A stretch of 64,000 nucleotides of DNA from Eunapius fragilis (Eukaryota; Porifera; Demospongiae; Spongillida; Spongillidae), in contig OY811974.1 of assembly GCA_963681505.1 (NCBI GenBank), positions 9,593,547 to 9,657,546 on the forward strand, given 5' to 3'. Below the pieces are notes generated by a model. That model saw only the letters and a list, made by a program, of their open reading frames with translations. It was not told the DNA's origin and made no database searches. Shown here piece after piece: positions 1-64,000 of the stretch (position 1 is its first letter; each line of letters starts with the position of its first letter). Made by a program: the position numbers and the translations under genes.

Positions 1-235
1 TATACAATGCATGCCTGCATGATCATGCCCTTTGTACATTTTCATGGATGCAAAGATCACAGAATATTGCTAACAGCTGATCAAAATTAATGGATGTTGA
101 TTTCGGATTCATTATAAGAATTGAGGCAATTATTTTCCTGCTCACAGAAAATCTCTAACTATACCGACATAGATGATTATGCTGGACACCTTTAATGTTG
201 GTCTTACGTATACATGCTCCGATGATGTCAATGCA

Positions 236-405
236 CCACAGCATTTAGTATGCAGAGGTGAGCAAGAGTCTGCATACCAACCATGTGCAGATGAGTATTG
301 TTGAAGTGTTCGTATGCAGACGTCTGCATATGAACACTTCAATGATACCCGTCTGCTACCGGTGATATGCAGACTCTGCACAGCTCTGCATACTAAATGC
401 TGTGG
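236..405. mobile_element. Palindromic MITE-like foldback, ~170 bp
   Basis: The ends CCACAGCATTTAGTATGCAG and the reverse complement CTGCATACTAAATGCTGTGG form terminal inverted repeats. The palindrome continues inward and is centred on GCAGACGTCTGC near 322, with a few mismatches and indels. No coding capacity is credible. The superfamily cannot be assigned and no target duplication is clear. Confidence 0.6.
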
Positions 406-1485
406 CACAGTGTGTCTTTATTAAGAGAAGGGAACCTTCTCGTTCCTCCACAACTTGACACAACTATGACAGATGGTGTGAAGAATACAGACATTAGATT
501 TCTAATACAACAAGTTTCGTAGGACAATCATAGCTCTGGTCAACTAGTTGGCGTTGGGTTAAGTATGCACCATAGCCTTCCACCAATTCAATCTGCATGT
601 AACGTAAAAATGAACGCACTTGTTTTCTATTCACAGGTAGGAGAGTCATCTCGTACGTAGTTTGCAGACTGGCTGCTCCAAGGAGGGCTCCTTACTACGC
701 TGTACATTGAACTCATTTCAGTCCACTGCAGAATATTTTGACACCTAAGTACCAGAGAAAAATCAAAAAATCAAAAAATTAATAAGTCCCACCTTGTTCA
801 TTGAACCTTTTTTCTTGTCTGCCATTATATGATAAATAGTATACACATGCACATACATACAAAAATTAAATGTACAGTACATGAAATTAAGTTTACCTGA
901 TGTCACTGTGCAAACGATTTGTTATTCGAAAGTGTATTCTATAGCGTATATTTGAATATACCCCTTAAATATACGCACCTGCGTATATAACCATATATAC
1001 ACGATACACGGGTGCATACATATATATTGAAAACTGATTACATGACATTCATGGTCAGTTAGGAAGCCTTTGAATTCATCGTGGCTATCTTGTCGGTAAT
1101 CCGTGTATTTGTCCTATTCCCACCCCTCGTCCGGATCCGATTAAGAATCCAATTGAAATTTTAATAATTTGCACACTTCATGTACAACAGAACAACAAAC
1201 TAACAGTCCGAGGTGGTATTCAGTACATCTCCGTTCCAAGTCGCCTGTACAGAATAACAACTGTGATTTCTTAAAATTATTTAACTCACCGCGTATGTTC
1301 CAGCATTATCCTCGCGAACTGTCATGTTGATAAAACAGAGACATTGAAATGAAAAAGAAATTGGCAACGCTTACCTTTCTAGTCTCGTGTCTCAAATGTT
1401 AGATCTAGCAAATTGTGAACAGTTGGGAAAGGTAAAGCAGGTTAAACTCTTACCTGTCAGCAACAAATCACAACGAAACTCCAAT
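406..1485. other. AT-rich stretch with no supported gene
   Basis: I see no convincing exon, RNA gene or repeat here. Stop codons are frequent on both strands. Short palindromic words such as the TATATAC runs near 940-1030 are the only local structure. Confidence 0.4.
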
Positions 1486-1742
1486 AGAGCTCTTTCATCG
1501 CGTGACTTAAAAGCATTCATCTTCTAAATAGTCCGCCATATTGGTGCTCGGAGAAGTATGGGATTACTTCCGAGTGTTGTTTAAATATATATTATTGTGG
1601 TCTAACACATGACTAACATTGGTAAAAATACTTGTGCCCTCGGAGCGCGAGTTATACTTACCAAAACTTTATTTCCGAGCAGCAATATGGCGGACAATAA
1701 AGCAATTAAAGCCCACGCGTCATGTGACCATGAAAGAGCTCT
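1486..1742. mobile_element. Imperfect foldback, ~257 bp
   Basis: AGAGCTCTTTCAT at the left and ATGAAAGAGCTCT at the right are inverted. A second inverted pair lies inside, GTCCGCCATATTGGTGCTCGG against the reverse complement of CCGAGCAGCAATATGGCGGAC. The arms are interrupted by indels, as in an aged miniature inverted-repeat element. The short open frames across it look like shadows. Confidence 0.5.
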
Positions 1743-1813
1743 ATACCCGACTTGTCAAAGTGTCCGGATTCGTCCAACACGTAGCCAGTTACACGAACAA
1801 CTTTAGACAAATA

Positions 1814-1912
1814 TGGGCGGGTCACAACAGAATGATGCATTACAGATCCAAAAATTAGTCTTTAAACTGTTCTCTACTGCTTTTAGTGTTTTATCCCTTT
1901 TTTGACATTGAG
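1814..1912 (+). repeat. Dispersed repeat, second copy at 8007-8085
   Basis: ATGGGCGGGTCACAACAG, followed by a CATTACAGAT segment and a TTTTATCCCTTTTT segment, recurs in the same order at 8007-8085 with small indels. It is an interspersed repeat of unknown class. Both copies lie in intergenic or intronic sequence. Confidence 0.6.
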
Positions 1913-2786
1913 TTCCTCAGAACTTGCCTGATAACGGTGGGTAGGGACATAGGACAATTGCTTTGCCCACGATGGAGGACTATACTCTTTCTGAACATAT
2001 GTACTCTTTGCTTCCAAAGTCAGCACACGAATTACCAACACTTGATAAATGATTTTTAAAAACAAAAGCATGCATGAGTTTATACAGACATCATATAAAA
2101 GTTCTGAGGAACTCAATGGTCATCATTATAACTCTCTGAGTTTTGTAGTTTACCATGGTACCGACACCGATCCACAAGTGGCAACCACCAGGAGTTCCAG
2201 ATGGCTTCACAGTCCATATTAAAAGGGACGACATGCTTGTGGTATCACTGGCAATAAAGTACCCGTCGCTAAATCTAAAACTAGTGTATTCAGTCTGTCA
2301 TGCCAAGGCATAAATATGATAAGATCACCAACCCTGTGAAAATGTGCAAGTACATGATGGAAGGCTAAAACCGCATGCTTTGGTGTAACATGCCATGATG
2401 GCTGGGTAACATGTGAAGACGACTTTGCAATTAATAAACACTTTTGTACACTCTCATGCTTACACTAAATAATAATGATTGAATTTACTGCAGAGAAGGA
2501 AGCTGGAATTTTTGCTGGCTGATGCCGTTCAGAGAAAGTGTGCAGCAGTTGCTACAATTGGGTCCATGCAGTCTAATTATATATAACCATTGCAGAACAA
2601 CTGCACTAACTGCTGCTCTACTGAGGCTGGAGTGCCACTTTGTCCTGTCAACAACAGACGAAAACCCTGTAAGTTACTGACCTTCTTCTCCCACTTCCAT
2701 GGTGAGCAAGCATCAACATTCAGTTGTGAATTTGCTCACATGTTGCTACATGTAATCGTTACAAATTTATTCAATCATTATTAACG

Positions 2787-2815
2787 TCCGAACGGTAAAC
2801 GGTAAACGGTAAACG
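2787..2815 (+). repeat. Short GGTAAAC tandem repeat
   Basis: Three to four copies of a 7-bp unit (ACGGTAA) lie in tandem. Between 1920 and 3770 I see nothing else that can be supported as a gene. Confidence 0.6.
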
Positions 2816-3774
2816 CTATCGACGTCCTATTTTCAAGACATAATACTGCTTCATTCACCATTGTACAATATACATTTTGGGATCCTGTACTTGTTACGGG
2901 ACAATTATAAAACGTCCGATTTCCAGATGGCTTGAACCCGCCATATATTTCGACAGGAGCTTCAAATTCGGTTCGTAGAAGTCAGGAAACTCGTATGATC
3001 AAAGAATCACACGTATTGGTCCCCAGACCATTCATCTATGTGAAACACTTATTAATACGCGACTCGACGTCGTCATCCAGGATGGTAAAGGTCCACAATA
3101 ATTCTAACTAAGTTACTTCTTTTTTGATAACATTTAGAGGTCAGCACAATTGACTGTCACTGCATGATAGTTTGGATTAAAAATATATTTACAACTGATC
3201 ATATGTGGTACAAATGTGTTAGTAAATATGGTATATGTAACATCAACACAGTAGTAAAAATACACTGACAATAGCAGACATGTCACATACTTACTAACAC
3301 ATTTGATTAGTAGTAAATGTATTGTAAAATCCAAATGTTCGTGCAGTGTGATTATTCAAAAAAGCTGAAATGGGCAATGTATGCCGCACTGGAGATAATG
3401 AAAAGTCACTCTACTTATTGTGGTAAATGCCTCCTTGCAGAATGGTCTGATCATTGCCAATTCAAATTTCAAAATTAAATCAAATGCCTTATTTTACTGT
3501 GCACTAAATCATATCATTGTATCAAGTTGACAATTTAACTTCATACATTAATCAATACACACTTTGCACTGTTTTGGGCACCATTAATTTCAACAATGTC
3601 AGCATATGTTTCTTACTTTTTTTAATGCTATGATTTTCACAATGACATACAAATTATTTCACAGTGGCACACAGCAATATGTAGTAGGTGCCATGTACTA
3701 TTGATCATATTTGATTTCTCTATTCTATTTGTAAATGAAACAGAATCAATAAAATGCTATATATAATACAAGGT

Positions 3775-3905
3775 AACCCTATCATACTGCTGGTGCTCAC
3801 ACTTTCATATCCCCAAAACCTTGTTCTCTTCCTTTTTACACCACCGGTACCTTCAATTCCCATATCCCACCAACTTTCTCATTTGAGAATGTTATTCTTT
3901 ACTTA
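3775..3905 (+). mobile_element. Single arm of the foldback family
   Basis: This stretch holds the outward arm of the foldback family seen intact at 17434, 26163, 46260 and 58055. Shared words in order are CTTTTTACACCACC, CATATCCCACCAACTTTCTC, GAGAATGTT and TTTACTT. The partner arm is absent, so this is a truncated copy. Confidence 0.6.
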
Positions 3906-4297
3906 TATTACTGCTTACTTACCAAACACACAGGCCAATTTGAGTGATACTGGCTAACGTTATGGCTAATGTGATCTAAGATATATTTATTAACTGTGGT
4001 AATGGTAACCACATTTGTATGTGTAAGGAAACCGTTACAGTAAGTCTGAAGAAGTAAAAAAATATTTTAAAGGGTATTGATTTTTACTGTTGAAAAGCAG
4101 TTAATTTTCTTACTAGAGGTGAGTTGGCTTTAGCGATACCAAGATTGGTGTAAGTAAAGTGACCCTATGGAGATATGCTATAAATTGGTGCTACTCATGT
4201 ATTTTTAGGCTCTCTCATTGTAATGTCAATGATGCTTGTGGTCATAGGTCATGCTCTGGCAACATCTCTTTGATGCAATTTTGTACCTTTCAAACAG

Positions 4298-4398
4298 ATC
4301 AAGAAAACCTAATCATGAAATTAATGAAATCCCTGTTGGAGGGATGTCGGTTGTCAGAATGGGGGTATATTGACGCATTCAGAGAAATGATGGAACAG
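4298..4398 (+). CDS. Candidate internal exon, unknown protein
   Basis: A pyrimidine-rich stretch ending in CAAACAG precedes an open frame. That frame ends at GAACAG followed by GTGGGT, a plausible donor. The encoded residues include MKLMKSLLEGCRLSEWGY and FREMMEQ, an amphipathic helical segment. The exon is 101 nt long, so its two ends are in different phases. No neighbouring exon could be joined with confidence and I do not recognise the family. It may be spurious. Confidence 0.35.
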
Positions 4399-4869
4399 GT
4401 GGGTGCTGTCATATGCATGTACAACATGACCTGGATCAACCATATCACTTGTTTGTGGTGATAATCATAATGTTGGCCTGAAAGTGACATTAAATTTAAT
4501 CTTCACTGCTCTGGGTCATATTCGGACTGTAGTCACATAAATAGTATCCCATAGTGGCGCGAGGGGGTTAATCAAACAGAGGGGCACCATGGAGGGGGAG
4601 TGTGTGTGTGTGGGGGGGGGGGGGGGGTTTCTGACTAATGTATTAGGCATACATTTCAGCAAATAAGTATGGTTAGGTTGTGACTATCCCTACTCCATAA
4701 GTAGATTTGATAGTTCTTTTCTTCTTGGGTCACCTTGAGAAAGATATCCACTGCTGTGTTGTAGTTTACTGCATGGATGTGCTTAATGAATACTCATAAA
4801 TGCTAGCGATGAAAGCAGTGTACAGGTCATAGAGGACCTTAGCCAGTTTTCTCGGACGGCGTATAAGGT

Positions 4870-6109
4870 AGAAAAGCTTCTCACATTGGTACAAGTAGTA
4901 ATTGGAAGTGTTTTTTATCAAGCGGAAAATATTAGGAAAACGCTCTTCATCACAACTGAATCAAGTATCCGGACGATCAATTGGTGAACACGAAAAATAT
5001 GAAACACTTACAGGACACGATGGTATGAGAGAAATAGATGGATTCAAGTTCTAATTGACGCCGTTTGTTCAGAAATTGGAGGCAAAACGTGCGCAACTGA
5101 CGAATGGTACATGAAGATTAATCTTTGAGAATAGAACAAGGGAACATTATGATTATTATTATTTGGGTATGCATTGCTCGCTCATGGTTGACCTGGTATC
5201 GCAGAGAATCGTTCATAGCAGGCTCACTCGAGCTCAATGGTGCAATAAAAAAACAACTTCATCGAAGGAAACTGATTGCGCATTTTACAACTTAGATTAT
5301 CGATTCTCAGCCCTGCTTAGCGTGTTCGACCTATATTGTATCCAAAACCAACGATATATTTGTGATTGATGTAATACGGACGGTAACTTCACACGAGTAA
5401 CACAGCCACAGACATTAATTGACTAGGATTGTGTGCGTGTGCTTAAATTGGTGTGTGTGCGTATGGCGGGGGCGGAGGGGGGGGGGGGGGGGCTGCCCCA
5501 AATGCCCCCCCTCCCTTCCTCTATGCGAACGCCAGTGCACATGATAGCAAAGTTTATGAAACAACCATCATTTTTAGAAAATGGACTTTTATGAAGTCAC
5601 CACCCATGCTTGCTGTGTTGTGATGAATGTAATGCCTTCACAAATTAAATTCAATGGAAGTTGTAGTGACTGTGGGTCTGTGGCCAACGCACGCGCTGCG
5701 CCAGAACTACCGAGTTGTGGAGATTCTCAAATTGCCTAATCAGAGCGGTAACACACAACACAAGCACACACTCACACTGCCTGTCATGTTCCCATGCACG
5801 TTAGGACTAATGCTTCTGCCTCTGCCAGGTTGTCAACAACTTTTAATAGCGCTGGTCCATCACGTGCGAAGATGCTTCTAGATGCTTCTATCAGAGATAT
5901 ACTGTCTGGCTGCTTTAAGACCATGCAGATATCTAACAATTACACCCACACTTCCATAATATGCCTATTACAGCAATCACTACAGAAGTAAATGGTAACC
6001 ATGTGTAAATGTTTTTCACTCAAATGCTCCTCCTATTTTGAAGTGAACTGGTAGTTTAGAAATTTATTATTTTGGAGGCCTGATAGTAAGGGTAGATGAG
6101 AAATTTCTT
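4870..6109. other. No supported gene; G-run at ~5479-5492
   Basis: The interval contains a G homopolymer near 5479 next to a C-rich segment, and short open frames without splice or family support. I see no feature that I can name. Confidence 0.35.
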
Positions 6110-6355
6110 TGTGAGAAATAGAGTGGGATTTAAGATTCGCATTGCTGGTTTACAAAGCCAGGAAAAAAGACGTATTTTGGATTGATATCAGAATACAATA
6201 AACTTTGAATAGTCCTACATTTAAGAAACTATGCACTTCGAATTTCAATTTGCTAAATGTAGGACCGTCTGGTTTATGGTACCATCCCTTGTTTCCTTGC
6301 TTTTTACACCATTTATGCCTATCCTAAATCCCACTCTATTACTGAAAAAGAATTT
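6110..6355. mobile_element. Degenerate copy of the foldback family
   Basis: The left arm has GAGTGGGATTTAAG and a GGTTTACAAAGCCAGGAAA segment. The right arm has TTTCCTTGCTTTTTACACCA and CTAAATCCCACTC. The centre carries AGTCCTACATTTA and TAAATGTAGGAC. This is the arrangement of the intact foldbacks elsewhere in the window, but with many mismatches between arms. It looks like an old copy. Confidence 0.5.
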
Positions 6356-7405
6356 TTTAAATCTACATGTACTTGTTTGTTTGCTTTTTGGTATCATAGA
6401 GGGATTGGATAACTGGCAGATTAGCATTTGCAAATTAAAACTTTTTGTCATGAAGAATGACAGCTATCCTCATCTACAGACCCAATTACGTAAAATATTT
6501 GGCGAGCTAGCTGTCAATTATGTTAGCATTATCGGTAATTAATGATTTCGAAGCATTCGATAATGCTTACGTAATTGACGAGCATTGACTGGTTAGGACG
6601 GCCGAAGTGCTGTGTTCCGATGTTTGGACAACACTCCGCATTCCACTGTCACCGGTGCTGCTGTATCAATAGTTCCCACCATGCATACTAGGCCTGACTG
6701 CTCATACGAAGTTTGTTCGTGGCATCTGTAGTGAGACCACGGGCGTGAGCCGAAGGGAACGAAAGGCCATTTAAAATCACAGCTATATAGAGATACCCAC
6801 GTAATGATACAATTGGAAAGAATGTTTTTTTTTTTTTTTTTTTTTTTTTGTTGGTATAATACATGTGGTCAGGGTTGTGGTTCATACTCAGGACAGCAAT
6901 GGGGTGATGAACTGGGGAAAAGAAGACTCTATAACATGCCCTTTTTCTGACCCTATTCATTTCAGCATATTGTATTGATTACTCGTACCCAGACATTAAT
7001 AAACTACAATCTATGTAAGTCCTCGAACGAGGTAAAAACTGTCGGTGAGTTTTGCACAAGAACTAAGCTAACTGCCAACACGGTATCCATTGTGGCCTCC
7101 TGATAGTACCAAATGACTTTTTAAAGCGTATCCAAAACAGCTCTTAATTGCCTAGGAAAAAAGTGTCTTCGTAACCGAAAAACATAGAACCGAGTCAGTG
7201 TCCACGATAGATATTAGGCAGACAATAACGCCATATGTCTAGTTTAAATATCCAAAAATATTCTTTTCCATACAATTAGGGGCCTTCCGACTAATTTTTG
7301 GAATGTTGGGTTCGACAACAGGGGTATTCGATTCTCATGGATCCGGTGTTAAGCAATCCTTATTTGCAAATTTTATTGCAACGTATTATGAATCAACCTC
7401 AGTGT

Positions 7406-7497
7406 GATTTGAACCACTGACCTTGGGGTTGCTGATTTGAACCACTGACCTTGGGGTTGCGATAACACCGGTGTAGCCACTACGCCAATCGGAACAC
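7406..7497 (-). repeat. tRNA-derived SINE head with duplicated B box
   Basis: Read on the minus strand, TTGGCGTAGTGG matches the RNA polymerase III A box. GGTTCAAATC, about 35-40 nt downstream, matches the B box. The spacing is tRNA-like. The B-box segment is then repeated directly at 7406-7433, giving two B boxes. Anticodon-arm pairing is poor, so this is a SINE or tRNA pseudogene rather than a tRNA gene. The A+T-rich sequence further along may be its body. Confidence 0.5.
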
Positions 7498-8006
7498 CCC
7501 CTACCCCCTCCCATTTAGGGATGGTGCCATGCTTTATGGGATATCACATGCCAGAAAAAAGATATGCAAAATTATCTCGCAGTTAGAATTGCCGTCACCG
7601 ACATGAGTATGTAGTGGGCCATAGTACATCATGTGAGTGTATGCTCATGTCATCAGTGTACAAAGCGAATTTATATAATATCTCAACTCACAGCACTCTT
7701 GCAGAGAGTTTATGGTCGATGCATGTACATCATTTATATTTGGCGCTAGTCTCTGCCCCAAGCCACAAACATCACCCCCGTTGGCCTATTTCAAACGTGC
7801 AGTGATGTAATCTAACTGCGCGGTTACGCACAAGGAGCTGTGCATAACTATGAGGTATAAACAACAGGTTGGAACCCCCACCCCGCTTTAAACCCTTGTG
7901 GTGGTCCTGGTTATCCATCACATATATTCACCAGGATCAACCAAGCTATCTACAGCAAAGAATCATTGTTTATGGATATAGCAGCATCTCAACCCCCCTT
8001 AGTTGA

Positions 8007-8085
8007 ATGGGCGGGTCACAACAGGATAGTGCATTACAGATTAGTCTCTAAACTGTTTTCTACTGTTTTATCCCTTTTTCGACAT
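8007..8085 (+). repeat. Second copy of dispersed repeat at 1814
   Basis: The sequence matches 1814-1912 in the order GGGCGGGTCACAACAG, CATTACAGAT, TTTTATCCCTTTTT. It lacks a short segment present in the first copy. Confidence 0.6.
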
Positions 8086-8693
8086 CAATGACCAAGTGAA
8101 TTATATACGGCCCTTTACATCCGGTTGTTGGCCCCGTGAAATAGTTCACACATTTTCCGATAAAAACTGTTTGCTAAAAAATATGTATTTTTAATGCGAT
8201 CTACGGTCCATTAATTACCATGCATGCATAACAAAAAGCTGCTTCTGAGGGCGAAAAACAGTGGTTTTAAAGCGTAACTGAAAAATGTGTAAAGTTTTAG
8301 GAGGTTATACGCTTTGTCAGCAACCAGTGGGCGCGCTGATCTTCTCAAAGGAAGAGATTAGTAATACCAGCAGTGAATGTGCCACAAGAATATTGTCCAC
8401 ATTTCACTAAGCCTGACACTTTATTGTTCGGCTGGAGGGGTTAAAAATATACTAATGAAGGTATTTTTCTATTCCTATGGCATGTATGTGTGTTGAAGTG
8501 ATAAAAGAGTTTTGGTGGCTGCAATAGATCGTAATTACACGTGTATCATACTTTCATGGGCCGCGTGTTTAAATCACTTGTAAATTCACCGCGTGATTGA
8601 AGAGCTTCATACCATCATCTATTAAATCGAAAATTGTGTTTCTTTCACTGCGATTCTGCGATTGAACAGTGACAAAAAAACAAACAGCATTAC

Positions 8694-8835
8694 CTTGGTC
8701 CATGTCATAATTCTGCGCACATTGAGAGAAAAAATATGCTCGTGTCCTCCATGGTCGTCATCATTTTCCTCCATCACAAAGCATGGGGTGTGGTCTTCTT
8801 CCACCAGGTTGCCTCCCTGATAGTAGTAGATGAAT
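8694..8835 (-). CDS. Candidate exon ending in a TWTK motif
   Basis: On the minus strand, a strong pyrimidine tract (CCCCCTCTCTCCTGTCGAACAG) leads into a 142-nt open exon ending CATGGACCAAG before GTAATG. The encoded end is IFSLNVRRIMTWTK. The plus-strand exon at 44806-45021 ends similarly (KKVTIHNMLSWTK) at the same kind of splice border. The motif recalls the start of a MyTH4 domain, but I could not find the rest, so that assignment is weak. A degraded relative of the first half lies at 62447-62560. An acidic stretch (MEENDDDHGG) is in the middle. Confidence 0.4.
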
Positions 8836-9084
8836 CTGTTCGACAGGAGAGAGGGGGCTTGCCGGCATTTACAATTTAGTTTTTTATTTACAGCCATATG
8901 TTTATGCATGCGAAATATATGTACTAAAAACCATATATGTGCCATATGTGTTCCCATAAATGGTACATTTATAAAATTTCAGGGTACGTAATATAGTATT
9001 TGAAGGTACACTATATAAGCGTCTAAAAATGACCGGAGGCACTAGTAAGTAACATAATTCAAATCTGCTAAATGGAACATGCAG

Positions 9085-9517
9085 GAAGCCAGTCACGAAT
9101 CAGACTGCCACGGACACTTCGCTCCATTCTGAATGTGATAAGAACGAGGTCCGACACCTTGACGGGTCGACATGTTCGAATGTCTCAAGCTGCGTTGATG
9201 GACAGCGCTTTAAACAATTCAGTAGCAGACGTTGTACACATCTCTCTGGTTACAGGCGGCAGAAACTCAGTAGCAGGCATAAATGTATATGCACAAGTAA
9301 GCTGCACCCTGTCGCGATATCAATTACAACGTGTCGCGTGTATTATGCGTACATGCAGGAAGTTCATATTCACAACGGTTCATCTACTGAAGCCAGTATC
9401 AATGCGGGTAACCCCCACTTCTACGAGACGCTCAACGTGGGCGCGAATTGTCGCTCAAACCCCAAGTATGAAAGCTGCGCTGAGCAACCGGATATACTAG
9501 AGGATCTGGAGATAAAT
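9085..9517 (+). CDS. Cys-rich extracellular exon of a type I membrane protein (exon A)
   Basis: One frame stays open from 9053 to the donor at 9517/9518 (AAAT|GTAAGG). CATGCAG just before 9085 is a possible acceptor, although the true 5' border is uncertain. The product is Cys-rich, with segments such as SECDKNEVRHL, CSNVSSC, RHKCICTS and NVGANCRS. Possible N-glycosylation sites are NQT, NVS and NGS. It ends in phase 0, which matches the transmembrane exon at 11430. A signal peptide exon would have to lie upstream and was not identified. The overlapping 142-residue frame that starts at 9072 is judged a shadow because it ends without a donor. The family is not recognised. Confidence 0.5.
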
Positions 9518-9672
9518 GTAAGGCTATATAACCGTATAAATATATTCGTATAAACTACTGGCGATGAACTGCCTGATGTGTTTCACATGTTACAATGAAA
9601 TAGAGACAGAGTCCATAGGATTGGTGACCCAAGCTCAATTGTCATAGACATCTCTTGATGTTTTCAAAGGGC

Positions 9673-9693
9673 GGGGGGGGGGGGGGGGGGGGG
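9673..9693 (+). repeat. G homopolymer run
   Basis: An uninterrupted G run of about 20 lies in the first intron of the membrane-protein model. Similar runs recur throughout the window (about 4611, 10536, 11297 as C, 53846, 56149, 56931 and 62795). Confidence 0.9.
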
Positions 9694-10534
9694 CCAACCC
9701 AGGGCCGGGGCGTCTCGGGAGTCGGGGATAGGGAGGAGGGGGGAGTTGTTTCCTTTCCCGTCTAGATGGGAGTACATGGGGGAATACTGAATTATTCATT
9801 TATTTCCTTCATCGATTCTTCCGGCCATCTCCGTGTATATCCTGTGCACGCAATATGACCAAAAAGATATATAATGGGGATATATCACGGCAGCCATCCT
9901 CCGAGGCTATGCATTTGTACATGATGTCGAATCAATTATTGATGTAGATTTTTGTAAATCGCTTGTTAAATCAGTGTATATTGTTTTGCAATAAAATCAT
10001 GATATGTGCGCTTGATTAGAACTTGATTTTACTATGAAATCATTTGAATTTTACAAGCGTTTCAAAAACAAACAGCGAGCGATCTTAGAGAGCTAGAGTT
10101 TCATTGAAGCCGGGCGGAGAAAGGAGGGGGGCCATCTAGCGAGGAGAGAGAGGTATATGCCCCAAATGCACCCCTCCCCCCATGCTGACGCCACTGACTG
10201 TATAGTTAAGTTATTTGCATGCATGTGCTGGTGTTTAACATGTTGAATATGATGTTCCTTGGTATCTTATTCGTACAATCCTCGTGTTTAGACGAAGTCC
10301 GATAAGAAGGGTATTGCCATGATTAGAGTAGGAAAAAAAATACTGCAATGCAATGGTTTTGCACGCGTTTATCACCCATGCATGACCACGTGCCAATCGT
10401 GGGAACCTTCTACAAAAGTGCAAACGCGAGTGCAGCTAGTGCATTGATATACGGACAAACACCGAAACCAAGGGAGCTACGTGATTTAATGGCCCTGAGC
10501 TGTAGCGGTAGCGACGGCGCTACTAATAGCTCAT

Positions 10535-10571
<37 letters not shown>

Positions 10572-10578
10572 GGGGAAT

Positions 10579-10960
10579 TAATTTATAGACAATAGCAACG
10601 CGTGCGTAGCAACCAATAATTTCAATATTTACATAGTAACCATTCTATAGTTTTGACGCCGCGTGAAATGGTTACTGATATTATATATATAGGCATGAAA
10701 CAAACGGAATATCGCAACAGTGTATCGTAGTAGCGAGTAGGTGCTTGATTGGATTTTACTTGCAGTTCTTCTGAAATTACGTTGATCCCTAAGATTTCAG
10801 TGTATTTCTAATCAATTTATAGACACATCAACGCGTACGTAGCAAACAATAAATTATCACACTAAAATAGGTACATAGCAACCACTTAACTCAAGCTACG
10901 TTTACTGACGTCGCGAGCAGTATACGTGTATCGAACTAATAGGACATCGTTTAATTTTGT
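10579..10960 (+). repeat. Imperfect tandem duplication, ~240 bp spacing
   Basis: AATTTATAGACA, followed by CAACGCGT..CGTAGCAA and a later TAGCAACCA segment, occurs at 10579 and again at 10817 with matching order and spacing. The copies have diverged by point changes and indels. The unit lies within the intron before the transmembrane exon. Confidence 0.5.
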
Positions 10961-11293
10961 ACAAACGCAACCATGCAACGTCACCAGGAGTATGCATGTG
11001 TTCTTCTTATTTTTAAATTCTCATGTACATTAACAACATAACATTGTGCTGAACATCATTGTTTTCAATTATATACTGTAACAACTAAGTTTCAGCCAGC
11101 ATAATATTTTTTATAATAATAAGTACATGCGATAGGAACACGCATTAATAGCACTAATTAGTAACGAACATGCGTTCATAACGTTATCATGACATGTACT
11201 GCGTGAAAGTAGGGTCCGAGTATACGGATCAGTTTGTAATGCTCACCGTATACTGACTATGTGCCAGAAGGGTGATTCTATATAGGTCCTAGC

Positions 11294-11324
<31 letters not shown>

Positions 11325-11429
11325 GTGTTGGGTTTGAACTACAATCACCAATTAATCAATCATGCAGATACCCCACATCGCATCCGCTATACATATGTAT
11401 ATGAGTTAATATATTTACGTTCACTGCAG

Positions 11430-11558
11430 CAGTGGCACACGGATCTGATCATTGTTTGCGCAGTATGCATTGCAACAATAGCGGTGTTGTGGATGGCTTG
11501 GCTGTCAGTAAGACTCCTGAAGCAAACTCAAAATGTGGCTTTGTATGCTAAAGTAACG
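11430..11558 (+). CDS. Transmembrane exon (exon B) of the type I membrane protein
   Basis: A 129-nt exon is flanked by TTCACTGCAG and GTAAGTAT, both strong splice sites. It starts and ends in phase 0. The 43 residues contain a hydrophobic stretch LIIVCAVCIATIAVLWMAWL. This is followed by basic and polar residues (SVRLLKQTQ), the usual inside-flank of a single-pass helix. The Cys-rich exon upstream and the Lys/Pro-rich exon downstream fit an outside-membrane-inside order. The frame also reads upstream through the acceptor, but that part is low-complexity and is taken as intron. Confidence 0.6.
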
Positions 11559-13156
11559 GTAAGTATAAACAAATTATTACAGCGTACGTTAACTAGTTCA
11601 ATCCTAAACATGCACGTTATACGATGGTGGTAACACTATGTAAACATGCAATATTTTTAAGGGGAATGTTACATAACGCTACATGCACCCCCCCGTACTG
11701 CTCAAGGTAGGACTACAACCTCCTCAGTCCACCTGATCGTTCACGCCTGATTCTTTTTTTTTTTTACTTCCTTGTAAATTTCGTATGTGAATTTTAATTT
11801 TTAAGCTGGCTTTATCCGATAAACGCTGAGATTTTAACGTCCACAACTCCATTCTTTCATTATTGCAACACAATTTTTTTTGTAGCTCAGATCACTCTCA
11901 GTTCTTCAATATAAAAATCATATAAGGTTACATATATGGTGTACAACGGTCAACAGCTTTTAAAGTGCACTTTTAAAATACGTTAGTTTGTCAGTTCTTG
12001 GATTTTTTTACATGTAGTATCTCGTATGTATATACGAGCAAATAACACGAGCTGCCGTTTTGGAACGTTAATTGCCCTTTTTGTACTCTAGGAACCCCGG
12101 CCCTTATCAAACGCCAATTCAGGCAAAGTTATGTAATCTTATTGTGCAGCATGCAGTTCAAAAAATGGCAGTTAGGGTATTGATGGCACGTTTTGCTGTG
12201 CCCTAACTGTAATCACGAAGTGCATGCATGGCTTGAAGGATACATGTATATATGCAATGGTATTTCCAAACAAATGATGAGCGGCAAGGAAGCAGTTCTA
12301 TAATACTTATATAAAAGCTTAAACAGGTCCGATCGACTGAGTAACTCTAGAAACATTTGCGTACGAGCTAGTTACAGCCGCTTTTCCAGGGATCACTGGG
12401 CATTTGACAACCAGGGTACAGTTAAAACGCTTCATGCGCGAATTTAGTAGACGCTTCAAACAAAAATAAAGCAACTCCATTCAGAGAGAATTATTCACTA
12501 TCCGAATTTTCAAAAGTAATCAACTACAATTTCCATATATGTCAATGGTTTGGGCATAGCTGCTAACTTGGTCTTGATTATGATAGAAAACTGTTGTGGC
12601 AGTTGATGACAAGCATTCATGCAGAGGCAAATTATAATGACGGTAGTCAGCGGCCAACGGTACCTGCATGGGTGGACTTAGAGAGCATAAAGAGCTTTGT
12701 TGAGGCTAAGGTGCATGCAATCATGGGTAATTTCTGTTGAAAAACAAACTTACAGAACCTCAACCACAAGCAGCTTATAATTATATGCTACTCTATCGAA
12801 ATCTTTAAAATTCGTGGTTTTATACTTGCCCTGCACTTGAAGCATATTAAGTTCTACCATAAAACAAACATTTTTGTTTTAATGGCATTAAAAAACATGC
12901 ATGGTTGCATGTGCCTTTGATGTTATATATGTTTATATTGGATCACAGATGCCCGTTTATCTCAAACTGAGATACGGAGTGTACCAGCTAATGCAGATTA
13001 TTAAATACGAGTATAAGTTTACATGTACTACTTTTTGGATTAATTTTCTGTACTCACATGTATGTGAAGTAATAAAATAAGATGACAACAGGCATGAATT
13101 CAGCCATATAGCAATTTGAGTACCTTTGCTTTAATTTTTTTTTTTCTACATCTTAG

Positions 13157-13237
13157 AGCAAGAAAAGACCAAAATTGAAGGCGTTGGTTCCTCGAAAGTA
13201 TCCTCCTCCACCTCCCCCTTCCCAGCAGCTGAAGTAA
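13157..13237 (+). CDS. Terminal exon (exon C): basic, Pro-rich cytoplasmic tail
   Basis: A T-rich tract ending TCTTAG is followed by an 81-nt frame: SKKRPKLKALVPRKY, then six prolines, then SQQLK and a TAA stop. It begins in phase 0, matching the transmembrane exon. The polyproline could bind SH3 or WW domains (inference). The intron between B and C is about 1.6 kb. Confidence 0.55.
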   Translation, partial: SKKRPKLKALVPRKYPPPPPPSQQLK

Positions 13238-13654
13238 TTATGTCAGACAATTAGGTGTTAAGCGATGTGCACGTGCATTAATTTACATGATCAGAAAATT
13301 TATTGAACATGCATATCTACACACATTACTAATCTGTGGTAAAAAGATGACGATTTATAAACATTATTGCTCAATGTTGTAAGGAGTTATTTTATACATG
13401 CAAAAGTACACTACCATATGACATATAGTTTGGGGACCATACATGAGCTCAAATGGCTTGATGATAATTCAAGAATACTATTCTTGTATTATTACTAGTT
13501 TACATGTACAGAATGGTTAGATGAATTCATCACACCACTATCTTACATTAATAGCATTTGTATGCATTTATCTCCAATTGAAATCAGTATAGTACACTGC
13601 CTGATATGTTGAAATGATACCACAAATAGTTTTTCTAAGCTGTATTCTAAATTA

Positions 13655-13877
13655 ATCTGCCTGATTAGAGTTACGTTACTTTCATGTAGAATTTGACCAC
13701 GATCATGAATGTCATTAAAAACTGGACCCGCTTCTAACGGGACTCCTATCAATCGGGTCGCTTAGATCTTTGTTATCGTAGAACAAGCAGTCAAAAAAGA
13801 GCAGTTTAGTGTTTGTTTGATGTCATAAAACCGCGTGGTTGTAGAGAACAAAACACTTGTATCAGCTCGTACCCAGC
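13655..13877 (+). mobile_element. Fragment of the hairpin-foldback element (block only)
   Basis: TTTGACCACGATCATGAATG, a TCATTAAAAA motif, CGCGTGGTTGTAGAGAACAA and a GTACCCAGCC motif align in order with the blocks at 25.7, 45.7 and 60.2 kb. The terminal hairpin is degenerate here (TTAC-GTTA-CTTT). The foldback end is missing because the block runs into gypsy-like sequence at about 13877. Confidence 0.55.
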
Positions 13878-14291
13878 CCCACGTATTGTACAGCAGAAGT
13901 ACCTGCATCATACCTTGTTAAGACAGCTAGTGGCAAAGTTTACAGATGCAACAGGAAGCATCTAAGACCTCGCAGAGCTGATGATCCTGAAGATCAATCT
14001 GAATCAGATTTGGAAGTGGACTCAGAGAGTGGACAGGAACAAGTGAACAATCAGATGCCTGATGACGATAACAGTGGGCTGCAAGGACAACCAGATGTGC
14101 CTCCTGCAACACTGGAAGAAGTTCAAAAACGGCTGCAAGGACAACCAAATGTGTCTCCTGCAACACTGGAAGCAGTTCCCAAACGAGCTCAGGAAGTGGA
14201 AGTCCAGGACAGACAACAGGCAGAGGTCAGGACATCAAGTGGAAGACTTGTGAGGAAGCCACAATGCTACAAGGACTTTGTAGCTCTTTGA
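13877..14291 (+). pseudogene. Ty3/gypsy-like Pol C-terminal fragment
   Basis: The frame encodes the extreme C-terminus of a retrotransposon polyprotein. SYLVKTASGKVYRCNRKHLR is the typical beta-rich post-integrase segment. SSGRLVRKPQCYKDF followed by the stop matches the common terminal pattern (S/R-GR-x-x-KP-x-x-Y). Reverse transcriptase, RNase H and the integrase core are absent, so this is a 5'-truncated remnant. A 57-bp direct duplication (LQGQPDVPPATLEEVQKR and LQGQPNVSPATLEAVPKR) sits between the two conserved parts. Acidic residues (DPEDQSESDLEVDSES) precede it. Confidence 0.6.
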
Positions 14292-14330
14292 CAGGAGGGG
14301 TTGTAATAATGTGACACGTGATCTCATCAC
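14291..14330 (+). promoter_or_regulatory. Possible polypurine tract and 3' LTR start
   Basis: ACAGGAGGGG directly follows the Pol stop and is followed by TTGTAATAATGTGACACGTG. A purine tract followed by TG is the usual junction of a 3' LTR. The LTR end (CA) and a second LTR were not found. Confidence 0.3.
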
Positions 14331-14555
14331 GTGAGATTTTGTAGTTTCCTAGCGTGTGAGATAGTTTTTGAGGTAGCTGTTGAAATCAGTGTGCATCGTG
14401 TGATTGACAATGGTCTATTGACATATAAGAAACGTACAGTACCCTGCCTTAATTGTGACAGCATCAAACTAGCCAACCATCATACAGTACACGGCTTTGT
14501 CTTGGTACCCAACTGGTTACTATGTCTACTTAGATTATCAACGGCCCCACACACT

Positions 14556-15480
14556 TTAGGACCATAACTGTGTGAATGCCCCCCACTTCCTTCCACCTAT
14601 GGGCCATGCTGTGTCATTGTACACACATGCATTGAATAAGTGAGATACTATCCCATCAGGGAAGCATTAAACAAGTTAGGGTATGCATTCTGGACCTTAC
14701 CCAAAGGCTGTTTGACATTGTCATGTTAAGGCCTCTCCAACCTTTATGCCATTATTGTAGACACAATCATTTGAGTACTGTAATCCCATCAAGGACTGGT
14801 GAGGCTATGCATTCTAGACCTCACCTAGAGGCTGCCTTACCTTGCAATGGATAAGCCATGGCCCCTTCCACCTTAGGACCATGGCTAAGTCATCATTGCA
14901 CACACATACATTCAGTAAGTGCGACACTGTAATCTCATGAGGAAAGCATAGTACTGGTGAGGCTGTGCATTGTAGACCTCACCAAGAGGCTATCTGACCC
15001 ATTTCATCGGCCCTCCCACCTTAGAACTGTGCCTAAGTCAACATTGCACGCACATGCATTGAGTAAATGGTGAGATACTGTCTCATCAGGGAAGCATAAA
15101 ACAAGTAAGGCTATGCATTCCGGACCTTACCCATATGCTGTCCGACCTTGTCACATAGAACCCATGCCAGTGGCTCCTCCCACCTTAATCTCAAGGTAGG
15201 TTCAAAATTGCAGACACATTCATTGAGTAACTGAGATACTGTAATCCCACTAAGGAAGCATTGTACTGGTGAGATGATGCATTCTAGACCTCACCCAGAG
15301 GCTGCTTGACCTACCTCATGTCAATGGCCCCACTCCCACCTTAGGACCATGGCTAGGTCATCTTTGCACACATACATTCAGTAAGTGGGATGCTGTAATC
15401 TCATGAGAAAAGCATCACACTGATGAGGCTGCACACTAGACATCACTAGAAGGCTACCTAAACTTGTCACGGATAACCCA
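14556..15480 (+). repeat. Imperfect tandem array, ~6 units of 140-165 bp
   Basis: Units share the words GCACACACATGCATTGAGTA, GATACTGTAATCTCAT, GGGAAGCAT, CTATGCATTCTAGACCT, CACCCAGAGGCTG and CCCACCTTAGGACCATGGC. Starts of the CATTGAGTAA word lie near 14625, 14765, 14905, 15055, 15215 and 15370. Divergence between units is high, so this is an old satellite. No open frame runs through it. Confidence 0.7.
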
Positions 15481-15734
15481 TTATCAACAAGGGGCTGAAA
15501 ACAATTATTTAATCCTACAGGCATTACCAACTGCATTCAGTTGTCATACATGCAACTTGCAATGCATGAATTATGATTGATTAACTTGGTAAAATTTTAG
15601 GTCTAGTCTAGTCTACAAGCACCTGTTAGGAAAGGAGGAAAGGAGGAGAATAAAGTGAAAGGGAGGAAAATGAGGAGAGAATGAGAAGGAAGAAGAGGAG
15701 GAGGAGGGAGGAGAGAATGAGATCATACGGAGAT

Positions 15735-15950
15735 GTAAAGAGTCCAATTGGAATATCAATTGATGAAGAAGGTTACAGCCTTGTCTGTGAGAATGGTGGC
15801 AATTGTCTCACCACCTTTGATCCTCAGGGCAACAAGATCCACACAGTTGGCAATCTTACTTATCCCCGTGGTGTTGCTCTGGATCCTATACGTGGTAGTC
15901 TGTATGTAGCCAACAATGGTGCTAAGACTGTGTTGAAGAATTCTGTGTAG
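15735..15950 (+). pseudogene. NHL-repeat C-terminal fragment (TRIM/NHL-like)
   Basis: The frame encodes SPIGISIDEEGYSLVCE, NKIHTVGNLTYPRGVALD and GSLYVANNGAKTVLKNSV before a stop. The P-x-GIAID-x-x-G and PRGVALDP..LYVAN patterns are NHL beta-propeller blades of the TRIM2/3/71 kind. Only about 1.5 blades and the natural C-terminus are present. They follow a purine-rich simple repeat instead of an intron, so I read it as a truncated copy. The Asn in VLKNSV differs from the usual Tyr. A second, frameshifted NHL scrap lies at 34769. Confidence 0.6.
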
Positions 15951-16494
15951 TGTTGATGTAATGATGATGTAACAATGTTTATTGAGGTACATGTACATAG
16001 TGTATTGCTGTTGTATCACACATCAGAGAAACATAAGTGTTGGGTGGGTTTGGTTACAGGTGCCAACAGGTGTAGCTACCCTCGCTTCATAAATCACATG
16101 TTGAATGGGTGTGGCTATCCCTCACTGCGTGCACCATGACAACATGAAAGAATGATGACACACCAGGCAGGGACCTAGTGGTGTTGACACAGCTATTATT
16201 CTTAAGGGGGAGGCTCCCAATGGGATGGAAGGGGGAGGAGGGGCTCCCAATGAGAGGAGGGGGAGGCATCGGTGCTGCTCTAATTGTACAGCCAGGCTTG
16301 GAAAACTAAAGAGACATTGGTTCATTGAGCTCTAAACTTACTTGACTTACTGGGGAGACTGAATGGTCTTTGGAAGAGGTTGTTGCTTCATGGTTATAAC
16401 ATTGATTTTGGGGTCCTTCAGAGCATTAATTGTGACCATACATGTTTTCTCTCTTTCCTACAGGTCCTTAATCCCTCTATTCCCAATTCTGAAG

Positions 16495-16812
16495 CTGGGG
16501 AGGGAAGGGAAGGGAAGAAGGGAAGGGAAGGGAAGGGAAGGGAAGGGAAGGGAAGGGAAGGGAAGGGAAGGGAAGGGAAGGGAAGGGAAGGGAAGGGAAG
16601 GGAAGGGAAGGGAAGGGAAGGGAAGGGAAGGGAAGGGAAGGGAAGGGAAGGGAAGGGAAGGGAAGGGAAGGGAAGGGAAGGGAAGGGAAGGGAAGGGAAG
16701 GGAAGGGAAGGGAAGGGAAGGGAAGGGAAGGGAAGGGAAGGGAAGGGAAGGGAAGGGAAGGGAAGGGAAGGGAAGGGAAGGGAAGGGAAGGGAAGGGAAG
16801 GGAAGGGAAGGG
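16495..16812 (+). repeat. (GGGAA)n microsatellite, ~60 units
   Basis: A nearly pure pentanucleotide array of about 300 bp. Because it lacks stops it produces long open frames on both strands (REGKG and LPFPS repeats), which are not genes. Confidence 0.95.
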
Positions 16813-16932
16813 CAGAGACAAATGCATACTTAGATTCAAGAGCTTTTCTCTGGCATTGCCAAGAAGTTTAGAAACAGATTGTAAAAGATCTGAAGCAGTT
16901 TCATAATTTTTTGAAGCAGTGACATAATTTTT

Positions 16933-17300
16933 TTAAGCAGTTTCAAAACTTGTCAAGGCAATCCCCAAGTATCTATGCGCCTGTTCGGTCTTAGTGTGCT
17001 TGAAATCTTTCTGAGCCTTATCCACTCTGGTGTCAGCCTTCTCCACTTCAGCCTTAGCCTTCTGCACTTCGTCCTCAGCCTTCTCCACTTCATCCTCAGC
17101 CTTCTCCACTTCGTCCTCAGCCTTCTCCACTTCGTCCTCAGCCTTCTCCACTTCGTCCTCAGCCTTCTCCACTTCGTCTCAGCCTTCTCCACTTCGTCCT
17201 CAGCCTTCTCCACTTCAGCCTTAGCCTTCTGCACTTCGTCCTCAGCCTTCTCCACTTCGTCCTCAGCCTCCTCTTTGGCCTCTAGATCTGTTATTTGGGT
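16933..17300 (-). pseudogene. Coiled-coil coding minisatellite, heptad EKAEDEV
   Basis: On the minus strand a 21-bp unit (GAGAAGGCTGAGGACGAAGTG type) encodes the heptad EKAEDEV about a dozen times, flanked by QKAKAEV variants. It ends with a non-repeat tail (KAQKDFKHTKTEQAHRYLG) and a stop. The 21-bp period equals one heptad, as expected for a real coiled coil. One unit near 17176 has lost a C, which shifts the frame and splits the array into two overlapping frames. No start or upstream exon was found. It may be a decayed exon or a pure minisatellite. Confidence 0.45.
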
Positions 17301-17433
17301 GGGTGGGTCAGCCTCAGCCTCCTCTATTAGGATGGGTGGGCGGTGAAGATATATGGATTGAGGCCTTTGGATAGATGTCTGTCACTCTTAACCACCTCAA
17401 CTCAGCTACGTCCTTTTTTGTACTTTTAGTTAT

Positions 17434-18240
17434 ACAAGTCAATAAAAACATTCTCTCTGAGAAAGTTGGTGGGATATAGGTTTTTCAGGCAAATAGTATA
17501 CTGGTGTAAAAAGCAAGGAAACAAGTTTCATCAGAAGGGAAAATGTAATAGTCCTATATTTAGCACACTTCGACTAAGGCATATGCTGTTTCTGTGCTAA
17601 ATATAGGACTATTACATTTTCCCTTCTGATGAAACTTGTTTCCTTGCTTTTTACACCAGTATACTATTTGCCTGAAAAACCTATATCCCACCAACTTTCT
17701 CAGAGAGAATGTTTTTATTTACTTGTTTCCTTAATTTTTTTAACACCCAAATCACTGTTGCATCGCAGGCTTCCCCCCTTTCATTTAACCGATTTAATTC
17801 CATCCAGACGTATTGTGAAAATTTTCTAGGTACCTTTGCTTAATTAGAATTGGTAAGACCGTATATAGGCTTTTAGGCGTTTTTGTATCAAAGCGAGTCC
17901 TCCAGCAAATTCTAAAGCTATTGGTGCAATTTTCATTGCTTAAAAGTGTTCCTGTCCCGAGTTATGAGTTCTCAAGAAGAAGAAGAAGAAGCAGAAGCAG
18001 ACGACCCGCCCATTATTTTTGGAAGGGGAACGAGGACGGCAGTAATTTTCGTTCTCGACAACCACGCGGTTCTACGACGTGAAAAAAAAACGAAACTACT
18101 CAGTTTTGACTTCTAGATCGATTGCCGCAACAAGTTAGACGATCCGATCGTCGGGAGCGAAGCTACGGTAGGGTCGCGTGATTTTAATTAAATTCATAGT
18201 CGGGGTCAAAACCTATATGGAAGTCTCTAGCGAGACTTCC
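17434..18240 (-). mobile_element. Hairpin-foldback element, copy 1
   Basis: In this orientation the foldback comes first (17434-17726) and the terminal hairpin last (18219-18240). The foldback arms begin ACAAGT and end ACTTGT and are near-perfect complements about 130 nt long around a loop of about 30 nt. The block between them reads, on the minus strand, GACCCCGACTATGAATTTAA, GATCGGATCGTC, an ACCGCGTGG-like word and a CTTCTTCTTCTT tract. The last 22 nt fold as GGAAGTCTC, TAGC, GAGACTTCC and are followed by GAT. No protein is encoded. Copy 2 at 25648 is the closest relative. Confidence 0.8.
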
Positions 18241-18248
18241 GATGTATG

Positions 18249-18703
18249 CAGGGTGTCCCAAAATGAATGTAGCATGTTTAAATAATTGTATCAGTAATAT
18301 TAAAGTTATCCAAACAGAAGAATTTAAAAATTACAATCTCTAAGTTAGGCAATTAATTTACTAAAATGAAGACTATAATTATGAATTTCCGTTTTTATGT
18401 CAACTTTATAATTGCTTAAATTGATGTTTATATACACAACAAACTAAAGAATATTAAATTTAAAATGTAATGCAGATCGCTAAATAATTAAAATTATTTC
18501 AAGATCAAACTGAAAAAAAAACCATGGATGCAATAATCAAGCTTACAACGTATTGAATAAGTTAATTAGTATTAAATTTTGAATAATCGAAAGGCAACTT
18601 ATTGTTAGAAATATTTGCCTACCATGTAAAAATTATTTTCCAAATACTAATACGCCGTAATAATTCTTAAGTCATTTAATATGTTGCATTCATTTTGGGA
18701 CTG
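18249..18703. mobile_element. Mariner-like MITE, AT-rich
   Basis: The left end CAGGGTGTCCCAAAATGAAT is matched by an inverted right end ATTCATTTTGGGACTG, which lacks GGTG. CAGGGTGTCCC starts are typical of Tc1/mariner nonautonomous elements. TA follows the right end and the interior is extremely A+T rich. No transposase is present. It lies immediately beside copy 1 of the hairpin-foldback element. Confidence 0.6.
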
Positions 18704-18764
18704 TACACTGTACACTGTACATGTATAACTCATCGCCATTTTATTCAATGGTCACTTGAGCAAA

Positions 18765-18882
18765 ATGTTGAGAAGCATGAGACCACTAATGCCTCCCAGG
18801 ATCACTTCTCAGAGTCCTGCCGCGCTTCATTTTGAAGCCACACTATTACCAAGAACTGAAAGCGAAGAAGCATCAACTTACG
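18765..18882 (+). CDS. Possible first exon, unknown protein
   Basis: An ATG opens a 118-nt frame (MLRSMRPLMPPRITSQS, then RTESEEASTY) ending TACG before GTAATC, a moderate donor. A CpG-containing Ser/Thr/Pro-rich N-terminus is all that can be seen. The next exon was not located, so this could be chance. Confidence 0.25.
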
Positions 18883-20140
18883 GTAATCAACGTATGAATG
18901 TATGCATTGTAATTTGTTAAACCTAGTTTTCTGACTTTTTATTTGAATTATTTACTGGTGCTGCAGATTTTAACTTTCATACTTACAGTTACCCCAAAGA
19001 GGTCAAGTCGCTAAATTGTTTTGCCATTCCACAATAAGACATCCATCAATTCAGTGAATCTGTGAAGGTATTACAACAGAATCTGAGAAGTTTATTTGAA
19101 AATAAAGTTTACATTTTAAACATTTTCTCCTAGTAGGCACCGAATAAATATTCTGTTAGATCCGGGGAAACATAATCCGTGGGAGAACGTACACCGGCAA
19201 ATTGCGAACTTCCGTTGATTGGTGCAGCGGGCGGCAAAGCTCTAGCATCTGCTGCTTATGCAAAATCCCGAACCTGAACTACCTTCTGCTGTAACCATGG
19301 TAGCTGACCAATTAAATCAAGACTAAAACAATAGAGCTAAGTCGCACGTTAAATGTCTCTTTTGCTCATCATTTTGAGAAAACATAAGGATAACTGAACG
19401 CCTTGTCAAAAGTGGCTAATCTGTGAATATATGGTTAATTTACTTACATTATTCATGATCGCACGGCTGTTACGATTCCATTGAAACGTGGACATTGGCT
19501 CGTAAAATTGAAATCACCTAGCTACAAAGCTCAATCGTTCCATAGCAACGCCGACCCTTGGAAAAAGCTGTTCTTCAGGCTTGTATGTGTTTGGTCTACA
19601 GATATCTTGAAATGATTGGACATGTGTGTAGGGCAAGCAGTTGGTAAATGAATGGCGCAGTTCTTTCTTTACAAAAACATTTGGGACCTTCGCTGTATGG
19701 ATCACTACGGATCAATACTCGCCGGATGGGGTATAAACACTTCGAGTTTCTGAAGAAACGCGCGGATGATTCTAAATCATATCGATCAACTAAAGTAAGC
19801 TGAGTTTGATCTTTCATTCTGTATATCAATACGTTACTTCGCGAATTTAGACGTGAGTTATGGGCCTCGGAGTATGTTGCTTCTAACGTACATTATCAAT
19901 GTGAATTTCCACTGTTCTGCCAATACCTTGGAACTCACTACCAAAGGTGACAATGATGCTCTTTACAAAAGGACTTTTCATATCGTGCACAAGGTATGCC
20001 CTTGTTTTGGTTCTATGTTCAGTTTGATTTGTGAAACTGTTTACAGGTACACTTGCTCAGCTCTGCGATGGACACTTTTGGCTTTGTCACATGAGCCAAT
20101 GACTGCATGTAAGTGCAAATAAAACTTATTCTCAGAAGGC

Positions 20141-20960
20141 ATGGGACACTCCAAGGGTAGACTAAGGGCATATTGCATTGTCACTGCAACTTTCATATAC
20201 CAAGCTTCAAGCCTCTGATGCCGCTCATCTACTGGCTGCCTCCAGGAAGGAGTCTGATGCCTGGTTTTCATGCCATCTAACTCTGCACTGGGATTAAGAA
20301 TGGACAACAAGACAATTAGGGTGGCAGTTGGTCTCTGCCCTGGGGTACCTTGGTGTGGCCACATTCTTAATTGCCAGCATTGTGGTGCAGCAGTTGATAT
20401 GTCCTGGACTCTATGGTCTCAGCTGTCTTTTCAGTACTGGTCATCACTATCATCATGCCCCTCTAGCTAAATGACATCATCCATGGAGCCCTGACCACTT
20501 CCCGCATTCCATCCAGGCTAGAACCCACAGGCCCTAAGCTGCTCTGATGGGAAGTGTCTTGATGGCATCACAATGGTACCATGGAAGAACAGAAACCTTT
20601 TGGTTTGGGATGCCACCTGTTCTGACACCTATGCTCCTCACCACTATGGGAGCAGGTGCTGTCACTAGTCTGGCAGTGGACCTGAAAAAGGTAAAGTACT
20701 GTTATTTGGAGGGACACCCCTATTGCCTTCAAAGCAACAGGAGCACTTGGTCCTCTTTCCCTGGTGCTCCTCAAAGAGCTACAGTAGATCACAGACTACC
20801 AGCCACAACCAGTGACACTAAAAGCTACAGCTACCTGCTCCAGTGCCTTTCAGTGGCTGTACAAAGGGGCAATGCAGCCTCACTTATTTATAATCTAGTG
20901 ACCTGTAGGGGGTTTTGTTTTAGGGTTTATGATTATATTGTGTATGTTATCAATTTAAAT
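20141..20960 (+). pseudogene. Non-LTR retrotransposon Pol C-terminus, frameshifted
   Basis: Conserved pieces of one repeat family appear in order but in different frames: AAHLLAASRKESDAWF (about 20218), GLRMDNKTIRVAVGL, LNDIIHGALTTSRIPSRLEP (about 20467), MVPWKNRNLLVWDATCSDTY (about 20578) and SYSYLLQCLSVAVQRGNAAS (about 20820). The CxxC..GLSC pattern is that of the zinc knuckle before a restriction-like nuclease domain in some non-LTR elements (family inference). At least three frameshifts and one internal stop show that it is dead. Relatives of its tail lie at 36847 and 39590. Confidence 0.6.
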
Positions 20961-20999
20961 TAATTACTGTTCCTCCAATACGAATGGAATTCTCCTTTG

Positions 21000-22558
21000 A
21001 AGTGCCTGACATTTTTTTACACAACAGTATGTACTAGCCCATACATGGAAGTTGTCTTAGTACAATGAGACACAGTACAATACAGCTTGTCAAATGGCAG
21101 ACAGTATGTCTTTTTTGGCCAATGTCGGTAGGATGACATTCTGTATTTATTGCATTTTGTGGTGCAATGGTCATAATGTGCTTCTCAACTTTGGTTGGAC
21201 CATACCTTAGAAGGAGACAACTTGAAACAAAACCCTCCCCCCCCTCCCTCACTGCCACCCTATTCTGTGGAAGGAGAAATTCTTTTTGCATTAATATAAG
21301 TACCTTACAGCTGAGGTTCAGACCACAAAGCAGCTGTACACACACTTGATTTTGAGGTAACATTTGTTGCAAAACATTGAGGGGGCGGATGAGGATCATC
21401 CTTGCTTGTGCCAGTGTGTCCAACTCCGCATTTATAAATCTAGCAGTGTTGTCTTTTTTAGCAAATTGTTTAAAGGTTTTTGTACTCGCACATCCTATTC
21501 AGGTCTTCCAATTTGCACTCGTGCGTTTAATTATTCATATTTACCCCTTAGCGGTCAGAGAGGTTTTAATCACACTTAGAGACCGCGAAGTAACTTATAA
21601 GGTTCATGAAAATACTCAACACAGTTCTCTTGTTACTTCTGCACGTTTTTAAGCGGATCTATCCGCGCGATTGGGCGTACTAAGTAGTTAGAAAACGTGT
21701 TCTTTTTAACTCGTTGACAACACCTTTATGCGCAGTAGCTACAGTATCTTATATTAAGCTGCTTTCAATTGCGCCTCTATGTACATGTTATCTTGAATAC
21801 ACGACGAACAGCATACAGATCAAGATGTTTTATTTGCTCGAATGGTTTTTGCATAAAGTACCTCCAAAGTTGGTGCTTTTTTTAATGAGCTTTGTGTACG
21901 CCATTTTCACAATATACCGTATTACAGATACAGCGATCTAATTGCAAAACCTAATGGCACGTACGTAACAGCCGTGATCGGGCGGAAGGGAGGTGTCCGG
22001 ACACCTCTCCCGTATCCGCCTGGCCCTCTGCTATAGACAAACGTACAATGCGTCATTTTGATCTGGGAACGAGAATAATGGCAACCTTCGATTCTGTGAT
22101 CCAATTATTCGCGCTGGCCCTAAGCACGTGAACTAATAGCTTTCAAATCGCGACTGAGGTGAGGCGGTTGGCTTGTTTAGTTCTTGTGCATTTAAGGTGA
22201 ATGTGTGTGTGCTCATACGCGGTGGCGTAGTTCAGCGTGACCCGCACTCAGCGTAAATATGGATGCGGTTGAAAATGTTGTGCGTTTTGCGATGACAGAG
22301 TGGGCACCTTTTAGTTTAATAAGCGGCTGTGATTGTTTTTTTTTTTTTTTTCTTTTGCCTGCAAGTTACGGTAAACCCTGTGCTATTTTCTGTTGCCGTA
22401 CGTTTTTGACCGCAAGCGCGGTTTGCCAGACACTAAATAGAGTCTAGGAACGGGACTAGTTGTTATGCCTTTGGTGGTATTTAGCAAGGGTTTGAGCGAG
22501 ACGAAATGTATGTGTGGGCAATTATATGCTGTGTAATAAACGTTTTGCTTCTATTTAG
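21000..22558. other. No supported gene
   Basis: Several frames of 60-130 codons exist but show no domain, splice or composition support. A T-run lies near 22336. I see nothing that can be named. Confidence 0.3.
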
Positions 22559-22626
22559 GGTGATTAACATGCTTAAAGCTGAGGAGATGTCAGATAATGA
22601 ACAAGGCTCTAGGGATGATGAAAAAG
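22559..22626 (+). CDS. Candidate acidic exon 1, unknown protein
   Basis: After TTCTATTTAG a frame containing MLKAEEMSDNEQGSRDDEK ends at AAAAAG before GTAG, in phase 1. The next exon (22979) begins with the complementary phase. The product is highly acidic and hydrophilic. The start may be the ATG at 22569 or lie upstream. Confidence 0.4.
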
Positions 22627-22978
22627 GTAGATGAGGCCTGCAAACCATGTTACGATTCTAGGTAGTCAGTCTGCAACACTTCTTAATCCCAGGGTCAAGT
22701 CCTACAAAAAAGATCAAGTTATCAAGTGGTGAGTATCGTATAAAAAGGAATTGTCTGATAACAATAACTTGTGATGAACATTATACATAGTGCTCTTAGG
22801 CAACCCATGAACCCCACCTGTGCATTGAGTTATAAATTAAATAATGTAATGGCTAGTTATACTGATCGGAATATGTGGGTGTCATTTGTACTTAGATGAC
22901 CCTTGCATCCCACTGTGCATTGAGTTCTATAAGTTTAAAAAAAGTCATATATGATATTGTCCTTCCCTTCTTTTGTAG

Positions 22979-23020
22979 CTGAAGCTTCAGAATCCTCTAA
23001 TACAGTGGTGAAGAAGATTG
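22979..23020 (+). CDS. Candidate exon 2, EASESSNTVVKKI
   Basis: A strong acceptor (CCTTCCCTTCTTTTGTAG) and donor (ATTG|GTGAGT) bound a 42-nt exon. With the phase-1 exon at 22559-22626 it reads through as AEASESSNTVVKKI. The intron is 352 nt. The protein is not recognised and further exons were not found. Confidence 0.45.
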
Positions 23021-23511
23021 GTGAGTAAGCTTGTGATTAAATTTATTGCTGATTTCCATTCCCCCTAATGAGTTATAACGAGTAACTACTTGTAGGCCTA
23101 GTTATTTCAAGCTAGTGAGGTATGAGTATGGGGTAAATTCACGTCAGATGGATCAACTTTTGCCATGACATTGTCCAATGTTGTTAATCACTCTACCACA
23201 TTGATGATATCATATTTAGATGTGCATACATACATTTTGAGGTCTCTGTTATTAACCACTGATAAACTAACCACTGATATGATTTAATTTCTACCATGTT
23301 TAGCAATGCCAATGTAAACACGGGGGCATTTCTACTTACAGATGGGTTATTCTTTGTTGTATACACTAAAATGCAACACCATTTGGTACCATGTACATGG
23401 GTGGTGGTTAGTTATAATACCATGTTAAAGATCGAGGTCCCATGTAAATAGTCGTGCAATGCGTTATTCGTTAGCGCAAGCGCAGTGCAGAGAATCGATG
23501 CACGAATAGCG

Positions 23512-23545
23512 TATAAAAGGAGCTTGCCTGGAAAGGGATTTTCCC
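23512..23545 (+). promoter_or_regulatory. TATA box with kappaB-like site
   Basis: GTATAAAAGG is a good TATA box. GGGATTTTCC about 20 nt downstream fits the NF-kappaB consensus GGGRNNYYCC. No convincing first exon follows, so the promoter is speculative. Confidence 0.25.
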
Positions 23546-24550
23546 TAATGTCATGTGATCTACAGCTTGACCTTGTCGCACAACACAAGACATAGACCAA
23601 CTATCATCATCGGATAACAATCATAGCTGCACGTCGAACAGGGTTTCATTGTGTGAGGACAGATGAATTACGAGGGCCCTCGTCTTCGGTCCGTTTAACA
23701 TTATCACAACATTGGCGTGCATTGGTACTTTGTGCTTCTCTGTACTACACATAGTGAGTTTCTGTGGATCGTAAATCACGTACCACATCTCCAAAAAAAA
23801 ATTTAAAAACCCCTACCTCATCGCGCAGTGGGTCATTCTATATCGATTCAACACACATAAGTTTCATTTTTGGAAGCATTTTTGTGGATGAGTGCAGGCT
23901 ATTACCCTGTGTATATTTATGTATTATACTAACTTTTAAATATTAATTGTTCCTAAGTTATTAGGTGTGAAAAAGTTGACCACATATGTAAACTATGCTA
24001 ATTATCTTTGCGAGCGTTACAGCAGTAGCGATGGTTATTTTTCCGTGCGTACAGAACATCATGACTATCACGCTGTTTAATATATAAAGGAACTTCATAA
24101 TTGAGCTTCTTTGCTTGTTAAACGTTGTTTCGTAGTAACCTTTTACAGAAGATTGGTATTACATCTATATTATATGTGGCTAGCTAGGCATTCCTGACTG
24201 GATCCCTGTCAGAATGAAATAAAATACATAAATAAAACCATTACGCACGTGACTAATCCGACAAAGCCGCTAGCACTTTTGCAGTGACATGTCTGCTGTA
24301 GTAGGAGACAATATAAAAGTAATTATGACAATGAAGCCAATTTTGAAAGGTTGAATCTATGATAGATTGAGGTTACTGGTTCTGTCACTGGTGAATTTAT
24401 GCTACAACTGAATAAGCTGGTGGAGGCACAAAGGGCCAGTGGTATGTGTATTTCAGTAAAAGTATGCGATCAGGGGGACCATGCAGGACATACAGGAGAA
24501 TCCAGAACAATGCACATGCCAGGTTTCTGTTAGCACATCATACACCCACA

Positions 24551-24860
24551 TGTTTGTTATGAATATTTGCATTCCGCAACCATAGGTTACCAAGGAAGAG
24601 ACCACCCAATAATGAATGGCGGTCCCCAAAACCCTCCCTGTCCACATTGTTTATGTGGGCCATGTATTGTGGCAAGGCCACCTGATGTTCTTCTAGTTGG
24701 CACGGCGAGGCCATCCATCCACAACCGAACCAAACGGTATCGTCTATACAGGCAGTTCTGGCAGTAGTTGAACCTGCAGCATAACTGTAACGTGTTGCTA
24801 TATTGTGATCCACACATTAGGAAATAAAGAGAAGATACCCTAATCCAGAGGGAGTTCCTT
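24551..24860 (+). pseudogene. Zinc-ribbon-like fragment of a repeated gene
   Basis: The plus frame encodes NPPCPHCLCGPCIVARPPD and RTKRYRLYRQFWQ. A stop comes next, and then LYCDPHIRK, another stop and RED in the following frame. The CPHCLCGPCI cysteine cluster followed by an aromatic YRxFW helix resembles a short zinc-ribbon protein that is often repeated in invertebrate genomes (my recollection of the pattern, not a search result). The two stops suggest decay. Confidence 0.4.
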
Positions 24861-24988
24861 ACACACACACTCATGCACACACTCACATGCACACACTGTG
24901 TCACTTCATCGCAGACAAGCAAATTGAATCTTGGTGATTACATGGCAGTTCTTGAAAGAACTGTATATCATGCAAACATAAACTCACC

Positions 24989-25112
24989 CAATCCAATACA
25001 ACAAGATTCATTCTCATCAAAAAATAGTCATCCCTGCAATGAATCCGCTTGGATAAGTACATCAAACGTTGATGGTTAAAAGACTCTATCCAGTACGTAT
25101 CTCTACACTGCA
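24989..25112 (-). pseudogene. Exon of repeated CRDTYWIESFN gene, copy 2
   Basis: On the minus strand, after CATATGCAG, a frame encodes CRDTYWIESFNHQRLMYLS and MRMNLVVLDW before GTGAGTTT. It is homologous to the exon at 27109-27230, with the same acceptor and donor positions. This copy keeps the CRDTYW reading that the other has lost. The expected next exon (NENVQRAATS type) is missing downstream, so the copy looks partial. Confidence 0.45.
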
Positions 25113-25647
25113 TATGTAAGAAAAGGATGTCATAACAAATTGCAACACCTGGAAATACTTTTTACCAGGCAGTAGTGTTCAGCATAACGGTAGATAGAAG
25201 TCTTTTTCAAAAAAAAAAAAGAATGGCTGGCAATGCCCACCATGAAATTGCATCCAAAAGATATAGGCAAGGGCTGGAAATCTTAGGTTTTGGCACCACC
25301 CTGCAGGGGTGGATCCAGGATTTTTGAAAGGGGGGGGGGCTTATTATAAAAAAGTTGTATTCTAAATCTGTGCATGGGGCACTAATTAAATACCATTTTG
25401 GTTTAAGTAGGAACGATGCTTCACTTTGTGCGCATAAGTTAATACAGGTATAGCATTATAAAAAGCGCGTATATACATGTAGTTAATTAGTCGTAATTAT
25501 TTTCGTTACTTATCCGAAAGGGGGGGGCTGCAGCCCCCATAGCCCCCCCCCCCCCTGGATCCGCCTCTGCCCTGCATATCTGCAGATGAATGAGACTGAG
25601 ACAGTTCTTGCTAGATGCAAAAGAATCATGCATCCAAAATGGATATC

Positions 25648-26455
25648 GGAAGTCTCGCTAGAGACTTCCATATAGGTTTTGACCCCGACTATGAATTTAA
25701 TTAAAATCTCGCGACCCTACCGTAGCTTCGCTCCCGACGATCGGATCGTCTAACCTGTTGCGGCAATCGATCTAGAAGTCAAAACTGAGTAGTTTCGTTT
25801 TTGTTTCACGTCGTAGAACTGCGTGGTTGTCGAGAACAAAAAATACTACTGTCCTCGTTCCCCTTCCAAAAATAATGGGCGGGTCGTCTGCTTCTGCTTC
25901 TTCTTCTTCTTCTTCTTGAGAACTCATAACTCGGGACAGGAACACTTTTAAGCAATGAAAATTGCACCAATAGCTTTAGAATTTGCTGGAGGACTCGCCA
26001 TAGTCGATGTTAGGCTTTGATACACAAAAGCCTATATACGGTCTTATCAATTCTAATTAAGCAAAAGTACCTAAAAAATTTCACAATACGTCTGGATTGA
26101 GGTTAAATGAAAGGGGGAAACCTGCGATGCAACAGTGATTGGTTGTTAAAAAAATTAAGGAAACAAGTAAATAAAAACATTCTCTCTGAGTAAGTTGGTG
26201 GGATATAGGTTTTGCAGGCAAATAGTATACTGGTGTAAAAAGCACTGAAACAAGTTTTATCAGAAGGGAAAATGTAATAGTCCTATATTTAGCACAGAAA
26301 CAGCATATGCCTTAGTCGAAGTGTGCTAAATATAAGACTATTACATTTTCCCTTCTGATAAAACTTGTTTCAGTGCTTTTTACACCAGTATACTATTTGC
26401 CTGCAAAACCTATATCCCACCAACTTACTCAGAGAGAATGTTTTTATTTACTTGT
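25648..26455 (+). mobile_element. Hairpin-foldback element, copy 2
   Basis: The terminal hairpin at 25648-25669 is GGAAGTCTC, GCTA, GAGACTTCC, preceded by AT and C. The block runs to about 26160 with TGACCCCGACTATGAAT, GATCGGATCGTC, GCGTGGTTGTCGAGAACAA, a CTTCTTCTTCTT tract, ACTCGGGACAGGAAC and GCTGGAGGACTCGC. The foldback is 26163-26455. It differs from copy 1 at several arm positions, and each change is mirrored in the other arm (for example GAGTAAGTTGG opposite CCAACTTACTC). The centre has TAGCACAGAAACAGCATATG. No open frame spans the element. Confidence 0.8.
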
Positions 26456-26675
26456 TACACATAGGAAACAAAGGATGGTGCACATTCATTGTGTATTCAT
26501 CATTCCATACATAGATTCAGCAAGATTGGCATGGTTAGTCTTTTGATTACCTTGGTAGTTCTAAAACGAACTGTTAAAACTCACAACAGAGTGATCAGGA
26601 AGTCACAACACTCTGCAGACCTGTGTGCAATCAAACACATGATGCATAGCCATGTGGACCAACCATCAACGAAGG

Positions 26676-26851
26676 CTATACTCCATCTTCCTGTGTCTCA
26701 TCAACTTCAAGTACTCCATCTTCATTGAAGTCATCATCATCATCATCATTATCATCATCATCATCACAGAAGTCTCCATCCTCAAGTTCCACACCAGGTA
26801 CAAAAGCCTCTTCATCAATATCATCACTCTCTTCACCATCTATAACACAGC
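26676..26851 (-). CDS. Terminal acidic exon of the CRDTYW repeat gene
   Basis: On the minus strand CTTTCCATCACAG precedes CVIDGEESDDIDEEAFVPG, a run of about 15 Asp with Asn and Phe, NEDGVLEVDETQEDGV and a stop. The Asp run comes from an ATC/GAT microsatellite. Joined to the preceding exon by a 35-40 nt intron, it keeps frame in phase 2. The highly acidic end could mediate nuclear or chromatin contacts (inference). Confidence 0.45.
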
Positions 26852-26886
26852 TGTGATGGAAAGACAAAATGACTGCACCCATTACA

Positions 26887-27055
26887 TAATGACATACTGG
26901 GTGGACTGCTTGTTCATGTGCACATATGCATCCCAGATGTGTTCAACAAACTTGAAAGTTTTTGCCACAAGCACACGAGAGGGTGATTGATGATCTGGCC
27001 TCCGGGCATTCAGATATACCCTGTGACTTGTGGCAGCCCGTTGAACATTCTCATT
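26887..27055 (-). CDS. Internal exon of the CRDTYW repeat gene
   Basis: After TTTATGTAG the minus strand encodes NENVQRAATSHRVYLNARRP and VAKTFKFVEHIWDAYVHMNK. It begins in phase 0, matching the VLDW end of the 27109-27230 exon. The donor is probably ATTAT|GTAATG. The reading is uninterrupted and looks under coding constraint. Confidence 0.5.
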
Positions 27056-27108
27056 CTACATAAACAAGAACTGTCAAGAGATATGATTGCTCATACATGT
27101 AAACTCAC

Positions 27109-27230
27109 CCAGTCCAGCACAGCTAAATTCATTCTCATCGCATATGTGTCCATTCCAAAATGAATTCTCTTTGACATGTATTTCAGCAGTTGTTGGTTAA
27201 AAGACTCTCTATCCAGTATGTATCCCTGCA
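27109..27230 (-). pseudogene. CRDTYW exon, copy 1, with 2-nt insertion
   Basis: The exon lies between TTATTATACAG and GTGAGTTT on the minus strand. The second half reads LLKYMSKRIHFGMDTYAMRM and NLAVLDW. The first codons read CRDTYWIE in another frame, because GAGAGTCTTTT here replaces the GAGTCTTTT of the 25-kb copy. The extra AG breaks the frame inside the conserved motif. Flanking exons are open, so the inactivation may be recent. Confidence 0.5.
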
Positions 27231-27282
27231 CTGTATAATAAAAGGATGTCAATGGAACACTTCAAAACAAAAAAAGTCTAAC

Positions 27283-27452
27283 CCGGCAGTAGTGTTTTTC
27301 AAAGCACCTTCAAGCGCTCTGATAGCTGCTGGATCAGATAAGAGCTTTCTCTTGGGGACATACTCAGGCATATGACATCTACTCTCAAGATGACAGCCAC
27401 AATGGTTACCCTGAGAGACAACCCATTTATGAAAGGTTATCAATGAACTCAT
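27283..27452 (-). CDS. Upstream exon of the CRDTYW repeat gene
   Basis: The minus frame encodes GNHCGCHLESRCHMPEYVPK, then RKLLSDPAAIRALEGALKN, ending before GTTAGAC. GNHxxCxxxSRCH-x-PxYxP is a Cys/His pattern typical of the segment before CRDTYW in this repeat family, possibly a zinc site of a transposon-derived protein (inference). A frame break lies just upstream near 27440. The substrate is unknown. Confidence 0.45.
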
Positions 27453-27955
27453 GTGCCTGATAGTGCAAGCTGATGTTCATGATCTTGGTCATCAGGATGT
27501 CTTGGTGCTCTTCACTGTACATTTTGTGTTAGCTTTACTGCTCAAATTTAAATAAGTCTTACTCTTGTCAGAAAGCTCACTGAACCATGTCTTGTTCATA
27601 TTAGCAATACTGCCACTGCATATCTTCCTCATCTCCTTGGGGTCATTCCATGTCCCGACTCAAATGAATTGGTGTGTACCCCTGAGATTTGTGTGTAATT
27701 TATCATATTTGCTTGACCTAATATGGATGTCACTATAACGCATTAATTTTTAAAATCACACGAGTGGTTTACGGATTAACACTGTCATGAATAATTAATT
27801 GTTTTCTACTTTGAAGACTCATAACTCCCTACTCACAGAACGTGTATGGCTATTTTTGGCATCAAATTGATGGTCTCTTAGTCTACAATCCGACCATAAT
27901 ATGTTTCTATGGGATAGGCGAAAGGGTTAAAGAATAATTGTTTTAATAATTGGAC

Positions 27956-28877
27956 CATAGATTAATGACCTTATAGATACGGGATTGGAAACGCTGTACA
28001 TTGCACGATTCTATCATCGTTTCACGTATACATGATGTCATATTTGATGCGCGTAATAGAGTATGAATGATGAACTTCGATTCATTCAAAGAACGTAAGC
28101 CAAACAACACTATGTGCTAATCTATAAGGTGAACCAGGTATTGTATCCAACTTCTTGAGGTTCTGCTAACCTTTTTAAGACAGCAGTAGAAGCGGTACAA
28201 AATGAGAAACAGTTTGAAGTCGAGTCTGAGTACACGTGCACAGCTAAGAAGAACGCGATCATTTATGTGCATAGTGGGCCGTATATCTTAAGAACCAATA
28301 TGTGTAGAAGACTTTAACATGCACCACGCAACCCATCGACCTTTCTAGATTGGTAAAATACTAACCAAAAGCTATAGTTTTTTACAATGACACAATAACA
28401 GCCTGCGAGCTGCTGGAGGTTCAAAACGCGCAAATTTGAGTTTGAAGCTCTGAATCTCATTTAGTGTAACAACTACAAGTTTGCAACAAACCCTACGCAA
28501 CACCATCTCTGCCTTTGCTATGTAACGAGGTTTCAATGCTTAAAGCTATTCTATGTCGCCACAGTAATCAGCGCAAAAATTTCACTTCTGTTCGCATGAC
28601 CTGATACAGCCGTTTCACTATCGCATAAAGCACACGGTTTAAAAGCCAAATCATTTGAACGTGCTTTCTGATTACACAAGTTTCCATACGACTTTTTATA
28701 TCGTCAACTCCTTTCTTGTACCTTTACTGTCTCTGTTCAGGAGAGTTTCTTCACCTCCCCTTGACAAGAGCCCGCGCTTTTTAATTAGATTCATGCGAAA
28801 CGATGATGGAACATCCATACGTAATACTATCGTATATAGCGTTTCCAATCCCGTATCTATAAGGTCATTAATCTATG
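27956..28877. mobile_element. Nonautonomous TIR transposon with 7-bp TSD
   Basis: The ends are inverted for about 50 bp: CATAGATTAATGACCTTATAG at the left (shown in part), with its complement at the right, continuing through GGGATTGGAAACGCT. ATTGGAC occurs directly on both sides (27949-27955 and 28878-28884) as a 7-bp target duplication. The interior of about 920 bp has no transposase. Length and duplication size leave the superfamily open. Confidence 0.75.
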
Positions 28878-29030
28878 ATTGGACAATGTCATGGCAAAAG
28901 TTGATCAGATCCATCTGACGCGACTTTACCCTATGGGTGTATACAGTGCATTTCATGATTGTTGTTTAAAATAATTTTTCCATCACTGTTGTGTTAACAT
29001 GAAATTGTTTTGTCAACAAAAGGAGAAAAT

Positions 29031-30190
29031 TAATTGCTAATATACATTCATTTTTATTAACCCATATCCAAAAAAACGTTTTGATAGCTATCTCAGTGCC
29101 TAGTTGATGGATTGGGATGAAATTTGCACTATAACTATAGCTCATTGATGCAAAGTGTTTGACCGAGTCAGTTTTTAAACTTGGTAAAAAGGTAAGCCAT
29201 TGCAGTGCGTGAGGTGTCACTTTAGTTCCTCTAAGGTTAGCATCGCTGTTTTCTATTACGCTAATCATACATTGCAAGAGTTTATGCAATGATTGAGAAA
29301 TGGCTGGCCTATCGAAATGTTGCTCGTTTCGGGCGCTATTGCGCACTTTGCTGTACAAAATATCAATTCGTATGTGGGTGAGCCAAAAACGAGCCATTTT
29401 TGTATGAATACAATTAAATACTTGCTTTCTTGTATACATGGCGGAGCTCGAGGGTGTTGCTAGCAAAATGGTGACATCTGTTAGATGTAAGCTACGGAAA
29501 GGGAAACCCCTCACGCTGCATATCAGCTGCGTGTCATCAACAAATCTGCCAACTTGGAAAGGATCGAAGATGCAATTAAGGAATTTGAATGCTTGGCTGA
29601 TTATATGCCCTAGCTTCCTGATTCAAATCTAAGGGTTCTGGCGTTGCAACTGTATTTTAGATCTAGTCAGCTGATGGCGAATGACTCGTACTCGCTGCAC
29701 CCTGATCATTCCCGGTTTGGTTTTGAAAAGAACTGTGTAACTCATTAACAACACCCTCGAGCTCCACCATATACAAGTAAGCAACTACTATCGTTACATC
29801 ACATTCATTTAGAAGAAATAAAAAAGTGGCTACGTTTTTTGCTCTCCCACACACAAGTTGATATTTTGTACAGCAAAGTGCACGATAGCGCCCAAAATGA
29901 GCAACATTTCGATAGGCCAGCCATATCTCAATCATTGCATAAACTCTTGCAATGTATGATTAGCGTAATAGAAAACAGCGATGCTAACCTTAGCGGAACT
30001 AATGTGACACCTCAAGTACTGCAACGGCTTACCTCTTTCCCAGGTTTAAAAACTGACTCGGTCAAACGCTTTGGATCAATGAGCTATAGTTTAAGTGCAA
30101 ATTTCATTCCAATCCATCAACTAGGCACTGAGATTGCTATCAAAACGTTTTTTTGGACATGGGTTAATGAAAATGAATATATATTAGCAA
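29031..30190. repeat. Large inverted duplication, arms ~420 bp
   Basis: The left arm (29031-29458) and right arm (29749-30190) are inverted copies around a spacer of about 290 bp. Each arm ends, reading towards the spacer, in ATG followed by (GCG/GTG)GAGCTCGAGGGTGTT. Those frames start at 29438 on the plus strand and 29770 on the minus strand. They encode MAELEGV and MVELEGV and then diverge. The spacer has a stop-interrupted helical frame (LERIEDAIKEFECLADY). Frames across the arms in the opposite sense (QHFDRPAISQSLHKLL) are conserved between arms but may be shadows. Confidence 0.7.
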
Positions 30191-30446
30191 TAACTATTGT
30201 AACTATAACAAGATATTGAAAACTAGTTTTCAAACATAATTGTGCAGTTAGATTGTAATTTTCTCTTTCTGTTGGGACAACATTTTTTTGGACAACTATC
30301 ACGAAATCCACTGTAAAGGATCAGGACTGAGTCATTTATTTTTGTTCATAAATTAGTCTATTGACCAGCCTCATTATTTAGTAGTATAATGTTGAGAAAC
30401 CATTGACGTTTTATTTCTCTCTCACTCATGCCATTACCATCTTAAG

Positions 30447-32965
30447 AAGAGAAGGATAAACAAGAGTTCCATGCTAAACCTCAAGATTCTTTGGCATCCA
30501 GCACTATTGAAGCAGGTGCAAGTGACAATGACCCTACCATTTCCTCATTGTTAGAAGGGGTCATAGAAGACTCACAAAGTAGCAGCAGTACAAAAGGCAT
30601 CACTGTGAACCTTCTACTTAGTAGCAGTTCAGTTGATACATGGCATATTAGCAAAGACATTTCTTTGACTGTGTGGGTACGTCAAAGCAGAAAGACCAAG
30701 AAACATTTACTCAGTGAACTTGGAGACTTTGCAGATGATGCAATAGAATTTATTGAGAAGAGCGAACATGCTATTGCTGCTATTGCTGCTGCTGAGATTG
30801 CTGCTATTGCTGCTGCTGAGATTGCTGCTAAAAAGAAGACTATTTGTGCAAACCTAGCAAAACATGGCATTAACAAACTATCACAATGGGAAAAATGTCC
30901 AGTGGAAAAACATAAGGACATATTGTCAGATGACATGTTGTTTTTCTTCAGCATGCGGGTATCAGAGTGGAGGGAGAAGCAGTGGAAGTGGAGGGAGAAG
31001 CAGTGGAATGAATTTCTCAGTAACTTAGTACAGAAAGAGGTCCCATCCTTTTCCCATTTGACATATCACCATAGCTTCACAACTAGTTCTGGGTCATCAC
31101 CAATGCTTGGAGAAGATCGGAGAAGTAGTTTAGACTTATTACTTAAACGTCTGAGGCAGGGCTCTGCTGCTCCTTCCAGAGACCTCAACCCAATACATTC
31201 CTTAATAGCCCAATCACGACAGGGAAAGTCTTTGTTTCTTGATGTTGTTTGTGAGCATGTTAGAAAGTCTGGCCAATTTGCTATATGCATATCATACAAC
31301 AGCAGAACTAAGTATGTTGAAGAGGAAAAGGACTCCCTTTTAGAAAGTTTAGCATGGTATTTTTGGGCCCGCGTAGTCCATGCCATTGTTAATACAGTAA
31401 ATAAACAGGAAATAACGTGGGGAACATTTAAATCATATCCCTTTCTTCCATGTCTCACTATTAGACGTGTACTTGATTTAATCAACAAGTGCCTGCCTAT
31501 GTTTGCTGGTAAACCTGTACTTTTTGCAGCTGATGAGTTTTCGCATGTTCTGAAGGACCTGAAAAAGTTGGATGTTTCAGATTCTATAAGGCGTACTGCA
31601 ATCGAATCTATTACATCTTCCATCTATAATGAAAACTGCACTCTGTTGGTTTCTGGTTTTGAAGTTGAAAATAACTCTGTCTTTCAGACCGTAAGTACTC
31701 GTCCAGTGGAAAGGTACTGGTTGCTCCCAGTAACTTCGGCAGATCGCAAGCATTATCAGCCACTAATTCAGCAACTGAAAGATTACTACAAGAAGGACAA
31801 TGATTTTCCATTCTTACTATACGAATGGACCAAGTTCTCACCTGGACTGTTGGGGCTGTGGCTTGAAAAGCTGATCACTTGCAAAGTGTCAAAGATTGAG
31901 GACTTACGTCCTCCAGTGTTGGAAGACATCTCGTCCATGGTCGCAAAAGACAAGACATTTTATGCATCGTATTGGAAAGAGTGTTTTGATATGAGGGGGA
32001 CTACAAATGTCTTAAAATTGAATTGCATGAAGAAATATGAAGCTGTTGGAACGTTTATCCAACTCTCATCAACAGAAGGATTTCTCAATCCCTTTCTTGT
32101 CATCCACCCTTTTGTCAGCAATAAGTACATGAAATCAGAGAGCGATTTGTTCAATCGCATCATTGCAGCATTTACAAAGGATCCAAGTGAATGGGACCCT
32201 GATGCCAAAGATGATGTACTGGAAAAGATGATTGCATGTGCACTGGAGCTCAGACAGATCCACAGTAGTGGTTCATTTCCATTTACCACTATCGTCAATG
32301 CACTGTGTGGTTTGAAAAAATTCCCCACTGCTACTATAGTAACTAATGCTGCATATACATTTCGCAAGTCCGTTGCTCTAAAAGAAGTGGAGACATTTCC
32401 ATGCCACACCTGCAGTGTCGGAAATAAGGGTGACCCTTGCGAAAGATGGAGGAATCCAACCAAAGATGAAGTGGAGAAACGACAACAAAATGGTATAGCT
32501 GCCCTTAAATCCTATGGTGTGATACATCCCACTGCAGCCTGTAACAAAGGCTGTGATGTGGTACTGGTGGTTGATTGTGAGGATAAAGGCATAGCTATTC
32601 TTATGTTTGAAGCCAAGTACTACGGTTGGAGTACAGTGTTTGATGACAAAAGTGCATCAGTGAAGGCATATGATGCACTAGAGGGACTTCTGAATGGAGC
32701 AATGGGTGACTGTAAAGTGTTCCACGTGTGCTTCATAATGTGCACTACAGGTGACAAGGAGATCTATTACGACATGAACTATAAACCAAGCGGAAGGAAA
32801 CAAACACTGAGAAAGTGCATTGCAGATTTGAGTAAAATGGAGACAACTGTCTCCCTCCACCACGTGAGAAATGCAGACCATTGGATGAACCTACTAACTC
32901 CAGTTTTGTACTATGGCCTACCTGATGCCGATGAGGGTACAAATAATGCAAAACCACAACAATGA
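30447..32965 (+). CDS. P-loop NTPase fused to PD-(D/E)XK nuclease, Crinkler/CR-like
   Basis: This is the only long intron-free frame in the window. Residues are numbered from TTG at 30491, where the conceptual translation starts. That codon is not a believable start: the frame is open upstream to 30446, where a pyrimidine-rich stretch ending TCTTAAG looks like an acceptor. The first in-frame ATG would come only near residue 149, so an upstream exon probably supplies the start. The N-terminus is Ser-rich, then an Ala/Ile repeat (94-113). AQSRQGKSLFL (240-250) is a Walker A with Ala for the first Gly. VLFAADE (343-349) is Walker B, and LLVSGFE may be sensor 1. GCDVVLVVD (688-695) and FEAKYY (706-711) give D..E-x-K of a restriction-like nuclease. 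This order matches CR effector-type proteins, some of which are found in animals (established knowledge). DNA cleavage is inferred. Confidence 0.7.
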
Positions 32966-33304
32966 TGATTGAAATCGTATTAGTCGTTCCTACTCAGGAC
33001 TGTGCAGCAGATGAATGAACTTTGCTAAATCATTGTGTGTGATTTTGTGTGCATAGCATGTAACTAAACAAATTATAATAAATACAACCACTTTTGAATG
33101 AAATAACTGGCTACTAAAAAGAAGTAGTAATGTTTGGAAATACTTTATTTTGAATTTAGGGGCCATTCACAAATTAGTTTTAAACCCCCCTCCCTCCTCG
33201 TCAAACCTATGCATGTTGGCACTATGTTCCAAACATGTTTTTAGGCTTAAAATTTATTAAACATTATCAATTTGTTTTAATCATGCATATCTTCGTACAT
33301 AATA

Positions 33305-34104
33305 CAGGGTCTTTGCGAAAGAACGCAACGCTTTTAGATGAATATAATTTCTAAATAGGATTTTCAATCTAAATGAGTTTATAAACGTACAATAACCACG
33401 TTTAGTCAAATATGAACGGCATTGTCAAAATTCACTTATCTTTAGCAGTTAAAAGGATAAAATCAAATAGCTTGCAATTAACTAAATATATACGACAACT
33501 TTTTATTAATAACTTCATTTATTAACTGAAGTATGACATTAATTTGACTTTGAAAAAACTATGAAATTTGATTGGCGCTTTACTAGTTAATATTCAAAAC
33601 AACAAATCAAACTAGAAAAAGCTAATGACCCACTATGTTATTATTCACTTTGAGTGTTAATAACGGACTATTAAATAATCTATTACCAAATTAAATAGTG
33701 TTTTGTACTTAATTTTATACCAGAATTATTTATGATGGTTATTAAAAATATTTACCACATAACAGCTTCAACCTTAATAATATTAAAGCAAATTATGGTC
33801 TTCAATGTTAATGACTTACTATTGAAACTAGTAACTTGAAATCAGTGCTATTCCACTGCATATCCAGATCTTATGTTGCTTATTATTAGTTATTAAAATC
33901 AATTGTCGTAAACTGCAATCTTGAATAACTTTGTTAATAGAGGGCTTTGAATATTTTGATTTATGAGGGTTTTGATACAATTACTTAACCGCTTATAATA
34001 TAACTATTTGCTTAACTACAGCAACATAAATCAAGCAATTTATTAACTTCAATCCTGAGTTTTATAGGGATTTAAAAGCGTTGCGTTCTTTCGCAAACAC
34101 CCTG
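33305..34104. mobile_element. Tc1/mariner-like nonautonomous element, 800 bp
   Basis: The left end CAGGGTCTTTGCGAAAGAAC and the inverted right end GTTCTTTCGCAAACACCCTG extend for about 35 bp. TA flanks both sides (33303-33304 and 34105-34106). The interior is A+T rich, with many TTATTAAT words and no transposase frame. The CAGGGT start and TA target fit Tc1/mariner. Confidence 0.8.
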
Positions 34105-34768
34105 TATATATCACAGAAATGTGTATTACATGACTATTAGGTTTTTAACAAGTACACTGTATGCAAAATTACATTGGTACCATGCTACAAACATGTTAAA
34201 AGTGTTAAGTTATATTAAATTTTTATGCGTAAATAAAATGGTAAACATTTCTCCATACATAGCTGTTTTCTTTGGTATAAATACAATGGCAAAGAATCAA
34301 TCTATATCTATCAGACATTGGCACCATGTTACAAATATGCTAAAAGTGCTAAGCTGTATTAAACATTATCAATCGGCTTTAATCATGCATGTATTCATGA
34401 TTGCATTGCTAAAAGTGCTGCATTTAAAAAAGTACATGTATGCAAGTTTACATTGGTACCATGCGCTATACAAGTTAAGTGTTAAGTTATATTACACGTT
34501 GTATGGAATGAATTATGCAATGCACATTGGTACCTCGTTACATAGATGTTAAACTGTTAGAACATTATCAATTTGTTCTAGTCATGTGTATCTTAGCATT
34601 TTTTTCAAATACATAAATTGTATCAAGGATTGCATAATTGAACCCCTCCTACATACCATATCTGTGATATGTACCAATTTGTTATATCTGAGCAATAAAG
34701 ATATGCATCTTGAGAACAAATTGACAAAATAGTTTGTTATCATACTACATGGGCAGAAACTGGAGATT

Positions 34769-34827
34769 GGTCCATATGGTCTGCACTAGATCCCAGAGAC
34801 GGTAGTGTGTACGTTGCTAACTTTTAA
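34769..34827 (+). pseudogene. NHL-repeat scrap with one-base deletion
   Basis: Before the break the frame reads GPYGL. After loss of one G it continues as LDPRDGSVYVANF and a TAA stop. This is the last NHL blade seen also at 15735. The deletion and the lack of upstream blades mark it as a pseudogene fragment. Confidence 0.5.
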
Positions 34828-34932
34828 AGGATGTAATCTTTGTTGCTTTACGTCATAATTTGGGGGGACGAGGTAAGTAATAAGCGGACGAAAACGAGCG
34901 ACATCGGAAAGAGTAGACCCCCTATAAATATA

Positions 34933-35177
34933 CATAGATCCGTGACTTCGGAGCGTCGCAGTTGAATATCATTGTTGATGTGCTAATTGGTTGGCAAAGT
35001 TACGGTAAGCGTACTAGTTTTTAAGTAAGACAGTTACGCTCACTCGAGAAAGAATGAATTTTAAAAAATTCACATACATCCCAGTGCAAGAAAAAAAAGA
35101 ATGTTAATGTTGTTATGCCAACCAATTTGCAATCACAACGAAATTCATTGCGACGCTCCGAGGTCACCGGATCTATG
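34933..35177. mobile_element. TA-flanked MITE, 245 bp
   Basis: The ends CATAGATCCGTGACTTCGG and the inverted CCGAGGTCACCGGATCTATG are complementary apart from small differences. GAGCGTCGCA and a TTGGTTGGCA segment extend the arms to about 65 bp. TA flanks both sides. No coding capacity. Confidence 0.7.
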
Positions 35178-35310
35178 TATGGCAACATAAGCTAAATTAC
35201 TTGAGCAAACACAATACAAATTAATCGCACCATCATAGATAATTACTGCATTTCTATATGATTGCACATGCATCCTCTAGCCTTATAGGTGATGCAATGC
35301 ACACACGCAC

Positions 35311-35311
35311 A

Positions 35312-35345
<34 letters not shown>

Positions 35346-35346
35346 A
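35311..35346 (+). repeat. (AC)n microsatellite
   Basis: A dinucleotide run of about 18 units. Confidence 0.9.
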
Positions 35347-35623
35347 CAGACACCTTACACATAAACTGTTGTTGCATAGAGTAAGGGATAGTGTTTGGCT
35401 GAGAAATTCCTGCTATGATTATATGAGACTATGTTCACGTGATCACTCAGTAATCTCAAATGTATATCTCTAGTTTTAATAAAGTACGTCCAAGCCATGC
35501 AACATGATTAACTAACAAAACTGCTTCTTCACTTTACATCACATACAACATTTATTACACACCACACACTATTATTACTCATGAGATAAAGAACTGATTT
35601 TTTTTTTTGTTTTTCTGTGCTAG

Positions 35624-35685
35624 AGACAACACAACCACCAAGGGGAGGTGGAAGGGGAAGAGGGTTATCAACTAATTGGACTTAA
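35624..35685 (+). CDS. Possible terminal exon with RGG-type tail
   Basis: A long T-rich tract ends TGTGCTAG and is followed by ETTQPPRGGGRGRGLSTNWT and a stop. Gly/Arg-rich C-termini are common in RNA-binding proteins. No partner exon was found. Confidence 0.3.
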
Positions 35686-36846
35686 TATGTTCATGCACGA
35701 CCCCCTTCCTTCTCTTCCAAGCAACTTTATTGTCTATAGATAAACTTCTCAAGCCCCAAGCTGGGAGCTAGTTGTGGGTAAACATATCCCATCACCGTCA
35801 GGAGTAGAAACCAGAAGAGAACTTCATGGCGGAAAGGCTCTTTTGTCATATTACATAAGTAGGGCTCTAGTTGTCATGACCACTTCAGCAAGTGAAGCAT
35901 TAAAGAATGATCATCACATTATCAGAATCAATGTCATTGCCACATCATCTATCATCCACATGTGGTACAGCAGCCTTTGTATGCACATGTACATCTGTGT
36001 CCTCTGAGTAGGTGCAAATTATATAAAATAAAACATGCTAGCCTGTGATAAACTTTGTATACGTATTGTTCAGTATATCTTTAGTCAGTTTGTTCATGAA
36101 CATGAGACCCTCTCTCTCAACACTAGTCATGACCTCCCCTCCCTCTCCACATGAGTCATGACCTCCCCTCCCTCTCAACACTAGTCCCTTCCCCCCCTCG
36201 CTTTTCGTATCGGGCCTGAATCGTACAGCCCCCCCCCCCCCCCCCTTCCGCTTTTCATATCGGGTCAGAGCCCTACAGTATCCCCCCTTCCCCGGTCTGC
36301 ATCCCTGTAGTGCGAGGCTGAGCTCGAGTCAGTGGCACCAGCAACTAATTAATGGCTGCGTGCCGTACCATAAATATAATATCTTGGCTACTCGATCCAC
36401 CACAGGGAAGTGCGACTTGCAATAGGCCCATATATGAGCGTGTCTCTTCGCTGAGATTCTAACAGCTATTCATATGGAGCACACACGTGCTGTGGAAGTT
36501 GTTCTATACGCACGTGTGATCTTCACAGAGAAGGCTGCCATGACAGCATGGCGTTCAGTTAGAACATATACCCTATACTTTGCATAAAATACAAGCTGTA
36601 TAAAGCTTGTCTACTCTAGTGATGGCTGTTGCGGCGTGTTAACTCATATTAGCAATGTAGTTGATTGCAACACAACGTACCAACACGTTCGTTCCAACAT
36701 ACTCTCTGACACACACGTACACGCGTGGCCGTACATCTGCTGCCATGTCTGAGAGTTGGCGTACAAGTAACAAGGTTTTGAGGAATACTTGGGCAACATT
36801 ATAATTGACGCGTTATTTTTTTGTATCTTGAATAATTTTAATATGT

Positions 36847-37136
36847 TTGGACCCAGATCTCAAAGAGTTGGGTTATCGATTGAGGCAGGTGTCTGGTGAA
36901 GCCAACTCGTATGCATACCTTACCCAGAGACTGTCAGTTGCCATCCAAAGGGGCAATGCAGCTTCCGTGTTGGGGACAATGAAGGTGGATGAGGATGAAG
37001 TGTTTTTTGTATAACCTTTTTGTACTATTATAATACCGTAGCAGTAGTGTAGGTATAGTTATTATTATTATTTATTAAAGTTATAGTTATTATTGTTAAT
37101 TATTACATAAATTATTCTATTATTGAAAAAAAAATT
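36847..37136 (+). pseudogene. Non-LTR retrotransposon tail, type C
   Basis: The frame encodes DLKELGYRLRQVSGEANSY, TQRLSVAIQRGNAASVLGT and an acidic end before TAA at 37012. It is followed by an A+T-rich 3' tail. The same C-terminal block occurs at 20820 and 39680. Everything 5' of it is missing, the usual outcome of incomplete target-primed reverse transcription. Confidence 0.6.
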
Positions 37137-37139
37137 TAA

Positions 37140-37318
37140 TGGTCAGTGGCTAAGGCCATCATGGGGAGAGAAAATGTCCGGATAGGTTAGTAGAACTGTA
37201 GGGTTTTTTTTAGCGGCATCTAATGTAAGTTAGTTATCCTTATTATTATTAAAATAATGTAATTGTGTTTGTCCATTTATCCTGCTGTAACTGTAAAAAA
37301 TAAAATAATAATAGTAAG
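37140..37318 (+). pseudogene. Non-LTR 3' end, type A, 5'-truncated
   Basis: GTCAGTGGCTAAGGCCATCA, the stop, and the 3' UTR words GCGGCATCTA, TTAGTTATCC and CCTGCTGTAACTGTA match the end of the longer copy at 38400-38570 and the copy at 40060. It ends in (AATAAT)-like sequence, into which the next copy is inserted. Confidence 0.65.
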
Positions 37319-38600
37319 TTAGTGCATCTAGCCAGAGCCACTCCTCCAAGCCATTGTGCTGACTATCTTAAGCTCTTTGATGAGGAGGTAAGGCTATGCT
37401 TCACCTCCTGCATTGCAGTGGACGTCCCTGACCCAAATTGGCAGCAAGCACAACTCAGTCAAAGTTTTGGTGGGCTTGGCTTTTGGTCCCTTGCTTTGCA
37501 CTGTTCTGCTGCGTTTATAGCTTCCCTTGCTTCATCAGGATTTGGTAGTGCCGATAACATACACATGCTTCAGGCTGTGACCAGCTTCAATACTCTGGTT
37601 CCCCCTGACGAGTCAATCACAGCTGAGGAGGTTCTGGTCAACCTGCCTCCACAAAGAGCTCTGTCTAAGAAGCTGGATATGCATGTTTTCCAATCACTGT
37701 TATCTTCCACCTCTCCAGTGAATAAGGCTCGGATCCTTTCTGTTTCTGCCCCTCATGCGGGTTCTTGGATCTCAGTCATCCCTTCTACTGGTTTGGATCT
37801 GCACCTTAACTCTGCTGAATGTCAGATAGCACTCAGATGGTGGTTGGGTCTTGACACCTCTGGAGGTTCTCTGTGTCCACATTGTCCTGATATTGCCCTT
37901 GACCCTCTAGGTCATCATGCAGCCTCCTGCAGACATGGTGGTGATGTGGTTGCAAGGCACAATCACTTGCGGGATATCTTTGCTAACTTTTGCCGCCAGG
38001 CCCACCTTTCTGTGAGGGTTGAAGTTGGGTATGGCTTAGCTAGGGACCATGTTAACTCTCGCCCTGCAGATGTCCTTGTTCAGGGATGGGACAGAGGAAA
38101 GCCTGCGGCCTTTGACGTTACTGTTGCTTCACCCCTTACACCAGTAACCCTCAACAATGCCAGTACATCTGTGGGAGCAGCAGCCTATGCCGCTGAACTT
38201 AGAAAGCATGTGGCCAATGACACCAGATGCCAGGAGTTGGGGTGGACATGTATCCCCCTAGCTGTAGAAACATACGGTAACTGGGGGAAGGAGGCCCAGA
38301 GTGTTTTTTCCCATCTTGCCTCTCTACTTGCCATCGGCCAGGCCATTTCCAAACCCAAAATGCTGGGTGACATCTATGGCCACCTCAACATGTCACTGGT
38401 GAGGTCAGTGGCTAGGGCCATCATGGGGAGAGAACATGTCCGGATAGGTTAGAAGAACTGTAGGTTTGTTAGCGGCATCTATTGTAAGTTAGTTATCCTT
38501 ATAATAATGTAATTGTGTTTGTCCTTTTATCCTGCTGTAACTGTATTTTGTTGTCAATAATGATAATAATAAATAATTATTAAAATAATAATAATAATAA
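37319..38600 (+). pseudogene. Non-LTR Pol C-terminus, type A: knuckle plus nuclease-like domain
   Basis: The frame is open to 38452 but begins abruptly at the preceding tail (GTG at 37322). It encodes the reverse-transcriptase thumb region (LSQSFGGLGFWSL). A Cys/His knuckle follows (CPHCPDIALDPLGHHAASC). Next is a restriction-like nuclease motif (RPADVLVQGWDRGKPAAFDV), with Asp residues spaced as in R2/NeSL/CRE-type elements (family inference). The C-terminus has LGWTCIPLAVETYGNWGKEA. No catalytic reverse-transcriptase motif is present. The 3' UTR ends in an ATA/AAT repeat at 38560-38600. Confidence 0.6.
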
Positions 38601-38869
38601 TTAACAGCCATCCTCACCAGATGTGTCCTGTCTTAAACTATTGATATACTTCATAGTGTGTAATGTATTATTGTTGTTATAACTGTGTATGCATAAAAAT
38701 AATTATTATTATTGGGAAAAGAAAAAAAAATAATAATAAGAGAAATCATACTAATGTACATTATAGGAATACATGAATACATAATGATAACTAACCTACA
38801 AGAGAATACATGAAAGGAATAAATGCACATACAGAACTACATTATTATAAGAGAAATGCCCTTGTTGTC

Positions 38870-39560
38870 TTACCTTGTCATTAGATCCCTTGGGTCACCA
38901 TGCATTAACTTGTCGATATAATGGTGACGTGGTCTCTCGCCATAATAGGGTTCGGGATAGTTTTTTTGAGTCTTGTAGGCAGGCGGGTATTGGTGGCCAA
39001 ATGGAAGTTGGAAGTGGTTTGGGACATGATGCCCGATGTACAAGGCCAGCTGACGTGCTTGTTCCTAATTGGGTTCTGGGAAAACCTGCAGCTTTTGACA
39101 TAACTGTCACATCACCGCTTACTCCAATTACTCTACATGAAGCGAGTGTGACAAGTGGGTCAACTGCTCAGGTGGCTGAGAACAGAAAACATGCCAGCAA
39201 TGACACAAAGTGCTCAGAGCTTGGATGGGTGTGTGTACCTTTGGCAGTTGAGGTATATGGATGTTGGGGTCCTGAAGCACAGACAAACCTTTCTCGACTT
39301 GCAGCGCGCCTGGCAATTAGATTAAATTGTTGCAAGTCCCAGGCCACTTCGGCTCTATATGGCAGGTTAAACCTGGTTCTAGTTAGAGCGAATGCCAGAG
39401 CTCTGCTGTCCCGTTCAATGGCAACTGGATGTTAGTCTCCTCACCTTCTCCGTTCCAGTGTATTGTTTTTTGTTTAGTAACATTGTGTAACTTAAAACTG
39501 TAAATGTTGTATATGGAGTATATCAATAATAATAATAACTTAAGTAGGTTAAAAAAAAAA
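38870..39560 (+). pseudogene. Non-LTR Pol C-terminus, type B
   Basis: This is a relative of the type A copy, starting inside the knuckle (LDPLGHHALTCRYNGDVVSR). It continues through RPADVLVPNWVLGKPAAFDI and LGWVCVPLAVEVYGCWGPEA to a stop at 39435. It carries its own 3' UTR and an (AATAAT) tail. It is truncated at the 5' end and divergent from type A, so at least two lineages are present. The nuclease-like motif is intact but the protein is not complete. Confidence 0.6.
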
Positions 39561-39589
39561 ATAATAATAATAATATATTCCTCTCTTGG

Positions 39590-40024
39590 AGCTAAATACT
39601 TCTTTGTTCCCATAGCATGTGAGTCTCTTGGCGTGTTTGGTGCTGAAACATTGTCCTTTCTTAAGGACCTTGGCCATCGTCTGCACAAAACCACTGGAGA
39701 CTCACAATCCTACCAATTCTTACTCCAGCGCTTTTCTGTGGCAATCCAGAGAGGAAATTCTACCTCCGTCTTGGGAACATTAAGTTCCTTTGATGGTTTA
39801 GATGACTTTTAGTTCTGTGTGCGAGTGATCGAGTGTGTTAGTGTGCCAGTACATTGTATATGTTAGGTTGTGTTGTTGTTAGCCATATATGTTAGTTTAT
39901 ATAATAATGTAGTTCTGTATGTGCATTTATTCCTTTCATGTATTCTCTTGTAGGTTAGTTATCATTATGTATTCATGTATTCCTATAATGTACATTAGTA
40001 TGATGAAAAAAAAAAAAAAATAAA

Positions 40025-40055
<31 letters not shown>

Positions 40056-40060
40056 TAATA
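39590..40060 (+). pseudogene. Non-LTR tail, type C, with (AAATA)/(AAT) tail
   Basis: The frame gives FVPIACESLGVFGAETLSFL, then YQFLLQRFSVAIQRGNSTS and LGTLSSFDGLDDF with a stop at 39812. It aligns with the tails at 36847 and 20820. The 3' UTR ends in A-rich, AATA and AAT repeats near 40007-40060. Confidence 0.6.
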
Positions 40061-40290
40061 AGACATCTATGGCCACCTCAACATGTCACTGGTGAGGTCA
40101 GTGGCTAGGGCCATCATGGGGAGAGAAAATGTCCGGATAGGTTAGAAGAACTGTAGGTTTGTTAGCGGCATCTATTGTAAGTTAGTTATCCTTATAATAT
40201 TGTAATTGTGTTAGTCCTTTTATCCTGCTGTAACTGTATTCTGTTGTCAATAATAATTATTAAAATTAATAATAATAATATCATGATAAT
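40061..40290 (+). pseudogene. Non-LTR 3' end, type A, second truncated copy
   Basis: GACATCTATGGCCACCTCAA through GGAGAGAAAATGTCCGGATA and the 3' UTR repeat the end of the 37319-38600 copy almost base for base. It begins directly after the AAT tail of the preceding insertion. Confidence 0.7.
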
Positions 40291-40399
40291 AACACACTAA
40301 ATAATAACTACTTATTAAACAGACTACTACAAAGTACCTAAGCCTAACTATTGTGTCAGACACAGACTACTCTAATGATCGGGGCAGACTTCTCGTCAA

Positions 40400-40572
40400 A
40401 ATAGCTCTTGCTATGCTGCACGTTAACACCAAACTGCCAAAAAGATCAGCAGTGACCTTACTTTTTGGCAGAGAAACACAGATGGCAAGCCGAGTGGCCA
40501 GACGGGTAAGAGTGGTGCGTTCTTCTCTGCCCCAGTTGCCGTGTGTCTCGACAGCCAGAGGAACACATTAGC
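40400..40572 (-). pseudogene. Non-LTR fragment in reverse orientation
   Basis: The minus strand reads CVPLAVETHGNWGREE and TRLATRLAICVSLPKSKV, the same C-terminal region as the plus-strand copies nearby. It is the only member of the cluster on the minus strand and has no tail. Confidence 0.55.
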
Positions 40573-40685
40573 AGTGAGCGCAAGGTGTCGGACATCTTTG
40601 CACCCCCTCAGCGGCTAGGTCGTCTTAGCCCCATGAACCTTTTCAACGACACAAGGTTTTCATTTGTTGCCAACCCACACGAGAC

Positions 40686-41141
40686 AGCAATGGACAGTGG
40701 CACATCCACAACCAGCACCTAGCATTCCAAGAACTCCCCCACACGCGATACTATCACGTGGGTGGGCAGAAGGGACACCTTAAGCTGTCGAAGGCAGTGA
40801 GTGCCGCAGATGGGTACATGAGTCGTGAAGAGAAGTGCATGACTCTGGATTCTGCCATGCTCAAGAAGCAGTCCCAGCATGGCGTGGGGAAGAAGGGGGG
40901 GGGGAGGCTTGGGTCTTCAGCCATGGGTCCTGCCCCACCCCCTCTTGTGTCGAATGCAGCTGCTAAGCCGTCCAGTCCTGCGTCGCCGGAGGAGACTAGG
41001 GGAGGAGCCTCATCCTTGGCTTCTAACTCTGCCCCGCCCTCTGCCACTAACAATGTGGATGATGGCAAGCCTTTTAGGAGACTGACTTTGTCTGCCAGCC
41101 TTCTAAGGAGACTGAGCCTAGAGCCACCGGGGACAAACTGA
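40686..41141 (+). CDS. Open frame, His-rich N-part, low-complexity C-part
   Basis: From a possible acceptor (CACGAGACAG) a frame runs to a TGA. It encodes QWHIHNQHLAFQELPHTRYY and HVGGQKGHLKLSKAVSAAD, then a Gly/Pro/Ser/Ala-rich part and RLTLSASLLRRLSLEPPG. The first 60 residues look constrained, with regularly placed His and aromatic residues. I do not recognise the family. It may be part of a mobile element, since it abuts the retrotransposon cluster. Confidence 0.35.
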   Translation, partial: SNGQWHIHNQHLAFQELPHTRYYHVGGQKGHLKLSKAVSAADGYMSREEKCMTLDSAMLKKQSQHGVGKKGGGRLGSSAMGPAPPPLVSNAAAKPSSPASPEETRGGASSLASNSAPPSATNNVDDGKPFRRLTLSASLLRRLSLEPPGTN

Positions 41142-41311
41142 TACCCACAGCTCCCATTAGGAAGAAGGTACACATGGGCACATGGGGACATGAGCATGGC
41201 CATGTGGGCACTTGTACATCAGCACAATGGTTGCATCATGGACTATAGCTATTTGGGATCAGTGCAGTGAAAAGAATGTATATTCTAAGACTGGAGATTA
41301 GTCTGTCCATA

Positions 41312-42555
41312 TCAGGACCTACGTTAGTAGGTCCTATGTAGGATTTGAAGTGTGGTGAATACGATTAGCAAAACACCAGATTCCACTATTGCCGTTGCAC
41401 CGTAGAATCAGCTGGACTTTAGCGAGCGTATTTGGATACAGCCAACAATTACCTACAATGTAATAAAACTGCCGACGCTTAGAAAGCCCAGGCAACAGAG
41501 ATAACGCTCTCTCGTTCCCACACTCGAACCTGAAAAAAAGTTTCTCCATCTTCTTCTTCCGGATCTGATAAGATAAGATTTGCTTGGATAAGAGGTTTAT
41601 TGCATTGCATCTTTGTCACGATTGAAGTATAATTTTAGCCGTTATGCGGAAGCACTAGAACCAACAAGTTAGAAACTTATTGTCGAGTTGGATTTGTTTT
41701 ATTATGTTAGAAACGAGGTTATGCTTGACACAAATTTCAATCTCTAGCAAACTTAGTTTTGTTAGTATAGCCCACAACAGATTTTATCAGCCTTTGGAAG
41801 ACAAAAGTGGGCGGGAACGTGTGCTTGAACACGTTCTATATCTCATATAGTGCGCTATTACAGTTTTTGTCACGGTTGTACGGTGTACCAAAAGCTTGAC
41901 GTGTCTGGTTTGTTGTCTTCAAAATGCCATCACGTCGCTCGTGAAGAGAAATGAATCGCTCAAAGAAGATCGCAAAGTTAAATGATGACTGTTGTGTTGG
42001 CGAGTCGCATGATATTGAGGAGCGTGACAATTTTCAAGAAGCGCATAAAGAAAAGAAGACTTGCGAGCGCGACAGGAAGCGCTACAAAGCCGATCCTGAG
42101 AGTAAAAAGGATAGCATGAAGGCCCAATGCATGTGAGCAGATCAAATGGTCTCTTGTGCTACGATAGAGTATTATTCTAAAGTTGCCCAATACATGCCTC
42201 AATATGCATATATACTTCCTCCTTCGTTTATTCTCATGCATAAAAATGTGTGAAACAAGATATAAAAATTTAATTAAAATAAAATTGGTGATGTAGGATT
42301 TGTAGACAGCAACTGAGTAAAAAGTAAGGAAACAAGGATTACGGATATTAGGCATTCATTTAATTATAAATATTACAGACCTACATTATTTAGCAAATCT
42401 ACCTCCTTGAAATTCTGTGCTAAATGTAGGTATGTAATATTAATAATTAAATGAATGCCTAATATCCGTAATCCTTGTTTCCTTACTTTTTACTCAATTG
42501 CTGTCTACAAATCCTACATCACTAATTTTATTTTAATTAAATTTTTATATCTTGT
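41312..42555 (+). mobile_element. Hairpin-foldback element, copy 3, inserted in a tandem repeat
   Basis: The terminal hairpin AGGACCTAC, GTTA, GTAGGTCCT is at 41314-41335. The block is diverged but keeps a CTTCTTCTTC tract near 41550. The foldback is 42255-42555 with its own arm sequence (GTAGGATTTGTAGACAGCAA opposite its complement). Left of the element the host reads GTCTGTCCATAT. Right of it, 34-bp repeats continue with GGAGTTACAG. The element therefore splits one repeat unit, which defines both ends. An exon-like frame lies inside at 41951-42135. Confidence 0.75.
41951..42135 (+). CDS. Exon with Y-x-x-DP-x-x-K repeat, carried in copy 3
   Basis: ATG opens MNRSKKIAKLNDDCCVGES, and the frame continues with ERDRKRYKADPESKKDSMKA to TGCAT before GTGAGC, a good donor. 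Y-x-A-DP-E-x-K-K-x-S resembles short basic repeats that often precede Helitron-type or other transposon proteins in invertebrates (inference from memory). A relic with YSDPKQMRASARDS is present at about 57930 in copy 5, at the same place relative to the foldback. The rest of the gene is missing in both copies. Confidence 0.4.
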
Positions 42556-42676
42556 GGAGTTACAGTGGCCTGAATTAGTCTGTCCATGTGGAGTTACAGT
42601 GGCCTGAATTAGTCTGTCCATATGGAGTTACAGTGGCCTGAATTAGTCTGTCCGTATGGAGTTACAGTGGCCTGAT
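42556..42676 (+). repeat. 34-bp tandem repeat split by copy 3
   Basis: Three full units and one partial unit of GGAGTTACAGTGGCCTGAAT plus TAGTCTGTCCATAT. A further partial unit lies left of the element at 41290-41311. Confidence 0.85.
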
Positions 42677-42719
42677 TTTTCATTATGCATACATTTTAAC
42701 TGCACGTATCACCTTTGAT

Positions 42720-42777
42720 GCTCCCTCCCTCCCTCCTTCCCTCCCTCCCTCCCTCCCTCCCTCCCTCCCTCCCTCCT
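42720..42777 (+). repeat. (CCCT)n microsatellite
   Basis: A pyrimidine repeat with one irregular unit, just before the CCCTCCCCATACA minisatellite. Confidence 0.9.
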
Positions 42778-42884
42778 GGACAATACTGTGCTAAGTTCCT
42801 TTTCACTGCAATGATCCCACCTAGTGACATGGAGTATTCATTGACCACCACCTTATACATCTCCATTGTATCCCATGCACCCTC

Positions 42885-43383
42885 CCCACACACACTCTCC
42901 ATATACCCTCCCCACAACCCTCCACACACACCCTCTCCATACACCCTCCCCATACATCCTCTCCATATACCCTCCCCATACACCCTCCCCACACCCTCTC
43001 CATACACCCTCCCCATACCCCCTCCCCACATACCCTCTCCATACACCCTCCCCACACCCTCTCCATACACCCTCCCCATACACCCTCCCCACACACCCTC
43101 CCCATACACCCTACCCACACCCTCCCCACACACCCTCCATACACCCTCTCCATACATCCTCTCCATACACCCCCACACACTCTCCATACACCCTCTCCAC
43201 ACACCCTCCCCATACACCCTCCCCACACACCCTCCATAACCCTCCCCACACACCCTCCCCATACACCCTCCCCACACACCCTCTCCATACACCCTCCCCA
43301 CACACCCTCCGCATACATCCTCCCCACACACTCTCCATACACCCTCCCCATACACCCTCCCCATACACCCTCCCCATACCCTA
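42885..43383 (+). repeat. CCCTCCCCATACA-type minisatellite
   Basis: About 35 irregular units of 12-15 bp (CCCTCCCCATACA, CCCTCTCCATACA, CCCTCCACACA). The array forms the pyrimidine-rich end of an intron, immediately upstream of the acceptor at 43386. Long frames on both strands (GRVYGEGVW type) are artefacts of the repeat. Confidence 0.9.
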
Positions 43384-43386
43384 CAG

Positions 43387-43602
43387 AAGGCTGCCAGTGT
43401 TGACCATGGTATAATGGATTGGAACCTTCCTGTCATCCAGAAGTCTGCTAAGATCTCTGACCCCAAGGAGGACGCACAGCCTTTGGACTCTGAGAAGGTA
43501 GTGGCTCCTCCAGTCCCCAGTCCTTCTGATTCCAAGGCCGTGGGGACACCAGTGGAGAGTAAAGCCAGTGGTATTCCTACTGAGCAAAGATCTGTGAGAA
43601 AG
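43387..43602 (+). CDS. 216-nt exon, Pro/Ser/Lys-rich
   Basis: The acceptor CCCTACAG and donor GAAAG|GTTGGT bound exactly 72 codons in phase 0. The residues include KAASVDHGIMDWNLPVIQKS, DPKEDAQPLDSEKVV and PSPSDSKAVGTPVESK. The segment looks disordered and linker-like. The next plus-strand exon (44806-45021) is also 216 nt and phase 0, so they join in frame. An alternative donor four bases later (GTGAGC) would break the phase match. Confidence 0.5.
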
Positions 43603-44036
43603 GTTGGTGAGCAATGGTGATGAGAGGGAGTGGGGAAGAGGAAGATATGTTATATACTACAAGAAGCTACTGTTACCATGGTGATGTGGGTGTAGTAAGA
43701 GGAGTGTGGTTATTGGGCCGGGCTATTAGGTTCTGAATTTAGAATCTAATTGATAAGTGACAATTTCAAAACTGGTTAATATATTGACTGTTTGGGTGTC
43801 TTCAACAATTTTAGTCTGTCTGTGTATTTGTATTTACATGTAGTTGACCAAATGGTGCGCTGCTGTGATGAAATAACTTCGAGTCTTTGTCAATGAATGT
43901 TTTTATTAATGGCATACTAATAATCTGTATTATTAATAATGTTATTACTATTCACAGTAATTGAAACATAACTACCCAAACCTGTATTCCATGAGTTAGG
44001 GGTGTTAACACATACGCATGGGGGTCGGGACCAATG

Positions 44037-44271
44037 GGGGGCAGGACCCAATGGGGGCAGGACCCAATGGGGGGCAGGACCCAATGGGGGGCAGGACCCA
44101 ATTGGGGGCAGGACCCAATGGGGGGCAGGACCCAATAGGGGGCAGGACCCAATAGGGGGCAGGACCCAATCGGGAGCAGGACCAAATGGGGGGCAGAACC
44201 CAATGGGGGGCAGGACCCAATGGGGGCAGGACCAAATGGGGGGCAGGACCCAATGGGGACGGGACCCAATG
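44037..44271 (+). repeat. GGGGGCAGGACCCAAT minisatellite
   Basis: About 14 units of 16-18 bp with variable G number. The frames on both strands are repeat artefacts. It lies in the intron between the two 216-nt exons. Confidence 0.9.
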
Positions 44272-44310
44272 TAAGCCTCTTGGTATGTTCTACACTGGTT
44301 GTTAGTTAAA

Positions 44311-44395
44311 TGACATTAACCCTAACAACATTAACCCTAACAACATTAACCCTAACAACATTAACCCTAACAACATTAACCATAACAACATTAGT
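44311..44395 (+). repeat. Telomere-like AACATTAACCCTAAC repeat
   Basis: Five 15-bp units each contain one TTAACCCTAAC core. It resembles degenerate (CCCTAA)n of animal telomeres but with a longer unit. Confidence 0.8.
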
Positions 44396-44456
44396 TGTAG
44401 CTGTAGTGACATTCCTGGTACATGTGCTCTTGATGTTACATTCCTCCCTCTTGATT

Positions 44457-44641
<185 letters not shown>

Positions 44642-44805
44642 TCCTCCCCATCCCTTCCTCTCCTCCCCCACCCCTTCCTCTCCTCCCCACCCCTTCGACT
44701 CCTCCCCCACCCCTTCCTCTCCTCCCCATCCCTTCCTCTCCTCCCCCACACCTTCCTCTCCTCCCCCACCCCTTTCTCTCCTCCTCCCCATCCCTTCCTC
44801 TGTAG

Positions 44806-45021
44806 TCTCTACATCATCATTGTGCGAAGAGTGACGACATACCTGCCCCACCCCCTGCCCCCACACTGATGTCATCCCGGGCCTCTACCATAGACCGCTC
44901 TGTAGACCCCTCTGTAGCCAAAGCTGTGGAGTCCATTGGAAGCTTTGAAAACCTTGCCCAACACAAGAAAGGTCTCTTCAGAAAGAAAGTTACTATTCAC
45001 AACATGCTGTCTTGGACCAAG
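44806..45021 (+). CDS. 216-nt exon ending in MLSWTK
   Basis: A very long pyrimidine tract ending CTCTGTAG and the donor ACCAAG|GTATTG bound 72 codons in phase 0. The N-part is SDDIPAPPPAPTLMSS. The C-part is VDPSVAKAVESIGSFENLA and FRKKVTIHNMLSWTK. The basic segment followed by MLSWTK resembles the first helix of MyTH4-like modules (weak inference). The minus-strand exon at 8694-8835 ends comparably. The donor is embedded in the first unit of a 21-bp tandem repeat. Confidence 0.5.
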
Positions 45022-45150
45022 GTATTGAGGAGAGGGAGGAGGGTATTGAGGAGGGGGAGGAGGGTATTGAGGATGGGGAGGAGGGTATTGAGGAGGGGGA
45101 GGAGGATTTTGAGGAGGGGGAGGAGGGTATTGAGGAGGGGGAGGAGGGTG
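45022..45150 (+). repeat. 21-bp tandem repeat copying the splice donor
   Basis: About six units of GTATTGAGGAGGGGGAGGAGG start at the donor of the preceding exon. Each unit repeats AGG|GTATTGAG, so each carries a donor-like sequence. Confidence 0.75.
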
Positions 45151-45673
45151 TGTACCTCAAGCTCTAACAGATATGGGCACCTAGGTGTTGTACTTGTGAA
45201 AAATCTTTGAGGCTTAATGCAGCTGAACCATGTGGGAATCTATGTTCTTGGCCATGAACCAGATGGTAGGAAATACACTAAACAAAAGATCATTTCAATA
45301 GAACATATGCTCAGTTCCCCGGAATTGGTCTGCTTTAAATCGTTGGAGATTTTTTCCACTTTTAAATTGCACAGGGACAAGAGATCTAGGGTGTGGGCTG
45401 AATTAATGTCCCTGTTGCAATGATTGAAGTACTTGTTTTGTGCCATGTTCTGACCTCCTAATTCTATTGCTACAGTGATTGTTTAAATCTCAAGGAAGAC
45501 GATAGGCTCTTTTTATAGTTGTTATTGCATGCTTTATCATATGTGTGTATGCATAGGACAGTGTAAAGCTAAATTATCTGCATAGCATTGTAATTAAATA
45601 GAAATTTTGTGTAGAAAATTCAGCTAGAAATTGACCCTGTTGGATTTTATGTAGATGTACATGTACATGTATC

Positions 45674-46545
45674 GGAAGTTTCGTTAGAAACTTCCATATA
45701 CGATTTGACCCCGACTATGAATGTCATTAAAAAACCGCGACCCGTCTGTAACAACACTCCCGACGATCGGATCGTGTAGCTTGTTTTAGCAATCGATCTA
45801 GAAGTCAAAAATGAGTAGTTTCGTTTTTGTTTCATGTCGCTGAACCGCGTGGTTGTTGAGAACAAGAGTGTACTGCCCGTCCTCGTACCCAGTCTCGGAA
45901 CAAGGGGCGGGTCGTCTTCTCATTCTTCTTCTCCTTCTTGGCAACGCATAACTCAGGACAGGAACATTTCTAAGCGATGAAAATTTCACCAATAGCTTCA
46001 GAATCGGCTGGAGGACTCGCTTTTATATAATATAATACTTTGATAAACAATCGACTATCAGCCTCCTATGTCTTGTTAGTCTCGTACCCAGACCGTCTAT
46101 GACGTAAGCGATTATTGCTGTAAACAGTATAATCACTACGTCCATACGTATGGACGTAGTGATTATACTGTTTAAAGCGATAATCGCTTACGTCATAGAC
46201 GGTCTGGGTACGAGACTAATGTCTTGTATAATTAAATGGTATGAAAAAAAATAAAGAAAACAAGTAAATAAAAACATTCTCTACGAGAAAGTTGGTGGGA
46301 TATAGGATTTGATTATGACACTGGTGGTGTAAAAAGCAAGGAAACAAGGTCTTATCAGAAGGGAAAATGTCATAGTCCTATATTTAGCACACAAACAACA
46401 CATGCCCTAGAAATGTGCTAAATATAGGACTATGACATTTTCCCTTCTGATAAGACCTTGTTTCCTTGCTTTTTACACCACCAGTGTCATAATCAAATCC
46501 TATATCCCACCAACTTTCTCGTAGAGAATGTTTTTATTTACTTGT
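45674..46545 (+). mobile_element. Hairpin-foldback element, copy 4 (with nested MITE)
   Basis: The terminal hairpin GGAAGTTTC, GTTA, GAAACTTCC (45674-45695) is followed by TTTGACCCCGACTATGAATG, GATCGGATCGTG, ACCGCGTGGTTGTTGAGAAC, CTCGTACCCAGTC, a CTTCTTCTCC tract and GCTGGAGGACTCGC. The foldback is 46260-46545. The block is interrupted by a separate palindromic element at 46077-46218. The foldback arms differ from copies 1 and 2 (GATTATGACACTGG) yet match each other. Confidence 0.8.
46077..46218. mobile_element. 142-bp palindromic MITE with 9-bp TSD, nested in copy 4
   Basis: The two 71-nt halves are complementary with about two mismatches, starting TAGTCTCGTACCCAGACCG. ATGTCTTGT flanks both sides (46068-46076 and 46219-46227). 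A 9-bp duplication is compatible with Mutator-like transposition (inference). It has no coding capacity. Confidence 0.8.
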
Positions 46546-46883
46546 ATAGCATAGCATCCAGATAAAATTGCAACTATTATTGCTATTGGCCTCAACTGGC
46601 ACAATGGTTCCTCAGTGATGTTGATTACCCAATCACTATACATATGCATGTAGATTGTGGTGGGTCAAGGAAGGTGGACGCAATCCTTAACCTTATACTA
46701 CAAGCCCATTTGTACTAATTAACATGTTTAGATGAGACAGATAATTTGCTGTCTATACCCTCCCAATGTGCACCTCCATCCTCTGTACTTCCATCATTCA
46801 CTACAATTTTTCACGTTAACATTCAAATTGTTCTCAGGTGATATTTCCATTTGTGATGCTTTTATTCCTTCTCATTTTACCAG

Positions 46884-46985
46884 TACAATGCAACTCCCTT
46901 GCATATTGCTAGTGAGAATGGTCATCGTGATGTGGTGCAAGCCTTGTTGGGAGCTGGTGCTGATGTGAATATAGCAAGATCTGAT
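46884..46985 (+). CDS. Ankyrin-repeat exon
   Basis: Between TTTTACCAG and GTAAGTGA lie 34 codons: YNATPLHIASENGHRDVVQA, then LLGAGADVNIARSD. This is one complete ankyrin repeat (xxTPLHxAxxxGHxxVVxxLLxxGAxVN), with phase-0 ends, the common one-repeat-per-exon arrangement. Ankyrin repeats bind protein partners. It lies downstream of the two 216-nt phase-0 exons on the same strand and could belong to the same gene, although this is unproven. No second ankyrin exon was recognised nearby. Confidence 0.75.
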
Positions 46986-47859
46986 GTAAGTGATGTTTAG
47001 TTGTGGAGTGATGAATTCATGGGAGTGATAGGATGTGGACTAATGAGGGTATGGGGGGATGTGGTGTGGTGAGGGAGTTTGAGGACAGCGTCCAAGTTGT
47101 GCTCACTTTCCTTCAATTTCGGTAAAGTCTATTTTAAGCCTCTTGGAAGGTCCACCACCCTCATGGTGGGGACTGGAGTGGATCCACTTGGAGCCATCCT
47201 CACTCTGCTTATGGTTCCTAGCAACCACGTTTATAAATTTAGGCCAACAAAAAAACGTGATCTCACGTGACGTGATATGAACTTCTACTGTAGGTGTGAT
47301 AGAGCGGTTGTGTTTGCTCGTATAAGTTAGTGGTGTTTTAACAAGTATAGAGAGTGTTGTGCAGCTTCATTGTGTTTGTGTTTGCTTTGGCATTGAAGCT
47401 AGGGCATTAGTGGCCGCATGTCCGCCAGGGTGTGCCGCGGACATGCCATTATGGAGTTAATAGCTATGCCTAGCAGCTAGATACCTGTCCTATGGGCCTC
47501 TTCGCCAAAGAGGTTTGCTTATCAGACTTGCAAGGCCCTAAGCGAACGTCCCACGGCCGGTTATTTGAGGACTTATAATTTATAGCAATGCACTGCTGAC
47601 GCTGGCTTTTGTGTGTGTATTATCTAGCGAGCGTACTTTAGTCTATGTTCTTCCTCCTTGTACCGGACACCTAGCCTCCTCCGACTCCATCGCAAACTGC
47701 AAGCCACACCATGTGCTTTTGAAAATACATAAGTAACCCCTTCACTCCCTTATAAATCCTCCAGTCTCGTGTTGCAACCCTTCCTATTACCAATCGTCAT
47801 TCAGGTAATACTTAGACAGGAGCTTATTTACTGTCTAATTCAACTCAAGCAAAAAAATC

Positions 47860-48070
47860 TTGCATGATCATGCTATGGATCTTTGCAAGATTCATGCAAG
47901 AAACCTGCATTAAATCATGCATGTGCGTGCATGTTTTTCGGACGTTTTCATGCATGGATCTTACAAATGGTCGTACATTTTCTTCATTAATCTTGCGTGA
48001 TCATGCAGGGCTTTTGCAAACGACTGTGCATTTTCTTGCATGAATCTTAATTCCGTCTACATGCAATAAT
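47860..48070 (+). repeat. CTTGCATGATCATGC-rich irregular repeat
   Basis: Variants of TCTTGCATGATCATGCA and of the CATTTTCATGCATGGATC type recur four to five times. A similar segment opens the window at 5-58. It is rich in short palindromes and non-coding. Confidence 0.5.
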
Positions 48071-49129
48071 TACTACGGATATCATTTTAAATGATCTGGC
48101 AAGTGTCATCTGAATGATGTATATGGCACTGATGTGTACTTTTGGGCCCTCATATCATTATTCATACCTCCTACCTACCACCATTGACTAAGCTGTGTCT
48201 TTGGCTGTCATGTGTTCCTATCATGATGTTATCCTTCCTTCCTCCTCAAACAAACACTCCCACTGCCTCTACTGATGTTCAGGTTAACCTTTGCACTGTA
48301 TATTGTGTGTATGTGTATGTGTGTGTGTACGTGTGTGAGGTCTGTATATTGCGTCTATGTCTCTGTATGTGTGTGTGTGTGTGTGCATGACAATTTTGTG
48401 GTTATGGGATAATGTAAACAGTTGTGTGGTATACTGATGTGATAACCCAACGTGTGTGTGTGCATGTGGTGTATTCCGCCAAGCATGAGTCATACATGAG
48501 TCATATGTACCTGTACTACACCCAAACACAAACATGTGCACAGGTGTCCAAAATGCATGCAACATATTTCTGCACGTATGTACGTGTAAACATACTGAGT
48601 AACACACAATTGTCAAGTAGTATATCAAGTTTCAGTTTTCTCCAGTAATTGGCACAAGATGGGGTCATAGGTGCTGGCTTAACCGGAAACACATTGGCTG
48701 TTCTGGTTAGTGCCCACCACAGCAGTAGCACTTTATTGTCGTATAGCAATAAGATTTGAGTGAATACACGATAAAGCGATGCAGGAAGACTTACATGGTG
48801 GAAAATTTGTCTGTGTCTTCAGTTTCCACAAAGGCTGTGCAAAATGTAAGGCTGAGAAGACTTAGGATCATTACTTATCTGACCACCAGTAATCTGAGTG
48901 CATGTGACCTGATCTGTAGAGTTACTAACTCCTCCATTGGGCTGACTACCAAAGGTTTCGCTCTGCACAAGGGGAGAGTTATGAGGTACAGCATATTGTG
49001 GTTGTGTGCATGTGCATGTATGTGTGCACTAATTTTTTATACCTGTGTGTTGTATGCAATTGTGCTTGTGAGTGCATGTGTGTGTTTAGGTGTGCGTGTG
49101 TGTGTGTATGTGTGTGTTTAGGTGTATGT

Positions 49130-52100
49130 GTTTGTGCTGTGGCCTTTGATTGTCAATCATATGTGACTATACAGGCTGTACATTTACAAGTTGTATTAAA
49201 TGTCCACTTGATTTTTGTGGTATTCTAAACTGTCATGTGCATGGCTACACCACAACTCCCACATGTATATGGACCACATGTACGTACCAGTGATGTGTCC
49301 AGCAGTGGTGTTGTTGATGTTGCTGATGTATCCAGAGTTGTTCCTTCATTCATCTTCCCTTCTTCAGCTTCCATCTCATGAAGACCTGTACAGATAGAAG
49401 ATCTAGTAACACGATTCTCAAAGCACCTTTCATTTGTGCACAAGTTTCTGACTTTTAATTAATTGACTGCAATTAGGTGCTTATATACATCTTTTACGAT
49501 GGTCCATTATTATATGTGCATGATCATGGCTGATGTAATCATTCAGGTCACCAGACCCTCCATACATATGGCTGTACAGTGCTTAAGGCATGCATACTTG
49601 CCAACCGTCCCTGAATTTCTGGAACTATACTGGACTTCCCTATCATTTTCCCGGAAAGGTCCCTGTTGGCCATACCACCATGGAACGGTTATTGTGCAGC
49701 CCCACCCCCTAATTTTCCCTGAAATCCCATTTTGCGCGCTTGTTGTGCAGATTGTAAATAATATTTGACAGTTGTATTGCAATTATAATCACATGTACAA
49801 CACGACATCCTAGTGGCAGCATTTTATTTTAAAATGTATTAATTTGTGTACCACCACAATAAACCTACTCAAATTGTATGGACTCACCAGGCTCAACTTG
49901 TGCATTTACTTCAACGTGCACCTGCAAATGAGCATGACTATAAAGCCATCATCACTACCATCATGTGGTCACCTGGTCATCTCTGGCTGGGTGAGCAGTT
50001 GCCTCATTCCGTTTTATTACAGCTGAGCATTTATGAAATTCTATTCCTGTAATGCCTGTGCCTACGAACATTATGAAAGTGAACACCTAAGTCAATTAAT
50101 ATAGTCCTCAATTACTAAGGAGATGCGTGACTATCTACATTGAATGCTCATATTAATGCAATTTGTCATGTACATGGTGGATGGCCTGGGCACTTGTACA
50201 TCAGTAAATGGCCTGGGCACTCAATAAAGGCACACACACACACATAAAAGATCAGTGGGCATGATGATTTCAAATCCAGTAGACACGTGGTGTGGGTTTG
50301 TGGGTGTGGCGTGGGATATGGGTGGGTGTAAATGGAATTCATGTGCAGGCATGAGTGTGTCTGTGTAATTATGCTACCTTGGTGGACCACTTTATGAATT
50401 AAGATCAGCAAACAAATCCTCCAAGTCATGTTACGAGAGGTTTTGTGTGTGCCAGCTCACCCAACTGTCTCTGATGGTTCACTCATCCTTCCTCCAGAAC
50501 ACTCTGATGGGTAACACGGTGAAAAAAAGGACATTAATCCTTTAGCATAGAGTGCTATTAACCACAGTATTTCAACCTCTTTAGCATGAATCCACCACCA
50601 TATCTTCTGAATAGCTAATCCGAAAATACCTCAAATTGGATAAACTCACCAGATGCACTGTCTTCAACATGTTTCTAAAAATAAAGCACCTATGAATTAG
50701 CCATCATCCAAGTCATGATATGGGGGGTGTGCGCTAGCTCACATAATTGTCTCTGACGATGCACCAATCCATTCCTTGAGGTACTTCAACGTTATCCTTC
50801 CTGAGCGAAAAAGGGGCATGCATGAAACAGTGACAGGCTGTGATCATAAAATGATTGTATGTTAGCATTTCCGTGGGTGCTATTATTAACTAACTAACAT
50901 GAATTTTAAACTATGAAACTTTGTCACATCATTAATGCAATCTCTCAGACACAGTACAAAAACACAACATATCTTAATTATCATAGAGAACTGATAAGTT
51001 TTAAGAGTGGCTTATAAACACTCCAAGAGCAGCTTGTACAGCAACAGGAATACCACTACAGCCCATCTTGTTCTGATCATAGTACACACATCATTAAAGA
51101 ATGGACTGGGGATGGTACTTCCAATACACATACACATGCATTGACCGACCCCATACCTCTTCTTGCATTGCTTTCCCTAAAGCACCAACACAGTACGATG
51201 GATAGTCCAACGCATGTACATTAAACATGTACATTAAACATGGCATTTAATTAATATGTCTCTGAAACCACATAAGGTAATTGTCTTTTGTATTTCCCAG
51301 TATTTTGAAAAGAATAACAGACCAACTGCACATACACATGCACACACCAGTACACACACATACACATGCACACACACAGACACAAGCACACACAATGCCT
51401 ATGATGGATGGATGAATTGCCTCACTGTACTCCTGTAGAAAGGTACAGCACTTCTCTGTATCTTTCTTGATCATAAATTATTAAAATCATACCTGAGGGC
51501 CCATATAAAAACAAGCAACTTAAACAGCAATGAATACGTAGAAACTTAACATTCAAGTGAGATTTCTGGGCCATAACTAAACAGTTTATCCTCAACAGAG
51601 TAATTAATATTTGCCTACCAACAGTTATTATGATCAGTTGAAAGGTAAAAATACTATTAATATTCTGCTACTTGGTAAAACTACCTCCTTGTCCCCTGAG
51701 TACATACGTCAAATGTCCGCGGCAATTATTCTGCTGGCTTGCATTCTAGTCCTTTAAGTTGGCGTCGTCTCGTTCATGCCTTACAGAGGGATAATCAACA
51801 CTGCCACTCGCGTTCCGATAATTGCTGCAGGGTCAATAGCACAAGAGAAACCGCAGCTAAACAAAAACGGTGGGAGGTCGTTGCTGATCATCACCCAAGA
51901 AAATTACAAGACTGGAGAGCCCCCCGCAGATTAAAAAAAAGTGAGGGGGCCCCCGCGTCTCCTCATTGATAACGAAAAACGACAAATTTCATTGGATATG
52001 GTATAGTTAGAGCATATAAGTTGAATGAATGAAGGTCTAGCGCCGAAACATAGACATATATACAACCATACTATCTTATATAAACTTATGGCGTTATTTT

Positions 52101-52580
52101 AGCCACAAATGTAGTTCTTTTCTTGAGCAGATGCATACGGCGAGCCATCTTCAAGCTGGGAAGGGCGGGGTAGTCCCTGGGAGAGTCCCTAGTGGGAGGA
52201 GGGGACTCGGCTCCAGACCCAGTTCGCAAGTTATTAATAAATAATAAACCTCTCTCTATTGAGGGGAAGCTTGGACCTAGCTGTAGCTCAGAGACTTGCC
52301 GCTTCCAGGGGGGAAGGCTACTACTGTAACCGATCGGACAAAAATCGTTCCGCGACAAGCCGCTGGACTCATGTACGTGACATCGGTCAGGCCAAGGCTT
52401 GGAACTCTACATGTAGGCCCTACCATAGGCCGCTCCAAGCTGCAGAATGGATGCAAGCAAGCCGGTGGATACATGTAGCGCCATGATTAATCTCCACATG
52501 CTGGCACGGTACGCGGTATATCTGTTTGCCAATGGCTGGAGTTTTGGGGTGGGGACCAACAGGGTTCTCTCCCCCCCCCC
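49130..52580. other. Long stretch without a supported gene
   Basis: The stretch holds several CA/GT-rich microsatellites (about 50227, 51318-51395) and short frames. A possible minus-strand exon at 49288-49385 lies between CTGTACAG and GTACGT, but its length and alternative donors leave it unresolved. Nothing else could be named. Confidence 0.3.
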
Positions 52581-52583
52581 AGC

Positions 52584-53117
52584 CCCCTCCATTAAGTAAC
52601 TAACAAATCAATTAACATCCTTTGATGTAATCAACAGCGTCCCATGAGCATCTTTCATTTCTCTCAACACTAGTCAATGCAAGCATTTTATCTCAAACAC
52701 AAACATAATGAGCGTTTCATTTTTTTGCCGGTACTGGTCCACACCCCTCTTGTAAATTCTCGTTCTAGCTGGGCCTAGTATAAGTTCAGTGTAAGGAGGA
52801 TAAGTACATTGGCTTCACTTAGGGTTAGGGGGGCGTTTAGTTGGGTGTGTCATCATGGGATGGGGGTGAGGTGAAGCCACTGTACTTACTGAACCTAAAC
52901 TAGGCCCAGCTAGAACGAGAGTTTACAAGAAGGGTGTGGACCAGTACCGGTAAAAAATGAAACGCTTATTACTGTAAGTGTCCATTACAGTTCGTGTTAG
53001 AGATAAAATGGCATTCGTAACTGTAGCAACTGTAGGAATGCCGCGTTGATTAGCTCATGGGATGCTGTTGATTACATCAAAGGATGTTAATTGATTTGTT
53101 AATTAGTTAATGGAGTG
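52584..53117. mobile_element. Large foldback, ~530 bp
   Basis: CCCCTCCATTAA..TAACAAATCAATTAACATCC at the left is matched by GGATGTTAATTGATTTGTTA..TTAATGGAG at the right. A second inner pair, GTACTGGTCCACACCC with CTCGTTCTAGCTGGGCC, mirrors GGCCCAGCTAGAACGAG with GGGTGTGGACCAGTAC. Outer G/C runs flank both ends. The centre (52800-52870) contains a TTAGGGTTAGGGGGG-like word. No protein is encoded. Confidence 0.7.
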
Positions 53118-53526
53118 GGGGGGGGGGGGTAACACTGCAAGAGAACCACCAACAACAGAACTACCTGTAAATATGTACAATTTGGAGCAACCTTCGGAAA
53201 ATTATATCATTATATTTTTCTTTTTTTGCGTTCACGTTCTTGCAGAGATAATACGTCTCTGGTTCTGTTCTGTAGGTTCATGCCTGGCCTGTAGATAAGT
53301 TCAAGTATTTCTGCACACGTAAATGTGTTATGGAGTTATGGTGATTGTACATGTTTATGTGTCGGGGTAGGTATTCGATCAGTTTTATTTTTAAATTTTG
53401 TGTACGTTTCATACCATAACTAAGTGACGCCACTCACATAAGCACATTTGATGTTACGTGGGTGTGGGTGTGTCATGTGAGTGAAATCCCCCCCATACAC
53501 GTATGCACAGAGTCAGGGAAGTGTGC

Positions 53527-53657
53527 ATTGTAAAAGAGTCTCTCCCTCTAGGATCCCCACTTATGAAGTGGGGAGGAGGGATCTGCCACACGTGTGGCCA
53601 GGGGACTTCATAAGTTGGGAGGAGGGATCGATCTTAGGGGGAGAGACTCTTTTACAA
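53527..53657. mobile_element. Small foldback, ~131 bp
   Basis: The ends ATTGTAAAAGAGTCTCTCCC and GGGAGAGACTCTTTTACAAT are perfect complements. Inside, GGGAGGAGGGATC occurs twice as a direct repeat around the palindrome CCACACGTGTGG. Non-coding. Confidence 0.7.
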
Positions 53658-53845
53658 TAGTAGACGTGTGCACAGGCATGTGTGCACACATCACGTTGCC
53701 TGTGCACACATCTACTTGCACAGCCTAAAAATCTCTGGGGCTATTAGGTAGAAATCATGACTCTGAGCAGGAATCAATACCATTGGATGGCTATGCCCTC
53801 CTTCATACCAATGGCAAACGAGTAACAGGGAAAGCCACATTGACT

Positions 53846-53867
53846 GGGGGGGGGGGGGGGGGGGGGG
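53846..53867 (+). repeat. G homopolymer run
   Basis: An uninterrupted G run of about 21-22 bases. Confidence 0.9.
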
Positions 53868-54979
53868 TGGAGGAAACCATATTTGGTCCTGTTCTGCAAG
53901 AGCACTAAAATAATATTGGTACATGAACTAGGAATTATTGGGTTTTAATTTTGATGTAAAGTTTGCATATTGCGTGTGCCTTCTGGAGAAGGCCAGGATA
54001 TGGAAGCATCTCTTTCTGTCCAGTAAAGCACTCTACCTGTTACCATGGATACTGTTGGGAGAGGAGCAGGTTTTACTGTCTGGAGTTGTATCTTCTAGCT
54101 GATGACTGTACCCACATCAGGGTGTGTGGTCTTAAAAACGTTACCTCCATGACGGTAGTCCCTTATCAAGTTTTATAGGTGATCGATGGCAATCCCCCAT
54201 GTTGTGTTTGTGTTATTATGTGTAGATCTTTTTTTAAAATCTGTTATCCCCTTCTCCCTATCCCTCCTCCCTCCTCCCTATCCCTCCTCCCTCCTCCCTA
54301 TCCCTCCTCCCTTCTCCCTCCTCCTTATTCCCTCAACACTCCTCCCTCTCCCTATTCCATCCTCCTATCTCTTCCCTACTCTGTCCCTCCTCCCTCCTCC
54401 CTCCTCACTCCTCCCTCCTTCCTCCCACTGATAATGAAACAAAGATCAGTACAAGTACATCTTATAAGTAGAAGAGGTTGTGAGACAAATCATATTTCTT
54501 TGAGCCCAATTATCTCTTGTTAAAGGATTGCTGTATAAGTTACTTCCATCATTTGTATACACAATTTTTGTGTTAACTCCTTCTGATGATACATTTATAG
54601 GAATTGCCAACGGAGGGGGGCGGAGGGCAATATATGAAATCCTGGTCATGTGTACTTGCATATGTTCATGTATGCAAGCCATTGAATCAAAGTTGATATG
54701 TGTGTTTGCGTTAGTGATTTAAATATTTATTGTGTTGTGTGTGTGTGTGTTCACATTCCATGCATTAAACGATTGGTGCTTATAGAACACCCTATGGTCT
54801 TGTGAGGCATAATATCTGCAAAGATGATTAGGGCTCATCCCTAAGTTTCAGTGTCTAACCTTTACTTAATAATCTGCAGCCCTGTGGTTATCGGGCCCAT
54901 AGGGTGGAGCTGGAAGTCACTTACGTGGGCCAACTTTTCATAGGGTGGAGCTGAAACTTTTACAATGGTATTTAAATGT

Positions 54980-54983
<4 letters not shown>

Positions 54984-55024
<41 letters not shown>
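54984..55024 (+). repeat. (GT)n microsatellite
   Basis: A dinucleotide run of about 20 units, in the intron before the exon at 55071. Confidence 0.9.
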
Positions 55025-55026
<2 letters not shown>

Positions 55027-55070
55027 TATGAGTGGATGTGTTGCCTTGAAGCTTATCTTTGTGCCATCAG

Positions 55071-55136
55071 AGGCTATCTAGTGGGAGTGGTCTCTCTATT
55101 CATCAACAGATTTTGCAACTGATGGCTGATGAAAAG
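55071..55136 (+). CDS. Candidate 22-codon exon, helical
   Basis: GTGCCATCAG and GAAAAG|GTGAGT bound 66 nt encoding RLSSGSGLSIHQQILQLMAD and EK, phase 0 at both ends. Both splice sites are good. It could belong to the plus-strand gene containing the 216-nt exons (same phase), but the distance is large and the link is unproven. Confidence 0.45.
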
Positions 55137-55441
55137 GTGAGTGTTTGTGTTTTTAGGTGAATTAGTTGGTACAGTAGTTTGAGCATTGCGTGCAATGCTC
55201 AACACATGCCATGTGCAAAAAAAAACCCTTACTACACATGTTCACAACAGTATGCATTTAACTGCAATCACTGCAATGTGGCACCCAGTGCCATGAGTAT
55301 TATTACACTACCCCAGATGGGAATGAGTGGAGCTGAGTCGTCTACTGGCATTGAAATATTTCTTGGCATTGAATCATTTCCTGATTAAGCAGAGAAATGA
55401 TGTAAGTTCACAAAGTTTTATTCACACTATTTGCAACTCAC

Positions 55442-55798
55442 CTGCCTGTGTGAACTGGGGAGGAGGAGAGGATTGGCACGACCCAAACCATAGGGTAGTT
55501 TGATCCATCTGTCCACCACTAGTCTTACAAGTGAAGACAGTACCATTCAGACTGGCCAGAGCTGGACAGTTCATGGAGGAGTTCATGATCTTTCCCTCTG
55601 TGTTGTTAAAAACCAAGGTGAGGGTGCATGGTTCCAGGTGCACTGTGAAATTGACTCCATAGAACATGTACAGAGATTGAATCTCTCCCAAGCCACTTGC
55701 AGTCCAGATCTGGACATCAGAGCCATGTGTGGTACATCTGACTGTGATATTCCATGGCCCAGGGCAAACCACGTCCAATGGTGGGATGAATGAGTATT
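55442..55798 (-). CDS. Extracellular-domain exon (Ig/FN3-like), phase 1-1
   Basis: On the minus strand TTTGCTTTCATCTCAG precedes 357 nt that end CAGGCAG before GTGAGT. Both borders are phase 1, the class used by shuffled extracellular modules. The 119 residues begin YSFIPPLDVVCPGPWNITV and contain TLTLVFNNTEGK, NCPALASLNGTVFTCKTS and LWFGSCQSSPP. There are six to seven Cys and several Asn-x-Ser/Thr sites (NIT, NFT, NNT, NSS, NGT), as in a secreted or cell-surface beta-sandwich. A specific fold cannot be assigned. Neighbouring exons on this strand were not found. Confidence 0.6.
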
Positions 55799-56239
55799 CT
55801 GAGATGAAAGCAAACACAAAGAACACATTCATATCTACATACTGGGCTGAACTTAACCATTATGGTACTACAGTACAGTGTGTATATGACATTTTAATCA
55901 ATACTTTTTTGATAGGAATCCACTGGGACATCAGTGAACATGTGCACAGTAGTAGGTCTACTGGTTAGCAAGCATGTTATGTGCTATTTCGTGATGTTTG
56001 CATACACTAGCAACAGCCCCTGCAGTGTACCTACACCACCAATAATGTCCATGTAACAGCATGAGTGAATTAATGTCTGCACTCAGTGCCATATTGATAC
56101 AATAATGGCATAGGATTGCTATATAGTGGTACACATATAGCAAAACTGGGTGGGGGGGGGGGGTGATGATCAATGAAAGATACAATAGACAATGATGGTC
56201 TGGGGCAAAACTGTTATTAAAACAAAGTTCATGCATCAA

Positions 56240-57330
56240 AATTAAGTTGTATCCTTAAAGTTGCGTATATACGTTTTGTTAATGTACTCTGTGTACAATA
56301 AATATGGCCCATTAAAATTATTTTTGGGTTTTAAGGTTAATTAATTCGCAACACCTGACCAGATTTGAAATGCAGAGTTTACATTTCAAATCAGGCTCTT
56401 TGGTAATGGCAACAAGGAACCTTAAGTTGTTGTTCATAATTTTTAAACCAATTTTAATGCAGTCCTAAATCAAAACTTGTGCTAACTGGACAAACCAATC
56501 TTTGCATGTCATGGTGGGTCTAATGATTTGTTAGCGCCTTTTGCTAGACTGCATTATATTTGCTAGACTGCATTATATGCATGCATACCAGTTCCCATCA
56601 CTTTACACGTGAAATTCGATAGCAAAACCAGCACTGCAGCAACATTATGTGTCCTGGAGATGAATAAAGGAAAAATAAAATATATCAATGAAAACTGTTA
56701 CATCATGAGTGGCATACTGCGCAACATGTAATGTACATGCTAAGTGTATAGGTGTATGGGAAAACGCTTGCCAACATTGCCCAAAACATCAGTAACTATA
56801 TACTATATAGCACTTTACTCAATGTTACACACATATTTCCCCATCGCTTTTGTGCATGTGAAAGAGTATAATATCACTCTGTTTGCTGTGTTCATGGTGT
56901 ATAGGTGATGGGGTATCTTATATGAAAAGGGGGGGGGGGGGGGTTTGCAATCCCCAAACACCCCATCCCCGCCCCTGCATTGTCCTATCGTCGTCAATAG
57001 TCTGGTTGTCGTCTCTGCCCCAGAGCTATATTATTACATAATAACGGTGATATGCAGCGGTGAAAGAACCGAATAGCCTCCATCCATGGCTGCTACACTT
57101 TTTTTTCCCACCAGTTCAAGTTCATCAACTACATGCAGGCTTTTGTTATATACATGTACCAAATTATTCATAGCATGCATACCCTGGCTTAGCCATTCAG
57201 AGCATTAATAATTTAGCTATGCCGGTGTAGCCGCCAGTGGAGGAGGTGGAGGAGGTGGCTCTCCCCAGCCCAACTGCATACCCTGTGCGCACCTAGCAAT
57301 TACCCTAACCCTAAAAAAAAAAAAATCAGT
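56240..57330. other. No supported gene; G-runs and a telomere-like scrap
   Basis: This contains a G-run at about 56931-56943 and TACCCTAACCCTAAAAA at about 57301. Short duplications such as TGCTAGACTGCATTATAT occur near 56550. No exon is supported. Confidence 0.35.
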
Positions 57331-57413
57331 GCTGTAACTGTCATGCAATAATTAATCCTGTACGTAGTATACATTCATTCCCATTCGCGTATTCAATGAT
57401 AATATTATAATCA

Positions 57414-58342
57414 GGAACTACGATAGTATAGGAATTGACCCAGGTCGTGAATATCATTTTAAAAACGCGCCTAGCGTATATAATAACTCGCGTACCAAGA
57501 AACGGATAGTTCAGCTCTTTGTTCCTATCGAACCAGAAGGCAAAGACGGTCATTTAAATGTTTTGTTCCAGTCTTCAAACTGTTTGCTTCAAGAGAACAA
57601 AAAAGCTCGTGTTTTTCCTCGTCCCCAGGCTAATTCTTCTCCATCGTCGTGTAATTCTTCTTCTTCTTCCTCGCGCGAGTACAACTCGGGATAGGAATGG
57701 TTTTAAAGAGCGCAATTATACCATTCGCTTTATAATCTCCTGGAAGGACATCTTCTGGTATCAGATATACGAATAAAGCATAAAGCTGACATACGTAATC
57801 ATTACGTAATATGGAGTGCTATGTTTAACCGTTCCCATGGCGACATTTCTGTATATTTAGAATTGTGCAAACAAAAGAGGAGTGCTAAACAACGAGAGGA
57901 ATCCTCCAAAGTCGAGACGACGAGTTAGAATTCTCCCGCGTTCAGTACAGTGATCCCAAACAAATGCGGGCGTCTGCTCGTGACAGTAATTGAAGCGGGG
58001 GGGGGGGACTTGTAAGTATTAATAATCGATCAAAAAAAAAAAAAAATAGTGGAAACAAGTAAAGAAAAACATTCTCTGACGAGAAAGTTGGTGGAATATA
58101 GGCATTGGAGGCAAAGGTGGTGTAAAAAGGAGGGGAACAAGGTTTGGAGAATAGGGTAATGAGACAAAAATTCTATATTTAGCACATGTAAATGTAACAG
58201 AACCAAAAGAAGTGCTAAATATAGGATTTTTGTCTCATTACCCTTTTCTCCAAACCTTGTTCCCCTCCTTTTTACACCACCTTTGCCTCCAATTCCTATA
58301 TCCCACCAACTTTCTTGTCTGAGAATGTTTTTCTTTACTTGT
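57414..58342 (+). mobile_element. Hairpin-foldback element, copy 5
   Basis: The terminal hairpin is degenerate (GGAACTAC, GATA, GTATAGG). The block keeps GTCGTGAATATCATTTTAAA, a CTTCTTCTTCTTCC tract and CAACTCGGGATAGGAA. The foldback is 58055-58342, with the distinct arm sequence GCATTGGAGGCAAAGGTGG and its complement. Between block and foldback, at about 57900-58005, is a relic frame (RVQYSDPKQMRASARDS) comparable to the exon in copy 3. TATAA lies on both sides but is too short to call a target duplication. Confidence 0.7.
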
Positions 58343-58810
58343 TATAAGGGTTTGCATGGCAAGTGTTGGTGGTCTAGGCTCCAACTCCCGTGACAAGGAA
58401 CTCGTACTGGAAATGGGCGGGCAGCCATACAACCTCCCATGAATGGCTTGTGGGAAACAGGGGGGAAACCCTGGAATACCTATGACACACGACCCAAAAA
58501 TTATGGAGCCGAAGATATAAGCGTTGAATACTTCACATGTGCAAGAGAGATGTGACATTAAATTGGGCCATGCAGGAAAGAATGTATTAACAAGACACAG
58601 TTTTGAAATTCCACCTGAGATTGACTTCTCATTCATTAAGGTAGCGACTTCTTTCCTTAGAACATATAATCGCAATGCCGTGGCTAGATTGGGGACCAGT
58701 TGCATGGTTTACATGCATACATATGTCTACATGGGCCAGTAAACAAATAGGTGTTTGAGATGAATTCGCAATCAATTTACCATATATGGTGAAAGTGTCT
58801 CAGCAATGTA

Positions 58811-58977
58811 AAGGCCGACGACATACACGGGTCGACTTCCTGCCGATTTATCGCCTGCAAATCAAATGAATACGGGTGAAAATTCAGTAAACTAAAGTTT
58901 TACGGAGTTTTTACGCATATTCATTTGAGTTGCAGGCGATAAATCGGCAGGAAGTCGACCCGTGTATGTCGGGCTTA
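58811..58977. mobile_element. Palindromic MITE, ~167 bp
   Basis: CGACATACACGGGTCGACTT and CCTGCCGATTTATCGCCTGC continue as an almost perfect inverted pair in the second half, up to a central loop of about 40 nt. The outer ends are AAGGCC and GGGCTT. Non-coding and unassigned. Confidence 0.7.
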
Positions 58978-59289
58978 AGGGACTAAACGTTGCAACATTC
59001 GTGAAGGTCGGGCTACACCCAACGTGGATACAGATCCCAGCCGGCGGCCGCTATGTGTAAACACGTATATATAGGAACACCCTCTCGCCCTCCCCCAAAC
59101 ACAAGTTTGGTGTATATACCATTCGTGAAAAAACACCCAACACGCCTCAAAACAAAACCTTCGAGTACTTACCGCATTCTGATTCCCTGCTGTGCCACTT
59201 GAGAACAAATAGCCTACTTTCTAGCTAGTACGTATACCTCATGACCTCATGTATATGTACGTCACAAGAATTTAATTACGCTCTGAACA

Positions 59290-59415
59290 CAGCAAAAAAA
59301 GACCGCGAATCAACTTTTTGATTTCACAAATGATTTTAAAATCACTTATAAAATCATCGCATGATTGAACACAGGTGTGCTCAATCATCTGTAAAATCAA
59401 AAATTGCGTTTTTCC
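59290..59415. repeat. Dispersed AT-rich repeat, relative at 8560-8645
   Basis: TAAATCACTTGTAAA-type words, a CGCATGATTGAA word, and TCAATCAT..TAAAATCAAAAATTG recur at 8560-8645. The copy here is also internally inverted around ACACAGGTGTGCTC. Confidence 0.45.
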
Positions 59416-61577
59416 CCTTGGATTATTACGTTGTGGCCCGAGGTCATGCTTTTTTTTTCACTGTACAAGAACGTGAGTGGACGTGTGCATGTGTGTACAT
59501 ATCTCTCTGAGTGTTGTTCAACTTGCAGATCTGCCGGACATAGTGCCATACTGTATCTGGTGTCTCCGAGCCAAAATCACGCGCAGCTGCTGTGATGGGA
59601 CACGATGTTCAAACATGAACGCAACCCCGGCATCCTGTGCTTATGAACATCGTATACGTCATTGTACAAAGTCTAGGTAACTGTGCATGCTTTATTGTAC
59701 ATGTGTCCTTTGGCACCGCATTATCATAGGTGACATTATTAATCTGTATGGCATGATGAAGTGAAAAAGTTTGTAGTAAATTAGATTTGTACAACACACC
59801 GCGTGCCTTGTAAAAATGATTGTGCACTGGAGCATGGGTAACACCTAGGTACTTAAGAGGGGCGTAATGGGAACGAGACTCCAAAAGCAAGGCCCAATAG
59901 TTCCTTTGGTTCCTCACCTTTTGCCTCTAATTGGGGCGGGGTGGGGGAGTGGGCGGGGAGGGGAGGGGGGGGGGGGCTGATATGATGAATATAGGTGAGG
60001 GTAGAGATCCAGCGGGGTACACAGGATATGTAAATATGTTATGGTCATTCTCATCACAAGAAGGAATGGATTCCTACACTACCTACTGTATTTCATGAAG
60101 GTGCAAGGTGCATTGCAACCAAAGCACTATGTCCCTCTTGATAGTATCGGAACCTACGCGAGTAGGTTCCATATAGGAATCCAACAGTATCATGAATGTC
60201 ATTAAAAAAACATCACTCACGTCTAGCGGGACATTTAAGAATCGGGTCACTTCGCTCTTAGTGGCATTCGAGCGATATAAAAAAGGACAACAGTTCTACG
60301 TTGTATTTGTGTCACAAGACGGTGTACTTTTAGAGAACAAAAATACTCGTCCCCATCGTCCGTACCCAGTCCCACCTAAAATTTCTCCTCCGTCGGCTTC
60401 TTCTTCTTCTTCTTCCTTCCGGAGAGTATAACTCACGACAGGAACGTTTGTAAAGCACGCCAAGTGTACCAATCGCTTCAGGATGCGTCTGCAGGTTATC
60501 TTCGGGGGTCTGTTAGACGCCTAACTGTTCGGGCAATTAACTAAAGCGAATAGTACCTCATTTGGTATTCGGTTAAAAATACCCAATTACATCGGCTAGC
60601 TATTTTTAAATGCAATAATAGCCACGTGTCGTGGGCGTGATTCAAATTCTTAATATTCCCGCACGCTGTGGAAGAGGTATACGCACTGAATCCAAGAGCC
60701 TTTTCGGGTCCCTACGGCTCCATGTATAAATGTCCAACCATAATGCCAAATGGTTGAGAAACGGAATGGAGCAGCGATAACGTTATAGGAAGGCTCCTGA
60801 CGAATATTCAAGGTATCATTTTCTGCATGACGCCTGTGCGTTACTCTCAACTCTTATCATTCGTTACGCAGCTTGAAATGAAAGCCAAAACTACCATACA
60901 CGTAAGTACCCGAAACTATCGCATATAATTGTTTTGACCGAATTGATTTCTATACTATAGCTTCTTATATAGCATAACTTTCGAATTCTGTCGGTGGAAC
61001 TACATACGCGATCAGATACTACGGTATACAGTCTACAGCAGATAATGTGAAGCAAGAGGCTCCAATTAGAATGTGTCTCCCCCACACCACCGCCCTTACA
61101 GAAAAAAAACCCGGCAACAACTAGCCACTCGTACACCTACAGATATGCCAAACGAGTGCAATACAAGACACGACAAGGTGTCAAGCGCGATACTGAAAGG
61201 ACCATCAAAGCGACCACCCCGAAGGTGCGTTACACCATGAATGTTGGATCTGGACATAAATTATAGCATGTATAGTGTATCGCTAAAATATTTTATGCAA
61301 CAGTTACAGCGGAAGATATTGCATCTCTCTCCATGCTGTTGTTTGAAATATGTGCACGCTGTTCGCTGACAACAATTTCGTAATAATGTTAATGTGTATT
61401 GTGGTGCATAATTTATATCTAATAGTATCAAAGTTGCTGATGACAACGTATTGTGGTTTATCTGATAATAGCGTGAGATCAGTGGGTACATGTAATCTTT
61501 GTCTGATGTATTATATGGCTTCACTTGCCAGTAGAGGATTTGTTTTAACTAATGGTTGTTTAAATCACCTGTTTCAG

Positions 61578-61729
61578 GTCCAGGTCCAGGAGTGGTTCCA
61601 TGTCCAGCTGCAGGATTAGCTTCACCTGCTCTACCTGCTATATATCCTGGATATACAGAAGTATATCCTGGTCCAGAATATACAGCAGTATATCCTATAC
61701 AAGATGACATGCTCCTGGGTTATAAATGA
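61578..61729 (+). CDS. Terminal exon, Pro/Gly/Tyr-rich tail, inside copy 6
   Basis: CACCTGTTTCAG precedes PGPGVVPCPAAGLASPALPA, then IYPGYTEVYPGPEYTAVYP, IQDDMLLGYK and a TGA. YPG/YPGP repeats look like a flexible cytoplasmic or secreted tail with possible Tyr signals. AATAAA lies about 90 nt downstream at 61819. No upstream exon was found within the element. The piece may have been captured by the element or may belong to a host gene into which two element fragments inserted. Confidence 0.5.
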
Positions 61730-61818
61730 AATACTTGTACTTATTGTTTAAATAGTAATACTGTGTGTTTTAATGGTACACCCACACCTCAAAAAATTGC
61801 ATGGCCACGAGATTCTAA

Positions 61819-61824
61819 AATAAA
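61819..61824 (+). terminator. Polyadenylation signal AATAAA
   Basis: A canonical hexamer about 90 nt after the stop of the Pro/Gly/Tyr-rich exon. Confidence 0.4.
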
Positions 61825-62446
61825 ACTGTCATTTGACATTCTTGCTACATGGTTACTTTTCAAGAACTAAATACAATACTAAATCTACCAAAAAATGTAG
61901 GAAACAAGTGATAAAAACATTCTCTATGCGAGAAGGTTGGTGGTATATAGGAATCAAAGGCGGTGGTGGTGTAAAAAGCAAGGGAACAAGGATTGTGATT
62001 GAAAAGGAAAAATGAAATAGACCTATATTAGCACACACAGTTAAACATGACGACATGCTGCTAATATAGGTCTATTTCTTTTTTCCTTTTCAATCACAAT
62101 CCTTGTTCCCTTGCTTTTTACACCACCACCGCCTTTGATTCCTATATACCACCAACCTTCTCGCATAGAGAATGTTTTTATCACTTGTATTCTAAGAGTT
62201 TGAATAGACTTCCTGTTCCAGGTTGCAGCTTGAAGATACACATATTGGACGCATACATGTGAGATGTTCAGGCTCTTGGCACAGATATGATCCGATTGGA
62301 GGGATCGCTCATAGTGTGAAGTGTTTATCTGTACGATAGATAGCCTGTTTGTTTATAAGTATTTTTCAGCAATGCAGGAACAGATTTAGATGGAGTACGG
62401 TGCAATAAATCGTTACCATGGATACAATTGGGGGGTTGCTTCTCCC

Positions 62447-62615
62447 TCACTCCTCACCTTTGCCTTCCATCACACAGCTAGGAGTGTGGTCCTTTTCCAT
62501 CAGGTTGCCTTCTTGATGGTGGTGTGTTTGACAGGAGACGGGTGGCTCACCAGCAATTACAATCCAGTTTTTTTTTATTTACCGCCATTGATATGTGTAT
62601 GCATGAATACAATGT
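62447..62615 (-). pseudogene. Degraded duplicate of the 8.7-8.9 kb exon region
   Basis: The minus strand reads a QEGNLMEKDHTPSCVMEG-like segment, related to QGGNLVEEDHTPCFVMEE of the 8694-8835 exon. The DNA similarity extends into the flanking pyrimidine tract and intron. The acidic half and the TWTK end are missing. Confidence 0.45.
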
Positions 62616-62794
62616 GTTTGCTTCTTCCATTTGTTTCGCGAAAAATGGAGAGAATGCTAAAGTCCTCAGTGTATGATGAATTACTACACTCCCAGTGCTG
62701 TGTAGGTGGTTCAAAAAATTTGGGGTCATTAGCCTATTGTTATTTTATATAACAACATCAGACTATGTACACAGAAACACATATGTTGTGTAGC

Positions 62795-62880
62795 CCCCCC
62801 CCCCCCCCCCCCCTACCCACACACATATAACGTGCGCACATAAACATAAAATATGTTGAGTTGCCCCCCCCCCCCCCCCC
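62795..62880 (+). repeat. Two C homopolymer runs flanking a short repeat
   Basis: Two C runs of about 17-18 bases separated by about 45 bp, followed by a CACACA run. TATGTTGTGTAGCC and TATGTTGAGTTGCC precede them, so the unit is a tandem duplication. Confidence 0.8.
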
Positions 62881-62931
62881 AACACACACACACACACAGG
62901 TAAAATTAACAACAATTAGCACTCCATTAAC

Positions 62932-62990
62932 ACCTTTTCAAAGCGCATGTCTACAATGCATCTGATTGTAGACATGTGCTTTGAAAAGGT
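62932..62990. repeat. 59-nt hairpin, 26-bp stem
   Basis: ACCTTTTCAAAGCGCATGTC..ACAAT and its complement pair with about one mismatch around the loop GCATCTG. It is small and compact, like a microRNA-sized stem or a tiny foldback. No expression evidence is possible here. Confidence 0.55.
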
Positions 62991-62994
62991 ACGT

Positions 62995-63130
62995 CTGATG
63001 ACGGGTAACCCCCTGGGAAAGTCCCTAAAGTCTCTGTTACCATTTAGGTAATCTTTTAATAAATTGCGCGTAATATTGTCACATCACAATTAGGGTTAGG
63101 GTTAAAATTCTAACATATTTTTTAATAATC
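62995..63130 (+). repeat. Direct repeat, partner at 63750-63880
   Basis: CTGATGACGGGTAACCCCCT, then a CCCTAA or CCCCCTAGG word, then CAATTAGGGTTAGGGTTAAA and ATTC recur at 63750 in the same order. The interval between contains frames on both strands (63179-63529) that may be coding but show no recognisable family. Confidence 0.6.
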
Positions 63131-64000
63131 AATATATATACATGTCATTTATGTACGTACACACCATCTACACAAAAGTCAGCAAATGCAGTCCTCGTGT
63201 GCGCTCCCGGACAATGTTCCAAGGTCTAGCCTCGTTAGACTTCCGTGGTTTGAGAAAAGAAAGTTCCACATGGTCCTCCGAGGCAGCTTCCAAGTAATAT
63301 CCCTCTTTCGTGGCCCTAATCCGCAGAGGGAATTCCTCTCTTTTCGAGCCACTCCCGAAGTCAACTTTTCCGCTTTGTCACCTGTCCACATCATCCTTCC
63401 ATCCAGGTGTCCGTCTTCAAATAAGAGCGCACCACGAATCATCAAGGCTAGGGTTTCAGCCAAAGGTGCCAGGTACCGTGAGGTGGCCAGCCTACACGCA
63501 CCGATCGGACAGGTATGAGATCGCTCCAAAGAACGAAGGTAGCTCTCGAACTCAGCAAGGACACCGTCGGTTCAACCACAGGCGGTTCATTTAAATCTGA
63601 AATCATATAAAAGGTCAAATTCTTTTGCGTACAACCTGAATACTCAGTTGATCAATATATCATTGGTGCATGCCCAAACCTCTTACTAGTTACAGGCCTA
63701 TTTGGTACCAGCACCTACCCTCTGTACACGATATAATGTGAAATTATGACGCCTGATGACGGGTAACCCCCTAATAGGAAAGCCCCCTAGGCCTCAGTCC
63801 TTTTACAATTAGGTTTAGGGTTAAAATTCAATGTCATATCGATCGCGGCTATGATAAGTTATTTAAAAATCGATATAAACATAGAAGAGCCCTGTCGATG
63901 TCGACGTACGTCGTTATTGAGTTGTCCTGTTCATTAAAAATATAATTTTTATTCTATCTGTACACGTTGCGAAGGTATAGCTGTGAAAAGTACGTGCACA

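Follow-up and report, generated by a model that had tools for sequence, protein, structure and literature searches.

The repeated units found in the window, by which we mean the whole 64,000-nucleotide stretch of DNA analysed here, are very probably non-autonomous deletion derivatives of Helitron rolling-circle transposons, sharing their ends with long copies in the same genome. Their 3' foldback is, in six of the seven subfamilies, a Helitron-style end, with its short hairpin and CTTG, joined to a mirror image of itself. How the 3' end of Helitrons is marked and finished is still poorly understood, and with thousands of ends, several subfamilies and long open transposase copies at hand, natural covariation offers a reading of the terminator as well as of the 5' hairpin and the inverted repeat.

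Repeated units in the window and the anatomy of their ends

Six units in the window show a hairpin, then a conserved block with a CTT tract, then a foldback, and both the order and the relative orientation of these parts are constant in all six. The long element H055, described below, has a CTT-like tract too, placed upstream of its coding region. The units, the parts of the copy at 25646 and two remnants are as follows.

25646..26454, plus strand: complete non-autonomous Helitron of subfamily A, 809 bp, between host A at 25645 and host T at 26455
25648..25669, plus strand: 5' terminal hairpin of the 25646 copy, 9-bp stem and GCTA loop, immediately 3' of TC
25670..25681, plus strand: asymmetric inverted repeat of the 25646 copy, 5' copy, ATATAGGTTTTG
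25888..25917, plus strand: CTT tract inside the conserved block of the 25646 copy
26163..26454, plus strand: 3' foldback of the 25646 copy, an inverted duplication of the 3' end
26404..26415, plus strand: asymmetric inverted repeat of the 25646 copy, 3' copy, CAAAACCTATAT, in the distal arm, 39 nt from the 3' end
26422..26442, plus strand: site of the short 3' hairpin of the 25646 copy, 12 nt short of the 3' end; the hairpin is of the AAC.TTCTC-loop-GAGAA.GTT type
17435..18242, minus strand: second subfamily A copy, 808 bp, hairpin at 18219-18240
41312..42554, plus strand: subfamily E copy, an internal deletion of the long element H055 with the start of the coding region retained
45672..46544, plus strand: subfamily B copy; a palindromic insert is nested in it at 46076-46219
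57411..58341, plus strand: subfamily D copy, its 5' hairpin lacking part of the 3' half
60147..62187, plus strand: subfamily C copy, 2041 bp, related to C-type long Helitrons
13678..13853, plus strand: degenerate remnant of a 5' block
3797..3904, plus strand: lone foldback-arm remnant

The joints of all six copies are alike, a host A being followed by the element, TC...CTTG, and then by a host T; the 3' end is CTTG, not CTRR, in each of them. The sequence-only reading had described a 22-nt hairpin at six positions and a foldback ending in ACTTGT. The six units are real and CTTG closes all of them, but the final T belongs to the host. The hairpin does have 22 nt (9 bp and a 4-nt loop of the GNNA type), except that it is partly deleted in the 57411 copy, and position 17434 is not a hairpin site, that copy lying on the minus strand. 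The foldbacks in the window have arms of 132-135 nt (153 nt in one), a spacing of 22-35 nt and a complementarity of 93-100%; in the 25646 copy the arms lie at about 26163-26296 and 26322-26455, with a loop of 25 nt.

The 5' hairpin was compared in nine chosen sequences carrying seven different stems, the deleted hairpin at 57411 being replaced by that of its relative L075. All 81 cells of the 9-bp stem are paired; seven of the nine pairs have changed on both sides and two are invariant. The stem scored 0.784 for covariation, whereas shuffles scored 0.259 and slid alignments no more than 0.151, and the number of further pair types in the stem was not above that in shuffles (10 versus 10.5). Directly 3' of the hairpin stands a word of 11-14 nt, and an inverted copy of it lies 35-41 nt from the 3' end in eight of nine elements, which represent seven subfamilies with C and E each counted twice. 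It begins 23-24 nt from the 5' end (16 nt in the deleted D copy), and the null obtained with shuffled 5' ends reached 8 nt at the 95% point and 9-11 nt at its maximum; in B the exact word is only 7 nt long and lies inside its null. Since the words fit the 3' end of their own family best, or tied for best, the pair evolves together. At the other end, folding with RNA parameters placed a short hairpin about 12 nt before the 3' end in A (the 17435 copy), B, C, D, F and G, and none was seen in the E-type ends. The 17435 copy has kept this hairpin intact; that of the 25646 copy is mutated, and folding there favours another pairing.

Some other features of the window are recorded here for themselves. 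The insert at 46076-46219, nested in the B copy, is a near-perfect palindrome with arms of 72 nt (97%), TAGTCTCGTACCCAGAC-type ends and ATGTCTTGT on either side, and it resembles another small transposon with an 8-9 bp duplication; similar TAGTCTCGTACCCAG ends are present in L101. An inverted repeat with 366-nt arms, 92% complementary and spaced by 441 nt, lies at 29026-30198, and an open frame of 824 codons at 30491-32965 has no Pfam match above the curated cut-off. Short-unit tandem arrays (about 13 and 17 nt) occupy 42852-43408 and 43986-44306, with opposed long open frames at the first, and a long CT microsatellite at about 44456-44640 adjoins them.

Genomic abundance, autonomous partners and insertion site

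The genome searched comprises 218.9 Mb in 24 contigs. The 25648 unit gave at least 92 matches in it (the best 40 of 2,851 candidates scored), many of the full 808 bp at 90-97%. The A/B hairpin pattern (25 nt, up to 2 mismatches) matched 1,364 times and its reversed control not at all, and the 20-nt arm terminus matched 7,160 times and its control 4 times, so that the observed unit is far beyond chance. As a separate observation, the A-type matches in L034, L035, L036 and L037 stop within the distal arm beside other sequence and may be premature ends; the flanks of L035 and L036 are shared and may represent a single event that was duplicated.

Whether the parts travel together was read from the exact matches listed for the first 5.8 Mb of contig C1. 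Among them an arm terminus lay within 3 kb downstream of 21 of 29 hairpins and within 3 kb upstream of none of the 29, the expectation for random positions being 3.65% of draws. Conversely, among the matches listed on C1, 29 foldbacks were complete and exact, and 12 of them had an exact A/B hairpin on the proper side. In the first eight foldbacks without one, five had another hairpin type or a mismatched one and the detector found no hairpin in three; two of these three (L084 and L086) have an A/B-type 5' block nearby, and L082 is a foldback for which no 5' part was found. Hairpin blocks and foldbacks occurring independently, each with duplications of its own, were not seen, the independence of the foldback having been examined on this small sample only.

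These counts bear on the idea that a DDE-type foldback or MITE and a separate hairpin repeat were fused by chance. The foldback does resemble a terminal-inverted-repeat element, arm termini exceed A/B hairpins (7,160 versus 1,364), an exact A/B hairpin is near just those 12 of the 29 listed foldbacks, and L082 showed a foldback but no 5' part. However, one complete foldback gives two arm-terminus matches and other hairpin types exist; moreover, there are no target duplications, and the foldback also closes long Helitrons and contains the 3' copy of the 5'-end repeat. Such a fusion is extremely improbable, and it was rejected on the missing duplications and the common ends. The earlier description of the unit as a composite, in the sense of two joined elements, is not supported; its companion claim, that of a single mobile element with fixed and different ends, is upheld.

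A longer autonomous copy between the same ends, the search for which had been proposed, was found in the genome. Helitron_like_N matches number 91, many within open frames of 1,500-2,100 codons. The element H055, joined from three neighbouring stretches of C9, is about 10.4 kb long, with an A|TCAGGACC hairpin at about 672, a 2,020-codon frame at about 2491-8551 and a foldback at 10740-11042. The window copy at 41312-42554 matches its two end parts, 670-1512 (90%) and 10613-11042 (93%), and is thus an internal deletion of it. The H055 protein has Pfam matches to DUF6570, Helitron_like_N, PIF1, Pif1_2B and, C-terminally, OTU, and none of the 13 Pfam matches of this one partner protein (E up to 0.1) is to an AP endonuclease. 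The Rep part aligns with Helraiser (7lcc, E 1.7e-8), and H824, H826, Y965 and Y969 are invariant across 12 aligned proteins, query included, the autonomous partner having an HUH, two-tyrosine Rep plus a PIF1-type helicase. A|TC with a hairpin starts all five further long-frame loci examined (L051, L059, L069, C2:13.9 Mb and C2:6.5 Mb) and also the four chimaera copies L060-L063 discussed below. The 3' foldback was located for L051 and L059 (C), C2:13.9 Mb (G) and C2:6.5 Mb (F); for L069 (E2) no foldback was found 5.6-10.3 kb from the Rep domain. Both ends are present on one long element in E (H055), C (L051, L059), F and G, the middle being read through for H055 alone.

Among the relatives of the Rep part, the best named full-length ones are proteins of Ephydatia muelleri (71% identity), unnamed ones reaching 73%. 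They hint at a sponge as the host, though as no more than a guess, given that Helitrons are able to move between species. Viral contigs scanned with the protein alignment gave 73 loci, which match the helicase part only (query residues ~1237-1796) and were set aside. The genome also holds a second Helitron group (L041-L046) in which the Helitron_like_N match is stronger; downstream of second-group frames, a 144-nt palindrome (86%) at L073:7635-7778 is a candidate 3' end.

As read from sequence comparison, the elements insert between A and T without target duplication. The A-family set comprises 41 sequences, 39 from the genome and 2 from the window. In 37 of the 41 the 5' end is readable, with ATC in 31 and another sequence in 6, and in 37 the 3' end is readable, with GT in 35. 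When the joined flanks of 33 two-ended copies were compared with the collected sequences, two usable empty sites were obtained, both A^T. The copy L008 is inserted in an E-type Helitron whose empty version in L074 reads ..TTCTATA^TTTCAT.., the joint showing neither loss nor doubling; for L031 the empty version in L073 reads ..GGGATA^TAGTAC.., with a 10-nt gap slightly left of the joint. L007 was excluded, its flanks once joined matching tandem repeats within the same locus. In addition, comparison with the uninterrupted L051-L053, L059, L064 and L065 places the 5' side of the nested C copy of L060-L063 at A^T, although this copy begins with TT, not TC. Beside the 41312 copy the repeat unit is CCATGTGG, where an unfilled A^T site predicts CCATATGG, one base being different. 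A target site duplication was not found in 25 copies, the mean flank match being 0.92 nt versus 0.86 nt in shuffles; these copies had been selected for exact ATC and CTTGT borders, so that A and T at the joint are there by selection. The fixed-length target duplication of terminal-inverted-repeat and foldback transposons was likewise not found in this comparison, and insertion without target duplication is borne out by both the two empty sites and these counts. In the right flanks of the A copies, position +5 is A in 18 of the 25 exact-boundary copies, a possible preference beyond A^T.

With the protein and the insertion site in hand, the comparison with Helentrons made by the sequence-only reading can be weighed. 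That the units are true Helentrons or HINE/DINE-1 derivatives would fit the inverted repeats of 11-14 nt, the 5' hairpin, the microsatellite and the OTU domain, which are alike in the available parts of two reports (PMC4067079, PMC7492417), OTU being reported there for Helentrons. On the other side, no endonuclease match was obtained, the insertion is at A^T and not at TT, and the Rep motif RGAPHYH in P0001 has A between G and P, that is RGAPH and not RGSPH, neither the S that the available part of PMC4067079 reports for Helentrons nor the alternative L of Helitrons. This identity is unlikely, and it was rejected on these three defining points. What stands of the comparison is the Helitron superfamily, the inverted repeats, the microsatellite and OTU; what does not is the endonuclease, the TT target and the RGS motif.

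The mirrored 3' end as a proposed terminator and the change of its arms

In each of the four loci L060-L063 a nested C element interrupts, at one shared position, the coding region of a C-type Helitron. Their 5' flanks are mutually unrelated in the four copies, and so are the 3' flanks past the CTTGT of the nested foldback; thus the chimaera inserted at four places. This suggests that it moved at least three times, each time ending at the nested foldback, and the four insertions lend support to a terminator role of the foldback. In Helraiser the 3' hairpin is described as the terminator, its loss leading to read-through (available part of PMC4778049). Next to the Helitron frames of L060-L063 there is C-type sequence that had also been considered as the partner's own end; since it turned out to be a nested insertion, this candidate was abandoned.

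The two arms of a foldback are far more alike within a copy than between copies. In 57 distinct foldbacks, drawn from 61 found in the collected loci and the window, arm identity has a median of 99.2% within a copy (0.71-1.0) versus 79.5% between copies (0.53-1.0). In 33 aligned A copies (133 pairs, 4,306 cells), 65 single changes were counted, together with 28 complementary double changes, which represent 11 events at 10 pairs; other, non-complementary doubles number 0, and about 0.25 doubles would be expected if the arms changed independently. Single changes amount to 0.75% per site in the arms, or 1.4% counting doubles, versus 2.4% in the block. Five of the 11 double-change events are transversions, six are private to one copy, and a change on one side only at the same pair is known for just four. 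In a check of 37 foldbacks, indels were found in 14: in each of the A copies L018, L022 and L031 the two arms share an identical indel, which is the copy's only one; in ten foldbacks the indels are of the one-arm kind alone (L028 is counted here, the inserts in its two arms being alike yet unequal), and a single B-like copy combines the two kinds. The loop has the same orientation in all 25 scorable A copies, 8 of the 33 not being scorable.

These symmetrical changes look like the evolutionary trace of a folded single-stranded intermediate. Probably one arm serves, in the folded strand, as the template by which the second is corrected or copied anew, which keeps the arms alike. Two other accounts concern the same data. 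For the arm mechanism only, selection alone might suffice, in that foldbacks which pair well terminate and spread, mutations being compensated singly and nothing being copied; compensatory change under constraint is indeed seen in the 5' hairpin, and the lack of any non-complementary double in the arms fits equally. Yet a unilateral intermediate is known at the pair in only those four of 11 events, five of the 11 are transversions and six private to one copy, and in three copies an identical indel is shared by the two arms, so that we regard selection alone as possible rather than probable. In parvoviruses a hairpin end primes its own copying, is resolved by nicking and has its loop inverted. 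An end of this kind, at which the foldback primes itself, is resolved by nicking and has its loop turned from time to time, would agree with the HUH nickase, the terminal hairpin and the symmetrical arms; the single loop orientation speaks against it, as the loop is never turned and hairpin transfer is thereby disfavoured. With 0 of 25 loops turned, this model is very unlikely and was rejected.

A likely course of transposition, held with more certainty than the correction or re-copying of the arms, is as follows. Rep would nick at A|TC, the helicase would displace one strand, and copying would stop where the 3' signal folds; the mirrored 3' end would let the displaced strand close into a duplex of about 130 bp, providing both a strong terminator and a double-stranded 3' end. 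It is conceivable, if doubtful, that the mirrored end is a working double-stranded terminus on a single-stranded transposon intermediate: the displaced strand would snap back, the proximal arm would serve as template for rebuilding the distal one in the course of transposition, and second-strand synthesis could be primed by the paired 3' OH. If this is true, Helitron ends would be kept by templated repair, which would explain why the arms stay alike while the families diverge.

Comparison with known systems

The likenesses and differences given here are those found in the available parts of the cited papers. No Helitron whose 3' end is mirrored or forms a long foldback was found described in the titles and abstracts of the literature searched, most subscription papers and Repbase lying outside its scope, and the titles and abstracts on sponge Helitrons do not describe a mirrored 3' end either. 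Provisionally, we therefore regard the inverted duplication of the 3' end as a new part of Helitrons.

Canonical Helitrons, with Helraiser as the example, are alike in the 5'-TC, the Rep/PIF1 protein and a short 3' hairpin which serves as terminator and lies about 11 nt from the end (PMC4778049), and canonical Helitrons also insert at A^T (PMC4067079). They differ in the CTAG/CTRR end, in a palindrome of just 19 bp and in having no 5' hairpin in the part of PMC4778049 available. The proto-Helentron of Phytophthora shares the A^T insertion and the lack of an endonuclease, but it has TT at the 5' end and CTAG at the 3' end, and no foldback is described for it in the available part of the source (PMC4067079). 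Helentrons, HINE and DINE-1 elements are similar in their subterminal inverted repeats, 3' palindrome, microsatellite and deletion derivatives, and differ in the AP endonuclease, the TT target and, in mite families, a 3' palindrome of 5-10 bp (PMC4067079, PMC7492417).

The nearest 5' ends met in the literature are those of FoHeli1 and FoHeli2 of Fusarium, which insert after AT and have asymmetric inverted repeats and a hairpin at the very start, the 5' end of FoHeli1 being TCAG (PMC5148889). Their 3' end, however, is ATTTT with a short hairpin, and the available part of that paper describes no long foldback (PMC5148889). The Helitron2 group encodes a RepHel protein, carries short inverted repeats that are asymmetric, and has a hairpin at either end, the 5' one showing compensatory change (PMC3627910); hairpins at both ends were found here too, except that E is without the short 3' one. 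In Helitron2, however, the inverted repeat forms the 5' hairpin itself, 0-2 nt from the 5' end, whereas here it follows the hairpin, and Helitron2 inserts after TTTT, whereas the present elements insert at A^T and have an inverted duplication as their 3' end (PMC3627910). By their protein, their target and the lack of a duplication the elements belong with Helitrons. They are not canonical Helitron1, given their CTTG end and 5' hairpin, and are only partly Helitron2, given the inverted repeat after the 5' hairpin and the A^T insertion; they mix Helitron1 traits (TC, A^T) with Helitron2-like ones, namely the covarying 5' hairpin and the asymmetric inverted repeat.
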